DNA of 64,000 nucleotides from Exiguobacterium sp. s124 (GTDB lineage Bacteria; Bacillota; Bacilli; Exiguobacteriales; Exiguobacteriaceae), in contig NZ_JACSKH010000001.1 of assembly GCF_018617485.1 (NCBI RefSeq), positions 620,001 to 684,000 on the forward strand, given 5' to 3'. The notes under the pieces are model-generated. The model was not told the origin of the DNA, ran no database searches, and saw nothing but the letters and a program-made list of their open reading frames with translations. This document shows positions 1-64,000 of this stretch, one piece after another; position 1 is the first letter of the stretch, and each line of letters opens with the position of its first letter. The position numbers and the translations under genes were made by a program.

Positions 1-34
1 GTTCGATGCGCTGAAAGAAAAGCCGCACGACTAA
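1..34 (+). CDS. C-terminal end of an upstream gene (partial)
   Basis: The window opens inside an open frame starting at base 2 that reads FDALKEKPHD and stops with TAA at 32-34. A terminator follows directly, which supports it being the true end of a gene. Too little is present to name the product. Confidence 0.5.
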   Translation, partial: FDALKEKPHD

Positions 35-52
35 AAAAATGACAGTTTTGTG

Positions 53-81
53 AAGGGTGTTCCTACGGGAGCGCCCTTTTT
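53..81 (+). terminator. Rho-independent terminator of the upstream gene
   Basis: GGGTGTTCC pairs with GGAGCGCCC (with two G-U pairs) around a TACG loop and is followed by a T run. Confidence 0.75.
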
Positions 82-267
82 GTAGTGTGGTTTCAGCATT
101 CCTATAAATAAAGTGAAAGCCAGGTTCATCACGACATTTTCACATCGAACTCAATCGAACTGAAACAATCCTGTAATGGTGTTTTAAAAGGTGGATTGAT
201 ATAATTGTAGTCGCTTCACCTATGCCCTAGATGAATTTTTGACCAGGCGAACATGAAAAACGATACC

Positions 268-296
268 TTGACAGAGGGAGTTGTTTCCTGTAAAAA
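268..296 (+). promoter_or_regulatory. Candidate sigma-A promoter for ftsE, in the 82-387 gap
   Basis: TTGACA at 268-273 is followed after 17 bases by TAAAAA at 291-296 (4/6 to TATAAT). A separate TATAAT at 200-205 has no good -35. Nothing else recognisable lies in the 306-base gap between the terminator and ftsE. Confidence 0.35.
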
Positions 297-387
297 AGAC
301 TCTAGGCGAAATATACAGTAACTAAAACAAATGAATGAATTCGTCATAGATGCATGAAAATATTTTAAAAAGGGTAGGGAATAAGTT

Positions 388-1074
388 ATGATCTCGATGC
401 AAAAAGTCAGTAAAGTATATCCAAACGGCGTCGTTGCCATGGATGACCTCGATCTAGAGATTCGCGATGGCGAGTTCCTTTATGTAGTCGGACCATCCGG
501 TGCCGGAAAGTCGACATTCATGAAGATGATTTATCGTGAGGAGAAACCGACAGCTGGTCAATTATTGATTGATGGGCTCGATGTTGGGAAATTAAAAGAC
601 CGGCATGTGCCGAAGTTACGTCGCCAACTCGGCGTCATCTTCCAGGATTTTAAATTACTTCCGTCGCTCACAGTGTATGAGAATGTTGCGTTCGCATTAG
701 AAGTCGTGGGAGCAGACACGTCGTCGATTCGTAAACAAGTCATGGATGTGTTAAATCTTGTCGGATTGAAAAACAAGGCTCGCAACTATCCAGATGAACT
801 TTCAGGTGGGGAACAGCAACGTGTCTCGATCGCTCGAGCAATCGTGAACAAGCCGAAGCTGATCATTGCCGATGAGCCGACAGGGAACTTAGACCCTGAG
901 ACTGCATGGGGCATTATGGAAGTGTTTGAAGAGATTCACCGCCGCGGAGCGACAATTGTCATGGCCACACACAACCGTGACATCGTCGATAAGATTCGTC
1001 ACCGCGTCATCGCGATTGAGAACGGGAAAGTAGTTCGCGATGAAGAGAAAGGAGCATATGGCTATGATGTTTAA
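388..1074 (+). CDS. ftsE: Cell division ATP-binding protein FtsE
   Basis: ABC-type ATPase of 228 residues, the normal FtsE length. It works with the membrane protein FtsX to control peptidoglycan hydrolases at the cell envelope. Visible motifs are Walker [10 protein letters not shown] (about residues 35-43), the signature LSGGEQQRV, Walker B ending in ADEPTGNLD, and the H-loop histidine in MATHNRD. The ATG at 388 is preceded by AGGGTAGGGA. The 3' end overlaps ftsX, indicating translational coupling. Gene order ftsE-ftsX-(hydrolase)-ctp-minJ matches the B. subtilis ftsEX region with one inserted gene. Confidence 0.97.
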
Positions 1075-1966
1075 GACTGGATTGCGCCATTTGCGTGAAG
1101 GGTTCAAAGGAACACTTCGTAATGGATGGATGTCATTTGCGGCAATCAGTGCCGTGACGATTACGTTGTTGCTTGTCGGTGTATTTGCACTCGTCATGTT
1201 CAACATCAACGAAATTTCAGATAATGTCGAGAACGACGTTGAGATTCAAGTGTTCATCACCCGTACGGCTGATGAAAATTCTGTTGAACAACTCGGACAG
1301 AATATAGAAGAGGTTCCGGGTGTATCAACGGTCACATTTAGCTCGAAAGAAGATGAGTTGCAAAAGTTCCAAGACCAACTCGGTGACGATGCGGCTGCGT
1401 ACGGTACGGTTGAAAAAGACAACCCGCTCCACGCCCGTTATATCGTCAAAGCACAAGACCCGACAGAACTAGAGGAAGTGGCCAAATCGGTCGGTTCACT
1501 CGATAATGTTGACGATGTGAAATACGGAAAAGACTACATCGACAAAATGTTCGCCTTCTTCAACGGGATTCGCATCGGTGGACTCGCGTTGATCGTCGGT
1601 TTGACGTTAATGGCGATGTTCCTGATTTCCAATACAATTAAAATGACGATTTTCTCACGTCGCCGTGAGATTGAAATCATGCGACTCGTTGGTGCGAAGA
1701 ACAGCTTTATCCGTTGGCCATTCTTCATCGAAGGATTGCTTCTCGGTATGCTTGGGGCTCTCGTCCCGATTCTCGTCATTTATTTCGGATATGACGTCGC
1801 ATATAGTGCTTTACAACCATCGCTTGATCAATTGAATAGTGATATATTTAAGTTGATTGATCCGTCGACGCTCACGGTACAAGTATCACTCGTCTTACTT
1901 GCGCTCGGTGCGTTCATCGGAATCTGGGGATCGACGACATCGCTCGGTCGCTTCTTGAAAATCTAA
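1064..1966 (+). CDS. ftsX: Cell division protein FtsX (ABC permease-like)
   Basis: Membrane partner of FtsE, about 300 residues. It has one N-terminal membrane segment, an extracellular loop of about 110 residues, then three membrane segments, the usual FtsX topology. The region REGFKGTLRNGWM near the N-terminus and RRREIEIMRLVGA before the third segment are typical of the family. The frame is open from ATG 1040, but the AAAGGAG at 1048-1054 fits ATG 1064 best; ATG 1058 is a second candidate. It overlaps the end of ftsE. FtsX probably passes ATP-driven conformational change to the M23 hydrolase encoded 23 bases downstream. Confidence 0.95.
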   Translation: MMFKTGLRHLREGFKGTLRNGWMSFAAISAVTITLLLVGVFALVMFNINEISDNVENDVEIQVFITRTADENSVEQLGQNIEEVPGVSTVTFSSKEDELQKFQDQLGDDAAAYGTVEKDNPLHARYIVKAQDPTELEEVAKSVGSLDNVDDVKYGKDYIDKMFAFFNGIRIGGLALIVGLTLMAMFLISNTIKMTIFSRRREIEIMRLVGAKNSFIRWPFFIEGLLLGMLGALVPILVIYFGYDVAYSALQPSLDQLNSDIFKLIDPSTLTVQVSLVLLALGAFIGIWGSTTSLGRFLKI

Positions 1967-1989
1967 CTTAAATAAGGAGGAGTTGGCGG

Positions 1990-3351
1990 ATGAAACGTTC
2001 GCTTGCGCTAGGGTTGTGTGTATCGTTACTTGCCATGCCAGTCATGGCGACAGAGAAAGACACGTTAAAAGCTCGACAAGATCGATTGTCCAATGAATTG
2101 GAGGAGTCGAAAAAAGCGCAGGCCGAGACGGACGCCGAGCTAGAGGTCACCGAGGCAGAGCGTGATGCCGTGCAGACGGAGATTCACGTCGTCGATGACC
2201 GGTTGAATGATTTGAGTGAACAAATCGCAATTCAACAACACGAGGTCGATACGGCTCGTGAAGAGCTCGAGGCGACCCGCCAACAACTTTCCGTTCAGGA
2301 AGAGTACTTGGAAAGCCAGAAGGAACTGTTGAACGAACGCCTTCGCGTTTTGCAAGTGCATGAAGATACTTCCTATCTACAAGTCATTTTTGAGTCCCGT
2401 TCCTTCGGTGATTTCGTGACACGGGTCATGACGGCCCGCACGATTGCCGAGCAGGACCGGGAGCTCATACATAACTATATGAGTGAGATGGAACGCTTGG
2501 AGTCGCTCGAGTCAACCCAGCGCACACAGCTCTCCTTCATCAAACAAAAAGAGCGAGAGCTCGTCATTACGAAACAAGACCTTGATCGGACGGCTGAGAA
2601 GAAGCGCGATTTGTTGGTCGAACTGAACGAACAAGTCGAGCAACTCGAACTCGAGAAAATGACGCGCAGTGAAGAGCAGGCGGTCATGGCCGAACAGAAC
2701 CGGATCATCAGCGAACAGCTCGAGGCAATCGCAACGGCAGAACGCGAAGCCGCCGAGGCTGCAGAACGCGCGAAACGGGAAGCTGAGGCACGTGCTGCGG
2801 AAGAACGGGCGCGCGCTGCGGAAGAACAGGCACGCGCTGAAGCAGAGAAACGGGAAGCGGAGACAGAGGTCACGGTACCAGAAGTGGCTCCACCGCCAGC
2901 ACAGCCGGCTGAAACGCCGACGAATGTGTCCACGTCGACTGGATTTGTCCGCCCCGTGTCCGGTTACGTCTCGAGCCCGTTCGGACCTCGGAACAATCCA
3001 TTGACAGGTGTCCCTGAGATTCATAAGGGGATCGACCTCGTCAACGCCCAAGGGACACCGATTGTCGCGAGCGCACCAGGTGTGGTCATCAAGGCGGCAC
3101 CGGCGACCGGATATGGGAACGTCGTTTTCGTCTCTCACGTCATGAACGGGGAGATTTGGACGACCGTCTACGCCCATCTGAACGCCATCACGGTCGGCGC
3201 CGGTCAACAAGTCGCGGCAGGACAGACAGTCGGGACGCTCGGCAACACCGGCTGGTCGACTGGACCGCACCTCCACTTTGAGTTACATCGAGGAAAATGG
3301 GCACCGGGACAACCGAATGCGATTGACCCAGCCCCGTATATTGGATACTGA
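1990..3351 (+). CDS. EnvC-like secreted murein hydrolase (coiled coil plus peptidase M23)
   Basis: Secreted protein of 453 residues. It starts with a signal peptide (MKRSLALGLC onwards, likely cleaved near VMA-TEK). A long charged coiled coil (about 25-290, ending in an Ala/Glu/Arg-rich stretch) is followed by a Pro-rich linker, and a C-terminal LytM/M23 domain begins at about 310. The zinc ligand motifs HxxxD (HKGID) and HxH (HLHFE) are both present, so it should be an active endopeptidase. It follows ftsX closely behind a strong GGAGGAG site. By analogy with EnvC and other FtsEX-controlled hydrolases, I infer that FtsX recruits it through the coiled coil. B. subtilis uses the unlinked NlpC/P60 enzyme CwlO for this role. 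Confidence 0.88.
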   Translation: MKRSLALGLCVSLLAMPVMATEKDTLKARQDRLSNELEESKKAQAETDAELEVTEAERDAVQTEIHVVDDRLNDLSEQIAIQQHEVDTAREELEATRQQLSVQEEYLESQKELLNERLRVLQVHEDTSYLQVIFESRSFGDFVTRVMTARTIAEQDRELIHNYMSEMERLESLESTQRTQLSFIKQKERELVITKQDLDRTAEKKRDLLVELNEQVEQLELEKMTRSEEQAVMAEQNRIISEQLEAIATAEREAAEAAERAKREAEARAAEERARAAEEQARAEAEKREAETEVTVPEVAPPPAQPAETPTNVSTSTGFVRPVSGYVSSPFGPRNNPLTGVPEIHKGIDLVNAQGTPIVASAPGVVIKAAPATGYGNVVFVSHVMNGEIWTTVYAHLNAITVGAGQQVAAGQTVGTLGNTGWSTGPHLHFELHRGKWAPGQPNAIDPAPYIGY

Positions 3352-3354
3352 CTA

Positions 3355-3394
3355 AAGCGGACGCGTCCCAAATATGTGGAACGCGTCCGCTTTT
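3355..3394 (+). terminator. Strong terminator after the ftsEX-hydrolase operon
   Basis: AAGCGGACGCGT pairs perfectly with ACGCGTCCGCTT across a 14-base loop, followed by T residues. A TATACT at 3409-3414 just after it may be the -10 for the protease gene, although no good -35 is visible. Confidence 0.88.
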
Positions 3395-3452
3395 CCTCTC
3401 GTTTTTGCTATACTAATGAAAAGACTTACAAAGAGAAATGAGGGACCAACCC

Positions 3453-4856
3453 GTGAAAAATTCAACCGCAGGACTACTCGCTGGCACAACGTTCGTGGCT
3501 GGGGCCGGTGCAGGCCTTGCGACGATGGCGTTTACAGACACATCACTTCCGATTCAAACGAATGCGGAAGGCTGGGATAAAGTCGACCAAGTGCGTGATT
3601 TGATTGAGCAACATTCGTTACAAGACATCTCGGAAGAGGATTTATTGACAGGAGCGCTCGACGGCATGACCGCAGCACTTGATGACCCATACTCGGATTT
3701 CTTGGACGCGGAAGAAACATCGCAATTTACCGACTCGATTGAATCGAGTTTTGAAGGAATCGGCGCAACTTTGGAGAAGAAAGGAGAAGACATCTTAATC
3801 GTCGCTCCGATCAAAGGCGCTCCAGCCGAGGAGGCGGGTCTTCGCCCCGGTGACATCATCACAGCGGTCGACGGGGAGTCGATCGAAGGAATGGATGTAC
3901 AGGAAGCCGTCCAACTCATCCGAGGGGAAAAAGGGACGACCGTCACATTGACGATTCGCCGTGGCAGTCAGACGGCGGACTATGAGATCACGCGTGACAC
4001 GATCCCAATCGAGACGGTGTTCTCAGAAGTGAAGGAGCAAGACGGTAAAAAGATCGGCTATCTGCAAGTGACACAGTTCTCAGAACCGACGGCCGATGAG
4101 TTCCTCGAACAGCTCGAACAGCTCGAGTCAGAGGATATCGATAGCTTGATCATTGATGTGCGTGGGAACCCAGGTGGGCTCTTGCCTGCTGTCATCGAGA
4201 TGTCTGAAGGGTTCGTCCCGACATCAAAACCGGTCGTTCAAATCGAGAATGCGGACGGGGACCGTGACGCTCAAAATGGTCGCGCCCGTGAAGCAAAACC
4301 GTACAATCTTTTCGTCTTGACGGATGAGGGCTCTGCCTCGGCATCTGAGATTTTGACGGGTGCGATGAAAGAAGGGGCAGGCGCAACGATCATCGGAACG
4401 AAAACGTTCGGGAAAGGCGTCGTCCAGACGGCGTTCGATTTAGAGGACGGTAGCAACCTGAAGTTGACGACGAGCAAATGGCTCACGCCAGACGGGAACT
4501 GGATCAATAAAAAAGGAATCGAGCCGGATATTGAAGTGGCTCAACCAGATTACTTTAATGTGACCCGTGTCTTGACAGAGGAAGAGTCACTAAAAATCGG
4601 TGATTACGGCGATGCCGTCTCGAACTTGCATAAAATTTTGACGGGAATCGGCTACGAGCCAGGTGGTCAACCGGGTTACTTCGGGGACACGATGGCAGAT
4701 GCCGTGAAAGCATTCCAGACAGACAATGGTCTCGAGGCTTCAGGGACTGTCGATGAGGAGACCGCTTCGGCGCTCGAGTCGAAGTTGCTCGAGGCGATTC
4801 AAGATGAGGCGAACGATGCCCAATTGAACCGAGCGCTCGAAGAAGCTGCAAAATAA
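3453..4856 (+). CDS. S41 family carboxy-terminal processing protease (CtpA/CtpB-like)
   Basis: Secreted or membrane-anchored serine protease of 467 residues. An N-terminal hydrophobic segment is followed by a PDZ domain (about 85-170, with APAEEAGLRPGD), the S41 catalytic core with the serine in GSASASE and the lysine in GTKTFGKG, and a C-terminal PG_binding_1 domain (about 385-450). GTG 3453 is preferred over ATG 3438 because GAGGGA at 3440-3445 is correctly spaced for it. Position next to a MinJ-like gene matches B. subtilis ctpB, which cleaves SpoIVFA during sporulation. The substrate here is unknown; roles in wall-hydrolase processing are possible. Confidence 0.9.
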   Translation: MKNSTAGLLAGTTFVAGAGAGLATMAFTDTSLPIQTNAEGWDKVDQVRDLIEQHSLQDISEEDLLTGALDGMTAALDDPYSDFLDAEETSQFTDSIESSFEGIGATLEKKGEDILIVAPIKGAPAEEAGLRPGDIITAVDGESIEGMDVQEAVQLIRGEKGTTVTLTIRRGSQTADYEITRDTIPIETVFSEVKEQDGKKIGYLQVTQFSEPTADEFLEQLEQLESEDIDSLIIDVRGNPGGLLPAVIEMSEGFVPTSKPVVQIENADGDRDAQNGRAREAKPYNLFVLTDEGSASASEILTGAMKEGAGATIIGTKTFGKGVVQTAFDLEDGSNLKLTTSKWLTPDGNWINKKGIEPDIEVAQPDYFNVTRVLTEEESLKIGDYGDAVSNLHKILTGIGYEPGGQPGYFGDTMADAVKAFQTDNGLEASGTVDEETASALESKLLEAIQDEANDAQLNRALEEAAK

Positions 4857-4884
4857 CGTTGAATGAAAGAAAGGATTGGACCGC

Positions 4885-6039
4885 GTGGAAGTTGTACGAA
4901 TGAGTGTTACGGCTTTATTGACGTTGTTAAGTAGTCCGCTGTTTTGGGTGACGCTCGTCGCCCTTACATACATATCGATGACACGAGTCAAACGAGAACG
5001 AGCCATGTTTCGTTCGAGACGACGCTCGCCGAAGTCGGAATGGAAGCATTTCATCTGGCCAAGTCTTCTTCTAGCGGTCCTCGCATCAGCCGCGACGATC
5101 GTACTTGAGACGACCATTACGTTTGAGTGGGCCGTCTCGTTCACAGTGCTCTATACGCTCGTAGTGTTGACGATGCATCCGCGATTCTTCAATCCGGTGC
5201 TTCCGCTTCTCGTCTTGTTCGGGGTCGTCATGTTGCGCGATGTCGTCTCTTATGGGGCGCTCAGTGATTGGGTGAGAGAACTCGCTCGAGTCGATTGGAC
5301 GGTATATGCCCTCACGTTCGGGCTCGTCACGCTCGCGGAAGCGATCCTTTTACGCTGGAATGGACCAAAAGAGACTTCCCCGACACTGATCTTATCGAAA
5401 CGTGGTCAGTTCATCGGGGGGCATGTCGTCAAACGGATTTGGTTTTTCCCGCTTGTCGTCTTCTTGCCACCGACGTTCGGTCTCGACTGGCCGATGGTTC
5501 CCATCATTCTTCCGATTCCAATCGGGGTCAGCTTGTTGTCGACCGGCGCATTGCCGGGAACGCTACTTGCACGATTGAGCAATTATCGCGCAGTGCTCGC
5601 ATTGATTGCTCTCGGTCTATTTGGTCTCTCGTATGTATGGGAGATTCCGTATGTCGACTATGCCGTGTTTGCTTTGTTCGTGCTATATGAGCTTGGGCTT
5701 CAGTGGATCAAACGAGAAAATCGTGGCACGACACCTGTCTTTATCAATGGAAATCGCGGGGCGGTCATCGTCGACACGCTTCCGAATTCACCGGGAGAGG
5801 CGATGCAACTCATCCCAGGTGAATCGATTTATAAAGTCAATGGAACGATCATCACGGGAGGGCATAGCTTTTACGAGGCGCTCCAGCAACATAAACCGTA
5901 CATCAAGCTCGAAGTGCTGAATCTGAACGGGGACATCCGTTTCGTTCAGCGTGCGATGTATGAGACCGATCCACACGAACTCGGTATCTTGTTCGTCGGG
6001 GAGCCGACGAGTCCACGTGTCCGCCTCCGTAAATTGTAA
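4885..6039 (+). CDS. minJ: MinJ-like polytopic membrane protein with C-terminal PDZ domain
   Basis: About 384 residues: roughly the first 270 form multiple membrane segments, followed by a PDZ-like domain (NRGAVIVDTLPNSPGEAM, PGESIYKVNG). In B. subtilis the equivalent position after ctpB holds minJ, which links DivIVA to MinD and places the division septum. The assignment rests on synteny plus architecture, not on conserved catalytic residues. The frame is open from TTG 4876, but AAGGA at 4871-4875 fits GTG 4885. It ends in a terminator. Confidence 0.72.
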   Translation: MEVVRMSVTALLTLLSSPLFWVTLVALTYISMTRVKRERAMFRSRRRSPKSEWKHFIWPSLLLAVLASAATIVLETTITFEWAVSFTVLYTLVVLTMHPRFFNPVLPLLVLFGVVMLRDVVSYGALSDWVRELARVDWTVYALTFGLVTLAEAILLRWNGPKETSPTLILSKRGQFIGGHVVKRIWFFPLVVFLPPTFGLDWPMVPIILPIPIGVSLLSTGALPGTLLARLSNYRAVLALIALGLFGLSYVWEIPYVDYAVFALFVLYELGLQWIKRENRGTTPVFINGNRGAVIVDTLPNSPGEAMQLIPGESIYKVNGTIITGGHSFYEALQQHKPYIKLEVLNLNGDIRFVQRAMYETDPHELGILFVGEPTSPRVRLRKL

Positions 6040-6067
6040 GAGTATCCTAACGGGTACTCTTTTTTTG
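6038..6067 (+). terminator. Terminator of minJ
   Basis: AAGAGTATCC pairs with GGGTACTCTT around a short loop, followed by a run of seven T. It overlaps the minJ stop codon. Confidence 0.85.
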
Positions 6068-6073
6068 CATACG

Positions 6074-6100
6074 AAAAGGGCACCCGTGAGGATGCCCTTT
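6074..6100 (-). terminator. Terminator of glpF-glpK
   Basis: Read on the minus strand, AAAGGGCATCC pairs with GGGTGCCCTTT around a CTCAC loop and runs into T residues. It sits just past the glpK stop. Confidence 0.8.
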
Positions 6101-6104
6101 CATC

Positions 6105-7637
<1,533 letters not shown>

Positions 7638-7650
7638 TCAAAATTATGTG

Positions 7651-8358
7651 TTAAGGGACGAGAATGCCATACACGAGAGCGGCAATGATAGCGCCGATAA
7701 TCGGACCAACGACTGGAATCCATGAATAGCCCCAGTCAGAAGAACCTTTTCCTTTAATCGGAAGGACAGCGTGGGCGATACGTGGCCCAAGGTCACGCGC
7801 TGGGTTGATCGCATATCCCGTCGTACCACCTAGTGAGAGACCGATTGAGACAATCAAGAAACCGACGATGAGCGGGTTAAGTCCATCTGCGAATGTGTTT
7901 GCCCCGAATGACAACAATGCAAAGACAAGGACGAATGTTCCGATAATCTCACCAATCAAGTTAGATGGTGTGTTGCGAATACCTGGTGCAGTAGAGAACG
8001 TTGCGAGTTTCAAACCTGGATCCTCCGTCGCATCGTAATGCGGCTTGTAGTGGACATACACCAAACATGCCCCAATGAACGCTCCGATAAACTGAGCAAG
8101 GATGTAGAGTGGGACATCGGCCCATGGGAATTCTCCTGCTGTCGCGAGACCAATCGTGACGGCAGGGTTGATGTGTGCGCCTCCGTAAATACCGGCTGCG
8201 TAGACCCCGACCATAACCGCGAGACCCCAACCCATTGTGATAACAATCCAGCCAGAGTTTTCCGCTTTGGAATGGCGGAGGACGACGCCGGCGACGACAC
8301 CGTTACCGAGCAGAATCAATAGCATCGTACCGATAATTTCACTTACAAATGCTGACAT
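7651..8358 (-). CDS. glpF: Glycerol uptake facilitator (aquaporin family)
   Basis: Membrane channel of 235 residues with six membrane segments. Two NPA-type signatures are present: NPAVTIGLA in the first half and NPARDLGPR in the second; the latter's D after NPAR is typical of glycerol facilitators. Start ATG 8358 is chosen over the upstream in-frame ATG 8385 because GGGGAG lies 7-8 bases before it and the protein then begins MSAFVSEIIGT, as in the family. First gene of glpF-glpK. Confidence 0.96.
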   Translation of the reverse strand: MSAFVSEIIGTMLLILLGNGVVAGVVLRHSKAENSGWIVITMGWGLAVMVGVYAAGIYGGAHINPAVTIGLATAGEFPWADVPLYILAQFIGAFIGACLVYVHYKPHYDATEDPGLKLATFSTAPGIRNTPSNLIGEIIGTFVLVFALLSFGANTFADGLNPLIVGFLIVSIGLSLGGTTGYAINPARDLGPRIAHAVLPIKGKGSSDWGYSWIPVVGPIIGAIIAALVYGILVP

Positions 8359-8401
8359 GTGATACTCCCCTTTCTCCCTATGCAATTTGACTTACCACTT
8401 C

Positions 8402-8430
8402 ATTATATGCCCAAAATGTAAGCGTTTTAA
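8402..8430 (-). promoter_or_regulatory. glpF promoter with overlapping cre (CcpA) site
   Basis: On the minus strand a TATAAT (-10) lies at 8407-8402. The -35 zone is covered by TGTAAGCGTTTTAA at 8417-8430 (plus-strand reading), which matches the cre consensus TGWAANCGNTNWCA except for one position. Placement over the -35 implies repression by CcpA when glucose is present. Confidence 0.68.
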
Positions 8431-8743
8431 AACAGTGTTTTTCAAAAATCCTACTTTTTTCCTACAAATGTTCACATTTACACCTGTAAACTTCACATAA
8501 AGGAGCAGACAGGGAGCGAAATATTCACCAATTTGGCTTCCATTTTTAAAATCGTGGGAATTTCAATCGAATAGGAACAAGGTCCAGGATTCGACTTTTC
8601 GTGTCCTATGTCACAAAAGCGATTACGATCAATCTCTCAGGTGATAATTGGCGTGAGATTGAATGTTTCTTTTGAGATGGTAACGGAAAAAGAAAAGATG
8701 ATATGAAAGAGAAATGGAATATATCCATCTACAAGCTAATAAG
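8431..8743. other. Intergenic gap between glpF and uvrB with no gene seen
   Basis: No open frame with a ribosome binding site is visible. An inverted repeat CAATCTC (8630-8636) / GAGATTG (8655-8661) is the only notable structure, and it has no T run. No riboswitch that I recognise. Confidence 0.5.
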
Positions 8744-8757
8744 CGAATATTTGTTCG
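8744..8757 (+). promoter_or_regulatory. LexA (SOS) box of uvrBA
   Basis: CGAATATTTGTTCG differs at two positions from the Gram-positive LexA box CGAACATATGTTCG. A TATAAT -10 lies at 8767-8772, so the box covers the -35 zone. uvrB is a classical SOS gene in Bacillus. Confidence 0.85.
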
Positions 8758-8809
8758 TGTCTATGATATAATTAAGGCACTTATGAAATGAGAAGGTGAG
8801 GAGTATCTT

Positions 8810-10780
8810 ATGGAATCGATCCCGTTTGCATTACAATCTGAATTTCAACCAGGAGGTGACCAGCCTGAAGCGATTCGGCAACTTGTCGAAGGCGTGAATC
8901 GGGGAGACCGTTATCAGACGCTCCTCGGGGCAACTGGAACAGGGAAGACGTTCACTGTCTCGAACGTCATTCAAGAAGTGAAGAAACCGACACTCGTCCT
9001 TGCCCACAACAAGACACTCGCGGGTCAACTCTATTCCGAGTTCAAAGAGTTCTTCCCGAACAACGCGGTCGAATACTTTGTCAGTTATTACGACTATTAT
9101 CAGCCGGAAGCGTACGTTCCTTCGACCGATACGTTCATCGAGAAGGATGCTTCCATTAACGATGAAATCGATAAGCTACGTCACTCGGCGACGTCGGCTC
9201 TCTTTGAGCGGGATGACGTCATCATCGTCGCATCGGTCTCTTGTATATATGGTCTCGGTAACCCAGAAGAATACCGCAGTCTCGTCCTCAGCCTTCGGGT
9301 CGGAAAAGAGATGGGGCGTGACGAGATGCTACGTAAGCTCATCGACATTCAATATGAACGAAACGATATCGATTTTCAGCGCGGACGGTTCCGTGTCCGT
9401 GGGGACGTCGTCGAGATCTTCCCAGCTTCGCGTGACGAACACTGTATGCGAATCGAATTTTTCGGTGATGAGATTGATCGAATCCGTGAGATGGACCCGT
9501 TGACGGGAGAAATCATCGCAGACCGAGATCACGTCGCCATCTTCCCTGCATCCCACTTCGTCACCCGTGACGAAAAACTTCAAAAGGCAATCGTTAATAT
9601 TGAAGCGGAACTCGAAGAGCAACTCGAGAAGTTCCGTGAAGAAGGGAAGTTGCTTGAAGCGCAACGTCTCGAACAGAGAACGCATTACGATTTGGAGATG
9701 ATGCGTGAAATGGGGTATTGTTCAGGCATCGAGAACTATTCGCGACACTTGAACTTAATGCCAGAAGGCTCGACCCCGTATACATTGATCGATTACTTCC
9801 CAGAAGACTTCCTGCTCGTTGCCGATGAGTCGCACGTGACGCTGCCGCAAGTACGCGGGATGTATAACGGGGACCAGGCGCGGAAACAAGTGCTCGTCGA
9901 CCACGGGTTCCGTCTCCCGTCTGCGAAGGACAACCGTCCGCTCAAGTTCGATGAGTTCGAGAAGAAAGTCTCACAAGCGATCTTCATCTCGGCGACACCA
10001 GGTCCGTATGAGCTCGAACATACACCGCACATGATCGAACAGATCATTCGTCCGACGGGACTACTCGACCCGACGATCGAGATTCATCCGATCAAAGGTC
10101 AAATCGACTACTTGATGGACCAGATTCGCGAACGCATCAAGCGAGACGAGCGTGTCCTCGTGACGACGCTCACGAAGAAGATGGCAGAGGACTTATCCGA
10201 CTACTTGCGTGAAGCGGGAATCAAGGTCAACTATATGCACTCCGAGATCAAGACGCTCGAACGGATTGAAATCATCCGAGATCTTCGTCTCGGGAAATAC
10301 GACGTGCTCGTCGGAATCAACTTGTTGCGGGAAGGACTCGACATTCCTGAAGTCAGTCTCGTCACGATTCTCGATGCCGATAAGGAAGGGTTCCTTCGTT
10401 CTGACCGTTCGCTCATTCAGACGATTGGACGGGCAGCCCGTAATGCGAACGGACACGTCATCCTGTTTGCGGACAAGATGACCGACTCGATGGCAAGAGC
10501 CATCGAAGAGACGGATCGTCGTCGTACGATTCAACAGGCTTATAATGAAGAACATGGCATCACACCACAGACGATTCGTAAAGACGTTCGTGGTGTCATC
10601 CGAGCGACGGTCGAGGCCGAGGAAGAGGCGCTCGAATCGCTCAGTACGATGAAGCCGGCCGAACGCGAGGCGGCGATTGCCAAATTAGAAGAGGAAATGA
10701 AGCAAGCGGCGCGCGATCTTCAGTTCGAACGAGCGGCCGAATTGCGTGACTTAATCTTGGAGTTGAAGGTAGGGAATTAA
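8810..10780 (+). CDS. uvrB: Excinuclease ABC subunit B
   Basis: Nucleotide excision repair helicase-like subunit of 656 residues. It receives damaged DNA from UvrA and positions UvrC for incision. Walker A GATGTGKT lies at about 40-47, and the damage-probing beta-hairpin region [12 protein letters not shown] at about 93. Helicase motif VI is QTIGRAARN, and a C-terminal UVR domain ([23 protein letters not shown]) contacts UvrC. ATG 8810 follows GGTGAGGAG. It ends exactly where uvrA begins, so the two are co-transcribed under the SOS box upstream. Confidence 0.98.
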
Positions 10781-13654
10781 ATGGCTGAAAAGAAAAATGC
10801 GATTGTCATCAAAGGGGCACGCGTCAATAACTTAAAAAATATCGATATTGATATCCCACGTGACCAGCTCGTCGTCTTGACGGGCTTGTCCGGCTCCGGG
10901 AAATCGTCGCTCGCGTTCGACACGATTTATGCGGAAGGACAGCGACGCTACGTCGAGAGTTTGTCTGCGTATGCCCGTCAGTTCCTCGGACAGATGGACA
11001 AACCGGACGTCGATACGATTGAAGGATTAAGTCCTGCCATCTCAATCGACCAGAAGACGACGAGCCGAAACCCACGTTCGACTGTCGGGACGGTGACCGA
11101 GATTTATGACTATCTCCGACTCCTGTTCGCACGTATCGGGAAACCGGTTTGTCCGAACCACGGAATCGAGATTTCGAGTCAGACCATCTCTCAGATGGTC
11201 GACCAAGTGATGGAGTTGCCGGAACGAACGCGACTACAGATTTTGGCACCGATCGTGTCAGGTCGTAAAGGGACGCACGTCAAAGTGTTCGACTCGTTGA
11301 AAAAAGAGGGGTTCGTCCGTGTCCGTGTGAACGGAGAGACGATCGAGCTGACGGATGAAATCGAGCTCGACAAAAACAAAAAGCATTCCATCGAAGTCGT
11401 CGTCGACCGTCTCGTCGTCCGACCTGATGTCGAAGGACGCCTCGCCGACTCTCTCGAGACGGCATTACGTCTCGCCGACGGACGTGTCATCATCGACAAG
11501 ATGGACGGTACTGAGCTTCTTTTCAGCGAACACCACGCCTGCCCGATTTGTGGATTCTCGATCGGAGAGCTCGAGCCACGCATGTTCTCCTTCAACTCAC
11601 CGTTCGGGGCTTGCCCGACATGTGACGGACTCGGGACGAAATTAGATGTCGACCCGGAACTCGTCATTCCAGACCCATCGAAAACGTTAAAAGAAGGGGC
11701 CATCGCTGCGTGGCAGCCGACGAGTTCCCAGTACTATCCGCAACTGTTAGCGGCGATGTGTCAGCATTTTAACATCGATATGGACGTGCCGTTCGAGCGC
11801 CTGTCGAAGCGTGACCAAGAGCTCGTCTTGAACGGTTCTTCGGAAGAGTCATTCCTGTTCCGCTACGAGAACGACTTCGGTCAAGTCCGGACGAACACAA
11901 TCTTCTTTGAAGGGGTGCTCCGTAACATCGAGCGCCGTTACCGCGAGACGACGTCCGACTATATCCGTGAACAGATGGAGATGTATATGGCAACCCACGC
12001 CTGCCCGACATGTCACGGCTATCGCTTGAAAGAAGAGTCGCTCGCCGTCAAGATCACCGGGCAGCACGTCGGACAAGTGACGGAGAAGTCGGTCGTGAAC
12101 GCCCTCGCGTTCTTCGAAGGGCTCAATGAACAGCTCAGTGAAAAGGATATCGCCATCGCCCGTCTCATTTTGCAGGAGATTCGGGAACGACTCAGCTTCT
12201 TGAATAACGTCGGTCTCGACTATTTGACGCTGTCTCGTGCTGCAGGAACACTCTCAGGTGGGGAAGCGCAGCGAATTCGCCTCGCGACGCAAATCGGTTC
12301 ACGCCTCACAGGTGTCTTGTACGTCCTCGATGAACCATCGATCGGTCTTCATCAACGAGATAACGACCGCTTGATCGCGACGCTCAAACAGATGCGGGAC
12401 ATCGGCAACACGCTCATCGTCGTCGAGCATGATGAGGACACGATGATGGAAGCCGACTATTTGATTGATATCGGACCGGGTGCCGGGGAGCACGGTGGAC
12501 AAGTCATCGCCGCCGGGACACCGAAGCAACTCATGAAAAACAAGAACTCGCTCACGGGGCAATATCTCGCCGGGAAGAAGTTCATTCCACTCCCAGTTGA
12601 ACGGAAGATGCCGGACGAGCGTTTCTTGAAAATCATCAAGGCGGAAGAGAACAACTTGAAAGATGTCGACGTCTCGATTCCGCTCGGGATGTTCGTCGCC
12701 GTGACGGGCGTATCGGGTTCTGGGAAGTCGACACTCATCAACGAGATTCTTTATAAATCGCTCGCGCACAACATGAACCGTGCCAAAGCGAAACCAGGGA
12801 AGCATAAGAAGATTGAAGGTCTCGAGCATATCGACAAAGTCATCGATATCGACCAATCCCCGATCGGACGTACACCGCGTTCGAACCCGGCGACGTATAC
12901 GGGCGTCTTCGACGACATCCGCGACGTCTTTGCCTCGACGAACGAAGCGAAGATGCGAGGGTATAAGAAAGGGCGTTTCAGTTTCAACGTCAAAGGCGGA
13001 CGCTGCGAAGCGTGCCGTGGGGACGGGATCATCAAAATCGAGATGCACTTCTTACCGGACGTGTACGTACCGTGTGAGGTCTGTCACGGGAAACGATATA
13101 ACCGTGAGACGCTCGAAGTGAAATATAAAGGGAAGACGATTGCCGACGTCCTCGATATGACAATCGAGGAAGGGCTCGACTTCTTTGACAAGATTCCGAA
13201 AATCAAGCGGAAAATCCAGACGATTTATGACGTCGGTCTCGGCTATATGAAACTCGGTCAACCGGCGACGGAACTCTCAGGTGGTGAAGCGCAGCGTGTG
13301 AAACTCGCCTCGGAGCTCCATAAACGCTCGACTGGGAAGACGATTTATATTTTGGATGAACCGACGACAGGTCTCCACGTCGACGACATCGCGCGCTTGT
13401 TGAAAGTGTTGCAGCGCCTCGTCGAGAACGGGGATACGGTACTCGTCATCGAACATAACCTCGACGTCATCAAGTCGGCTGATTATTTGATCGACCTCGG
13501 ACCAGAGGGCGGAGACGGCGGCGGACTCATTGTCGCGACGGGAACGCCGGAAGAAGTCGCGGAAGTGTCTGGCTCATATACAGGCAAGTACTTGAAGCCG
13601 GTACTCGAACGAGATGCGGCTCGTGTGAAACCAAAAGCAGGAAAAAAGAAATAA
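10781..13654 (+). CDS. uvrA: Excinuclease ABC subunit A
   Basis: DNA damage sensor of 957 residues with two ABC ATPase modules. Walker A motifs are GLSGSGKSS (about 35-43) and GVSGSGKST (second half). Both signatures LSGGEAQR are present, along with two zinc modules (CPICG...CPTC and CEAC...CEVC). The ATG abuts the uvrB TAA with no gap. Same operon and SOS control as uvrB. Full length, no anomalies. Confidence 0.98.
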
Positions 13655-13719
13655 GTATAGAAATGGTAAGAAACGGGAAGGTAATTGACGTGCAACCAAA
13701 TTGAAGGGGGAAAACGAAC

Positions 13720-14889
13720 GTGAAACAAGAAATGCGTGAACTGATTCTCCAGCAAGTGAAGGAAGGCAAGATGACAATCGAGGAGGCGATGACGCAACTC
13801 GAGCGTCTCGAACGTCTCGAACCAGAACAAGTCAAGGCGTTAGAAGAGCGACAAGATACGGAAAAGGTCGATGCCTATTCGGTCGAATCGCTCACGACGA
13901 AACTGACGTCTGCGGTAGAGGGGCTCGTCACGAAGCTTCGTGACAGCGACTTCTCCTTCAGCTCGAATTTCGGGCCAGAAGTGACGTATTCGAAATCATT
14001 CCCATTCACAGGCACCGACATCTCACTCGATCTCTTCAACGCATCGGCGACGATCGTCTCATCAGATGCAGAAGATTGTGAGCTCATCGTGACCGGTCGT
14101 CCGCTTCGTCAACAAGACGCGGACAAAGCGCTCGAACAGTTGCAGTCGGCGGTCAAACATTCTGTCATCGGAGACCGTCTCGTCGTCTCCTTGCGTGACA
14201 AACTCGTCCGGGCTCATGTGGAACTGTATGTCCCGCATCACCATTTCAACCATCTTCATATTCAGACGTTGAACGGGGAAGTCCGTGCCGATGGTCTTGA
14301 CGTCGAGAACGTCCGGGTTCAAACGGCGAACGGTCGCGTCGTCTTACATGACGTGCATGCGTCGGAACTCCTCCTTAACACCGGAAACGGGACAGTTGAG
14401 GTCGAAGGTGTCGAAGCAGAGCTCGTCCATGTCCGCACCGGAAATGGGGCCGTCATCGTCGGAGGGAAGTATGACAAAGCATCCCTCAAGACGGGTAATG
14501 GGAACATTCGCGCGGAGCTTGCGACTGCTCGTCCGGCCAAGTTCGAACTCGCCTCGCTCGCCGGAAACGTTCGACTCGTGTTACCACACGGTGTCGAAGT
14601 CGAAGGGGAACTTGAGACGAACTTCGGTGGACTCCACTGCTTGCTCGACGAACTTGAAATCATCCGTGACCGAAAAGACGTCGCTCAGCGTCGGCTTGAA
14701 TTCTTGTCCGGTCGTGGTCAAACGCCTCGCATCGAAGTCGAAGCGGGTACGCGTACCGGTACAATCGACTTGGAACACGGATCGGTATACACACCGTCGA
14801 CATTCCTTGAGGAAGAACAGACGGAGCCATCGGATCCGGTCGATCCCGTCGACCCAGCTGATTTGAACAATCCGTTCCATCAACAATAA
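13720..14889 (+). CDS. YvlB-like DUF4097 family protein
   Basis: A 389-residue protein with an N-terminal segment resembling the short helical domain found in YvlB and SHOCT-type proteins (EGKMTIEEAMTQLERLE). A long beta-repeat region follows (about 95-330) with recurring motifs such as LNGEV, TANGRV, GNGTVEV, TGNGAVIV, TGNGNIRAEL, typical of DUF4097 (LiaG/YvlB). The C-terminus is acidic and Pro/Asp-rich (DPVDPVDPAD). No signal peptide is seen. B. subtilis has yvlB at the same place after uvrA, where it belongs to envelope-stress regulons. Starts at GTG 13720 behind GAAGGGGG. Function is not known. Confidence 0.78.
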   Translation: MKQEMRELILQQVKEGKMTIEEAMTQLERLERLEPEQVKALEERQDTEKVDAYSVESLTTKLTSAVEGLVTKLRDSDFSFSSNFGPEVTYSKSFPFTGTDISLDLFNASATIVSSDAEDCELIVTGRPLRQQDADKALEQLQSAVKHSVIGDRLVVSLRDKLVRAHVELYVPHHHFNHLHIQTLNGEVRADGLDVENVRVQTANGRVVLHDVHASELLLNTGNGTVEVEGVEAELVHVRTGNGAVIVGGKYDKASLKTGNGNIRAELATARPAKFELASLAGNVRLVLPHGVEVEGELETNFGGLHCLLDELEIIRDRKDVAQRRLEFLSGRGQTPRIEVEAGTRTGTIDLEHGSVYTPSTFLEEEQTEPSDPVDPVDPADLNNPFHQQ

Positions 14890-14891
14890 GC

Positions 14892-14924
14892 AAATCCCGA
14901 AGGCTTAGCCTTCGGGATTTTTTT
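14892..14924 (+). terminator. Terminator of uvrBA-yvlB
   Basis: AAATCCCGAAGGC pairs perfectly with CCTTCGGGATTT around a short loop, followed by T residues. Convergent with the next gene, so it may insulate both. Confidence 0.88.
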
Positions 14925-14926
14925 GA

Positions 14927-15283
14927 TTAAAGATTCATTTCATATTCCATCTGTTGCCAATCCATCATCTGTGTATCAAACAGCGTGAATGCACTGACCG
15001 CGAAGACGATAAAGAGGACCGGTCCGGCAATGAGCAAGATGATGCCGAGAAGACGCATCGATTTCGAACGATTCCAGTAGAAGATGATGGCGACAATCAT
15101 CGAGATGAGCGCACCCGACAAGAAGAATCCGATGATATTCAAGATGAACAAGAGCAAAACCGTCTCGTTTTTCGTCGTTGCGTATTCTTTCCACATATCA
15201 ATCAGCGACTTGATGATGTAGATGAGGGTCCCGATTCCGATGACGAGCGCGATGATTACGACAATCCAAAACAAAGCATCCAT
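14927..15283 (-). CDS. Small integral membrane protein, unknown function
   Basis: A 118-residue protein with three clear membrane segments (about 5-27, 42-66 and 76-100) and no recognised motif. The start ATG 15283 has a perfect GAGGAGGTG ribosome binding site, so it is a real gene. It is transcribed against its neighbours yvlB and hprK. I do not recognise the family; it is not similar to the holin-like YvlD found near here in B. subtilis. Confidence 0.7.
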   Translation of the reverse strand: MDALFWIVVIIALVIGIGTLIYIIKSLIDMWKEYATTKNETVLLLFILNIIGFFLSGALISMIVAIIFYWNRSKSMRLLGIILLIAGPVLFIVFAVSAFTLFDTQMMDWQQMEYEMNL

Positions 15284-15431
15284 ATTTTCACCTCCTCTAT
15301 TTGCCTATACCCTTCCTACGAACGCTATGTATGAAAGTTTCAACAATTTTTTGACACGTTCTTCATCACTTCTCTAACCCTGCATAGAAAGAGCTATGAT
15401 ACAATAATGAGCGTGAAAGGGGCAGATACTG

Positions 15432-16367
15432 ATGCAAAATATCGTACGTACAGCTCAAGTCGTTGAGCGTTTTAAACTTCAAGTCATTGCGGGAGAAGAG
15501 GGGCTTCATCGTCCGGTCGCTACACCCGACCTAAGTCGTCCTGGACTCGTCCTCGCCGGTTATTACACGCACTATGCGAAAAATCGTCTTCAAGTGCTAG
15601 GGAAGACAGAGTTAACTTTCTATGCGAGCTTATCGGAAGAAAAGCGTCGCGAGCGTGCTCGAATCTTATGTACGGAATCGACACCTGGGATTTTAATCAC
15701 ACGTGGATTTGACATTCCGAAAGAAATCGAAGAAGAAGCGGAAGCGGCAAACGTCCCACTCATGCGGACGAATGCGGTGACGACTTCGATCGAATCGCAA
15801 ATCACGAACTTCCTTGAGATGGAACTCGCGCCAATGACGGCGATGCACGGGGTTCTCGTCGATATTTATGGCGTCGGCGTCCTCATCAAAGGACAAAGCG
15901 GTGTCGGGAAATCGGAGACGGCACTCGAGCTCGTCAAACGCGGACACCGTCTCGTCGCCGATGACTCGGTCGAGATTCGTCAAACGGGGGACCAGCTCCT
16001 CGTCGGTTCAGCACCAAAGCTGATTCGTCATTTGCTTGAGATTCGTGGAATCGGCATCATCGACGTCATGACTTTGTTCGGTGCAGGTGCGGTCCGGTCT
16101 CATAAAAAGATCAGTCTCATCGTCAACTTAGAGAACTGGGACGCTGGAAAAGTGTACGACCGTGTCGGGCTCGATCACAACACGATGAAAATCATCGACA
16201 GTGAAGTCCCGCTCCTCACGATCCCGGTCCGTCCAGGTCGAAACTTGGCGGTCATCATCGAGGTCGCAGCGATGAACTATCGTCTGCAAAACATGGGGAT
16301 CAATACGGCTGAAGAGTTTGCGGAACGTCTTGCGAACGCGATTCAGGACACTGAAGGAGACTTGTGA
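15432..16367 (+). CDS. hprK: HPr kinase/phosphorylase
   Basis: Bifunctional enzyme of 311 residues that phosphorylates and dephosphorylates HPr on Ser46, controlling carbon catabolite repression through CcpA. The P-loop GQSGVGKS lies at about 154-161, after the conserved [15 protein letters not shown]. The family signature [11 protein letters not shown] is intact. Starts at ATG 15432 behind AAAGGGG. It overlaps lgt by four bases, forming the hprK-lgt-ppaX-acyltransferase operon in the same order as B. subtilis. Several cre sites in this window are probable downstream targets of the pathway. Confidence 0.98.
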
Positions 16368-17188
16368 TCATGGTAGAACCGACATTTGATCGTGTAGCGT
16401 TTGAAATTGGCTCTCTTCCGATATATTGGTATGGCATGATTATCGCCTTCGGAGCAATGCTTGGACTCGTCCTTGCCCTATATGAGGCGAAACGGATCAA
16501 CTATGATTCGGAACGACTCGTCGACGTCGTCATCTGGTCGATTCCGATCAGTATCATCTTCGCGCGTATTTACTATGTGACGTTTCAATGGGATTACTAC
16601 TCAGAGAACCTCGGGCAGATCATCGATATCCGTCAAGGCGGGATTGCCATTCACGGTGCCATCTTCGGGGCACTCCTTGTCGTCATCGTCTATTGTATGC
16701 GAAAATCGATGTCGTTCTGGAAAGTGACGGACATCTTGGCGCCATCACTTCTCCTCGGACAAGCAATCGGGCGCTGGGGGAACTTCATGAACCAAGAGGC
16801 CCATGGTGGCGAGACGACGCGTAGCTTCTTGCAAGATACGCTCATGTTACCGGATTGGATCGTCAATCAGATGTATATCGATGGCGCATATTATATCCCG
16901 ACGTTCCTCTATGAAAGTGTTTGGAACATCATCGGGGTCATCCTTCTCGTCGCTTGGCGTATGATTGGGAACCCACGTCGTGGATATATCTTCTTGTCTT
17001 ACCTCGTCTGGTATTCGATCGGTCGCTTCTATATTGAAGGACTCCGGACAGATAGTCTCATGTCAGGCGATTTGCGTGCAGCCCAAATGGTGTCAATCGC
17101 GCTGATTCTCTTCGGTATCGTCATGATGATCCTTCGCCGCAATGCGAAACGATACAATGACCCATCAGAGAAAGGATTGTTTGATTAA
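16364..17188 (+). CDS. lgt: Prolipoprotein diacylglyceryl transferase
   Basis: Membrane enzyme of 274 residues that transfers diacylglycerol from phosphatidylglycerol to the lipobox cysteine of prelipoproteins. The Lgt signature [13 protein letters not shown] and the conserved [11 protein letters not shown] are visible among about seven membrane segments. GTG 16364 overlaps the hprK stop (GTGA); ATG 16370 is an alternative, and AAGGAG at 16354-16359 sits between ideal spacing for either. It overlaps ppaX by one base. Confidence 0.96.
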
Positions 17189-17838
17189 TGGATACGCTCT
17201 TATTTGACTTAGACGGTACGTTACTCGATACGAACCCGCTCATCATCGCTAGTTTCCGCCATACGTTCGAGTATTATTTCCCGGAACATACGTATCGGGA
17301 TGAGGACATCTATCGTTTCATCGGACCGACGCTCGAGAAGTCGTTCCGTGAATTGAACGAAGCGGAATGGAAAGAGATGCAAGCGTTCTATCGGAGTTTC
17401 AATATCGCCATGCACGACCAACTCGTCGCAGAGTATCCGGGTGTCATCGAAGGCCTATATCGCCTTCATGCGAAAGGATACAAGATGGGGGTCGTCACGT
17501 CGAAAGGTCGTCCGGTCGTCGAACGCGGCCTTCGGTTGTTCAACATCGACCATTTGTTTGACGTCGTCGTGACGGCGGACGATGTCGAGAATGAAAAACC
17601 ACACGCCGAACCGGTCGAACGTGCGCTCCAAGCGCTTGATTCGTCACCGGAGCGAGCGGTCATGGTTGGGGATAACGACACAGACATCTTCAGCGGGAAA
17701 AATGCAGGGACGAAGACGGCCGCTGTCGGCTGGGCATTAAAAGGCCGCCCGTTCCTTGAGTCACTCGAGCCGGATGTTATCATCGACTCGATGGAACATT
17801 TCGAGGCATGGCTTGACGAGGTCAGCGTTCATGCGTAA
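17188..17838 (+). CDS. ppaX: Pyrophosphatase PpaX (HAD superfamily)
   Basis: HAD-family phosphatase of 216 residues. The nucleophile motif FDLDGTLLDTN is at the N-terminus, the threonine motif is VVTSKG, and the acidic motif is GDNDTDI. In B. subtilis PpaX hydrolyses the pyrophosphate released when HprK dephosphorylates Ser-P-HPr, and it lies in the same operon. The start overlaps the lgt stop (TAATG), and the end overlaps the next gene by eight bases. Confidence 0.92.
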   Translation: MDTLLFDLDGTLLDTNPLIIASFRHTFEYYFPEHTYRDEDIYRFIGPTLEKSFRELNEAEWKEMQAFYRSFNIAMHDQLVAEYPGVIEGLYRLHAKGYKMGVVTSKGRPVVERGLRLFNIDHLFDVVVTADDVENEKPHAEPVERALQALDSSPERAVMVGDNDTDIFSGKNAGTKTAAVGWALKGRPFLESLEPDVIIDSMEHFEAWLDEVSVHA

Positions 17839-18313
17839 GACAAAACGGTTTCGCATCGACGGACCGAATCCGCTTTGGCAGATGTATCGGACGATTCGCT
17901 TCCTGCGTGTCTTCAAAAACACGTCGGTCGTGCTCATCGGTCGTTACTTCCCTTCGGTGAAGGCGAAGCGTTGGCTGTACCGGACATTTCTCGGTATGAA
18001 GATCGGCGAGTATAGTGCCCTCGCCCTCATGGTCACGCCGGACGTCATGTTCCCGGAACGGATCACGATTGGTCGTAACACCGTCATCGGATTCAATTCG
18101 ACGATTCTCTGTCATGAGTATCTCGTCGACGAGTATCGAATCGGGGACGTCGTTATCGGAAATGAAGTCTTAATCGGGGCGAACGTGACCATCTTACCAG
18201 GTGTGACGATCGGCGACGGTGCGGTCGTCGGTGCGGGTGCAGTCGTGCACCGCGACGTCTTACCGGGTGAGCGGGTCGTCGGTTCAAAGCTCCAGTCGCT
18301 GACACATATTTGA
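17831..18313 (+). CDS. Acyltransferase with left-handed beta-helix (YvoF-like)
   Basis: A 160-residue member of the hexapeptide-repeat acetyltransferase family. The C-terminal two thirds show hexapeptide periodicity (ITIGRNTVIGFNSTI, VVIGNEVLIGANVTIL, VTIGDGAVVGAGAVV). An upstream in-frame extension is open to 17756, but ATG 17831 is the likely start because it overlaps the ppaX stop and gives the YvoF-type N-terminus. The acceptor substrate is unknown. Last gene of the hprK operon. Confidence 0.85.
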   Translation: MRKTKRFRIDGPNPLWQMYRTIRFLRVFKNTSVVLIGRYFPSVKAKRWLYRTFLGMKIGEYSALALMVTPDVMFPERITIGRNTVIGFNSTILCHEYLVDEYRIGDVVIGNEVLIGANVTILPGVTIGDGAVVGAGAVVHRDVLPGERVVGSKLQSLTHI

Positions 18314-18373
18314 CACAATTTTTCGCAAAATGTTTTTATGCCTTTTTTGTATCGAGGCGTGAAAGAATACTTG

Positions 18374-18410
18374 AGCGGTATCACTTTTTTTAAAAGAGAT
18401 GCCGCTTTTT
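18374..18410 (+). terminator. Terminator of the hprK operon
   Basis: GAGCGGTATC pairs with GATGCCGCTTTTT (one G-U) across an A/T loop. Confidence 0.75.
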
Positions 18411-18528
18411 AATGGGAAAATGAAGCGAATTGACGGAATCATATTTTCGTTCAAAAACAATTTTTGGACCTAGTAAAAAATATTCATTATAGAGGGAATA
18501 TAGTCGCAATTTTTTTTAACTTTTTCAG

Positions 18529-18557
18529 TTGCCCTCGTTGTTCGAGTGCGGTATTCT
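18529..18557 (+). promoter_or_regulatory. Sigma-A promoter of the TPR gene
   Basis: TTGCCC, a 17-base spacer, then TATTCT at 18552-18557. It lies about 50 bases before the start codon. Confidence 0.6.
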
Positions 18558-18607
18558 TATCCCTGCAACTAAAAAAAGATTTAGAGATGATGTGGAGGAT
18601 TTAGAAT

Positions 18608-20080
18608 ATGGAAGCGAACTATGAAGCAGTAATGACGCTACCCGAACCAGAATCTCCGCTCGCTGCGGAGCTCCACTACTATAGAGGTCGTCGTGCGTTA
18701 CGGGAAGGTCGCCTAGATGAAGCGACTTTTTTCATGGCTGAAGCGACAGCAGCAGCCACGCATCGCGTCGACTATCATAAACAGTACGCAGAACTGTTAT
18801 TTGAAGTAGGGGAGGTCTACCACGCCAATGACGTGTGGAAACGAGTATTAGAGCTCGACGAGACCGCGACAGAGGCGCTCTATCACTTAGCGAGCAACTG
18901 TGCCTATGTCTCTCAATATGAAGAAGCGGCGAACTACGCTTCTGAATATCTCGCCCGTGACACGAAAGGTCACTATACGGAAGCCGTGCAATCCCTTCTC
19001 GAACTGATCGAACTCGAACAAGAGCTTGAGGACGAGGAAGAGGACGAATTGATCACATGGCATACAGAAGCACAGCGTCAAATCGACAAAGGCCGACTTT
19101 TTGCGGCGAAGGCGACGCTCGAGCGTTTGATTGGGCAGTACCCATCGTTTTGGCCAGCCTATAACAACCTATCCGTCGTCAGTTTTTACCTCGGCGATGA
19201 CCAAGCGGCGTTTCGGACGCTCGAATATGTGCTCGACCAGAACCCGGGCAACTTGCATGCGATTTTGAACACGATCCTATTGCTGCATGAGGCGGGACAA
19301 TCCGAAGCGGCGACGCAGTTATCGACGCCACTCACACGTGTCCGTCCACTCCAGTTTGACCTACGTTATAAATTGGCGACGACACTTGCCCTCGTCGGAC
19401 ATTATGACCGTGCGTATGAAGAATTACGTCTGTTGAAAGACCGCGGTTTTCGCGGTGACCCATTGTTTGGGCATTGGCTCAGCGTGTCTGCCTATAAGAC
19501 AGGACGATTAGAAGAGGCAGCCACCTACTTGAACAATGAAGAGATGAAACGTTTCGAAGAGAAGCAAAGTTTCGACATTCGCGAAAACCTCGAGTTTCGT
19601 TCGGCGCTCGTACAAGGTCTTCGTCAAGAGACCGACCTAGCGCGAGTCGAAATCATTCGAATCATTTCTAATTTAAAAGATGATGAGGCGTTTGAGGCGC
19701 TTGCGCTGACGAACGCCGTGACAGAGAATGAGACGGTTCGTGCCTTCGCAGAGATGTGTCGTGCCGACCTCTGTCAACAACCGTTCCACGGAGACGTTCG
19801 CGTCAAGCGCGCGTTTGACGCCCTCGTCCTTGCCGAAGCGCATGTTTCGGAAGCGGAACGGATGAGTCTAGAAGGCGACTTCTATGAACGATTTGCGACG
19901 CTATTGTTGTCTGATGAAACATTTATGGACGTAACGGCATCGGCCGCTGCGCTCGTCTGGATGTTTTATACGAAACGTGACGCCTTGATTCTTGAGGAGT
20001 GTGCGAACGCCTTCCATCTCCCGGTCGACACGTTGACAGAGACGGTTCGTTCGTTCAAACGGACACTCGAACAAGCATAA
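18608..20080 (+). CDS. Tetratricopeptide repeat protein
   Basis: A 490-residue cytoplasmic protein made of TPR-like helical hairpins. Examples are the blocks around AELHYYRGRRALREGRLDEA, DVWKRVLELDETATEALYHLA and AAFRTLEYVLDQNPGNLHAIL. An acidic stretch (ELEQELEDEEEDE) sits near residue 140. ATG 18608 follows GTGGAGG. TPR proteins are common just upstream of trxB in Bacillales. It probably acts as a protein-interaction scaffold; the partner is unknown. Confidence 0.85.
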   Translation: MEANYEAVMTLPEPESPLAAELHYYRGRRALREGRLDEATFFMAEATAAATHRVDYHKQYAELLFEVGEVYHANDVWKRVLELDETATEALYHLASNCAYVSQYEEAANYASEYLARDTKGHYTEAVQSLLELIELEQELEDEEEDELITWHTEAQRQIDKGRLFAAKATLERLIGQYPSFWPAYNNLSVVSFYLGDDQAAFRTLEYVLDQNPGNLHAILNTILLLHEAGQSEAATQLSTPLTRVRPLQFDLRYKLATTLALVGHYDRAYEELRLLKDRGFRGDPLFGHWLSVSAYKTGRLEEAATYLNNEEMKRFEEKQSFDIRENLEFRSALVQGLRQETDLARVEIIRIISNLKDDEAFEALALTNAVTENETVRAFAEMCRADLCQQPFHGDVRVKRAFDALVLAEAHVSEAERMSLEGDFYERFATLLLSDETFMDVTASAAALVWMFYTKRDALILEECANAFHLPVDTLTETVRSFKRTLEQA

Positions 20081-20115
20081 AGATAGACGATACCCATACA
20101 GGTTTCTTATACTAA

Positions 20116-21102
<987 letters not shown>

Positions 21103-21112
21103 TTCAATAAGG

Positions 21113-21148
21113 GAGGACTGCGGGAAACCGCAGTCCTTCTCTTTTTTT
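21113..21148 (+). terminator. Terminator of trxB
   Basis: AGGACTGCGG pairs perfectly with CCGCAGTCCT around a GAAA tetraloop, then a T run. A TATACT at 21160-21165 just after it may serve rapZ. Confidence 0.9.
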
Positions 21149-21222
21149 CGGACGTTCGTTATACTAGATGAAGAGAGCTACACACACGGCTCGGTTGTCA
21201 ATTTTAAGGGGGCGTCAGTGAG

Positions 21223-22095
21223 ATGAAAGATGTTAAGGGATTAGAAGAATTGATCATCATCAGTGGAATGAGCGGGGCTGGTAAGTCTGTCGCGATGAAT
21301 AGTTTCGAAGATCTTGGCTATTTCTGTGTCGACAATTTGCCGCCGGTCCTTTTACCACAACTCATTGATGTCATCAGCTCGGTCCGACCGAAGATTGCGG
21401 TCGCGATTGATACGCGTACGAGAGATTTTATTGATAGTCTATTCATGGTCATTGATGATCTTGAACAAAAAAATATTCATCCACATTTGTTGTATTTAGA
21501 CACACGGGATGACGTGCTCGTTCGTCGCTACAAAGAGACGAGACGGTCACATCCGCTCGCACCTGAAGATGCGCCGCTCGTCGGGATCAAGATGGAGCGG
21601 GAGTTGTTAGAAGGGTTCCGCGATCGGGCGCACACGTTGTATGACACGAGTGAGTTAAAACCGCAGATGTTGAAGGACCGCATCTTGCAACAATTTAACG
21701 AAGAGCGAATCCCGTTCACGGTCAACTTTATGTCGTTCGGATTTAAACATGGTGTACCGCTCGATATTGACTTGTTGTTCGATGTCCGCTTCATTACGAA
21801 TCCATTCTATATTCCTGAACTTCGCCCGCTAACGGGTCAAATGGAAGAGGTTCAGGAGTATGTCATGTCGCATCCAGAGGCGAGGGTGTTTTATAAGAAG
21901 TTAATCGACATGCTCGAGTTTCTGCTTCCGCAATATAAGCGGGAAGGGAAAACCCAGATTGTCGTCGCATTCGGTTGCACGGGTGGAAAGCATCGATCTG
22001 TTACGTTCACTGAAAAAGTATCCGAGCACTTTGCTGAGCGTTACAATGTTAAAATGGTGCATCGCGACCTCGTTCATGCGACGAAGGAGAAATGA
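21223..22095 (+). CDS. rapZ: RNase adapter/nucleotide-binding protein RapZ (YvcJ)
   Basis: P-loop protein of 290 residues with Walker A GMSGAGKS at about 15-22 and the family signature [10 protein letters not shown] near the C-terminus. In E. coli RapZ guides sRNA turnover; in B. subtilis YvcJ hydrolyses GTP and affects competence. First gene of the conserved rapZ-yvcK-whiA cluster, with the stop one base before yvcK. Confidence 0.96.
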
Positions 22096-22096
22096 C

Positions 22097-23092
22097 ATGA
22101 AACGAGAGCGTAAAGTAGTCGCGATTGGTGGCGGAACAGGTCTTTCTACACTCGTACGTGGTTTGAAGCACTATCCTCTCGATATTACGGCCATTGTCAC
22201 GGTGGGGGATGATGGCGGTAGCTCAGGGCGATTGCGTGACGAATTTCATATGCTACCACCTGGAGACATCCGTAACGTCATCTTGGCCTTATCGGAAGTC
22301 GAGCCGTTGATGGATAAAATTTTACAGTATCGTTTCGACACCGGGTATGGCCTAGAAGGTCATTCCCTCGGAAATTTAATGTTGACGGCGGCGACCCACA
22401 TTTGTGAAGGGTCGTTCGTCAAAGCGATTGACGTCTTGTCGCAACTGTTGAACGCACAAGGAAAAGTATTGCCAGTGACCGAGACGCTTATGACACTTGC
22501 GGCAGAATTTGAAGACGGCACGATCGTGAAGGGAGAATCGAAAATTCCACTTCATAAACAACCGATCAAGCGCCTGTTCTTGCTTGAGGACGGTATCAAA
22601 GCAGCTCCAGGTGTTGTTGAGGCGATTGAAGGAGCAGATGTCATCGTTCTTGGTCCTGGAAGTCTTTATACGAGTATCGTGCCAAACTTGTTGATTTCTG
22701 AAGTCAGAGAAGCAATTATTCGTTCGGAAGTTCCTGTCGTCTATATTTGTAACGTCATGACACAACCGGGAGAGACGAAAGGATACGATGCGATGAAACA
22801 TCTCAAAGTCGTCGAATCGTATTTGGGCAAATCATCAATCGATACGATTGTCGTGAACAATGAGCCGATTGATGAGGAATATTTAGAACGATATCGTGGA
22901 GACGGATCGGAAGAAGTCCGTTTTGACCGGAAGAAGCTTCGGAACTATGGAACGAATGTCCTGGCGGGAGATATCGTCGATTACAATCGAGATTACATCC
23001 GTCATGACTCCGACGCCATCGCTGGACTTGTCATGCAGCGGGTGCTCCGGATCAAGAAACCACGTTCGTTTCAGCAGCTTGAATTGAAATAA
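22097..23092 (+). CDS. yvcK: Gluconeogenesis factor YvcK (CofD-like)
   Basis: A 331-residue UDP-sugar-binding protein of the CofD-like superfamily. It is required for gluconeogenic growth and proper PBP1 localisation in B. subtilis. Visible motifs are the N-terminal [14 protein letters not shown] and [11 protein letters not shown]. The frame is open well upstream, but ATG 22097 with GAAGGAGA six bases before it gives the family N-terminus. Part of the rapZ operon. Confidence 0.95.
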
Positions 23093-23126
23093 GAATTGTT
23101 TGAAAGATAGAAAGGAGGGGGACTCG

Positions 23127-24080
23127 ATGAGCTTTGCATCAGATGTGAAGAAAGAATTGACACAACTCGAAGTGAACGACGCCGAGGCGAAAGCAGAATT
23201 GTCGGCACTCGTTCGGATGAACGGCGTCATCTCACTCGCCCTAGGACGAGGCATGACGCTCGACGTCTCGACCGAAAACGCCTCGATCGCCCGTCGGATG
23301 TATTCGTTGATGAAACGCCTCTATGACCATCCGCTAGACTTATTCGTACGGAAGAAAATGCGTCTGAAAAAGAATAACGTCTATATCGTCCGTGTGTCAC
23401 AGCATGCGGAGACGATGCTTCGTGACCTTGAGATTCTCGGGGAGCACTATGAGATGATTCGGACGCTGAACTCAGATATGACACGTGATGAGAATTTGGC
23501 ACGCGCCTACTTACGTGGGGCCTTCCTCGCCGGAGGATCGATCAACCATCCGAAGACGTCGTCGTATCATCTCGAAGTCTACAGCTTGTATGAAAACCAT
23601 AACCAAGCGCTACGCGATCTGGCGAATCGGTTCGATTTGAACGCAAAGACGCTCGAACGGAAAAAAGGGCACATCCTCTATATGAAAGAGAGCGAGAAAA
23701 TCTCCGACTTCCTCAAGTTGATCGGTGCGACACGAGGAATGCTCGAATTTGAGGATGCACGTATCATCAAAGACATGCGCAACTCCGTCAACCGCCTCGT
23801 CAACTGTGAGACGGCCAACTTGAACAAGACGGTCGGGGCGGCGTTACGCCAAGTCGAGAACATCAAGTTCTTGGAACGGACGGTCGGCCTCGATGTCTTG
23901 CCGAAAAAACTTCGAGAAATCGCTGAACTGCGCGTCACGCATCAAGATGTCTCGTTACAAGAACTTGGGGAAATGCTCGAGTCTGGTCCAATTTCGAAGT
24001 CTGGAATCAATCATCGACTTCGAAAAATTGACCAAATTGCCGAGCGTGTACGGAGCGGCGATGAGATCGCTTCTTCGTGA
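23127..24080 (+). CDS. whiA: WhiA-type sporulation/division regulator
   Basis: A 317-residue DNA-binding protein with an N-terminal LAGLIDADG-like fold ([12 protein letters not shown]) and a C-terminal helix-turn-helix ([22 protein letters not shown]). WhiA influences chromosome segregation and Z-ring formation in Bacillus. ATG 23127 follows AAAGGAGGGGG, so the extra upstream codons in the open frame are untranslated. The crh gene that follows whiA in B. subtilis is not present here. Confidence 0.96.
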
Positions 24081-24164
24081 CGCGGTTGCGTCAAAACCAT
24101 TCTTCCTATATAATAAGCAACTGGAATAGGTTTACTGAATAGGAATTAAAGGAGCTTCATCACT

Positions 24165-24404
24165 ATGTCGAATGAAAAGAAAAGATTATCACTCACGATT
24201 GACGCTAAGCTCGATCAGGTCATCACAGAGCGCGCAAAAGAAATCGGGATCCCGAAAAGTGCCCTCGTCACGTTTGCGACGAGCCTCTTCTTGAACCAAC
24301 TTCGCGCAGAAGAGTTGTTGAACGGCGACAAAAACTCAATCTACGAAGTGATTCGTAAAGATTATGAGTTGCTTACAAGCGTGAAAAATCTAGATACGAA
24401 ATAA
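24165..24404 (+). CDS. Small ribbon-helix-helix-like protein
   Basis: A 79-residue protein whose first half (RLSLTIDAKLDQVITERA, then GIPKSALVTFATSLFL) resembles CopG/Arc ribbon-helix-helix DNA-binding domains. The second half is a charged helix. It sits where crh would be in B. subtilis but shows no HPr-like sequence. Preceded by GGAGC and followed by a terminator. Probably a small transcriptional regulator; no toxin partner is adjacent. Confidence 0.65.
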   Translation: MSNEKKRLSLTIDAKLDQVITERAKEIGIPKSALVTFATSLFLNQLRAEELLNGDKNSIYEVIRKDYELLTSVKNLDTK

Positions 24405-24405
24405 T

Positions 24406-24431
24406 AAGGTTGACTTCGGTCAGCCTTTTTT
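24406..24431 (+). terminator. Terminator of the whiA region
   Basis: AAGGTTGAC pairs with GTCAGCCTT around a TTCG tetraloop, then a T run. Confidence 0.85.
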
Positions 24432-24494
24432 AGTTGCATCTCTCCCGGAAATTTGGAATAGTGGTGGTAATGAATTTGAACGGAGGTCGATCGA

Positions 24495-25010
24495 ATGGGT
24501 CAAATCTTACTCATCCTATTGCTGCAACTTATCTACGTCCCGGTGCTCACGCTCCGAACGATCATGCTCGTGAAAGGGAAGACGGTCATCGCGGGTCTGT
24601 TCGGAACGCTTGAAACGCTCATCTATATTTTCGCACTCGGAATCGTATTCCAAGATTTGACGACGCTCGGTATGATCGTATACGCGGTCGGGTTCGGACT
24701 CGGGATTTTACTCGGTGGCTACGTTGAACGTAAACTCGCCATCGGCTACAACATGATTCAAGTCCACACGAAAGAGTATCCGGCAGAGCTCATCCAACAG
24801 ATGCGTGACAATGGTTACGGGGTGACGCATTACCAAGGACAAGGTCGAGACGGTGTCCGTTATCGTCTGGACGTCTTGGCAGCCCGGACACGGATGAAAG
24901 AATTGCGTGATCTCGTCGAGAAGCATGAGCCGAAGGCGTTTCTCGTCGCATTCGACCCAATCGACTTCAAAGGCGGCTATATGATGAAAGGACTGCGTCG
25001 TCCGAAATGA
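24495..25010 (+). CDS. UPF0316/DUF2179 membrane protein (YebE-like)
   Basis: A 171-residue protein with three N-terminal membrane segments followed by a cytoplasmic DUF2179-type domain (about 90-171). It matches the UPF0316 layout. The ATG follows GGAGGTCG. Function is unknown. It ends in a small terminator and is not overlapped by the next gene. Confidence 0.8.
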   Translation: MGQILLILLLQLIYVPVLTLRTIMLVKGKTVIAGLFGTLETLIYIFALGIVFQDLTTLGMIVYAVGFGLGILLGGYVERKLAIGYNMIQVHTKEYPAELIQQMRDNGYGVTHYQGQGRDGVRYRLDVLAARTRMKELRDLVEKHEPKAFLVAFDPIDFKGGYMMKGLRRPK

Positions 25011-25015
25011 CGCAC

Positions 25016-25042
25016 AAGACTCACGGAAGTGGGTCTTTTTTT
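25016..25042 (+). terminator. Terminator of the UPF0316 gene
   Basis: AAGACTCAC pairs with GTGGGTCTT around GGAA and runs into T residues. Confidence 0.75.
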
Positions 25043-25099
25043 GTTGGAGTAGGGATTTTACCGCACAATATGGAACTAGTGAGGAAAGGAGATGAGACC

Positions 25100-25543
25100 G
25101 TGAAGAGCAATCGGCGTTTTTGGATCGTATTGATTGGGTTACTTGTCGGTGTGTGGGGGATTTATGTCGCCGTGTCTTGGTTCGGTGATGGGAACGATCC
25201 CGTAAAGCCACCGCTACCGACGGTTCGTGTCGGCTCGGTGACAGCGGAAGTGGAGCAATCGACCTATTGTTGGGAAGCCGGAAATCGTGCAACGTGCGCC
25301 GACTACGGCTTGCCGGAAGCCGAGGACCTGCAACTGATCACGGTCAAACCGGGTGATGCGATTGACGTCGTCTATCATGCCGACCCGATGGAATCGACTT
25401 TTTATCGAGTCGAGGACGGAGAACTCGTCCCGGCTGAACCGGTCGTGCCAGACGAACCAGGTATTTATGTATATGAGATTGGTGGGGAATGGACACAAGG
25501 CGACAGCCGATACGTGTTCGGTGTCAGGGTACCTGAAAAATAG
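25100..25543 (+). CDS. Putative membrane-anchored extracytoplasmic protein
   Basis: A 147-residue protein with one N-terminal membrane segment (RRFWIVLIGLLVGVWGIYVAV) and a C-terminal soluble domain holding two cysteines in YCWEAGNRATCADYG. Short YCW...C.DY motifs occur in uncharacterised Bacillales envelope proteins, as far as I recall. GTG 25100 is chosen over upstream in-frame ATG codons because AAGGAG at 25086-25091 is correctly spaced. Function unknown. Confidence 0.6.
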   Translation: MKSNRRFWIVLIGLLVGVWGIYVAVSWFGDGNDPVKPPLPTVRVGSVTAEVEQSTYCWEAGNRATCADYGLPEAEDLQLITVKPGDAIDVVYHADPMESTFYRVEDGELVPAEPVVPDEPGIYVYEIGGEWTQGDSRYVFGVRVPEK

Positions 25544-25544
25544 A

Positions 25545-25580
25545 AAAAGACGTTTCCCGATTAATCGGGAAACGTCTTTT
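25545..25580. terminator. Bidirectional terminator between the 25.1 kb gene and clpP
   Basis: A 16-bp perfect inverted repeat (AAAAGACGTTTCCCGA and its complement) separated by three or four bases, with T runs in both directions. It separates two convergent genes. Confidence 0.92.
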
Positions 25581-25586
25581 GTATGA

Positions 25587-26162
25587 TTAGCGTGTCATGA
25601 CTTTGTCGATGAGACCGTAGTCTTTCGCTTGGTCAGCTGCCATGAAGTAGTCACGCTCTGTGTCGCGCTCGATTACTTCAAGTGGCTGTCCTGTGTTCTC
25701 AGCCATGATTTGGTTCAATTTCTCACGCATTTTGATGATGCGCTCTGCGTGAATCTTAATGTCTGACGCTTGGCCCTGTGTGCCGCCGAGCGGTTGGTGA
25801 ATCATGATTTCTGCGTTCGGAAGTGCGAAGCGTTTTCCTTTTTCACCGGCTTGGAGCAAGAAGGCACCCATCGATGCAGCCATTCCGATACAAATCGTCG
25901 ACACGTTTGGCTTGATGAAGTTCATCGTGTCATAAATCGCCATACCTGCTGTAATCGAACCACCTGGGCTGTTGATGTAGAGCGAGATGTCCTTTTCTGG
26001 ATCCTCAGCTGCGAGGAAGAGGAGCTGTGCGACGATTGAGTTCGCGACGTTGTCGTCAATCGCACTTCCGAGAAGGATGATACGGTCTTTGAGCAAGCGT
26101 GAGTAGATGTCATACGCGCGCTCCCCACGGCCTGTCTGTTCGATAACTGTTGGAATTAACAT
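25587..26162 (-). CDS. clpP: ATP-dependent Clp protease proteolytic subunit
   Basis: Serine protease of 191 residues that forms the 14-mer ClpP chamber used by ClpX, ClpC or ClpE. The catalytic serine is in GMAASMGA (about S97), the histidine in IMIHQPLGG (about H122), and the aspartate in the [10 protein letters not shown] region. Starts at ATG 26162 behind AAAGGAGGC. The upstream CtsR operator indicates heat-shock control. Confidence 0.98.
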
Positions 26163-26195
26163 TGAATCTGCCTCCTTTATGTAGGTTGTAAGTTC

Positions 26196-26225
26196 ATCAT
26201 ACCTGTATAGTCAATGTTGGTCAAA
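26196..26225 (-). promoter_or_regulatory. clpP promoter with CtsR operator
   Basis: On the minus strand TTGACC (26224-26219), a 17-base spacer and TATGAT (26201-26196) form a near-ideal sigma-A promoter. AGTCAATGTTGGTCAAA at 26209-26225 (plus-strand reading) matches the CtsR heptad repeat RGTCAAA-N3-RGTCAAA with one base change, and covers the -35 and spacer. Confidence 0.85.
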
Positions 26226-26274
26226 CGATAGTCATCGTTTTTCAACTATTCCACGATTTTCTCGTTATGAAACG

Positions 26275-26305
26275 AAAAAGAGACCAGGCAATCTGCCTGA
26301 TCTCT
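26275..26305 (-). terminator. Terminator of the tRNA-Arg gene
   Basis: On the minus strand AGAGATCAGGCA pairs with TGCCTGGTCTCT around a GAT loop, then TTTTT. Confidence 0.88.
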
Positions 26306-26313
26306 ATATGTAA

Positions 26314-26386
26314 TACACCCGGAGAGATTCGAACTCCCGACACCTGGCACCGGAAACCAGTGCTCTATCCCCTGAGCTACGGGTGC
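26314..26386 (-). tRNA. tRNA-Arg (anticodon CCG)
   Basis: On the minus strand the 7-bp acceptor GCACCCG/CGGGTGT (G-U at the end), a D arm GCTCAGGGGATAGAGC, an anticodon stem CTGGT/GCCAG with loop TTCCGGT (CCG, reading CGG), and a T arm with GTTCGAATC are all present. The 3' CCA is not encoded, so it must be added after transcription. Confidence 0.93.
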
Positions 26387-26505
26387 ATGTGTGTGACACG
26401 AATTTATTATACATTTGTTTTATTGAAAAAGCAATCCTGTTCATTACGCTTTTTTGAGCGCGAGTGGAGCGGGTTCGTTACAATAGAAGAGAGGGGGGGA
26501 GAACG

Positions 26506-27651
26506 ATGCAACGGCAAGAACAAAAACAGGTGCAACAGCAACAGATGACACAAGACCTTGTGCAACGGCTGCCGGTACTCGAGGCGGATCGTCTCGCGCT
26601 CACGTTTCGTCTCGCACGTCTCGCGCGACATAATCCAAACATTCATGTCGGGAGCGGGGATCTCGGATGGATTGCAGATGCGGCGAGTGCGTTCGAGGAG
26701 AAGTTGTTCACGCAGATTCGGGAAGGAAGCGGTAGCGAGACGGAGAAGGAGCTGAGACGACAACTCGTCCTCTTGCTCGATCATCGAGGGTTGTTGCCGG
26801 ACACGAATGAGGGATTGGCGGAGCGGTTCGGTATCGACGTCTCTCAAATCGAACAGGCGAGACAGGCACTCCTATTTCTTGAACCGACGGGGATCGGGGC
26901 AAGAACGGAACGGGAGTGTCAGTATCGGCATGCGATCGAGCATGAGGACCCGCGCGTCGTCGATGTATTCGATGCGATTGAGAGTGGAGTGAGCCATCAA
27001 CAGATGGCAAGCGCGCTCGCGATTTCGGAAGAAGAACTAGCCCGTCTAGAACGGATTGTCGCGACACTTCCGAAGCGTCCTTTATTATATGAAGAAACGG
27101 GGCACGTCTATCCGGAAGTCGAAGTGTGTGTGGAGGACGGGGAACTTGTCACGACGTGGCTCAGTCCGGAACTTGACGAGACATGTGTCGGGAATGACCG
27201 CGAGGCGAAGTGGTGGATGACATCCCTTGCGATGCGAAACGAGACGCTTCGAGACATTTGGGCGGTCATCGAGTCGCGTCAGACCGAGTGGCTCAAAGGA
27301 GAACTTGTCCTCCATCCGTTGACACGTCGTACCGTCGCGCAACAAATCGGAAAGCACGAATCAACGGTCGGGCGTGCCATACAAGGGAAGTTCGCGAAGA
27401 CCGAGGGCGGAATCATGGAATGGCGACACTTTTTCGTCCGGTCGACGAGTCATGGGCATTCGCCGTTCATGATCAAACGGACGCTCGCGGAACTCATCCA
27501 ACGAGAGAAGGCGCCGCAAAGTGATCAAGCCCTCGCTAAAGAGCTCGCCCGATACGGATATCTCGTGACGCGACGGACCGTGACGAACTATCGGGAAGAA
27601 CTCGGATTCGGCAATTCGCGTGAGCGTGAGCGACAGTTATGGAAAGGATGA
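26506..27651 (+). CDS. rpoN: RNA polymerase sigma-54 factor
   Basis: A 381-residue sigma-54 factor, slightly short for the family. The Gln-rich N-terminus (MQRQEQKQVQQQQMTQDLV) is the activator-interacting region. The central core-binding and HTH domains follow (KHESTVGRAIQGKF), and the C-terminus carries the RpoN box, seen as RRTVTNYREELG instead of the usual ARRTVAKYRE. ATG 26506 follows GGGGGGAG. I saw no convincing -24/-12 promoter in the window, so its targets lie elsewhere. Upstream of a thioredoxin-like gene and cggR, as in several other Bacillales. Confidence 0.93.
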   Translation: MQRQEQKQVQQQQMTQDLVQRLPVLEADRLALTFRLARLARHNPNIHVGSGDLGWIADAASAFEEKLFTQIREGSGSETEKELRRQLVLLLDHRGLLPDTNEGLAERFGIDVSQIEQARQALLFLEPTGIGARTERECQYRHAIEHEDPRVVDVFDAIESGVSHQQMASALAISEEELARLERIVATLPKRPLLYEETGHVYPEVEVCVEDGELVTTWLSPELDETCVGNDREAKWWMTSLAMRNETLRDIWAVIESRQTEWLKGELVLHPLTRRTVAQQIGKHESTVGRAIQGKFAKTEGGIMEWRHFFVRSTSHGHSPFMIKRTLAELIQREKAPQSDQALAKELARYGYLVTRRTVTNYREELGFGNSRERERQLWKG

Positions 27652-27656
27652 CGAAA

Positions 27657-27914
27657 ATGAAATTTACATTATATAAACGTGACAACTGTTCACTCTGTGA
27701 CGAGGCGATCGTCATGCTCGAATGGTTGCAGGAAGATTATCCGATTGAGCTCGAACAAGTCGACATCACGGGAGACGAGGTACTCGAGGCGAAGTACCTC
27801 TTCGAAATCCCCGTTCTTATACACGAAGGGCAAGTCATCAGTCAAGGGCGATATGATGACAACAAAGTTGAAGATTTTGTTAAGTATACGCTTACATCGA
27901 AAAAAAACGTTTGA
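27657..27914 (+). CDS. Glutaredoxin/thioredoxin-fold small protein
   Basis: An 85-residue DUF836/glutaredoxin-like protein with the redox motif CSLC at about residues 11-14 (YKRDNCSLCDEA) and the cis-proline strand EIPVLIHEG. It starts five bases after the rpoN stop. ATG 27657 is preferred over in-frame ATG 27648 and 27639 because GGAAAGG is correctly spaced. Probably a thiol-disulfide oxidoreductase; its substrate is unknown. Confidence 0.82.
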   Translation: MKFTLYKRDNCSLCDEAIVMLEWLQEDYPIELEQVDITGDEVLEAKYLFEIPVLIHEGQVISQGRYDDNKVEDFVKYTLTSKKNV

Positions 27915-27919
27915 AGGGG

Positions 27920-27948
27920 TTGCCAGACGGAAAAGTGATTGATAAGAT
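27920..27948 (+). promoter_or_regulatory. Sigma-A promoter of cggR-gapA operon
   Basis: TTGCCA, a 17-base spacer and TAAGAT at 27943-27948. The CggR operator begins about ten bases downstream. Confidence 0.7.
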
Positions 27949-27956
27949 GAACTCGT

Positions 27957-28000
27957 AGCGGTGGGACGCAAATAAAAAAGTGGGACAAAATTTGTCCACG
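27957..28000 (+). promoter_or_regulatory. CggR operator
   Basis: Two GTGGGAC elements (27961 and 27980) are followed by an inverted TTGTCCAC, so GTGGGACAAAATTTGTCCAC forms a palindrome. The tandem half-operators with GGGAC/GTCC cores match the layout known for the B. subtilis cggR control region. Placement just after the transcription start fits a roadblock repressor released by fructose-1,6-bisphosphate. Confidence 0.82.
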
Positions 28001-28023
28001 CTGAAAGTCGAGGGGGGAAGAGC

Positions 28024-29052
28024 ATGATCCAGCAACTGATTCACGTTCAGAAGCAAATTGTCCCTGACCTGCTCGATACGCTCCGACATCGTTACGATAT
28101 CTTACATTATGTCCGCTTGATGCAGCCGATTGGCCGCAGGACACTCGCAACGAGTTTGGGACTGACCGAACGGGTGCTCAGACGAGAAGTCGACTTTTTG
28201 AAAGACCAAGGTCTTCTTTACGTCGCTACTCAAGGAATTTCCCTTAGTGAGACGGGACGAAACGTCTTACGAGACTTGCACGAGATCATGGGAGAACTTC
28301 TCGGAATCTCAGAAGTGGCAAGAGAGCTCGAAGAGAAATTAGGGGTTCGCCAAGTCGTCATCGTACCAGGTGATTCAGATGAGACGTTCTGGGTCCAACG
28401 CGATATCGGACGGGCAGCGGTCACGCAGTTAAAAGCGCGGCTTGCACCGGATGATAACGTGATTGCGGTAACGGGTGGAACGACAATGGCATCGGTTGCG
28501 GCGATGATGTCGCCCGATAAAAAAGAACGCCCGATGCATTTTGTGCCCGCACGCGGAGGTCTTGGTGAAACGCTTGAACTTCAAGCGAATACCGTCTGTT
28601 CACGCATGGCGGACCGGGCCCACGCAGACTATCATCTTCTACATATTCCGGATGAAGTGTCACAAGAAACATTCGACCGGATGGTGGAGGAACCTAGTAT
28701 TAAAAATGTACTGGAAATGATTAGAGCGGCGCGAATTGTGGTACATGGAATTGGTGAGGCAGAAACGATGGCAAAACGCCGTCATGCATCACCGGAGCAT
28801 TTGCGGATGATTGAACGGCATGACGCCGTCGCCGAAGCATTCGGATATTATTTCAATGCGGAAGGTGAGATCGTTCATCGCGTTAAGACAGTCGGAATCC
28901 AACTCGAAGAGCTGGATGACATGGATACCGTCATCGCGGTTGCCGGAGGAAAATCGAAGGCACAGGCGATCGCCGCTTATGCGAAACACACGTCGAACAT
29001 CATCCTCGTCACAGACGAAGGTGCGGCGAAAGAATTATTAACTTGTTATTAA
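28024..29052 (+). CDS. cggR: Central glycolytic genes regulator CggR
   Basis: A 342-residue SorC/DeoR-type repressor. An N-terminal winged helix-turn-helix (RRTLATSLGLTERVLRREVDFL) is followed by a sugar-phosphate-binding domain with TGGTTMASV, VPARGGLGE and GIGEAE motifs. In B. subtilis it represses the gapA-pgk-tpiA-gpmI-eno operon until fructose-1,6-bisphosphate accumulates. It is the first gene of the operon here and binds the operator just upstream, giving autoregulation. ATG 28024 follows GAGGGGGG. Confidence 0.97.
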   Translation: MIQQLIHVQKQIVPDLLDTLRHRYDILHYVRLMQPIGRRTLATSLGLTERVLRREVDFLKDQGLLYVATQGISLSETGRNVLRDLHEIMGELLGISEVARELEEKLGVRQVVIVPGDSDETFWVQRDIGRAAVTQLKARLAPDDNVIAVTGGTTMASVAAMMSPDKKERPMHFVPARGGLGETLELQANTVCSRMADRAHADYHLLHIPDEVSQETFDRMVEEPSIKNVLEMIRAARIVVHGIGEAETMAKRRHASPEHLRMIERHDAVAEAFGYYFNAEGEIVHRVKTVGIQLEELDDMDTVIAVAGGKSKAQAIAAYAKHTSNIILVTDEGAAKELLTCY

Positions 29053-29075
29053 AGAGTTGACCCCCCGTTGGCTCT
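29053..29075 (+). other. Stem-loop between cggR and gapA
   Basis: AGAGTTGA can pair with TTGGCTCT (three G-U) over a C-rich loop immediately after the cggR stop. In B. subtilis the cggR-gapA transcript is cut here and a hairpin stabilises the gapA part. The same role is an inference. Confidence 0.45.
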
Positions 29076-29111
29076 TCAATAAATAGCTTCTACCCTAAGG
29101 AGGAAATTAAC

Positions 29112-30119
29112 ATGGCAGTAAAAGTTGGTATTAACGGATTTGGACGTATCGGTCGTTTGGCATTCCGCGAGATCATCAAAAACGAAGGGATCGAAGTTGT
29201 TGCAATCAACGACTTGACAGACACGAAGATGCTTGCGCACCTTCTCAAGTATGACACGACTCAAGGTCGTTTCGACGGAGAAGTTGAAGTACATGACGAT
29301 CACTTCCTCGTAAACGGAGAGAAAGTTATCACGCTTGCTAACCGTAACCCTGAAGAACTTCCATGGGGAGACCTCGGTGTAGACATCGTTCTCGAATGTA
29401 CTGGATTCTTCACTTCTAAAGAAAAAGCTGAGCTTCACTTGAAAGCTGGCGCGAAGAAAGTTGTTATCTCGGCTCCTGCTACAGGTGACATGAAGACTGT
29501 TGTTTACAACACAAACCACGACATCCTCGATGGTACTGAAACAGTCATCTCAGGTGCTTCTTGTACAACAAACTGCTTGGCACCAATGGCTAAAGTACTT
29601 CAAGACCAGTTTGGAATCGTTGAAGGTCTCATGACTACGATCCACGCTTACACTGGCGACCAAAACACACTTGACGCTCCACACCCGAAAGGTGACTTCC
29701 GTCGTGCACGTGCAGCTGCAGCGAACATCGTACCTAACACAACAGGTGCTGCTAAAGCAATCGGTCTCGTAATTCCTGAACTTCAAGGAAAACTTGACGG
29801 TGCTGCACAACGTGTACCAGTTGCTACAGGTTCACTCACTGAACTCGTAACTGTACTCGACAAGCAAGTATCTGTTGACGAAGTAAACGCAGCAATGAAA
29901 GCAGCAGCAAACGAGTCATTCGGTTACACTGAAGACGAAATCGTTTCTTCTGACATCGTTGGAATCACATACGGTTCACTCTTCGACGCGACTCAAACGA
30001 AAGTAATGACAGTTGGCGACAAGCAACTCGTTAAGACAGTTTCTTGGTACGACAACGAAATGTCTTACACTGCACAATTGGTTCGCACACTCAAGCACTT
30101 CGCTAACATCGCGAAGTAA
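29112..30119 (+). CDS. gapA: Glyceraldehyde-3-phosphate dehydrogenase, glycolytic
   Basis: A 335-residue NAD-dependent enzyme. It has the Rossmann motif [10 protein letters not shown], the catalytic cysteine in ASCTTN (about C151), and Asp in the INDLTD cofactor loop that favours NAD. It follows cggR with the strong site AAGGAGG. Codon use shifts toward a small preferred set (GTA, ACA, AAC, CTT), as expected for a very highly expressed gene. Confidence 0.98.
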
Positions 30120-30140
30120 GTTCGTGAACTAAATAGAATC

Positions 30141-30180
30141 AAATAGGAGCGGAAACAAGTGATTGTTCTCCGCTCTATTT
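30141..30180 (+). other. Intercistronic stem-loop between gapA and pgk
   Basis: AATAGGAGCGGA pairs with TCCGCTCTATT (one bulge) over a 15-base loop. There is no T run, so it is more likely an mRNA-stabilising or attenuating element than a full terminator; the operon continues into pgk. Confidence 0.5.
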
Positions 30181-30216
30181 ATGAAATGACATGCACGACA
30201 TATGGAGGCGAAAGTT

Positions 30217-31401
30217 ATGAACAAACAGTCTATTCGTGACATCGATGTAAAAGGGAAACGCGTCTTTTGCCGCGTTGACTTCAACGTTCCACTCAAAGAT
30301 GGCGTCATCCAAGACGAAACTCGGATCCAAGCCGCACTTCCAACGATCAAGCATTTGCTTGACGGTGGTGCGAAACTCGTCCTTGCGAGCCACCTCGGCC
30401 GTCCGAAAGGCGAGAAGAACCCTGAGTTCTCACTTGCTCCAGTAGCGAAGCGTCTCGCTGAGCTCCTCGGAAAAGATGTACCGCTCGTCGAAGAAGCATA
30501 CGGTCCGGTCGCAGAAGAAGCGGTCGCTAAACTCTCTGAAGGCGATGTCGTCGTTTTAGAGAACGTTCGTTTCTACCCAGGTGAAACGAAAAACGACGCT
30601 GAACTTGCAAAAGGATTCGCAGCACTTGCTGACGTATACGTCAACGACGCGTTCGGCGCGGCTCACCGTGCACACGCTTCAACTGAAGGAATTGCACACC
30701 ACGTGGACACAGCCGTTGCTGGTCTCTTGATGGAAAAAGAACTTGAAGTTCTCGGTAAAGCTCTTTCTAACCCAGACCGTCCGTTCACGGCGATTATCGG
30801 CGGGTCGAAAGTAGCTGACAAGATTGGGGTCATCGACCATCTTCTTGACATCGTTGACACACTCATCATCGGTGGCGGACTCTCGTACACGTTCTCGAAA
30901 GCACTCGGGCACGAAGTCGGGACGTCGCTCCTTGAAGAGGATAAGCTTGACCTCGCTCGTCAATTCATGAAGAAAGCAGAAGACAAAGGCGTGAAATTCT
31001 TGATGCCTGTCGACTGTGTCATCACGAAAGAATTCGGCGAAGAAACGTATGTCGGCCCAGTCGATATCGACTCGATCCCAGCGGATCACATGGGTCTTGA
31101 TATCGGACCGAAGACAGTCGAACTTTACGCGGACGCGATTCGCGAATCGAAACTTGTCGTATGGAACGGACCGATGGGCGTATTCGAACTTGATAAATAC
31201 GCAAACGGAACGAAAGGTGTCGCTCAAGCACTTGCAGACAGCGATGCATATTCAATCATCGGTGGTGGCGACTCAGCCGCTGCGGCAGCCAAGTTTGGTC
31301 TTGCTGACAAGATGAGTCACATTTCAACTGGTGGTGGCGCGTCACTCGAATTCATGGAAGGCAAAAAACTTCCAGGTGTCGAGGCGCTTAACGACAAGTA
31401 A
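30217..31401 (+). CDS. pgk: Phosphoglycerate kinase
   Basis: A 394-residue enzyme, the standard length, transferring phosphate from 1,3-bisphosphoglycerate to ADP. Signatures are RVDFNVPL at the N-terminus, [10 protein letters not shown] in the substrate site, and [13 protein letters not shown] in the nucleotide site. The start at ATG 30217 follows GGAGG; the in-frame ATG 30202 lies inside the ribosome binding region and is rejected. Third gene of the cggR operon. Confidence 0.98.
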
Positions 31402-31419
31402 TTTAGAGGAGGGTTATCG

Positions 31420-32172
31420 ATGCGTAAACCGATTATTGCAGGTAACTGGAAAATGAACAAAACACTCTCGGAAGCAGTCGCTTTCGTAGAGGAAGTTAAA
31501 AACAACATCCCGTCTACTGACAAAGTAGATGCAGCGATTGGTGCTCCGGCACTTTTCCTCGCACCGATGGTAGAAGCAGCTAAAGGGTCAAACTTGAAGC
31601 TCGGTGCACAAAACATGTACGACAAAGATAGCGGTGCCTACACTGGCGAAATCAGCCCAGCTATGGTCGCTGACCTCGGCGTGACTTACGTCATCCTCGG
31701 TCACTCAGAACGTCGCGAGTACTTCGGAGAATCAGATGCGTTCATCAACAGCAAAACGAAAAAAGCGTTCGAACACGGTCTTACGCCAATCGTTTGTGTC
31801 GGTGAAACACTCGAGGAGCGCGAAGGCGACAAGTTCGAAGAAGTCATCAAAACACAAGTCGAAGGCGGTCTCGCTGACCTCTCTGCTGACCAAGTCAAAC
31901 AACTCGTCATCGCGTATGAGCCAGTTTGGGCAATCGGTACAGGTAAATCAGCAGACGAAGCTGACGCACAAAGCTCTTGTAAGTATGTTCGCGACGTGGT
32001 GAAAGGTCTTTACGGCGAAGACGTAGCGGCTGCAGTACGCATCCAATACGGTGGATCTGTAAAACCTGAGAACATCAAAGAGTACATGGCACAAGAAGAT
32101 ATCGACGGCGCACTCGTCGGCGGTGCTTCACTTGAAGCCGCTTCGTTCCTCAAATTGTTGGAGGCGATTTAA
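31420..32172 (+). CDS. tpiA: Triosephosphate isomerase
   Basis: A 250-residue TIM barrel interconverting DHAP and glyceraldehyde-3-phosphate. NWKMN carries the active-site lysine, LGHSERR the electrophilic histidine, [11 protein letters not shown] the catalytic glutamate, and YGGSVKPEN the phosphate grip. 18 bases after pgk, behind GAGGAGGG; the stop abuts the gpmI start. Confidence 0.98.
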
Positions 32173-33711
32173 ATGGCTAGACCAGTCGCACTCATCATCT
32201 TAGATGGTTTCGGGATGCGTGATGAATCGTTCGGTAACGCAGTCATGGCTGCGGACAAGCCGAACTTCGATCGCTACTGGGAGCAGTATCCACATACGCT
32301 CTTAAACGCAAAAGGCGAGTACGTCGGTCTTCCAGAAGGGCAGATGGGGAACTCGGAAGTCGGTCACTTAAATATCGGTGCCGGTCGAGTTGTCTATCAG
32401 TCACTCTCACGCGTCAACAACGCAATCCAAGATCGTTCGTTCTTCGACCGTCAGGCGATGAACCATTTGGCAGGACATGTGAAGAAACATGACTCGAGCC
32501 TCCACATCATGGGCCTCGTGTCAGATGGTGGGATTCACTCGCACATCAAACACATGTATGCCATCGTTGAGTTCGCAAAACTCCACGGTATTGAAAAAGT
32601 GTACATTCACGCGTTCACGGACGGCCGTGACTGTGATCCGAAGTCAGGTGCTGGTTTCCTCAAGGAAACAGAAGAAAAGCTCGCTGAACTCGGTGTCGGT
32701 CAAGTCGCTAGCGTGTCTGGTCGCTACTATGCCATGGACCGCGACAACCGTTGGGAGCGCGTCGAGAAAGTATACGACGTCCTCGTAAACGGAAAAGGCG
32801 AAGTCGGTACGGACCCAGTCGAGGTTCTCAAGAAGTCGTATGAGAACGATTTGACGGATGAGTTCGTCTTACCGACAGTCATCGAAAAAGATGGCAAGCC
32901 GATCGCAACAATTCAAGACAACGATGCGATCATGTTCTTCAACTTCCGTCCGGACCGGGCGATCCAGTTGTCGAAAGTATTCAAAGAGAAAGCTGGATTC
33001 GAAGGCTTCAAACTCTCTGAAAACCATCCTGAGAACCTTCTTCTCGTTTCGATGACGAAGTACTCGGATGATATCGACACGGACATCGTCTTCCCACCGG
33101 AAGATTTGAAAAACACACTCGGGGAAACACTCTCTGCGCAAGGATACAAACAGCTCCGTGCCGCAGAAACAGAGAAGTACCCACACGTCACGTTCTTCTT
33201 GAACGGACAAAAAGAAAAGCCATTCGAAGGCGAGGATCGTCTCCTCGTACCTTCACCGAAAGTCGCGACATACGACTTGCAACCAGAAATGAGTGCGTAC
33301 GAACTCACAGACGGCTTGCTCGAGCGTATCGAGTCGGATGAGTATGATGCATACATCATCAACTTCGCGAACCCGGATATGGTTGGTCACTCAGGTAAGC
33401 TTGAGCCGACGAAGAAAGCGATCGAAGCAGTCGATGAGTGCCTCGGTAAAGTAGTGGACGCATTACTTGCTAAAGGCGGCGCGGCCATCATCACAGCAGA
33501 CCACGGGAACGCAGACATCGTCACGAACCCGGACGGCTCGCCGATGACGGCGCACACGACGGAACCTGTTCCGTGTATCATCACAAAAGAGGGAGTCGAA
33601 CTGAAACCAGTTCTCGAAGGCGCACTTTGCGACCTCGCCCCAACACTTCTCGACCTTCTCGGTGGAGAGCAGCCAGCTGAAATGACTGGTTCATCAATCG
33701 TTACAAAATAA
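32173..33711 (+). CDS. gpmI: 2,3-bisphosphoglycerate-independent phosphoglycerate mutase
   Basis: A 512-residue Mn-dependent enzyme of the alkaline phosphatase superfamily. The metal motif ILDGFGMRD lies at the N-terminus, the nucleophilic serine in GNSEVGHLNIGAGR, and the second metal cluster in ADHGNAD. ATG 32173 directly follows the tpiA TAA, so translation is coupled. Confidence 0.98.
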   Translation: MARPVALIILDGFGMRDESFGNAVMAADKPNFDRYWEQYPHTLLNAKGEYVGLPEGQMGNSEVGHLNIGAGRVVYQSLSRVNNAIQDRSFFDRQAMNHLAGHVKKHDSSLHIMGLVSDGGIHSHIKHMYAIVEFAKLHGIEKVYIHAFTDGRDCDPKSGAGFLKETEEKLAELGVGQVASVSGRYYAMDRDNRWERVEKVYDVLVNGKGEVGTDPVEVLKKSYENDLTDEFVLPTVIEKDGKPIATIQDNDAIMFFNFRPDRAIQLSKVFKEKAGFEGFKLSENHPENLLLVSMTKYSDDIDTDIVFPPEDLKNTLGETLSAQGYKQLRAAETEKYPHVTFFLNGQKEKPFEGEDRLLVPSPKVATYDLQPEMSAYELTDGLLERIESDEYDAYIINFANPDMVGHSGKLEPTKKAIEAVDECLGKVVDALLAKGGAAIITADHGNADIVTNPDGSPMTAHTTEPVPCIITKEGVELKPVLEGALCDLAPTLLDLLGGEQPAEMTGSSIVTK

Positions 33712-35040
<1,329 letters not shown>

Positions 35041-35051
35041 TTGATTGTTTT

Positions 35052-35082
35052 CAGGCTCGCCGAATGGCGGGCCTGTTTTTTT
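35052..35082 (+). terminator. Terminator of the glycolytic operon
   Basis: CAGGCTCGCC pairs with GGCGGGCCTG around GAAT, then seven T. Confidence 0.9.
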
Positions 35083-35272
35083 GTGGAATATCCATTCAAT
35101 CGACGGGCGTGAACGCTTTACAGCGTCATCCTTGCATCACTCTCCCAACGTCCAAGTAGTCGCCCCTCACATTCAATGAAATTACCCTCGACTTCAGCAT
35201 GGACAGAAGTGGTTCTGAAACGGTGTATGCAGGGAATAGAATTAGTGAAGCATGAATGGGGAGGAGTTTCTC

Positions 35273-35365
35273 ATGATGATGCTAGGGGTTCTTCTCGTCA
35301 TCGGTCTGATTGCATTTGGGGTATGGTATTATTTAAAATCGAAGCGCGACGACGATTGGTCATGA
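35273..35365 (+). CDS. 30-residue single-pass membrane peptide
   Basis: An open frame beginning MMMLGVLLVIGLIAFGVWYY, with a 20-residue hydrophobic helix followed by a charged tail (KSKRDDDWS). It is preceded by GGGGAGGAG with 7-13 bases to the three tandem ATG codons, so it looks translated. The positive residues just after the helix suggest N-out/C-in topology. No family is recognised. The rest of the 35.08-35.45 kb gap holds no other gene. Confidence 0.55.
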   Translation: MMMLGVLLVIGLIAFGVWYYLKSKRDDDWS

Positions 35366-35386
35366 CGATATTGTCATGGTCTCTAT

Positions 35387-35419
35387 TTTGTGTCAAAACA
35401 CACAAATTTTGGGTATACT
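35387..35419 (+). promoter_or_regulatory. galU promoter region with inverted repeat
   Basis: TTTGTGT (35387-35393) and ACACAAA (35400-35406) form a 7-bp inverted repeat. TATACT at 35414-35419 is a good -10; the -35 (TGTCAA at 17 bases) lies within the repeat. A repressor could bind here; which one is unknown. Confidence 0.45.
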
Positions 35420-35450
35420 CTCTACATAACGAGTAAAGGAGCCAACGCTT

Positions 35451-36332
35451 ATGACACGAGTACGTAAAGCCATCATTCCAGCCGCCGGTCTCGGCACCCG
35501 CTTCCTGCCCGCCACAAAAGCCATGCCGAAAGAGATGTTGCCGATCGTCAACAAGCCGACGATTCAATTCATCGTCGAGGAGGCCGTTGCCTCGGGCATC
35601 GAGGACATCATCATCGTCACCGGTAAAAATAAGCGGGCCATTGAAGATCATTTCGACCGTGCCCTCGAGTTGGAACAGAATCTGGAGTCAAAAGGGAAGA
35701 CGCGCTTGCTCGAATCTGTCCGTCACTCCTCGAACTTGGCGAACATTCACTACATACGCCAACAAGAGCCAAAAGGCCTCGGTCATGCGATTTGGTGTGC
35801 TCGGAAATTCATCGGGGACGAACCGTTCGCTGTCTTACTCGGAGACGATATCATCGAATCGGATGTCCCGACGACGAAGCAGCTAATCGACCAATACGAG
35901 GCGCACGAGCGTTCCATCATTGGGGTGCAACGTGTTCCGCATGAGATGACGAACCGATATGGGATCATCGACCCGCTCGCTGTCGAAGGGAAGCTCATTC
36001 CGGTGCGAACGTTTGTCGAAAAACCGCCGGTCGGGGAGGCCCCGTCGAACTTTGCCATCCTCGGACGCTATATTTTGACACCGGATGTCTTTGAAGCGTT
36101 GTCCGACCAGGAAGCCGGTGCCGGAGGAGAAATTCAATTAACGGATGCGATTGCTCGCTTGAATGATGAGCAGACTGTTTATGCTTACGAGTTTGAGGGT
36201 CGCCGTTATGACGTAGGAGAACCAATCGGATTCGTCGAGACGACCATCTGTCACGCGCTCAGCGACCCGGACTTAAAAGATGACGTCCGTGCCTTGTTGA
36301 GACGTCTCGTGAACGAGTTTGATGAGCAGTAA
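35451..36332 (+). CDS. galU: UTP-glucose-1-phosphate uridylyltransferase
   Basis: A 293-residue nucleotidyltransferase making UDP-glucose, the precursor for glycolipids and teichoic acid decoration. The N-terminal motif [21 protein letters not shown] is clear, with LGDDII and FVEKP downstream. ATG 35451 follows AAAGGAG. It is followed in the same direction by the remnant of a glycosyltransferase, a plausible former user of UDP-glucose. Confidence 0.95.
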
Positions 36333-36335
36333 AAC

Positions 36336-36620
36336 GATGAGGCGGTCGAGGTGCTGGGCACAGACGATACGTATGACCGCATCAAAATGATTGACAAAGT
36401 ACCTCTCGAAGCGTTACCTTACTATACGATGAATAAAAACAAATGACGTCTGTTCCGGCAGACCAAATACAATGCGCGTCTCTAAGCGAACATGAAGACC
36501 GCGCGTGAGAAATATAACTGGGATTTGGAAAAAGAGGCACTCTTGAACGTCTACGCGAATGCTGCGGAGCGCAAGTTGCCGATTATGAAAGACGGTGCGC
36601 CAAAGCCAGTACAATCTTAA
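36336..36620 (+). pseudogene. Glycosyltransferase remnant (C-terminal fragment, two internal stops)
   Basis: One frame of 95 codons runs from just after galU to TAA 36618-36620, interrupted by TGA at 36444 and TAA at 36483. The residues read RIKMIDKVPLEALPYYT and, at the end, AREKYNWDLEKEALLNVYA. The latter resembles the C-terminal helix of GT4-type (group 1) glycosyltransferases. No start or N-terminal domain remains. It ends in a good terminator, as a real gene would. Family assignment is by pattern recall only. Confidence 0.6.
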
Positions 36621-36648
36621 GACTGCGGCTTTGGCCGCGGTCTTTTTT
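36619..36648 (+). terminator. Terminator after the galU/glycosyltransferase remnant
   Basis: AAGACTGCGGC pairs with GCCGCGGTCTT over a short loop, then a T run. Confidence 0.85.
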
Positions 36649-36667
36649 ATATGGAGGGAGGACATTT

Positions 36668-37555
36668 ATGAAACGTCAACAGCAACATCTCTTACGCCAA
36701 CAAGTATGGCGCAAGCTACAAACCATCTCGGTGAAGGACATCGCCTGGATCATCGCGGGCTCGTTCATTCTCTCGTTCGGGGTCAACTACTTCACCGTAC
36801 CGAACGATTTCTCGGAAGGTGGCCTGCTCGGGGTCACGATCATCCTGTACTACGTGTTCGGCTGGGACCTCGGGCTCACGTCGATCATCGGTAACGGGAT
36901 TCTCTTTATCGTCGGCTATAAACTGCTCGACCGTCGGACAATGGTCTATTCGGTCATCGCCGTGGTCGCAACGTCATTCTTCCTTAGTCTGACGCACGAC
37001 TGGGGCAGCCCTGCCGAGGACAAACTTCTCGCGGCCGTCTACGCCGGGATTATGATCGGGGTCGGGATCGGCATGGTGCTCCGTGTCGGTGGGACGACCG
37101 GTGGGGGCGTCATCATCGCCCGGCTCATGGAGCGCTATCTCCATTTGAGCGTCGCCGTCTCGATGTTCATCATCGATGCGATCGTCGTCGCGACATCTGG
37201 CTTCTTCTTAGGGGAGCAGGTCGTCCTCTATACGCTCATCGCCATCATCATCGGTTCGTGGGTCATCGACCTCGTAGCGGAAGGACTCAATATCCGCAAG
37301 GCCGTCACGATCATCAGCGACAAGCAAGAAGAGCTCGCCGTCGTCTTGACAGAAACGCTCGGCCGCTCGGCAACGATCATCCATGGACATGGCTACTATA
37401 CGAAGCAAGATAAGAACATGTTGTATATGATCGTCGACAAACGTCAGATCGCGCCACTCAAAAAAATCGTCCAAGTGACGGACGACCGTGCCTTCGTCGT
37501 CATCCACCAAGTGAAGGAAGTCATCGGGGAAGGGTTCAGCTACCCGTCCCGATAA
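36668..37555 (+). CDS. YitT family membrane protein
   Basis: A 295-residue protein with about five or six membrane segments, with family features SFILSFGVNYFTVPNDFSEGG and RVGGTTGGGVIIAR. A C-terminal cytoplasmic DUF2179 domain begins near residue 220 (ISDKQEELAVVLTETLGR...). YitT proteins are of unknown function; transport roles have been proposed. ATG 36668 follows GGAGGGAGG. Monocistronic by layout. Confidence 0.88.
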   Translation: MKRQQQHLLRQQVWRKLQTISVKDIAWIIAGSFILSFGVNYFTVPNDFSEGGLLGVTIILYYVFGWDLGLTSIIGNGILFIVGYKLLDRRTMVYSVIAVVATSFFLSLTHDWGSPAEDKLLAAVYAGIMIGVGIGMVLRVGGTTGGGVIIARLMERYLHLSVAVSMFIIDAIVVATSGFFLGEQVVLYTLIAIIIGSWVIDLVAEGLNIRKAVTIISDKQEELAVVLTETLGRSATIIHGHGYYTKQDKNMLYMIVDKRQIAPLKKIVQVTDDRAFVVIHQVKEVIGEGFSYPSR

Positions 37556-37628
37556 TTTGAATGCTGGTGTTTTGACGATAACTTCTATATAATAAAAGGC
37601 GTGTAAATAGAAGGAGGAACTGACTACT

Positions 37629-37853
37629 ATGCAAACGATCGCTACAATCAGCCTACTTGTCGTGGCTGTCTTATTGATTGTCGTCGTACTGCTCATGTCA
37701 GGTCGGTCGCAAGGTCTTGGAGCGATTGCAGGTGGCGCGGAGCAGTTGTTCGGACGCCAGAAAGCGCGCGGCTTCGATGCTGTTTTGAACCGAACTGCAG
37801 CTGTACTAGGCACTTTGTTTTTCATTTTAGGATTACTAGTCGCATCATTATGA
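37629..37853 (+). CDS. secG: Preprotein translocase subunit SecG
   Basis: A 74-residue membrane protein with two membrane segments flanking the SecG signature GRSQGLGAIAGGAEQLFGRQKARGFD. Accessory subunit of SecYEG. ATG 37629 follows AGAAGGAGG. A TATAAT lies upstream near 37590. Order secG-esterase-rnr-smpB-ssrA is as in B. subtilis. Confidence 0.95.
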   Translation: MQTIATISLLVVAVLLIVVVLLMSGRSQGLGAIAGGAEQLFGRQKARGFDAVLNRTAAVLGTLFFILGLLVASL

Positions 37854-37858
37854 TGATA

Positions 37859-37900
37859 AGGCTGATCGTTCTCGATTTTCACGTGAGGCGGTCAGCTTTT
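37859..37900 (+). terminator. Terminator of secG
   Basis: AGGCTGATCG pairs with CGGTCAGCTT across a 20-base loop, then T residues. It may be partially read through into the esterase gene. Confidence 0.65.
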
Positions 37901-37955
37901 GTTTTTTCGATTTATTTTTTGGGAATAATGTAGATACGAGGAGATGACAGATAAA

Positions 37956-38696
37956 ATGAAAGTGACAGCACCAAAACCGTTCTTCTTCGAGGGCGGAAAA
38001 CGTGCCGTGTTGATGTTACATGGCTTCACTGGATCGAGCGCGGATGTCCGCATGCTCGGTCGCTTCCTTCAAAAAGAAGGATACACATGTATGGGACCGA
38101 TCTATCGTGGTCATGCCGTCCCACCGGAAGAGTTACTCCAATATGGACCAGAAGACTGGTGGGAAGACGTCTTGAACGCCTACCAGACACTCGTCGACAA
38201 AGGCCATGAGGAGATCGTCGTCTGCGGACTATCGCTAGGTGGCGTGATGTCGCTCCGTCTCGCCGAGGAGAAAGACGTCAAGGCGGTCATCCCGATGTGC
38301 GCGCCGACTGGAATCGATGCCGAGGACCGCTTGTACAAAGGAGTCCAGGCATATGCCCGAGAATATAAGGGTAGAGAAGAAAAGTCGCCGGAACAGATCG
38401 AGCAGGAGATGGCAGAGTTCAAACCGATGCCAACGCTAAAAGACCTCCGTGCCTTCGTCCGCGACACGGCGTCGAAGCTCGAGGACATCTTCGTCCCGAC
38501 ACTCGTCGTCCAAGGCGCCAAAGACAACATGATCGACCCGGAATCGGCGAATCAGATTTACGAGGCGGTCAACACGTTCCAAAAAGAGTTGCTCATGTAT
38601 GAGAACTCGGGACATGTGATCACGCTCGACAAAGAAAAAGAGAAACTGCACCAGGACGTGCTCGATTTTCTCGAAACGTTAGACTGGTCAGTCTAA
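37956..38696 (+). CDS. Carboxylesterase/monoacylglycerol lipase-like hydrolase (Est)
   Basis: An alpha/beta hydrolase of 246 residues with HGFTG as oxyanion-hole motif, nucleophile serine in GLSLGG, Asp in the QGAKDNMIDP turn, and His in NSGHVITLD. This is the YvaK/Est30 family of Bacillales carboxylesterases. ATG 37956 gives the family N-terminus MKVTAPKPFFF; ATG 37944 is an alternative but overlaps the GAGGAG site. Next to rnr with 15 bases spacing. Confidence 0.92.
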   Translation: MKVTAPKPFFFEGGKRAVLMLHGFTGSSADVRMLGRFLQKEGYTCMGPIYRGHAVPPEELLQYGPEDWWEDVLNAYQTLVDKGHEEIVVCGLSLGGVMSLRLAEEKDVKAVIPMCAPTGIDAEDRLYKGVQAYAREYKGREEKSPEQIEQEMAEFKPMPTLKDLRAFVRDTASKLEDIFVPTLVVQGAKDNMIDPESANQIYEAVNTFQKELLMYENSGHVITLDKEKEKLHQDVLDFLETLDWSV

Positions 38697-38711
38697 GAAG
38701 GAGGTGTCACG

Positions 38712-41117
38712 TTGAATTTACGTGACCAATTACTAGAGATCTTACAGGCGAGCGAGAAACCGCTCTCTGTCGATCAACTGACCGAGCGACTACAGCTCGC
38801 GTCGACGGATGACTTCAAAGAACTCATCCGCACATTGAATGCCCTCGAAGAAGAGGGTGCCATCGGCCGGACGCGGACGAACCGTTACGGGACGCTCGCC
38901 TCGCTCGGCCAAGTCGCGGGGATCATCTCGATTCACCAGCGCGGGTTCGGCTTCTTGTCGGTCGAAGGGGAAGCGGAAGACGTGTTCTTGCCGCCCGACC
39001 AACTGAAGGACGTCTACCATGGCGATACAATCCTCGTCAAAAAACGTGAGGACAACCGTGGCAAGACAGAAGGAATCCTATTGAAAGTATTGAAGCGCGG
39101 ACTCTCGGAGTTCGTCGGGACATATACGCTCCCGAGCGGTCGACTCGACCAGTTCGCCTTCATCGAGCCGGATGACAAACGCATCAACTTCTGGCCGGTC
39201 GTCAACCCGGACAAATCACTCGGTGCCGTCGACGGACATAAAGTCGTCGTGCGCATCACGAAGTATCCGGACGGACGCTTCGCTGGTGCCTGTGACGTCG
39301 TCCGCATCATCGGGCATAAGAATGACCCAGGCGTCGACATCTTATCGATCGTCTATAAGCACGGTATTCCGACGGAGTTCCCGGAAGACGTGATTGCTCA
39401 GGCGAACGCCGTACCGGACGAGGCGGATGAGAAAGACTTCATCGGTCGTGTCGACCTTCGTGACGAGACGATCTTCACGATCGACGGCGAAGATGCGAAA
39501 GACTTGGATGATGCCGTCCACGTCAAAAAACTCGATAACGGGAACTACGAGCTCGGTGTCCATATCGCCGACGTCTCGCATTACGTGAAAGAGGGCTCGC
39601 CGCTCGACGTCGAGGCGCTCGAGCGTGGGACGAGTGTATATCTCGTCGACCGCGTCATTCCGATGCTGCCGCACCGACTCTCGAACGGAATTTGTTCCCT
39701 CAATCCGCACGTCAACCGCTTGACGCTCAGCTGTGTCATGGAGATTTCCCCGCAAAACGGGAAGGTCGTCAGCCACGACCTGTTCCCGAGTGTCATCAAG
39801 ACGACGGAACGAATGACGTATACGAACGTCCGTGAAATCATCGAGCGCGATGACGAAGAGACGTTGAAAAAGTACGAGCCGTTCATCGGTGAGTTCGACC
39901 TCATGGCCGAGCTCGCGGAAGTGCTTCGGAAACGCCGTAACTCGCGCGGTGCGATTAACTTCGATTTCGCTGAGGCGAAAGTCGTCGTCAACGAGGAAGG
40001 GAAGCCGGCGGATATCGTGCTTCGTCCACGTTCGGTCGCCGAGAAGTTGATCGAGGAGTTCATGCTCGCGGCCAACGAGACGGTCGCGGAACATTTCCAC
40101 AAAATGGACGTCCCGTTCATCTATCGTGTCCACGACAATCCGAAACCGGACAAGCTCGACTTCTTCTTCGACTTCGTCGCAAACTTTGGCGTTCATATCG
40201 AACGCATCAAAGGACAGACGGTCGAACCGAAGACGCTTCAAAAGATCTTGAAGGCGATTGACGGGGAACCAGAAGAGCCGGTCATCAGCACGATCATGCT
40301 TCGTTCGATGCAACAGGCGAAGTATGACGACGTCTCGCTCGGTCACTTCGGACTCGCAACGGACTTCTATACGCACTTCACGTCACCGATCCGTCGTTAC
40401 CCGGACTTGATCGTCCACCGTCTCATGCGGACGTACGTCTTCAACAACGACTTGTCGGAGCAGACGATTGCGAAGTACGAGGACCGTCTCGGGGCGATCG
40501 CCGAACAGGCATCGAAACGGGAACGTCGCTCGGTCGACGCAGAGCGTGAGACACAGGCGCTCAAGAAAGCCGAATATATGGAAGCCCATCTCGGTGAAGA
40601 GTTCGATGGTGTCGTCGCCGGCGTCACGAACTTCGGGATGTTCATCGAGCTCCCGAATACGATTGAAGGGCTCGTTCGTCTCCAGTCGATGGATGACTAC
40701 TACCATTTCGACGAATCACAACTCATGTTACTCGGGGAGCGGACGAAACGTCAGTTCCGTATCGGAGACGCCGTCCGTGTCAAAGTCGACGCCGTCAACC
40801 TAGACGAGCGGACAATCGACTTCACGGTCGTCGGCATGCCGAAACGGGAACCATCGACACGTCGCCAACCGACAACGATCAAAGCGAAAGGCGGTCGTCC
40901 GAAGAAGGACGAGAAAGACCGTCGTGGCGGTCGCGGTCGGGACGACAAGAAGAAGCGCGGCAAACCAGGAAGACCTGGGAAACCGGGTAAACCAGGCGAG
41001 AAACCGAAACGAGAAGGGGAGAAGTCTTCCCAAGGACGTTCGGCACTCGACCTGAAGAAGAAAGACAAGCACAAACGAAAAGGCGACGCCAAACGAGGAG
41101 CGAAGAAACGTCGCTGA
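38712..41117 (+). CDS. rnr: Ribonuclease R
   Basis: A 3'-5' exoribonuclease of 801 residues. Domains in order are an N-terminal HTH (about 1-65), cold-shock domains (about 70-225), the RNB catalytic core with GEDAKDLDDAV (four-Asp site), an S1 domain (about 630-705, GVTNFGMFIELP), and a long basic tail rich in Lys/Arg/Gly/Pro with GKPGRPGKPGKPGEKP. It starts at TTG 38712 behind GAAGGAGGTG. RNase R degrades structured RNA and works with tmRNA-SmpB, encoded next. Confidence 0.97.
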   Translation: MNLRDQLLEILQASEKPLSVDQLTERLQLASTDDFKELIRTLNALEEEGAIGRTRTNRYGTLASLGQVAGIISIHQRGFGFLSVEGEAEDVFLPPDQLKDVYHGDTILVKKREDNRGKTEGILLKVLKRGLSEFVGTYTLPSGRLDQFAFIEPDDKRINFWPVVNPDKSLGAVDGHKVVVRITKYPDGRFAGACDVVRIIGHKNDPGVDILSIVYKHGIPTEFPEDVIAQANAVPDEADEKDFIGRVDLRDETIFTIDGEDAKDLDDAVHVKKLDNGNYELGVHIADVSHYVKEGSPLDVEALERGTSVYLVDRVIPMLPHRLSNGICSLNPHVNRLTLSCVMEISPQNGKVVSHDLFPSVIKTTERMTYTNVREIIERDDEETLKKYEPFIGEFDLMAELAEVLRKRRNSRGAINFDFAEAKVVVNEEGKPADIVLRPRSVAEKLIEEFMLAANETVAEHFHKMDVPFIYRVHDNPKPDKLDFFFDFVANFGVHIERIKGQTVEPKTLQKILKAIDGEPEEPVISTIMLRSMQQAKYDDVSLGHFGLATDFYTHFTSPIRRYPDLIVHRLMRTYVFNNDLSEQTIAKYEDRLGAIAEQASKRERRSVDAERETQALKKAEYMEAHLGEEFDGVVAGVTNFGMFIELPNTIEGLVRLQSMDDYYHFDESQLMLLGERTKRQFRIGDAVRVKVDAVNLDERTIDFTVVGMPKREPSTRRQPTTIKAKGGRPKKDEKDRRGGRGRDDKKKRGKPGRPGKPGKPGEKPKREGEKSSQGRSALDLKKKDKHKRKGDAKRGAKKRR

Positions 41118-41171
41118 CGGGGAAGGGCTCGTCCCTTCCTCCGTATCTTGTAGATAAAGGACTGAATGTGT

Positions 41172-41642
41172 ATGGCCAAGAAGAAAGATTCGAACGCACT
41201 CGCCCAAAACCGCAAGGCGTCCTTCGATTACGCGATCGAGGATACGATTGAGGCGGGCATGGTGCTCACAGGGACGGAGATCAAGTCGGTCCGTCAATCG
41301 AAGATTAACATCGCGGATGCGTACGTCCGATTCGACGGGGGCGAGGCGACGCTTCACAACTGTCATATCAGCCCGTTCGACCAGGGGAACCGCTTCAACC
41401 ATGAACCACTCCGCGTCCGAAAGCTATTGTTGCATAAGAAGCAAATCAATCAGCTCATCGGGGCGTCAGGGCGTGACGGCTACACGATCATCCCGCTCAA
41501 AGTGTATATCAAGAACGGGTTTGCCAAGTGCCTGCTCGGTGTCGGAAAAGGGAAGAAGAAGTACGACAAACGTGAGGACTTGAAGAAGAAAGACGCGAAG
41601 CGTGACGTCGACCGTGCGATGCGCGATCGGCAAAAATACTGA
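41172..41642 (+). CDS. smpB: SsrA-binding protein SmpB
   Basis: A 156-residue tmRNA partner required for trans-translation. The family start [19 protein letters not shown] and [10 protein letters not shown] are clear, and the C-terminal basic tail ends in [16 protein letters not shown] 41172 is preferred to in-frame ATG 41166. The ssrA promoter overlaps the smpB stop codon. Confidence 0.97.
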
Positions 41643-41667
41643 CAACGAATCCTAATTGTGGTATATT
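41639..41667 (+). promoter_or_regulatory. Sigma-A promoter of ssrA
   Basis: CTGACA (41639-41644, overlapping the smpB stop), a 17-base spacer and TATATT at 41662-41667. Gives a short 5' leader removed in tmRNA maturation. Confidence 0.7.
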
Positions 41668-41691
41668 AAATAGAGTACCAATTACCACCCC

Positions 41692-42044
41692 GGGGACGTT
41701 ATGGATTCGACGGGGGTAGGTCGGTCGTATGTGGCGTGTCGAGGGGTCGGCCTCGTTAAAACGCAAACGCCTATAACTGGCAAAACTAACACACAACTCG
41801 CAGCAGCCTAAGTGCCCTGCGGATCCTGACATCCATCGCTTGTGTGGATGACTTTCAGGGTCTCAAACTAAGCAAGCTACGCTTCAACCTCGCCGTCTGA
41901 GGGCGCGAAGAAGAGATGAAACAGACTGGATGCGACAACGCCTGTTTATCGGCAGTGTCACATCGAGATTCAATAGATAAACTACACACGTAGAAGCATA
42001 CGTTACGATGCCTTCGGACGCGGGTTCGACTCCCGCCGTCTCCA
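41692..42044 (+). ncRNA. ssrA: tmRNA (10Sa RNA)
   Basis: 353 bases rescuing stalled ribosomes with SmpB. The 5' end GGGGACG pairs with CGTCTCC at the 3' end, and the tRNA-like T arm has GGGTTCGACTCCC. The tag reading frame begins at GGC 41779 after the conserved ATAACT and ends at TAA 41809-41811. It encodes GKTNTQLAAA, to which the charged alanine is added first. The 3' CCA is not encoded (TCCATTTT follows), unlike B. subtilis ssrA. The gene is a classic integration site, and an AT-rich island lies just beyond. Confidence 0.97.
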
Positions 42045-42086
42045 TTTTGAAGCAGTCTGTAACGACTGCGATCAATGATTTTCATG

Positions 42087-42129
42087 AAGACCTTCTAATT
42101 TCATTGAGATTAGAGGGTCTTTGCTTTTG
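42087..42129 (+). terminator. Terminator of ssrA
   Basis: AAGACCTTCTAAT pairs with ATTAGAGGGTCTT (one G-U), followed by a T-rich stretch. A smaller hairpin GCAGTC/GACTGC lies at 42052-42069. Confidence 0.8.
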
Positions 42130-42166
42130 ATTGAGGATCAGCCATGAAGAAAGGAAGGTGAAACGC

Positions 42167-42310
42167 ATGGGGAAATATCAATTAGACACGAGAAGCAAAG
42201 TAGCTGCGGCGAAGTACCAAGACGGGAAAAAGCCGACTGTCTCGAACAAGAAGGAACGATTGAACCAGCTTCGTGAAGCGTATTTGCAGAAGCGACAAGA
42301 GAAGAAGTGA
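42167..42310 (+). CDS. 47-residue basic protein of unknown function
   Basis: An open frame starting MGKYQLDTRSKVAAAKYQDG and ending LREAYLQKRQEKK, behind AAGGAAGGTG. It is rich in Lys/Arg with no hydrophobic segment, so it is probably cytoplasmic and possibly RNA- or DNA-associated. Codon use resembles the host, not the AT-rich island that follows. No family recognised. Confidence 0.6.
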   Translation: MGKYQLDTRSKVAAAKYQDGKKPTVSNKKERLNQLREAYLQKRQEKK

Positions 42311-42379
42311 TCTGACGAAGGATAATGAGTTTTAATGGCTTTCAAATATAGTGTTGAATAAATTGAACTCAAAATAGGG

Positions 42380-42416
42380 TCACCGTGCATATTTTAATGC
42401 ATAGGTGATTTTTTAT
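42380..42416 (+). terminator. Terminator at the left edge of the island
   Basis: TCACC and GGTGA enclose a second stem TGCAT/ATGCA, followed by six T. The remaining gap to 42648 is very AT-rich and holds no gene. Confidence 0.75.
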
Positions 42417-42548
42417 TTCTTCTTTTAACAAACGTATTTAGTTTGATTCATGCTTATATCGATTAATTTGCATTTATAATTGTGAATTCTATCACAACAT
42501 AAAAATTTTAAAATAATGAATTTAATTAGTCTGTCGAAAAATTAATAG

Positions 42549-42554
42549 TATAAT
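42549..42554 (+). promoter_or_regulatory. Possible -10 of the hamAB operon
   Basis: TATAAT about 95 bases before the first hamA codon; no matching -35 is visible, and in such AT-rich DNA chance matches are common. Confidence 0.25.
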
Positions 42555-42648
42555 TTACAATGATAAAATTTGTTAAAAATAGCATCATTAAATTAATTTA
42601 ATTCTATATATGTTAAAATTAAGGGAGTTAAAAGCCAATTGAGAGTAG

Positions 42649-43578
42649 GTGAATGAAATTATTACATTTTCTTCTTTATTTAACGATATGATAGGAAATT
42701 TAGTTAAAGATGTATTGATTTTTTCTTATAGTCATTCAAGTGAAGAAAAATATGAAATTCATCCGCATTATCATAGCTTTGAGGATGAAACACCATTTGA
42801 GATAGGGGTTATTTTAAGAAAACATATAATATTTTCAAGTTACTCTGAGAGAGAAATTATAAAAAAATATAATTTAGGGCAGATGCAAAATTTAGAAAAA
42901 TTGGTTCAGTGGACAAAAAAAAATAGACTTCCTGATAGAAGTGGAGCTCAAAATGGGTTATATAGTGAAGTTTTATTAGATTTAATTTTAAACTTATTGT
43001 ATCCAAATATTTATAAAGGATGTATAAGAACTATACATAGGCAAAGATCTGATAACAATGAGATAAAAGGTTTTGATTCCGTACATGTTCTTATTGATGA
43101 GTATGGTAAATCTTATATGTTGTTAGGTCAAGCTAAACTAGGGCAAAAAAGATATTGTGTAGACAGTATAAAAAAGGACTTAGAAAAAGTCGGATTTTTA
43201 TATACATATGACGAGCTATGTTTTATAGCTGATAAAGTTGATTCATTAGAGGATTCTGTAAAAGAATTGTTAGAAGGATTGAATAATTTATTTTTTGAAA
43301 TGGAAGGAAACGATCCACAGATAAAAAAAGATAATTTAAATGCATATTTAACTGCCAACAATATAATTTTATCAATACCATGTTTAATTGCATATGATTC
43401 TGATGTTTCATATACGTCTAATGAGATAAACAAAATAGAGGAAGAAATAAAATCTGTCATTGAAATTTTAAACTCTAAAGATTATTCGCACGATGGAATT
43501 AATTTTAATATTTCTTTTATTATTTTCCCGATTAGTAACATTCAAAATTTGAGGGAGGGTATGGATAGTGAGTGCTAA
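42649..43578 (+). CDS. hamA: HamA-like DUF1837 nuclease of a Hachiman-type defence system
   Basis: A 309-residue protein that I assign to the DUF1837/HamA family. Glu107 (LYSEVLLDL), the block RQRSDNNEIKGFDSVHVLI with Asp143, and GQAKL with Gln161 and Lys163 together look like a PD-(D/E)xK nuclease site with Q in place of the usual acidic residue. Known Hachiman systems pair such a nuclease with the helicase HamB. The frame starts at GTG 42649 right after a TAG; the ribosome binding site is weak (GAGAG). It overlaps hamB by 11 bases. The coding DNA is far more AT-rich than the flanking genes, which points to horizontal transfer. No signal peptide or membrane segment. Confidence 0.75.
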   Translation: MNEIITFSSLFNDMIGNLVKDVLIFSYSHSSEEKYEIHPHYHSFEDETPFEIGVILRKHIIFSSYSEREIIKKYNLGQMQNLEKLVQWTKKNRLPDRSGAQNGLYSEVLLDLILNLLYPNIYKGCIRTIHRQRSDNNEIKGFDSVHVLIDEYGKSYMLLGQAKLGQKRYCVDSIKKDLEKVGFLYTYDELCFIADKVDSLEDSVKELLEGLNNLFFEMEGNDPQIKKDNLNAYLTANNIILSIPCLIAYDSDVSYTSNEINKIEEEIKSVIEILNSKDYSHDGINFNISFIIFPISNIQNLREGMDSEC

Positions 43579-45868
43579 GCTAGAATTGATAAGAGCTATC
43601 AATAACTATGAAGAAGAATCATTTGAAAAATTTGAAGAATTAAAAAATATTATATGTGAAATCTCAGAAAATGAAAAGTTAAGTAATGATAAATTTTTAA
43701 GAGATTTATTATATATTGCAGCCAATAAAATGAGGATTTTTGGATATAACAGAATGAATAATTTAGATGCTCGGGAGTTAAAATTTTTAAATGAGAATAA
43801 TAAAATAGAAGAAGGAATTTCTGAAGAGTTCTATTTATCTAATGAACTTATTCGATCTTATTACACTTCAGGAAGCAATTCTTTACTAGATTATTATCAA
43901 AAAGCATTTTTGGATAAATTCGATAGTTTGAATAGTAAAAAAATTTTTTTAAGTGCCCCAACATCTTTTGGAAAAACATTTCTATTAAAAGAACTAATAT
44001 TAAAATATAAATACAATAATGTGATCTTAATTTTTCCAACGATTTCGCTTTTGATTGAAAATATTAATGAAATAGAGACCTTCTGTCTCGAGAATACTCT
44101 TGACTATAAAATAGTTAATAGTAAATCTCAGATTATTAGAGATAAAGGGAATATATTTATACTAACTCCAGAAAGAGTTCTTAATCTATTGGCTGAATAT
44201 CCTAAAATAGAAATAGATTTTTTCTTTATGGATGAGATATATAAATTAGATGATTCTTTAAATGAATCACAATCATTGGACAGGGATAGAGATAAAGTAT
44301 TTAGAATTGCTTTATATTTATTATCAAAAAAAGTTGAATCTTATTATTTGGCTGGACCATATATAGATTTAGAAAATTTAGGGGAAGGATTTAAAAAATT
44401 TGTTCGTACAAATGAAATTGAATTATTTCAAGTACACAATGAATTAGTAAAAAAAGAATACTATGAGACGTGGAAAAAAAATATTTATATAAACAAGAAT
44501 AAATTGCAATTAGAGGGTAATAAAGTTGAGAAAACTGTAACACTTTTAAATTATATTAATAAGCACGAGCTAGGACAGACGATAGTTTTTTGTGCTAATC
44601 AAAATCAAATACTTGAAATCGCTAATTCAATTTATAGTAATACTATAATGTCTGGAACGACTAACAGATATAACAGTTTCATAGAACACTTAAATTACAG
44701 ATATGGGTTTTACGATAATGATGTTGAAGTAAGATGGTCTATCCCGGATATGCTCCAAAGAGGGGTTGGTGTTCACCACGGATCTATACCTAGATATATA
44801 CAAACGGAAATTCTAAATTTTTTTAATAAGGGAATAATAGATACAATTATTTCTACTACATCTATAACAGAAGGTGTTAACACTAATGCAAAAAATATTA
44901 TTTTTTTTGGGAACAGCAAAGGTGGGAAACCTTTTAAGTTTTTTGATATAAAAAATATAATAGGCAGAGCAGGGAGATATTACCATCATTTTGTTGGACG
45001 TACTTTTTTTATGGAAAAAAATACATATGATAGATTACAAAGTAATGCGCATGATACTTTAGATTATGTAACGTTTACTGAAAGAGAAATGAATAGTGTA
45101 GATATTGATAATACTGATAAAGAAGATTTGATGGGTAATAACTACGATAGAAAGATTAATAGAGAAATTGAATTATTAAATTTTAATTTTAGTGAAGAGA
45201 TTTTTGTGAAAAACAGATTAATTGATAAATTGAGTCAAGCACAACTGGCAGACTCTCTGATGAAATTAGATAGTTCTGAAATTAATGCTATGAAAGAAAG
45301 ATATAGCTCAATAAAAAAAATTCTGGAGAATGGTATTTTGTACGATATATTCGAAAAAATGTATAACGTAGGAATTATACAAGAACATGAAAAAAATCTA
45401 TATCCAGCAATAGCAGGAACGTATTCCATGAAAGGTTTCAAAGGCTTATTAAGCTATGAAATAAAAAAAATGAAAGATGGAAAATCGGCTTTAGAATGGA
45501 TAGATTATAATAAGTGTTATAAAAAAGCATTTGATAAATTAAAAAAAATAATTGAGTATAGAATACCAAAATTATTAAACGTTTATTTTGAAGTATTTAA
45601 ATATGTTTATGTAGAAAAAGTAAAAGCAGTGGAGTTGAATTTTGATTATATTATAACTTTTTTTGAGACTGGTATATTTTCTGAAATGGGTACATATCTA
45701 TTTGAAAAAGGCTACCCTATAGAAACAATTAAAGAATTAGAAAGAAGCTTTCAAGAAATAATGAATCTTGAAATTGGTGAATTCAGTTTGAATAAAACAA
45801 AGAATCTTGAGAAACTTTCAAAAACCCTAGATACTTATGAACTTTTGTTACTAGACGAATTGATTTAG
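43568..45868 (+). CDS. hamB: HamB-like Ski2-type DExH helicase of a Hachiman-type defence system
   Basis: A 766-residue superfamily 2 helicase. Motif I SAPTSFGKT is at about 129-137, Ia FPTISLL, then TPERVL (200-205), motif II MDEIYK (DEIY, about 222-225), motif IV VFCANQ, GVHHGSIPR (401-409), motif V STTSITEGVN (429-438), and motif VI NIIGRAGR (463-470). The GVHHG and IIGRAGR blocks resemble Ski2/Hel308-type helicases and HamB. The last 270 residues are helical and unassigned. GTG 43568 follows GGGAGGGT and overlaps hamA. The two genes are translationally coupled and are inferred to act as an ATP-driven DNA sensor (HamB) restraining a nuclease (HamA). Confidence 0.82.
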   Translation: MSAKLELIRAINNYEEESFEKFEELKNIICEISENEKLSNDKFLRDLLYIAANKMRIFGYNRMNNLDARELKFLNENNKIEEGISEEFYLSNELIRSYYTSGSNSLLDYYQKAFLDKFDSLNSKKIFLSAPTSFGKTFLLKELILKYKYNNVILIFPTISLLIENINEIETFCLENTLDYKIVNSKSQIIRDKGNIFILTPERVLNLLAEYPKIEIDFFFMDEIYKLDDSLNESQSLDRDRDKVFRIALYLLSKKVESYYLAGPYIDLENLGEGFKKFVRTNEIELFQVHNELVKKEYYETWKKNIYINKNKLQLEGNKVEKTVTLLNYINKHELGQTIVFCANQNQILEIANSIYSNTIMSGTTNRYNSFIEHLNYRYGFYDNDVEVRWSIPDMLQRGVGVHHGSIPRYIQTEILNFFNKGIIDTIISTTSITEGVNTNAKNIIFFGNSKGGKPFKFFDIKNIIGRAGRYYHHFVGRTFFMEKNTYDRLQSNAHDTLDYVTFTEREMNSVDIDNTDKEDLMGNNYDRKINREIELLNFNFSEEIFVKNRLIDKLSQAQLADSLMKLDSSEINAMKERYSSIKKILENGILYDIFEKMYNVGIIQEHEKNLYPAIAGTYSMKGFKGLLSYEIKKMKDGKSALEWIDYNKCYKKAFDKLKKIIEYRIPKLLNVYFEVFKYVYVEKVKAVELNFDYIITFFETGIFSEMGTYLFEKGYPIETIKELERSFQEIMNLEIGEFSLNKTKNLEKLSKTLDTYELLLLDELI

Positions 45869-45905
45869 GGGAGGACAGTTGCTATTTAGTTTTGTTCATT
45901 TTTAT

Positions 45906-46048
45906 AAATCAATCATCGTGATCGTAGACGAGAGAAGCTATTTCGATTAAACGTCAAGAATCATTTAAATGAAGAATATGACTTCATCGCTTTATCTCGC
46001 TCAACGAAAAATGAGGAACACTGATGTGATTTATTTTTATATGATGCC
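45906..46048 (+). pseudogene. Truncated, frameshifted copy of the NAD(P)-binding protein gene found at 47263
   Basis: Reading across frames gives KSIIVIVDERSYF, then HLNEEYDFIALSRSTKN, then CDLFLYDA. These align in order with KTIVIAGASGYIG, QLKEEYDIIALSRSTKN and CDLFSYEA at the start of the intact gene at 47263-48675. The copy has at least one frameshift, a deletion of about 25-40 bases before CDLF, and no catalytic C-terminal part. It lies at the right edge of the hamAB island. A short in-frame tail MSLTNDELNPE before the terminator at 46103 may be another scrap. Confidence 0.72.
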
Positions 46049-46102
46049 ATTCCTAATAAATTCACCAAAATAAATAAAATGAGTTTAACCAACGATGAAC
46101 TG

Positions 46103-46151
46103 AACCCTGAATGATAAACACTTGATAAAAAGTGCGCATTCAGGTTTTTTT
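46103..46151 (+). terminator. Terminator downstream of hamAB
   Basis: AACCCTGAATG pairs with CATTCAGGTT and encloses an inner CACTT/AAGTG stem, followed by seven T. It may end the hamAB transcript. Confidence 0.8.
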
Positions 46152-46205
46152 GTATGCAATCGAATAGATATAATGAATCCATTCATTCATAGGGGGAATG
46201 TATCT

Positions 46206-46324
46206 ATGAGTAACATTATATTCAAAGAACATCAGGTCAGGCTGAGATTCGTGTCGACTATACCGCTAATAACAGAGAACTTCTAGATGACGGTACTGGT
46301 TTAGATTTATCATTTTATCAGTAA
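46206..46324 (+). pseudogene. Frameshifted small gene of unknown function
   Basis: ATG 46206 behind GGGGGAATG opens MSNIIFKE. Restoring one base in an A run would then continue SGQAEIRVDYTANNRELLDDGTGLDLSFYQ to a stop at 46322-46324. The length after correction is about 40 residues. The intact second frame looks protein-like, so this is either a recent pseudogene or a sequencing error. Confidence 0.45.
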
Positions 46325-46350
46325 TCCCACTCTCCAATCGGAAAGTGGGA
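46324..46350. terminator. Bidirectional terminator
   Basis: AATCCCACTCTCC pairs with GGAAAGTGGGATT around AATC. It separates the island scraps from the convergent gene at 46356. Confidence 0.7.
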
Positions 46351-46355
46351 TTTGT

Positions 46356-46856
46356 TCAGTCAAACACTCGACTGATCCAGCGTTTGAAAAAGGGTTGGCC
46401 TGATTGTGTCACGCTATGATTGTCGAGCTCCACCTCTTCGATCGTCTCATTCGGAGACGTCAATTGAATCGTCATCTCGTCACCAAGCCCGGTCGTGACA
46501 CCGCTCTCAAATTGAAGATTTCTTGTCACATACGCGTTTGCGTATAAGAAACCACCTTTTTCATCCACTTGTACCTCCTGAATCGTATAGTGGAATTGCT
46601 CGACCCAATCTCGTTGACCGAGGAGGAGCCGGACGACGTCATCTTCGTGTGACAGTTTCGTTCGCTCGATATTTTCAAGAGGAGTATGCGCTTCAATCGC
46701 TTCTCGCTGCGCTTCTAAGATATTTTTGAAGTGGTGTGTCGCAGCTTCTGTCGTCCATGCAGCGGACCTCGTCTTCGACTCGGTCGCATAATGGAAAAGA
46801 GCAAATCCAATCAAGGCGAATAACGCCATGGCACTTACTCGTTTGAACTGTTTCAT
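46356..46856 (-). CDS. Membrane-anchored extracytoplasmic protein, unknown function
   Basis: A 166-residue protein with one N-terminal hydrophobic segment (VSAMALFALIGFALFHYA) and no lipobox, followed by a soluble domain of helices and strands. No motif is recognised. ATG 46856 follows GGAAGGAGC. Composition is host-like, so it lies outside the AT-rich island. Confidence 0.65.
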   Translation of the reverse strand: MKQFKRVSAMALFALIGFALFHYATESKTRSAAWTTEAATHHFKNILEAQREAIEAHTPLENIERTKLSHEDDVVRLLLGQRDWVEQFHYTIQEVQVDEKGGFLYANAYVTRNLQFESGVTTGLGDEMTIQLTSPNETIEEVELDNHSVTQSGQPFFKRWISRVFD

Positions 46857-46938
46857 TGTCGAGCTCCTTCCATATCAATTCAAGATTGAAGACGTTAAAA
46901 AGGTGTAAATGGATCTCGTTATTACTCTAGAGTGTGAC

Positions 46939-47127
46939 CTATCGATCGGTGATTTGATTCAACCAATTCGCGACCAAGTCCGCGCTGCCATCTTGGAACA
47001 TAAATATGGATACCCCGACCATCACAAGCCCGACTAAAATCAGTCCACCTTGTTTTGCGCTACTTGCAATCCCTCGCACGATGAGGATTATTCCCAATCC
47101 AAGCAAAAGAAAATACCAGAAACCCAT
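46939..47127 (-). CDS. Small membrane protein (62 residues)
   Basis: Two hydrophobic segments (about 3-21 and 28-45) separated by ASSAKQGG, with a polar C-terminus. ATG 47127 has an AAAGGAGGG site eight bases upstream, supporting translation. No family recognised. Confidence 0.65.
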   Translation of the reverse strand: MGFWYFLLLGLGIILIVRGIASSAKQGGLILVGLVMVGVSIFMFQDGSADLVANWLNQITDR

Positions 47128-47262
47128 GAATATCCCTCCTTTTTCTAATTATTCTCATTTTATTACGAATCGAACGGACAGGCTTTACATACTTAGACTG
47201 ATTTATCTTTTTAAAAAGAAGGGTACATTACCTCTATGCGAATAATTAGGGGAGTGACCATT

Positions 47263-48675
47263 ATGCGGAAAACGATTGTTATTGCGGGGGCGAGTGGCTA
47301 TATCGGCTCGAACGTGATGGAGCAACTAAAAGAAGAATACGATATCATCGCGTTGTCGCGATCGACGAAGAATAAAGAAGATGAGGCCCATATCACGTGG
47401 CGTGCCTGTGATTTATTTTCATATGAGGCAACAAAAGAAGCATGTGAGGGAGCGGACTACGCCATGTTCTTGGTCCACTCGATGATTCCGGACGGCGGAT
47501 TGACCCAGGCGACGTTCGAGGACATGGATGCGCTCATCGCCGATAACTTTGCCCGAGCGACGAAGGCGAACGATATCGAGCAAATCGTCTATTTGAGCGG
47601 CATCATTCCAAAACAAGAGAAGACATTGTCGCGTCACTTGAAGAGTCGACTCGAGGTCGAACGTATTCTCGGCGGACAAGGAGTGCCGGTGACAACGATT
47701 CGGGCGGGGCTCATTATCGGTCCGGAAGGTTCGTCGTTCCCGATTTTAGCGAAACTCGTCAAGCGGTTGCCGTCGATGATCTTGCCAAGGTGGACGAAGA
47801 CGGAGACGCATCCGATTGATATCCGTGAAGCCGTTCAGGCGCTCATTTCGGTCGTTGGTGCGGAGTCGCTCTACGACCGGCATATCGACATCGGGGGTCC
47901 CGAAGTGATGACGTATCGGAAGATGATCGAGCAGACGGCGGAGGTCATGGACAAACGTCGCGTCTTGATCGACTTCCCATTCCCGACAATCAAACTGTCG
48001 CGGTTGTGGGTCATGGCGGTCACGGGTGAACCGAAGGCGACCGTCTATCCGCTCGTTGAGAGCATGGGTCATGCGATGGTGGCAGAAGATACGGTTGAAG
48101 GCATCGGACAAGGTGAGATTCCGTTCAAACAGGCGGTCGAACATGCACTTGAAGAAGAGGAAAAACAATCCTCGGGCGATAAGAAGAAAAAGCAGCCGAA
48201 GTCGTATACTGTCCGCTCGATTCAGCGGTTCGGTCTGCCGGAAGAAAAGTCGGCGCTTTGGATGGCGGACACGTACTTTGAATGGCTCGGTCGTTTCATG
48301 TATCCGCTTATCCAGACGACAAAAGAAGACGATGATTGGGAGATCGCGCTTCTCGATCCGTCATTCGTCGCGCTTCATCTATCGCTTGAACAGGAAGCGA
48401 CAGACGATATGGCATCTTTTGCGATTGATGGGGGCAAGTTCGTCAAATTGAGTGAAGAGGACAAGACAGGTCGTCTCGAGTTCAGACGCTTACCAGAATC
48501 GGATGAAGGACTCGTTGCCATCCATGAGTTCGTGCCGGCTCTCCCATGGTGGTTCTATACGAAGACACAGGCGAAAGCCCATCTCGTCGTCATGTGGCTG
48601 TTCGGTCGTCACGTGAAGTTGTTGGCGAAAGACGCGGAAGATGGCGATCAAGTCGTAGAGGCTCCGACGAATTGA
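47263..48675 (+). CDS. NAD(P)-binding atypical SDR (epimerase-like) with C-terminal DUF2867-type domain
   Basis: A 470-residue protein. It starts with the Rossmann motif GASGYIG, typical of YbjT-like atypical short-chain dehydrogenases. The catalytic YxxxK is not evident, so an enzymatic role is unproven. A charged KKKKQPK linker near residue 310 leads to a C-terminal region of about 150 residues ending FVPALPWWFYTKTQAKAHLV, resembling DUF2867. ATG 47263 follows GGGGAGTG; the upstream in-frame ATG 47236 is rejected. A decayed partial copy lies at 45906-46048. Confidence 0.8.
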   Translation: MRKTIVIAGASGYIGSNVMEQLKEEYDIIALSRSTKNKEDEAHITWRACDLFSYEATKEACEGADYAMFLVHSMIPDGGLTQATFEDMDALIADNFARATKANDIEQIVYLSGIIPKQEKTLSRHLKSRLEVERILGGQGVPVTTIRAGLIIGPEGSSFPILAKLVKRLPSMILPRWTKTETHPIDIREAVQALISVVGAESLYDRHIDIGGPEVMTYRKMIEQTAEVMDKRRVLIDFPFPTIKLSRLWVMAVTGEPKATVYPLVESMGHAMVAEDTVEGIGQGEIPFKQAVEHALEEEEKQSSGDKKKKQPKSYTVRSIQRFGLPEEKSALWMADTYFEWLGRFMYPLIQTTKEDDDWEIALLDPSFVALHLSLEQEATDDMASFAIDGGKFVKLSEEDKTGRLEFRRLPESDEGLVAIHEFVPALPWWFYTKTQAKAHLVVMWLFGRHVKLLAKDAEDGDQVVEAPTN

Positions 48676-48679
48676 AGGG

Positions 48680-48706
48680 AGACGCATCGAAAGGTGCGTC
48701 TTTTTC
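48680..48706 (+). terminator. Terminator of the NAD(P)-binding protein gene
   Basis: AGACGCATC pairs with GGTGCGTCT around a GAAA tetraloop, then TTTTT. Confidence 0.88.
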
Positions 48707-48740
48707 TTTTGTACATTCTGTTAACGTTTTTCTCAACCCG

Positions 48741-48769
48741 TTTACAAACCCTCTTTCCAGGCGTACACT
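48741..48769 (+). promoter_or_regulatory. Sigma-A promoter of the SulP gene
   Basis: TTTACA, a 17-base spacer and TACACT at 48764-48769, about 37 bases before the start codon. Confidence 0.65.
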
Positions 48770-48805
48770 AAACTCGCTTTTGAACTGATTGGAAAGAAGG
48801 AATGT

Positions 48806-50365
48806 ATGATGCAAGACTCACTCTCCACACGTGAGATGTGGCAAAAGGACATCTCGGCCGGGATTACGGTCGGCGTCGTCGCCATCCCGCTCGCCATGGC
48901 ATTCGCCATCGCCTCTGGGGTCCCACCGGTATATGGGCTCTATACCTCCATCTTCGCTGGGATACTCGTCAGCCTGTTCGGGGGTTCGACGTTCCAAATC
49001 GCCGGACCGACGGGGGCGTTCATCCCGATCGTCTCGGGTGTCGTTCTCGCATACGGGTATGAAGGGTTACTCGTCACGACCGTCCTCGCCGGTGTGTTAC
49101 TGCTCCTCATGAGCGTGCTCCGAGTCGGACGGCTCATCCGTTTCATGCCCCGTGCCGTCACCATCGGCTTCACAGCGGGAATCGCCGTCGTCATCTTCGT
49201 CGACCAACTCGATGAGTTGTTCGGGGTCACCTTCGAGAAGGCACCGCACTTTCACGAGAATCTGCTTCGTCTCGGTCAGGCGTTGCCCGACGCATCGATG
49301 TGGCCGATTGTCATTGCCGGGATTGGCTTCTTGACGCTTTGGCTCGTCCCGAAGCTGCCGTTCCGTTTACCGCTCTTACTCATGGCGATGCTCGTCCCGA
49401 CGTTCGTCAGCCTCCTCATCCCGGGTGAGGTCGCGACCATCGGAAGTGCCTACGGCGGTATCCCGAGTGGACTGCCAACATTCCACTGGCTCGCGATCGA
49501 CCTAGACCTAATCACGATGCTCCTTCCATCTGCGTTCGCCATCGCCTTCCTCGGTGCGCTCGAGTCACTTCTTTCAGGAACGGTCGCCGACGGGATGGCA
49601 GGGACGAAGATGAAGCCGGACAAGGAACTGTTCGGACAGGGTCTTGCGAACGTGATCACGCCGTTCTTCGGTGGAATCCCGTCGACGGGTGCCATCGCTC
49701 GGACAGCGACGAACATTCAGGCGGGTGCGGTCAGCCGACGTGCCGGTGTTATCCACGGCATTACGGTACTCGTTGCGGTACTCGTTCTTGCCCCGTTTGC
49801 GAGTTATGTGCCGCTCGCCGCACTCGCCCCGATCTTGATGAGGGTCGCCTGGAACATGTCCGAACGCCATCACGTGATGGCGTTGTTGCGTCATCGTTCA
49901 TCCGAGTCGCTCGTCCTCCTCGTGACGCTATTATTGACGGTATTCGTCGATTTAGTCGTCGCCGTCGAGGTCGGTGTCATCTGTGCGCTCGCGCTCTTTG
50001 CGAAGCGGATGGCCGATACGATTGATGTACGTGAACGGACAGAACGGTACGTCACGCGAGACGGCCAAATCGTCTTCAGTGTCGAAGGACCACTCTTTTT
50101 CGGTGCGGTCGAGCTGTTCGAGCACGTCCTCCATCACATCCATCGGGAGCCGAACGTGTTCATCTTCAACTTCCACCGCTGCCCGGTCATCGACGTGACC
50201 GCGGTCGAGGAGTTGCGGCGTGTTGTCACTGAACTGAAAGCGGCCGACCGGCATGTCATCTTCGCGCATCTGTCGCCATCGGTCCGCGCGACGCTTGCTC
50301 ACTATGGGCTACTCGACGGGATTGAGACGTTTGAGACGACCCAAGAGGCAATCGAGGCGTCTTAA
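48806..50365 (+). CDS. SulP/SLC26 family anion transporter with STAS domain
   Basis: A 519-residue transporter with about 11-12 membrane segments and the SulP signature region [23 protein letters not shown] near the N-terminus. [20 protein letters not shown] in the core and a C-terminal STAS domain (about 405-515) are also seen. The substrate may be sulfate or bicarbonate; it cannot be decided here. ATG 48806 or 48809 follows AAGAAGG. Its stop codon overlaps the convergent yolD-like stop by four bases. Confidence 0.92.
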
Positions 50366-50691
50366 CGGACGGACAAGATATCGCCAAACGGGACGCGTCG
50401 TACCTCACCGTCGAACAGTTCGACTTCGCGCTCGGCATAATAGATGGCGTGGACATAGCCGCGCATGCTTTTTGTCAGGCCGTCCACAAACAAGGTCACC
50501 TCGACCTGGTCGCCTTCACGGATGGCCCGTTCGAGCTCGGTCTGCCAAAGATAGAGGAGCTGTTCGTCCAAGTCGGGCAACTCGATCTTTTGAATTTGGG
50601 CATAATAACGTTTCAGTAGGGCAACGTGCTCGGGCATGAGAAATGGGATCCATTTCAACTCACCCCGGTCACGATAGCGGGTCTTGCTCAT
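50362..50691 (-). CDS. YolD-like protein
   Basis: A 109-residue protein of the YolD family, found next to UvrX-type Y-family polymerases in Bacillales. The start overlaps the polymerase stop (ATGA), so it is translationally coupled. The family start [21 protein letters not shown] is typical. Function is not established; a link to SOS mutagenesis is inferred from this pairing. Confidence 0.85.
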
Positions 50692-51983
50692 GAGGAATCG
50701 CCTCCTTGTTTATGTCCGCCAATTAAACGTTGGCGCGTCCGGAGCGGACTGTCTTTTAGTAGGCTCGACGCCGGTCGGATTGTACCGCGACCGAACCGGA
50801 CGTTCAAACCATCAATCAAATCGAGGAAGTCGAGCCGTTTCGCCTTCGCCCATTCGTCTTCGAAGAATGACAATTGGACATGATCGCTCCGTGGCTCGAG
50901 TTTGCCGAGGGCGACCGAGACGTAGCGGACGGCCTCTGTCTCTTCCCAGCCGTCTAAAAATAGCTGCAACAAGATTGGGAGAAACTCTTGCTCGTCCGCT
51001 GTGAAGCGGGGGAGCTTCTTTTGTTTACTGAACCCACCCCGGTCGCTTGTCCGCGTATAGCGCACCCCGAGATGGATCGTCCCGCCGACGAGTCCCGCTT
51101 GCCGGGTCCGCATCCCGACTTCGACCGCAATCGCCTGTAAGACGAGCCGGATTGAGGAATACGTCGCGTAATCTTTCATGAGGGTGATTCCGTGTCCGAT
51201 CGACTTCGGTCGCGTCCGTTTTGCCCCGAACAACGAACTCGCCGGCAAGATGGTGGGGGACTCGTCGATGCCCCAGGCGTGATGCCAGAGTTCGGCGCCG
51301 ATGACGCCAAATTTTTCATGCAACACGTCGAGCGGATAACGGGAGAGGTCACCGATCGTGAAGATGCCGAGCCGCTGCAGGTGGAACGCCATCTTCGTCC
51401 CGACGCCCCACATCTTTTCAATCGGAGCCGGATGAATCAGTCGCTCGACGTCGTGGAGGAGACAGGTGGCGACCCCTTTCTTTTTCGCATGCAAGTCGAG
51501 CACGAGCTTGGCGAGGACGTTGTTCGGTCCGATGCCGATCGTCACGGGGATACCCGTATAGCGAAAAATCGTCGCACGCATGAGGTGGGCGACGTGCTCG
51601 TCACTTCCGAACAGCCGCTCCGTCCCGGTCATGTCGACGAGCGTCTCGTCAATCGAATAGACGCGAATCGCTTCGGGTGGGGCGAACTGATGGAGGATGT
51701 GGATAATTTGGATCGAGACGTTCAAATAATGACTCATCCGCGCCTCGGCATACAAAACGTCCCGACGTTCGTGCCACGGAAGGCGGTCGATATGGAAACG
51801 ACGCGACCCGGTCTTGATGCCGAGCTGTTTCATCTTCGGGGTCGCCGCAAGGACGAGTGCCCCGCTGTCCTGTAGATTCGAGAGGACGACGAGCTTCGTA
51901 TGGTAAGGATTTTTGTTGCGCGCGGCACACTCGCAACTGGCATAGAACGAGACGCTGTCGATACAAAAGATTCGTCTGCGCAT
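50688..51983 (-). CDS. Y-family DNA polymerase (UvrX/UmuC-like)
   Basis: A 431-residue translesion polymerase. The palm motif [13 protein letters not shown] and the catalytic [12 protein letters not shown] are visible, followed by helix-hairpin-helix elements ([18 protein letters not shown]) and a little-finger domain. ATG 51983 follows AAAGGAGTGG; an in-frame start at 52043 lies upstream of the SOS box and is rejected. First gene of an SOS-controlled operon with the YolD-like gene. Confidence 0.92.
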
Positions 51984-52002
51984 CGTCACCACTCCTTTTT
52001 TA

Positions 52003-52016
52003 CGAACAAATGTTCT
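52003..52016 (-). promoter_or_regulatory. LexA (SOS) box of the polymerase-yolD operon
   Basis: On the minus strand AGAACATTTGTTCG differs at two positions from CGAACATATGTTCG. It lies 20 bases upstream of the start codon, where it would block transcription. Confidence 0.87.
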
Positions 52017-52103
52017 GTTTTTCTCATCGTAACACGGTCTCACGCCGTCTCAAATAGTGAATTGAAAATATTTTTACAAAGACTTTTTGAAAATGGAGAT
52101 AAA

Positions 52104-52260
52104 TTATAATGGAGGCGCAACTTCTCCAAGCGTAGAAGTGAGCTTTCGTCTTTTATAGAGAAACTCTTCGAAGATCTATAGATATGGATTATTCACTGTT
52201 CGTACACAACCTGAACAGGAAGATAGACCTAATTTCTGTAAAGGAAATTAGGTCTTTTTT
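52104..52260 (+). other. Promoter-like and terminator-bounded gap; candidate small RNA
   Basis: TATAAT near 52104 in the 52.02-52.35 kb gap is followed by a region with a hairpin (ACTTCT/AGAAGT) and only an eight-codon frame (MEAQLLQA). It ends in a perfect terminator stem AGACCTAATTTC/GAAATTAGGTCT with six T at 52225-52260. No gene explains this terminator. No good -35 is seen. Confidence 0.35.
52225..52260 (+). terminator. Orphan rho-independent terminator
   Basis: A 12-bp perfect stem with a seven-base loop and a T run, not preceded by a recognisable gene on this strand. Confidence 0.85.
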
Positions 52261-52347
52261 ATACAAAATTTTAATAGAAGGTCAACGAGGCTGGTGTTAT
52301 ATTGAGTATGGTTAGACACTTATCAACCAGACAAAGGGGACAATCAC

Positions 52348-54633
52348 ATGAAAAGTGCAATGAAATGGTCGATCGCGACCGCGCTCGTATTACCAACCGT
52401 TTTACCGCTACAGGCACCAAACGTTTTGGCAGAAGTCGACGAGGATATCGTCAAGCTCCGTTTCTTAGAGACGACAGACTTACATACGAACATCACGAAC
52501 TATGACTACTTCCAAGACAAGGTCGACAATACGATCGGGTTGACGAAAGTCGCGACACTCATCAATGAACATCGTACAGCCGCTGGGGAATCGAACACGT
52601 TCTTGTTCGATAACGGCGATACGATTCAAGGGACACCGTTTGGCGACTACGTCCGTGAGCTTCAAGCTGGGAAAAATGAAGCGTTCGAGCATCCGATGTA
52701 TAAGGCGATGGCAGCACTCAACTATGACGCCGTCACGCTCGGGAACCACGAGTTCAACTTCGGTCTCGAATTCTTGTACAACGCGATGGAAGGATCGAAA
52801 GGGAAGCTCCGTTTCGTCAACTCGAACGTCAAAGATTTAGAGGGCAACCCGATCGTCTCGAAGTTCAACGTGGATGGACAAGAGGTCCAGATCATCGAAC
52901 GGACGGTCACAGACTTGGACGGGGAAACACATACAATCAAAGTCGGTGTGTTCGGTGTCGTTCCGCCGAAAATCATGTCATGGGATTCAGGGAACCTACA
53001 AGGTCGTGTGACGGCGGAGGACATCATCCCATCGGCGCGTGAATCGGTTCAAAAATTGAAAGACCAGGGAGCAGACGTCGTCGTCGCACTCGCGCACTCA
53101 GGCATTGGCGAAAGTGCAGCACTTGCGGACGAACAACTCGACAGCGAAGAGAACGTCGGGTATGCGCTCACGAAGATTGACGGGCTCGACATGGTCATGA
53201 CGGGACACCAGCACGGTCGCTTCCCGGATGCGAAAGGTATGTTCGCCTCGTTCCCGAACGTCGATATGACAAAAGGGACGATCAACGGGAAACCGGTCGT
53301 CATGGCGAACAACCAAGGGAAAGACCTCGGTGTCATCGATTTCGAACTCGAGCTCGTCGACGGCAAATGGCAGATTCTTGACGCATCGGCCGCACTCGAC
53401 ACGGTGACGGCTGATACAGCGGTCGACCCGACGATCCAAGCGTTGATTGAAGACGACCACTTGGCGACAATCGACTACATCAACCAGCCGGTCGGACAGA
53501 TTCAAGACGATATTCAAAGCTACTTCGCGCTCGTTCGTGATGATGCATCGGTCCAGTTCGTGACGAACGCACAGAAATGGTACGTCGAGAAAGAACTCGA
53601 GACGAACCCGGAACTTTCACCGTATAAAGGTCTGCCACTCTTGTCGGCAGGGGCACCGTTCAAAGCGGGCGGTCGTGAGTTGACGGACGCGAGCTATTAC
53701 ACGAACATCCCGAAAGGTCAAATCGCCTTGAAGAACGTGGCGGACCTATATGTCTATCCGAACACGCTCGAAGTCGTCAAAGTGACAGGGAAAGACGTCA
53801 TGGACTGGCTCGAGATGTCAGCGGGGGCATATGACCAAATCGAGGCGGATGGGGAAAACCTCCTCAACCTCCAGTTCCGTAGCTATAACTTCGACGTCCT
53901 CGACGGCTTGACGTATGAAATCGACGTTACAGGACCAGCGAAGTTCGATGTCGGCGGGAAGCTCGTCAACGAGAACGCCAACCGTGTGAAGAACGTTGAA
54001 TATAACGGGCAACCGATCACGATGGACCAAGAGTTCTTAGTCGCGACGAACAACTATCGTGCAGGGTCGTCTTCATTCCCAGGTCTCGGTGGCGGGAAGA
54101 ACATCGTCTATCGTTCAGCGTATGAGACACGTAACGTCATCTCGGACTATATCGTGTCGAGCGGCAGCAACTTGGACTATAAAGCCGACAACAACTGGAA
54201 GATTGTCGCGGACGCGAAACGTTCTGTGACATTTGAGACAGCAGATGCCGGCAAGCAGTACTTGAACCTTTACGAAGGTATCGAAGCGACAGACGTGACA
54301 CGTGCGGACGCAGCCGGGCGTCTCTTCCGGACGTATACGCTCGGTCTCGAGCCGACAGCACCAGAGTTCGTGTTAAATCTCACAGTGGATACGATCAAAC
54401 CGGGTGCGAAACGCGTGACGGGAATGACAGCCCCTGGAGCAGACGTGACGCTTCGCGATGGCAATCGCGTCTTGGCTGAGACGGTCGCGAATGAGAACGG
54501 AGAATACGTACTGTCTGTCAAACCGCTCAAACTTCGCCAAACGGTGGAAGTCGTCAGTGAAAAAGAAGGTCAGACGAAGTCAGAAATGAAAGTCGTTGGT
54601 GCCGGTCACGTCGGTGAACCTGCACTTCGTTAA
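52348..54633 (+). CDS. Secreted bifunctional 2',3'-cyclic nucleotide phosphodiesterase/3'-nucleotidase (CpdB-like)
   Basis: A 761-residue extracellular enzyme. The signal peptide MKSAMKWSIATALVLPTVLP ends near VLAE. The metallophosphatase domain (about 35-340) carries the first metal motif in TTDLHTN, the GNHEFNFG motif, and ALAHSGIGE and MTGHQHG. The 5'-nucleotidase C-terminal domain spans about 395-610. A final Ig-like beta domain (about 670-755, PGADVTLRDGNRVLAETV) follows. No LPXTG or SLH anchor is present, so release to the medium is likely. It salvages extracellular nucleotides or cyclic nucleotides. ATG 52348 follows AAAGGGGA. Confidence 0.9.
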   Translation: MKSAMKWSIATALVLPTVLPLQAPNVLAEVDEDIVKLRFLETTDLHTNITNYDYFQDKVDNTIGLTKVATLINEHRTAAGESNTFLFDNGDTIQGTPFGDYVRELQAGKNEAFEHPMYKAMAALNYDAVTLGNHEFNFGLEFLYNAMEGSKGKLRFVNSNVKDLEGNPIVSKFNVDGQEVQIIERTVTDLDGETHTIKVGVFGVVPPKIMSWDSGNLQGRVTAEDIIPSARESVQKLKDQGADVVVALAHSGIGESAALADEQLDSEENVGYALTKIDGLDMVMTGHQHGRFPDAKGMFASFPNVDMTKGTINGKPVVMANNQGKDLGVIDFELELVDGKWQILDASAALDTVTADTAVDPTIQALIEDDHLATIDYINQPVGQIQDDIQSYFALVRDDASVQFVTNAQKWYVEKELETNPELSPYKGLPLLSAGAPFKAGGRELTDASYYTNIPKGQIALKNVADLYVYPNTLEVVKVTGKDVMDWLEMSAGAYDQIEADGENLLNLQFRSYNFDVLDGLTYEIDVTGPAKFDVGGKLVNENANRVKNVEYNGQPITMDQEFLVATNNYRAGSSSFPGLGGGKNIVYRSAYETRNVISDYIVSSGSNLDYKADNNWKIVADAKRSVTFETADAGKQYLNLYEGIEATDVTRADAAGRLFRTYTLGLEPTAPEFVLNLTVDTIKPGAKRVTGMTAPGADVTLRDGNRVLAETVANENGEYVLSVKPLKLRQTVEVVSEKEGQTKSEMKVVGAGHVGEPALR

Positions 54634-54637
54634 TTGG

Positions 54638-54669
54638 AAATGAGCTTCCTGAATGGGGGCTCATTTTTT
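54638..54669 (+). terminator. Terminator of the CpdB-like gene
   Basis: AAATGAGC pairs with GCTCATTT over a 13-base loop, then T residues. Confidence 0.78.
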
Positions 54670-54685
54670 GTGGCAAAAATGTGAA

Positions 54686-54743
54686 TGAAAACCCTTACAA
54701 TATATAAAATCTTCTTGTATAATCAATCATGTAATCGGTTACA
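54686..54743 (+). promoter_or_regulatory. cstA promoter with two cre sites
   Basis: TATAAT at 54718-54723 is the -10, with TTACAA at 54695-54700 as a weak -35. TGAAAACCCTTACA (54686-54699, one mismatch to cre) covers the -35. TGTAATCGGTTACA (54730-54743, perfect cre) lies just past the start point. A further TGTAA at 54751 extends the inverted repeat. Double repression by CcpA is inferred. Confidence 0.8.
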
Positions 54744-54808
54744 TGACACGTGTAAACCGAAGAGCTGACGGGGATCAGCTACATATGGACGGAAAAGGGG
54801 ACTGACAG

Positions 54809-56251
54809 ATGATTACATTCTTTGTCGCACTCGCACTACTTTTGGTCGGGTATTTGGTATATGGTCGTTACGTCGAGAAGACGTTCGGCATCAAGGAAGA
54901 GCGGACGACGCCCGCTTACGCTTCCCAGGACGGCATCGATTACGTGCCGATGGGTAAAAAACGGAACTCGATGATTCAATTATTGAACATCGCCGGTGTC
55001 GGACCGATTTTTGGACCGATCATGGGGGCGCTCTACGGACCGGTCGCATTTCTCTGGATCGTCTTCGGGTCAATCTTTGCCGGGGCGGTACACGACTATT
55101 TGACAGGAATGATTTCCCTTCGGAATAACGGGGCACACTTACCACAACTAGCGGAGAAGTTCCTCGGACGCTCGCTCCGCCATATCGTCAACGGATTCGC
55201 ACTTTTACTTCTTTTACTCGTCGGAACGGTGTTCGTCACGTCTCCGAGTAACATGATCAACAACTTGTTTGATGGAAATGCATCGACGCTCATGTTCGTC
55301 ATTTTCGCTGTGTTCGCCTACTATATCTTGGCGACACTCCTCCCGGTCGATAAGATCATCGGGCGCATCTACCCGTTCTTCGGGGCGCTTCTTGTCGTCA
55401 GTGCGATCGGGATCGCGGTCAGCTTGTTCGCACAAGGTTACCAAATCCCAGAAATGACATTGACGAACATGCACCCGGACGGCTTACCGATTTGGCCGCT
55501 CCTCTTCTTCACGATCTCATGTGGGGCGCTCTCTGGCTTCCACGCGACACAGTCGCCGATCATCTCGCGGACGACGATGAAAGAGAGCAACGGCCGTTCT
55601 ATTTTCTACGGTATGATGATCGCCGAAGCCGTCATCGCGATGATTTGGGCCGGGGCTGCGATGGCGATCTTTGAGCCAGGTGAATTGCTTGGACTCATCA
55701 ACTCAGGGACGCCGGCACTCGTCGTCCAAGAAGTGGCGACACTCATGCTTGGTAGCATCGGTGGGACGCTTGCGATTCTCGGGGTTATCGTCTTGCCAAT
55801 CACGTCAGGTGATACGGCATTCCGTAGTGCCCGTATGATTATCGCGGACTACTTGTCGATTGCGCAGAAGAAATTCTCGTCACGCCTCTGGATCGCACTT
55901 CCGCTCTTCGCGATCTCATACGTGCTCACGAATATGGACTTCCAGATGCTTTGGCAATACTTCAACTGGGCGAACCAGACGACGGCAGTCATCGCACTGT
56001 TCGTCGGGGCGATGTATCTCTACATTAAAGGGAAGAACCATTACATCGCGCTCCTTCCGGGGACGTTCATGTTGTATGCGGTCTGGTTCTACATTTTGAC
56101 GGCACCGATCGGCTTCAAGCTTGACGGAGTCCTTCCGTATGTCATTTCAACACTCGGTACATTGACGCTTCTCGTCTTGTTCCACAAACGGGCACGCGCG
56201 ATGCGGGCTGCACAAATGGAATGTGACATTCCGGTGAAAGAAGTCGCATAA
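54809..56251 (+). CDS. cstA: Carbon starvation protein CstA family (pyruvate/peptide transporter)
   Basis: A 480-residue protein with about 13 membrane segments. The family signature LLNIAGVGPIFGPIMGALYGP is near residue 55, SGFHATQSPIISRT is in the middle, and the tail is basic and short. This is the shorter CstA form; E. coli CstA is about 700 residues. CstA proteins take up pyruvate or peptides when preferred carbon is exhausted. The ATG follows AAAAGGGG. The two cre sites upstream fit strong catabolite repression. Confidence 0.93.
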   Translation: MITFFVALALLLVGYLVYGRYVEKTFGIKEERTTPAYASQDGIDYVPMGKKRNSMIQLLNIAGVGPIFGPIMGALYGPVAFLWIVFGSIFAGAVHDYLTGMISLRNNGAHLPQLAEKFLGRSLRHIVNGFALLLLLLVGTVFVTSPSNMINNLFDGNASTLMFVIFAVFAYYILATLLPVDKIIGRIYPFFGALLVVSAIGIAVSLFAQGYQIPEMTLTNMHPDGLPIWPLLFFTISCGALSGFHATQSPIISRTTMKESNGRSIFYGMMIAEAVIAMIWAGAAMAIFEPGELLGLINSGTPALVVQEVATLMLGSIGGTLAILGVIVLPITSGDTAFRSARMIIADYLSIAQKKFSSRLWIALPLFAISYVLTNMDFQMLWQYFNWANQTTAVIALFVGAMYLYIKGKNHYIALLPGTFMLYAVWFYILTAPIGFKLDGVLPYVISTLGTLTLLVLFHKRARAMRAAQMECDIPVKEVA

Positions 56252-56256
56252 TCTCG

Positions 56257-56286
56257 ACACGGGCTAATCGGTAGCCCGTGTTTTTG
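56257..56286 (+). terminator. Terminator of cstA
   Basis: ACACGGGCTA pairs perfectly with TAGCCCGTGT around ATCGG, then T residues. Confidence 0.9.
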
Positions 56287-56346
56287 ATTGCGTTCAAATA
56301 GGGAAATGTCCATACTAGAGGGAACAGTTATGGAAGGTGGGAGCAT

Positions 56347-57018
56347 ATGAAACAAGAACAACTCAAAGAGATGCTCCATGCCGACACGCTCGGGGAAGAG
56401 ATTGCGAGCGCGATCACGCACGGCTTAGGAGTCATCTTCAGTATCGTCGCCCTCGTCTTGCTCGTCATGAGTGCGACGGAAAGTGGGAGCACGTGGAACG
56501 TCACGGCGGTCAGCGTGTTCGGGGTATCGATGATCTTACTTTACCTCTTCTCGACACTCATGCACGCCATTCCGCATCCACGGGCGAAGCGGGTGCTGCA
56601 AGTGTTCGACCATGCGGGCATTTACTTACTCATCGCCGGAAGTTATACACCGTTCGCCCTCGTGACGCTTCACGGGACGCTCGGCTGGACGTTGTTCGGG
56701 ATCGTGTGGGGAGTGGCGATTCTCGGAATCATCTGGAAACTATTTTCGACCGGGAAGTACATGTGGGTGTCAAACGTGACATACCTCGCACTCGGCTGGA
56801 TCTGCATCATTGCCATCCGTCCGCTCTATGAATCACTCGGGCATCAAGGGTTCATGCTTCTCCTCGCCGGAGGGATTGCTTATTCGGTCGGCATTGTGTT
56901 TTATGTGTGGCAAAAACTGCCGTTCAATCATGCGATTTGGCACTTGTTCGTCTTAGCGGGAAGTGTGTTCATCTTCCTCAGTATTCTGCTCTATGTCGCA
57001 CCTTCGACAAGCCTATAA
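56347..57018 (+). CDS. Hemolysin III family membrane protein (HlyIII/YqfA-like)
   Basis: A 223-residue member of the seven-membrane-segment PAQR/HlyIII family. The conserved GEEIASAITHGLG is at the N-terminus; the metal-binding histidines of the family include those in YLFSTLMHA, VFDHAGIYLLIAGSYTP and HAIWHLFVL. ATG 56347 follows GAAGGTGGG. Despite the name, a toxin role is not implied; the family is linked to membrane lipid homeostasis. Confidence 0.9.
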   Translation: MKQEQLKEMLHADTLGEEIASAITHGLGVIFSIVALVLLVMSATESGSTWNVTAVSVFGVSMILLYLFSTLMHAIPHPRAKRVLQVFDHAGIYLLIAGSYTPFALVTLHGTLGWTLFGIVWGVAILGIIWKLFSTGKYMWVSNVTYLALGWICIIAIRPLYESLGHQGFMLLLAGGIAYSVGIVFYVWQKLPFNHAIWHLFVLAGSVFIFLSILLYVAPSTSL

Positions 57019-57050
57019 GACAGCCGTCCTACGGGGCGTCTGTCTTTTTT
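57017..57050 (+). terminator. Terminator of the hemolysin III gene
   Basis: AAGACAGCCG pairs with CGTCTGTCTT (one mismatch), followed by a T run. Confidence 0.75.
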
Positions 57051-57071
57051 GAAAAGTTGGGAAGAAAGTGC

Positions 57072-57085
57072 TGAAAACGGTTACA
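57072..57085 (+). promoter_or_regulatory. cre (CcpA) site of proline dehydrogenase
   Basis: TGAAAACGGTTACA matches the cre consensus TGWAANCGNTNWCA at every position. It lies about 90 bases before the start codon, in the promoter area. A CATAAT at 57115-57120 may be the -10. Confidence 0.8.
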
Positions 57086-57175
57086 AAAATACAGACGAAT
57101 TGACGTTTGTGTGTCATAATAATTGCAGACATCATCATAGAGATAGATGGGTGTAAAAGTAAGGGGGAAAATCAG

Positions 57176-58093
57176 ATGGAAAAAGTGTTGCGCGATGGAT
57201 TTATCTACATGTCACAAAACAAAACACTCAACAGTTTGGCAAAAAAATATGGCCTACGATTTGGTGCATCACGCTTTGTAGCAGGGGAAGACTTTAAGGC
57301 TTCCGTTTCGACAATTCGCGAGTTGAACGCGAAAGGGTTGTCGGTCACGGTCGATCACCTCGGGGAATTTATTAAAACGGTCGAGGAAGCGAATACGAAT
57401 CGAGACGAAATTATTCGTGCGATTGAAATTATGGCAGAAGAGCAATTAGATGCCTACATGTCCCTTAAATTGACGTCACTTGGCTTCGACATCTCGGACG
57501 AGTTGATTGAAGACAACATGCGTCAAATTTTGACGGTCGCACAAAGAGTCGGGGTCTTTGTGGCCATCGATATGGAAGACGAGCAGCGTTGTGAGAAGAC
57601 GCTCGAATTGTTCAAGAAGCTGAAGGCTGAATTTGACGGTCTCGGGACGGTCATTCAGTCATACTTGTATCGCTCGGAAGATGACATCAATCACCTCGCG
57701 CCGCTTAAGCCGAACCTCCGAATCGTCAAAGGGGCATACAAAGAGCCGGCGACGGTCGCGTTCCCTGAAAAAGAAGACGTCGACCATAACTATGTGAAGC
57801 TCGTCAAGCTCCATCTTGCGAACGGAAACTACGCATCCATCGCGACACACGATGATCATATGATTGACGCCGTCATCGAGCACGTCAAAGAAAACAACAT
57901 TCCACTCGACCAGTTCGAGTTCCAGATGCTATACGGTATCCGCGTCGAGCGTCAACTCGAGCTCGTGCGCCAAGGATACAAAGTCCGCGTCTACGTGCCA
58001 TACGGCCGTGACTGGTACGGTTACTTCATGCGCCGCCTCGCGGAGCGCCCGGCGAACGTGGCGTTCGTGTTAAAAGGAATGGTCAAGAAATGA
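57176..58093 (+). CDS. Proline dehydrogenase
   Basis: A 305-residue FAD enzyme oxidising proline to pyrroline-5-carboxylate, the monofunctional Gram-positive form (PutB/FadM type). Signatures are VAIDMEDE, QSYLYRSEDD, RIVKGAYKEP, ATHDDHM, and the C-terminal PYGRDWYGYFMRRLAERP. ATG 57176 follows AAGGGGG; upstream in-frame codons are untranslated. No pyrroline-5-carboxylate dehydrogenase is adjacent, so the second step is encoded elsewhere. Controlled by CcpA, judging by the cre site. Confidence 0.95.
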   Translation: MEKVLRDGFIYMSQNKTLNSLAKKYGLRFGASRFVAGEDFKASVSTIRELNAKGLSVTVDHLGEFIKTVEEANTNRDEIIRAIEIMAEEQLDAYMSLKLTSLGFDISDELIEDNMRQILTVAQRVGVFVAIDMEDEQRCEKTLELFKKLKAEFDGLGTVIQSYLYRSEDDINHLAPLKPNLRIVKGAYKEPATVAFPEKEDVDHNYVKLVKLHLANGNYASIATHDDHMIDAVIEHVKENNIPLDQFEFQMLYGIRVERQLELVRQGYKVRVYVPYGRDWYGYFMRRLAERPANVAFVLKGMVKK

Positions 58094-58134
58094 GAAAAGC
58101 ACGAACGTCCGTCAAAGGATGTTCGTGCTTTTTT
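58094..58134 (+). terminator. Terminator of proline dehydrogenase
   Basis: AAAGCACGAACGTCC pairs with GGATGTTCGTGCTTT around GTCAAA, then T residues. Confidence 0.9.
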
Positions 58135-58147
58135 AATGTGTTCTCTA

Positions 58148-58480
58148 TTATTTGATGACATCGATTCGTTCGGCCTTCCCTATAGCGGAGGTATTGTCAG
58201 TTGTGGATTCGTTTAACCAAATGTTGACCTCGAGTGGACTGTGCAATCGCTCCATCTCGTCATTCAAATCGGACATATCTACCCAAACTTGTCCATCGGA
58301 TTGATCATCAACTAACATCATCCTCTTCTCAACATTCACTTCTACAATCTTCCCTTGAAGATCGACCTCGCTATAATCTTTGTCTTGAATGGAAGAACAG
58401 CCTGCGATTAAACCGAAACAGAGTGGGACTACAAGGAGCAAACTGATTCGTTCTTTGAAGAAAATCATATCGTGGTTCAT
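58148..58480 (-). CDS. Small lipoprotein of unknown function
   Basis: A 110-residue protein with a signal sequence ending in the lipobox LIAGC, so it should be processed by Lgt (encoded in this window) and anchored outside. The mature part is an acidic beta domain (GKIVEVNVEKRMMLVDD) resembling a small OB-like fold, but no family is recognised. ATG 58480 follows AAGGAGGA. Probably co-transcribed with the next upstream gene (58507). Confidence 0.65.
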   Translation of the reverse strand: MNHDMIFFKERISLLLVVPLCFGLIAGCSSIQDKDYSEVDLQGKIVEVNVEKRMMLVDDQSDGQVWVDMSDLNDEMERLHSPLEVNIWLNESTTDNTSAIGKAERIDVIK

Positions 58481-58506
58481 GAATGAATGTTCCTCCTTAA
58501 CCGAAG

Positions 58507-59070
58507 TCATACATTTGGTGAGGTAGACAAATATTTTTCCAGTGTCTGATCGATTTCAAGCTGTTCAGCTTCACTGATTCCTTGTCTTGCTTTTGGGATG
58601 ATCAGTGCCTCATCTTCTTCATAATACAAGAAGCGATATGTCTCGTCTTCGTTCACTTTTTTGATGGATGCCCATGGAACTTGAGTCGTTCGATGAATGT
58701 TTGTACTAACAGAATGGACTTCGACGTGAGTCTCATAAAATTGAAGAGTGGTCTCTTTTGGCCAAGTCTGACTCTTTTGCAAGAAACGACGATTTAGTCG
58801 CAACATATATGGTGCGTACAAATCATTTAAAAGTGGCGTCAGCAAGAGTGCGAACAAAAATCCGACGGTGACGGCAGTCAATATATGTAATGCGGTCGAC
58901 TCAGGTCGATACGGGAAAAAGAGTGTCCCTACATACCCGATGCCAATCAGAATGGCGCGCATATATTTCATCCATACCTTGCGTCTTCGTTCATGTTCTT
59001 CAGTGTGATGGATCAATTCTTTTTGAAAAGATACGGCATCTTCTACTGTCATTTGATACGTGAACGTCAA
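58507..59070 (-). CDS. YcxB-like membrane protein, copy 1
   Basis: A 187-residue protein with two central membrane segments (about 40-60 and 67-90) and a C-terminal YcxB-like domain (VEVHSVSTNIHRTTQVPWASI, then YEEDEALIIPKARQGISEAE). The start at TTG 59070 is inferred from AAAGGAG eight bases upstream and from the match to the paralogue's N-terminus. Paralogous to the next gene, so a tandem duplication. Confidence 0.7.
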   Translation of the reverse strand: MTFTYQMTVEDAVSFQKELIHHTEEHERRRKVWMKYMRAILIGIGYVGTLFFPYRPESTALHILTAVTVGFLFALLLTPLLNDLYAPYMLRLNRRFLQKSQTWPKETTLQFYETHVEVHSVSTNIHRTTQVPWASIKKVNEDETYRFLYYEEDEALIIPKARQGISEAEQLEIDQTLEKYLSTSPNV

Positions 59071-59118
59071 GTCGTTCACTCCTTTCAAACTTCTTTGTCA
59101 ATCAGCATATTAATCTGA

Positions 59119-59661
59119 TTACTTTTTGATATGTAGACGGTCTTGTAACCATCGATTGATTTCAGTTTGGTCGATTTCACTGATTCCGTGATTCCGCTTT
59201 GGGATGATAAACACTTCATTTGTCTGGAAATATAAATAGCGGTTTGTTTCATCTTCACTCATATTTTGAATCGCTTCCCATGCCACGTGTATGTGTTTGG
59301 TTACGTTATGGTGAATTGAATGAAATTCAATACCGCTTTCACTTAAGTGTAAGGTGACTTTTCTTGGCCATTTCGTATTCGTTTTTATAATTGACCGAGT
59401 TTGTCGAAGAACGATTTTTTGGTAGAGTTTCGCGATGAATGGTAAAAGCAACAACCCGATGATCAAGCTTCCGACTAGTGGGTATAAAGCATTCTGTTGA
59501 GGAAATACATTAACCAATAATAAAATCCCATAAAAAATGGCGAGTATTTCTACGACAACAGTAAAGGCAATGCGCTTTTTTTTATGAATTTCTAAATGGG
59601 AAACAGAATTTTTCTGGAGAGCGAAAAAATCGTGTTCCGTTAAGTAATAGTGAGTGGTCAA
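59119..59661 (-). CDS. YcxB-like membrane protein, copy 2
   Basis: A 180-residue protein with the same layout as the preceding paralogue: N-terminal YYLTEHDFFALQ, two membrane segments, and a C-terminal domain ending NEVFIIPKRNHGISEIDQTEINRWL. First gene of a probable three-gene operon with copy 1 and the lipoprotein. Function unknown; YcxB domains are uncharacterised. Confidence 0.72.
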   Translation of the reverse strand: MTTHYYLTEHDFFALQKNSVSHLEIHKKKRIAFTVVVEILAIFYGILLLVNVFPQQNALYPLVGSLIIGLLLLPFIAKLYQKIVLRQTRSIIKTNTKWPRKVTLHLSESGIEFHSIHHNVTKHIHVAWEAIQNMSEDETNRYLYFQTNEVFIIPKRNHGISEIDQTEINRWLQDRLHIKK

Positions 59662-59746
59662 TACGTTTCCTCCATTCTATATAAAGTGGTAATCTCTTCC
59701 TTATTAAAACATAGAAAAGATGGAGAAGGGAAACAAAAGGAACGAA

Positions 59747-59774
59747 TAAAAAAGACCCAGCAATCGCTGAGTCT
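59747..59774 (-). terminator. Terminator of the SDR oxidoreductase gene
   Basis: On the minus strand AGACTCAGC pairs with GCTGGGTCT around GATT, then T residues. Confidence 0.85.
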
Positions 59775-59780
59775 CACGCA

Positions 59781-60683
59781 TTATCCATTAATCACCGTAC
59801 CGCCGTTGACATGAATGACTTGGCCGCTTACGTACGTTGAATCATCGCTCGCGAGATAGACGTAGGCCGGTGCGAGTTCGGCCGGTTGCCCCGGACGCTT
59901 CATACCGGAAGAGTCACCGAATGATTTCACTTTCTCTGCGTCGAACGTCGACGGGATGAGCGGCGTCCAAATCGGTCCTGGTGCGACCCCGTTGACGCGA
60001 ATCTTTTTGTCGGCCAAGTTTTTGGCGAGCGAGCGGGTGAACGCAGTGATCGCGCCTTTCGTCGACGCATAGTCAATGAGTTGATCGTTTCCTTCATATG
60101 CCGTGATCGAAGTCGTATTGATGATGCTGGCTCCTTCTTTTAAATACGGGAGCGCGGCTTTCGTTAAGTAGAACATACTGAAGATATTCGTGCGGAACGT
60201 CTTTTCGAGTTGCTCGTCCGAGATGTCTAAGAGCGATTCTTGCGGATGCTGTTCGGCGGCATTGTTGACGAGGATGTCGATATGACCGAACGTCTCGAGC
60301 GTCTCTTCGACGACTCGTTGGCAGAAAGAAGATTCCCCGAGGTCTCCTTGAAGCAAGAGGCAGGCTTGACCCAAGTCTTCAATCCGTTCTTTCGTCGCTT
60401 CCGCGTCTTCGAGCTCGTTTTGGTCTTTATAGACGATGACCGAGTTCGCGCCTTCGTGGGCGAAGAAGATGGCGACCGATTTTCCAATCCCGGAATCCCC
60501 ACCGGTGATGATTGCGACCTTGTCTTTTAACTTTTCACTTCCTTTATAGTCCTCTCGTTCATAGATTGGGAAAGGCTCCATCTTCGAATCGATTCCCGGT
60601 TGATGGGCCTGTTCTTGGGCGTTCTTTTTGAACGATTCAAAATCCTCTCGGCTGCCGGCAGTGTTTAAACGATTATCTCGCAT
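59781..60683 (-). CDS. SDR family oxidoreductase (YghA/YhdF-like)
   Basis: A 300-residue short-chain dehydrogenase with a typical N-terminal extension of about 50 residues (EQAHQPGIDSKMEPFPIYERED). The cofactor motif is TGGDSGIGKSVA, the NNAAEQ motif follows, and the catalytic YASTKGA and serine (NTTSIT) are present. The family includes general-stress proteins in Bacillus. ATG 60683 follows AAAGGGGA. Divergent from fadN. Confidence 0.9.
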   Translation of the reverse strand: MRDNRLNTAGSREDFESFKKNAQEQAHQPGIDSKMEPFPIYEREDYKGSEKLKDKVAIITGGDSGIGKSVAIFFAHEGANSVIVYKDQNELEDAEATKERIEDLGQACLLLQGDLGESSFCQRVVEETLETFGHIDILVNNAAEQHPQESLLDISDEQLEKTFRTNIFSMFYLTKAALPYLKEGASIINTTSITAYEGNDQLIDYASTKGAITAFTRSLAKNLADKKIRVNGVAPGPIWTPLIPSTFDAEKVKSFGDSSGMKRPGQPAELAPAYVYLASDDSTYVSGQVIHVNGGTVING

Positions 60684-60785
60684 GTATATATTCCCCTTTC
60701 TAAATTTGACTCTTTTTGTCTATACCACACCGATTAAAAACTAATCGTTCAATTAAAAAATGGAATGAAATTGAAAAATGAACGC

Positions 60786-60814
60786 TTGCGAATGAATGTT
60801 CATTCATTTATGAT
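60786..60814 (+). promoter_or_regulatory. fadN promoter with palindromic operator in the spacer
   Basis: TTGCGA, a 17-base spacer and TATGAT at 60809-60814 make a good sigma-A promoter. The spacer contains the palindrome ATGAATGTTCATTCAT (60792-60807), built from the TGAATG/CATTCA half-sites used by FadR-type regulators. Confidence 0.78.
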
Positions 60815-60860
60815 AGAAGAGTAAACACGATGGTGATTGCGATTTTTTTTACGCGTGAAA

Positions 60861-60878
60861 TGAATCACTATTCATTCT
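60861..60878 (+). promoter_or_regulatory. FadR (YsiA) box upstream of fadN
   Basis: TGAATCACTATTCATTCT matches the B. subtilis FadR consensus TGAATGAMTANTCATTCA at all but two positions. It lies downstream of the start point and 20 bases before the fadN ATG. Confidence 0.8.
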
Positions 60879-60897
60879 CATTTTAGGGGGGAACACT

Positions 60898-63309
60898 ATG
60901 ACGAGTCACATCGAACAATCAACCGACCTCCGTTTGACGAACTCAATTCGTTTTGCGGTCGTCATCGGTTCAGGAGTAATGGGGGCGGGGATTGCGGCTC
61001 ACTTGGCGAACGCGGGGATTCGTTCGCTCATGCTCGACATCGTACCACGTGAATTGACAGCAAAAGAGGAAGCGAAAGGGTTGACGCTCGAGTCACCTGA
61101 AGTACGTAATCGCATCGCCTCAGAAAACCGTCAAAAGTTATTGAAACAAAATCCAGCACCACTCGCGACAGCAGACCATCTCAACTTCATCGAAGTCGGA
61201 AATTTAGAAGATGATTTGGAGCGTTTGAAAGAAGCAGACTGGGTGATTGAAGTCGTTGTCGAACGTCTCGACGTGAAACAACAGCTCTTCGAGAAGATCG
61301 CACCTTACATTCGTGAAGATGCGATTCTCAGCTCGAACACGTCAGGGATCTCGATCGAAGCGATGGCAAGTGCCCTTCCGGAAGGCTTGAAATCACGCTT
61401 CCTCGGGACGCACTTCTTCAACCCACCGCGCTACTTGAAGTTGCTCGAACTCATTCCGACGGAGAAGACGGCTCGTCCGGTCATCGACTTCATGTCACGC
61501 TTCGCGGAAGACCGCCTCGGCAAAGGTGTCGTCGAAGCCAAAGATACGCCAAACTTCATCGGTAACCGTATCGGGACATACGGGCTCCTCGTCACGTTCG
61601 AAGAGATGCTCAAACAAAACGCGTCAATCGGAGAGATGGATTCGATTACAGGTCCGCTCATCGGTCGTCCAAAATCAGCGACGTTCCGCACACTCGATGT
61701 CGTCGGAATCGACACATTCGTTCACGTGGCGGGTAACGTCTACGAGACGCTCGAAGCAGGGGAAGAAAAGGACACGTTCGACGTCCCTTCAGAAATGAAG
61801 CAACTCGTCGAAAAAGGCTGGATCGGGCAGAAGGCCGGTCAAGGCTTCTATAAGAAAGAAGGAAAGGTCATTCAGGAATTGAATCTTCAAACGTTCGAAT
61901 ACGAACAATTGAAAGCGATTACAGGTCCTGAACTCGATCAAATCAAGTCACTTCCTGGTTCGAAGGCGAAGTTGAAAGGTGCCATCTTGAACAAAGGTCG
62001 CATCGGACAATTGCTCTGGCCGATTACGGCGAAGACGCTCGCTTACTCGGCGCGTCTCACGGGTGAAATCGCAGACACGATCGTTGCGATTGACGATGCG
62101 ATGAAGTGGGGCTTCGGTTGGAAATTCGGACCGTTCGAGATGTGGGATGCCCTCGGTGTTGAAAAATCAGTCGAACGTATGAAAGCAGAAGGTTACGAAG
62201 TCCCGGCATGGATCGATGAGATGCTTGCTGCAGGCAACACGTCATTCTACAAGGGAGACCAGTATTACGATAAAGCGTCGAAGGCGTATGTCGAGAAGAC
62301 CGTCAACCCGAAAGAATTGAAACTCAAACCGCTCGCAAAATCTAACGGCATTATCTTAGAGAACGGTGGCGCACGCCTCGTCGATATCGGCGATGACGTC
62401 GTCGCACTCGAATTCACGTCACCAAACAACGCAATCGGTGTCGACATCATGCAGATGATTGAACAGTCGATCGACCGTGTCGAGCAAGACTTCAAAGGAA
62501 TGGTCCTCGCGAACGATGGGAAGAACTTCTGTGTCGGCGCGAACCTTGCGATGATGCTCATGGAAGCAGAAGACGAGAACTGGTACGAACTCGATTGGAT
62601 CATCAACAAGTTCCAACAAGTCGTTCAAAAGATTCGTTATTCGGGTCGTCCGGTCGTTGCCGCACCATACGGTATGACACTCGGTGGCGGAACGGAAATC
62701 AGCTTACCGGCAGCACGTATGCAAGCTGCGCTTGAGACATATATGGGTCTCGTCGAAGTCGGTGTCGGTCTCATCCCAGGTGGGGGCGGAAACGTCAACA
62801 CGTATCGTCGTCTCCTCGAACAGACGCCGAAATCGATGCAAAACATCGAGAAGGCTGCGCAACAGACGTTTGAGAACATCGCAATGGCGAAAGTATCGAA
62901 GTCGGCATTTGATGCGAAGGCGCTCGGTTACCATCGTGCGGTCGACGGCATCTCGATGAACCGTGATCACTTGACGTTCGATGCGAAACAAACGGTACTC
63001 GAACTTGCTGATGGTTACACGGCACCGGTTCGTGAGAAGTTACCGGTCGTTGGTCAAACGGGTAAAGCGACGCTCGAACTCGCGGCATATGAAATGTTCT
63101 ACGGCGGTTATATTTCAGAGCATGATTTGAAGATTGCGAAGAAACTCGCACATGTCATCAGTGGTGGCGACTTGGCATACGGTACGCTCGTCGACGAACA
63201 GTACCTCCTCGACATCGAGCGTGAAGCCTTCTTGAGCCTCATCGGGGAGCCGAAGTCACAACAACGGATGCAACATATGCTCGTGAAAGGCAAACCACTA
63301 CGGAACTGA
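60898..63309 (+). CDS. fadN: 3-hydroxyacyl-CoA dehydrogenase/enoyl-CoA hydratase (FadN)
   Basis: An 803-residue bifunctional beta-oxidation enzyme. The N-terminal NAD-binding motif GSGVMGAGIAAHLANAG belongs to the hydroxyacyl-CoA dehydrogenase, spanning about 20-420. The C-terminal part (about 490-700) is the crotonase-like hydratase with GANLAMMLMEAED and YGMTLGGGTEISLPAARMQ. This is the Bacillus FadN order, opposite to E. coli FadB. ATG 60898 follows GGGGGGAA. The thiolase fadA follows 18 bases on, forming the fadN-fadA operon. Confidence 0.96.
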   Translation: MTSHIEQSTDLRLTNSIRFAVVIGSGVMGAGIAAHLANAGIRSLMLDIVPRELTAKEEAKGLTLESPEVRNRIASENRQKLLKQNPAPLATADHLNFIEVGNLEDDLERLKEADWVIEVVVERLDVKQQLFEKIAPYIREDAILSSNTSGISIEAMASALPEGLKSRFLGTHFFNPPRYLKLLELIPTEKTARPVIDFMSRFAEDRLGKGVVEAKDTPNFIGNRIGTYGLLVTFEEMLKQNASIGEMDSITGPLIGRPKSATFRTLDVVGIDTFVHVAGNVYETLEAGEEKDTFDVPSEMKQLVEKGWIGQKAGQGFYKKEGKVIQELNLQTFEYEQLKAITGPELDQIKSLPGSKAKLKGAILNKGRIGQLLWPITAKTLAYSARLTGEIADTIVAIDDAMKWGFGWKFGPFEMWDALGVEKSVERMKAEGYEVPAWIDEMLAAGNTSFYKGDQYYDKASKAYVEKTVNPKELKLKPLAKSNGIILENGGARLVDIGDDVVALEFTSPNNAIGVDIMQMIEQSIDRVEQDFKGMVLANDGKNFCVGANLAMMLMEAEDENWYELDWIINKFQQVVQKIRYSGRPVVAAPYGMTLGGGTEISLPAARMQAALETYMGLVEVGVGLIPGGGGNVNTYRRLLEQTPKSMQNIEKAAQQTFENIAMAKVSKSAFDAKALGYHRAVDGISMNRDHLTFDAKQTVLELADGYTAPVREKLPVVGQTGKATLELAAYEMFYGGYISEHDLKIAKKLAHVISGGDLAYGTLVDEQYLLDIEREAFLSLIGEPKSQQRMQHMLVKGKPLRN

Positions 63310-63327
63310 TAAAGGGGGACATAACAG

Positions 63328-64000
63328 ATGAGGGAAGCAGTCATCGTAGCCGGCGCACGGACGCCGGTCGGAAAAGCAAAACGCGGATCGTTCCGTAACG
63401 TTCGTTCGGACGAGCTCGCGGGATATGCCATCAAGGCAACGCTTGAGCGTTCAGGATATAAAGGCCCGATTGATGACGTCATCATGGGTTGTGCGATGCC
63501 AGAAGCGGAACAAGGGATGAACATCGCTCGCTATGCGGCGGTCCGGGGGGGACTGTCGCACGAAGTTCCAGCGATTACGATCAACCGCTACTGCTCGTCA
63601 GGCCTTCAAGCCATTGCGGATGCGGCGGCAAAAATCATGATCGGTCAAGCGACGGCAATCATCGCCGGCGGTATGGAGTCGATGAGCCAAGTACCGATGG
63701 GTGGTCACGTCATCCGTCCAAACCCACACATCATGGAGACGGCACCAGAGTACTACATGAGCATGGGTCATACGGCAGAGCGTGTCGCAGCCGAATATAA
63801 CATCTCACGTGAAGACCAAGATGCGTTCGCCATCAACAGTCATCAAAAAGCAGCGGCAGCCATCGCAGGTGGCAATTTCCAGGAAGAAATCGTACCTGTC
63901 ACGGTCATCGAGCACGTACTCGGTGAAGACGGAAAAGTCGCTGAAGTGGAGAAAGTCGTGAAGCATGATGAAGGTGTCCGTGCCGATTCGACAATCGAAG
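63328..64000 (+). CDS. fadA: Acetyl-CoA acyltransferase (thiolase FadA), partial
   Basis: The first 224 residues of a beta-ketothiolase, cut by the window end. The active-site cysteine lies in INRYCSSGLQAI and the thiolase motif GGMESMSQVPMGG is present. It cleaves 3-ketoacyl-CoA in the last step of beta-oxidation. ATG 63328 follows AAAGGGGG. Co-transcribed with fadN; an acyl-CoA dehydrogenase (fadE) is expected next. Confidence 0.95.
   Translation, partial: MREAVIVAGARTPVGKAKRGSFRNVRSDELAGYAIKATLERSGYKGPIDDVIMGCAMPEAEQGMNIARYAAVRGGLSHEVPAITINRYCSSGLQAIADAAAKIMIGQATAIIAGGMESMSQVPMGGHVIRPNPHIMETAPEYYMSMGHTAERVAAEYNISREDQDAFAINSHQKAAAAIAGGNFQEEIVPVTVIEHVLGEDGKVAEVEKVVKHDEGVRADSTIE

Follow-up and report, generated by a model that had tools for sequence, protein, structure and literature searches.

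Hachiman (HamAB) pairs a gene for a DUF1837/HamA nuclease with one for a Ski2-like helicase, HamB, as in the ECOR31 system of E. coli (PDB 8vx9). Tuck et al. describe HamB as restraining HamA on intact DNA, and the loading of a free single-stranded end together with ATP hydrolysis as rendering HamA active, with degradation of both phage and host DNA (PMC12278908). In the AbpAB pair of E. coli K-12 (YfjL/YfjK, prophage CP4-57; PDB 8zue, a complex whose depositors' title calls it a Hachiman defense system), AbpA is a protein of 538 aa that joins an N-terminal Cap4-like nuclease to a degenerate HamA domain (R/E/F/E at four positions). The active Cap4-type domain of AbpA uses Asp45, Gln58, and Lys60, and the substitutions Q58A and K60A abolish defense against T4, which then grows normally (PMC10732053). 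A third arrangement, HamMAB, has a trypsin domain fused to HamA and an MBL nuclease encoded upstream.

We analyzed a 64-kb stretch of DNA from Exiguobacterium sp. s124 (the window) that contains a hamA-hamB pair. We consider it very likely that the pair is a two-gene Hachiman anti-phage system; its family membership is judged from sequence, and its activity and mechanism would follow from its homology to known Hachiman. What the analysis shows directly is the order and overlap of the two genes, the family and predicted fold of each protein, the conservation of motifs, the foreign composition, and the variability of the site. This is an ordinary but divergent Hachiman pair, of a kind of system already known; its notable features are a conserved glutamine in HamA and its place in a defense-rich interval downstream of ssrA. 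It has the same two genes as ECOR31 HamAB, and AbpAB is its closest solved relative, for HamA by fold and for HamB by sequence. Its HamA consists of nothing but the HamA domain, which has E/D/Q/K where that of AbpA has R/E/F/E: at 309 aa, with the family match covering residues 55-295, it carries no N-terminal Cap4-like nuclease. The layout also differs from that of HamMAB, as a Pfam scan finds no trypsin domain in HamA, and upstream, where HamMAB has its MBL nuclease, the largest listed ORF wholly contained in the gap from the end of ssrA to hamA encodes 70 aa.

Gene Pair and Composition

Both ORFs are present where the first-pass annotation had placed them, and they overlap as it described, sharing 11 bp in the ORF list (Table 1). 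Its description of the pair as AT-rich against a host of about 50% G+C also holds: the G+C fraction of the pair is 0.261 (hamA 26.7%, hamB 25.9%), vs. a mean of 0.508 (sd 0.025, minimum 0.436) over 535 overlapping 3.2-kb segments taken outside the island in the same 64 kb. GC3 is 0.19 in the pair vs. 0.62-0.74 in four neighboring genes. The AT-rich segment is genuine and well beyond the local composition range. A scan for sigma-70-like promoters was uninformative (26 sites vs. 27.7 expected in shuffles). As candidates for a third gene of the system we considered the ORFs at 42178-42390 (-) and 45961-46182 (-), which have no PADLOC or NCBIfam match and no significant Pfam match, and which we take to be spurious.

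Table 1. Positions of the genes, sequence motifs, and flanking landmarks in the window
Feature	Positions	Strand	Description and basis
smpB (presumed)	41166..41642	+	Left chromosomal flank, beside tmRNA gene; ORF list
ssrA (tmRNA)	41692..42044	+	Tag GKTNTQLAAA; left anchor of variable interval; prediction
47-aa ORF	42167..42310	+	3' of ssrA; ORF, relatives' DNA matches
AT-rich inserted segment	42421..46240	.	Bounds approximate, set by the points at which the match to some relatives' DNA ends and starts again
hamA	42649..43578	+	DUF1837/HamA PD-(D/E)xK-type nuclease (predicted), 309 aa, single domain, GTG start
HamA E107	42967..42969	+	Helix, motif GxxxE; alignment, model
HamA D143	43075..43077	+	Motif EIKGFD; alignment
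HamA Q161-A-K163	43129..43137	+	Stands where the canonical motif has GExK; alignment; PMC12799240, PMC12278908 for canonical motif
hamB	43568..45868	+	Short AbpB-type Ski2/Hel308-like SF2 helicase, 766 aa, GTG start
HamB motif I (Walker A)	43952..43978	+	SAPTSFGKT, residues 129-137; alignment
HamB motif II	44231..44242	+	DEIY, residues 222-225; alignment
HamB motif V region	44855..44881	+	TTSITEGVN, residues 430-438; alignment
HamB motif VI	44960..44980	+	IGRAGRY, residues 465-471; alignment
Short sequence like start of SDR-like gene	45911..46021	+	Probably scar or duplicate; starts of the SDR gene in several relatives are 75-78% identical to it
SDR-like gene	47236..48675	+	Name from sequence; conserved right anchor; ORF, relatives

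Family and Predicted Fold of HamA

The protein that the first-pass annotation called DUF1837-like is a HamA by profile. It scores 47.3 bits against Pfam HamA (PF08878; E 3.1e-12, curated cut-off 25), and ten PADLOC HamA models match it, the best being HamA1 (E 2e-15); this is far weaker than for a typical member, such as the HamA of genome G010 (1.8e-113). The Pfam scan of the 309 aa gives no second domain above cut-off, and NCBIfam gives no match. Its sequence is too distant from that of ECOR31 HamA, and from the rest of the PDB, for a significant match there, and the HamA of L083 likewise has no PDB match by sequence. Profile-profile comparison aligns the window HamA group with nine other HamAs over 242 columns (probability 99.4, E 1.4e-21), and with hhalign the same group finds no match in the C-terminal 250 aa of AbpA (probability 0.3).

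An AlphaFold2 model of HamA, built from six sequences (pLDDT 75.3, pTM 0.81), has E107 in a helix (103-117), a strand directly after D143 (144-149), and Q161 and K163 together in another strand (155-165). The sole Foldseek match of this model at E ≤ 0.001 is AbpA (8zue_A; E 1.1e-4), with a modest query TM of 0.46; canonical HamA (8vx9_A) is absent among the best 50 matches listed. The model supports a PD-(D/E)xK-type fold, and by its sequence matches the protein is a HamA of the Hachiman kind.

HamB Helicase

The first-pass annotation also named a Ski2-like helicase, which we identify from its sequence matches as a HamB encoded beside HamA. Against the PADLOC HamB models the 766-aa protein reaches E 4.4e-109 (HamB1), and it matches Pfam DEAD, ResIII, and Helicase_C; NCBIfam matches are all below cut-off, Hel308 among them. 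That annotation proposed profile searches as its own check, with a lack of significant HMM or structural similarity to HamA or HamB to count against the pair; both proteins have significant matches. With phmmer the best PDB match is AbpB (8zue_B, 1.7e-34), followed more weakly by HamB (8vx9_B, 1.8e-9). A model built from seven sequences (pLDDT 81.5, pTM 0.82) gives Foldseek matches to AbpB (8zue_B, 4.8e-18) and to 8vxa_A (3.8e-16), and its high-ranking matches include Pol theta helicase, AbpB, HamB, and Hel308. The fold matches that of the ECOR31 helicase, and the model has N-terminal helices (residues 2-55) ahead of the RecA core, where ECOR31 HamB has its HamA-binding bundle (PMC12278908).

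The window HamB is 766 aa long and ECOR31 HamB 1174 aa, and motif II reads DEIY in the former and DEGH in the latter. The best PDB match and our alignment A6 place it among the short AbpB-type helicases; a short helicase with a DE[F/I]YK motif II is common to this pair and AbpAB, and the motif reads DE[FIMV]YK in every one of the 13 AbpB-type helicases in our comparison. The label "DExH" given to the protein at first is therefore inexact. The Walker A, DE, and GRAGR motifs are intact, which together with the Ski2-like fold identifies an SF2 helicase. Of the six motifs said to occur in order, I, II, V, and VI do so, and Ia (FPTISLL from residue 156) and IV (VFCAN from residue 340) are candidates; the motif numbers are our own presumed assignments to these stretches.

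A Glutamine Variant of the HamA Site

The E...D...QxK arrangement read earlier in HamA corresponds to E107, D143, Q161, and K163. The canonical motif is given as D-E(X)K in one account (PMC12278908) and as D-GEXK in another (PMC12799240), and ECOR31 HamA has D-ExK; the window HamA keeps the D and K of D-GExK with E replaced by Q, a conservative, non-canonical change. In the six-sequence alignment A5, E107, D143, and K163 are invariant. Among 36 aligned HamAs (that of the window and 35 others), D is paired with ExK in 26 and with QxK in five, and the remaining five are degenerate; the 5/36 with QxK is not a frequency, as four of these five were fetched by their resemblance to the window's own proteins. 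Among the HamAs matched in the 398 class genomes and the 398 phylum genomes surveyed, that of the window alone has Q. A conserved Gln variant falls outside the motif descriptions ("D-E(X)K," "D-GEXK") given in these two accounts, and a literature search outside supplementary figures found no paper linking QXK with Hachiman HamA. The departure of QxK from GExK had gone unremarked in the first-pass annotation.

Because a D-QxK site is functional in the Cap4-type domain of AbpA, we infer that the D-QxK of the window HamA would be an active variant. The main competing reading, which we judge improbable, is that the change of E to Q has inactivated the nuclease of this Hachiman pair, leaving HamA with a role in oligomerization or docking only, as in AbpA and in protease-HamA fusions where another effector acts. 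The canonical glutamate is indeed replaced, and degenerate HamA domains do exist, making up 5/36 of our set (AbpA, the trypsin fusion L066, L067, L086, and L087). However, each of the five QxK members (window, L053, L054, L071, and L072) retains E107, D143, and K163. Of the five degenerate proteins, four lack the K and carry no E or Q at the position two residues ahead of it, and the other, L066, has lost E107 and D143. Moreover, no fused or neighboring second effector is seen beside the single 309-aa domain, the two small island ORFs being without significant match, and AbpA itself relies on a D-QxK site in its other domain (PMC10732053).

Apart from the window, the QxK members, whose HamAs are the four nearest to its own, come from uncharacterized HamAB pairs in an Erysipelotrichales MAG (L053), a Lachnospiraceae MAG (L054), and two IMG/VR contigs (L071 and L072). 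All share the D-GQxK site with the window, at 29-44% identity in HamA and 35-46% in HamB, and the hamA-hamB order recurs in these four and in L074. Their surroundings are unlike those of the window pair: an AriA/PtuA-like ATPase neighbors the L053 pair, type I restriction-modification genes the L072 pair, and recombinase-like ORFs, as read from sequence, the L071 pair. In the HamA tree the five QxK proteins form one side of a branch (support 100/98); in the HamB tree the helicases of the five pairs do not, because they are joined there by that of L073, a contig that does not include the partner HamA. We offer only tentatively the idea that D-GQxK HamAs with AbpB-type helicases are a distinct Hachiman subtype, with a minimal single-domain nuclease and an altered metal site, placed between canonical HamAB and AbpAB, in which a Cap4-type D-QxK nuclease would have taken the place of an inactivated HamA domain. 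If so, the metal requirement of the subtype or the specificity of its cleavage may be different.

For the window pair as an active Hachiman system, complex formation, DNA sensing, nuclease activity, and abortive defense are inferred by analogy. HamB would bind HamA, keep it inactive, and patrol DNA; the trigger would be a free 3' single-stranded end, from phage replication or DNA damage, loaded by HamB. ATP hydrolysis by HamB would then switch on HamA, which, with its predicted PD-(D/E)xK fold and E107-D143-Q161-K163 site, would cut DNA indiscriminately and so end the infection together with the cell.

A Variable Interval Downstream of ssrA

The pair lies beyond the tmRNA gene ssrA, which follows an ORF that we take to be smpB; the first-pass annotation does not mention this position. 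AbpAB likewise sits in an island after smpB, with CP4-57 beginning just beyond that gene; in E. coli K-12, ssrA presumably occupies the gap between the two. The smpB-ssrA stretch is present in all 18 other same-genus genomes searched. In the 17 sites that continue (that of G009 is left out, its contigs ending inside the interval), what they next have in common is the SDR-like gene at 47236 or the stretch immediately preceding that gene. The DNA match is unbroken to 42306-42428 in 15 of these 17 readable sites; in L044 it resumes past an insert, and in L050 it ends at 42046.

The size of the interval in relatives ranges from 311 bp (L040 and G016) to about 12 kb (L044), and one unscanned site is nearly empty. 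Some ORFs recur in several species, one of about 200 aa starting MSKKST and one of about 324 aa, with an HNH domain in L038; others occur once. We scanned 13 of the 17 sites in part with PADLOC (30 ORFs, selected for their size and location from the 83 listed with 80 aa or more; none at the G005, G010, G014, and G016 sites), and nine of the 13 have defense-type matches at E ≤ 1e-20. These are Gabija GajA and GajB (L035), GajA with a shortened GajB-like ORF and two transposase-like ORFs (L039; GajB and transposases read from sequence), the ATPase-Toprim and RT of retron I-B (L042), PDC-M46 A and B (L046), Tmn (L048), OLD and ThsB (L047), PDC-S59 and PDC-S15 (L050), PDC-M01 A and B (L037), and NsnB/PDC-M55A (L041). 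Weaker matches are to RmrA (L033, 1.1e-13), a PtuB-type HNH protein (L034, 3.2e-8), Hp1 (L036, 2.9e-6), and CARF (L044, 3.9e-4).

On the 30 of 83 ORFs scanned, and as a qualitative description only, the interval is a defense-rich site. It is a place to seek defense genes in the genus, and it parallels both the tmRNA hotspot described in E. coli (PMC10121019) and the position of AbpAB in CP4-57.

Arrival and Integrity of the Pair

Horizontal transfer probably brought the pair into this variable, defense-rich interval. A partial second ssrA 3' end lies downstream in 7 of 18 relatives, not counting G013; L044/G013 alone have a perfect 22-bp repeat of the ssrA end, the copies being separated by about 8.6 kb, and also carry two integrase-domain ORFs. 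An integrated element with att sites is not supported in the window: its site has no second ssrA 3' end, and from ssrA to 46300 there is, besides the pair, no ORF above 110 aa (that of 110 aa being antisense inside hamA) and no evident integrase.

The lack of a recognizable mobile element, together with the SDR-like fragment as flanking debris, would also fit a decayed remnant, present and non-functional in this strain. We regard this as very unlikely, since both ORFs are full length relative to their relatives, free of internal stops, and conserved in their motifs, and a ribosome-binding-like GGGAGGG, seen by eye, precedes hamB. Least probable of all is a housekeeping DNA-repair helicase-nuclease pair, which the likeness of the helicase model to Hel308 and Pol theta helicase and the response of Hachiman itself to DNA damage (PMC12278908) would allow, but which is at odds with the foreign composition, the other defense-type genes at relatives' sites, and the occurrence of PF08878 at the site in 0 of 18 other same-genus genomes.

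Distribution of HamA and HamB

PF08878 occurs in 3 of the 61 genomes of the relatives set, the window's own included; the match in G010 belongs to an unrelated Hachiman lineage elsewhere in its genome (PDLC00161 1.8e-113, PDLC00188 2.4e-197). Further afield, the HamA model PDLC00171 matches 15 of 398 class genomes, and PF08878 matches 14 of 398 phylum genomes, 13 of them over cut-off. The literature search, again outside supplementary figures, found no paper on Hachiman in Exiguobacterium, and none of the words Hachiman, ssrA, and tmRNA appears in the main text of a 2026 genome survey of the genus (PMC13233415). The pair adds a divergent Hachiman to Exiguobacterium, of use for annotation and as a compact candidate for testing. 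A plasmid search gave no HamA match. The profile of the window HamB group matches 5 of 398 phylum genomes at E ≤ 1e-40, its own included, and a phage search with HamB returned three matches, each with 47-48% coverage and 26-37% identity.

The ssrA-SDR interval in the genus

The cargo between the tmRNA gene ssrA and the SDR-like gene differs among same-genus genomes (window 42045-47235 and sites L033-L050), and defence-type genes occupy this interval at 9 of the 13 sites scanned, out of 17 that were readable. The insert at one of the readable sites, L044, consists, apart from two phage-integrase-domain ORFs, mostly of other cargo without family assignment. In the window itself, a degenerate stretch (45911-46021) resembles the start of the SDR-like gene downstream and is possibly a duplication scar from earlier insertions.

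Features of the compared loci
Locus	Coordinates	Feature	Remark
L044 (G013)	902-9484	Insert, ~8.6 kb	Both ends perfect 22-bp copies of ssrA 3' end
L044	997-2064	Phage-integrase-domain ORF	Inside insert
L044	4431-5000	Phage-integrase-domain ORF	Inside insert
L053	8268-10438	AriA/PtuA-like ATPase gene and 276-aa gene	Immediately after hamAB
L066 (G117)	862-2343	Trypsin-HamA fusion	HamA site degenerate

Other Hachiman loci and HamA proteins

The closest relative is L053, from an Erysipelotrichales MAG, where the 276-aa gene beyond hamAB, weakly similar to PDC-M38B, perhaps forms a second defence pair with the ATPase gene. The L066 fusion, with S/N in place of E107/D143, resembles the protease-HamA fusions described in PMC12799240. 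HamA proteins of L067, L086, and L087 form one supported group with degenerate catalytic residues; those of L067 and L087 span about 490-500 aa, and Pfam at E <= 0.001 gives the HamA domain and no other in L067. Another Hachiman lineage, unrelated to the window pair, lies elsewhere in the genome in the same genus (G010:C9; L003 / L052), its HamB being of the long PDLC00188 type.
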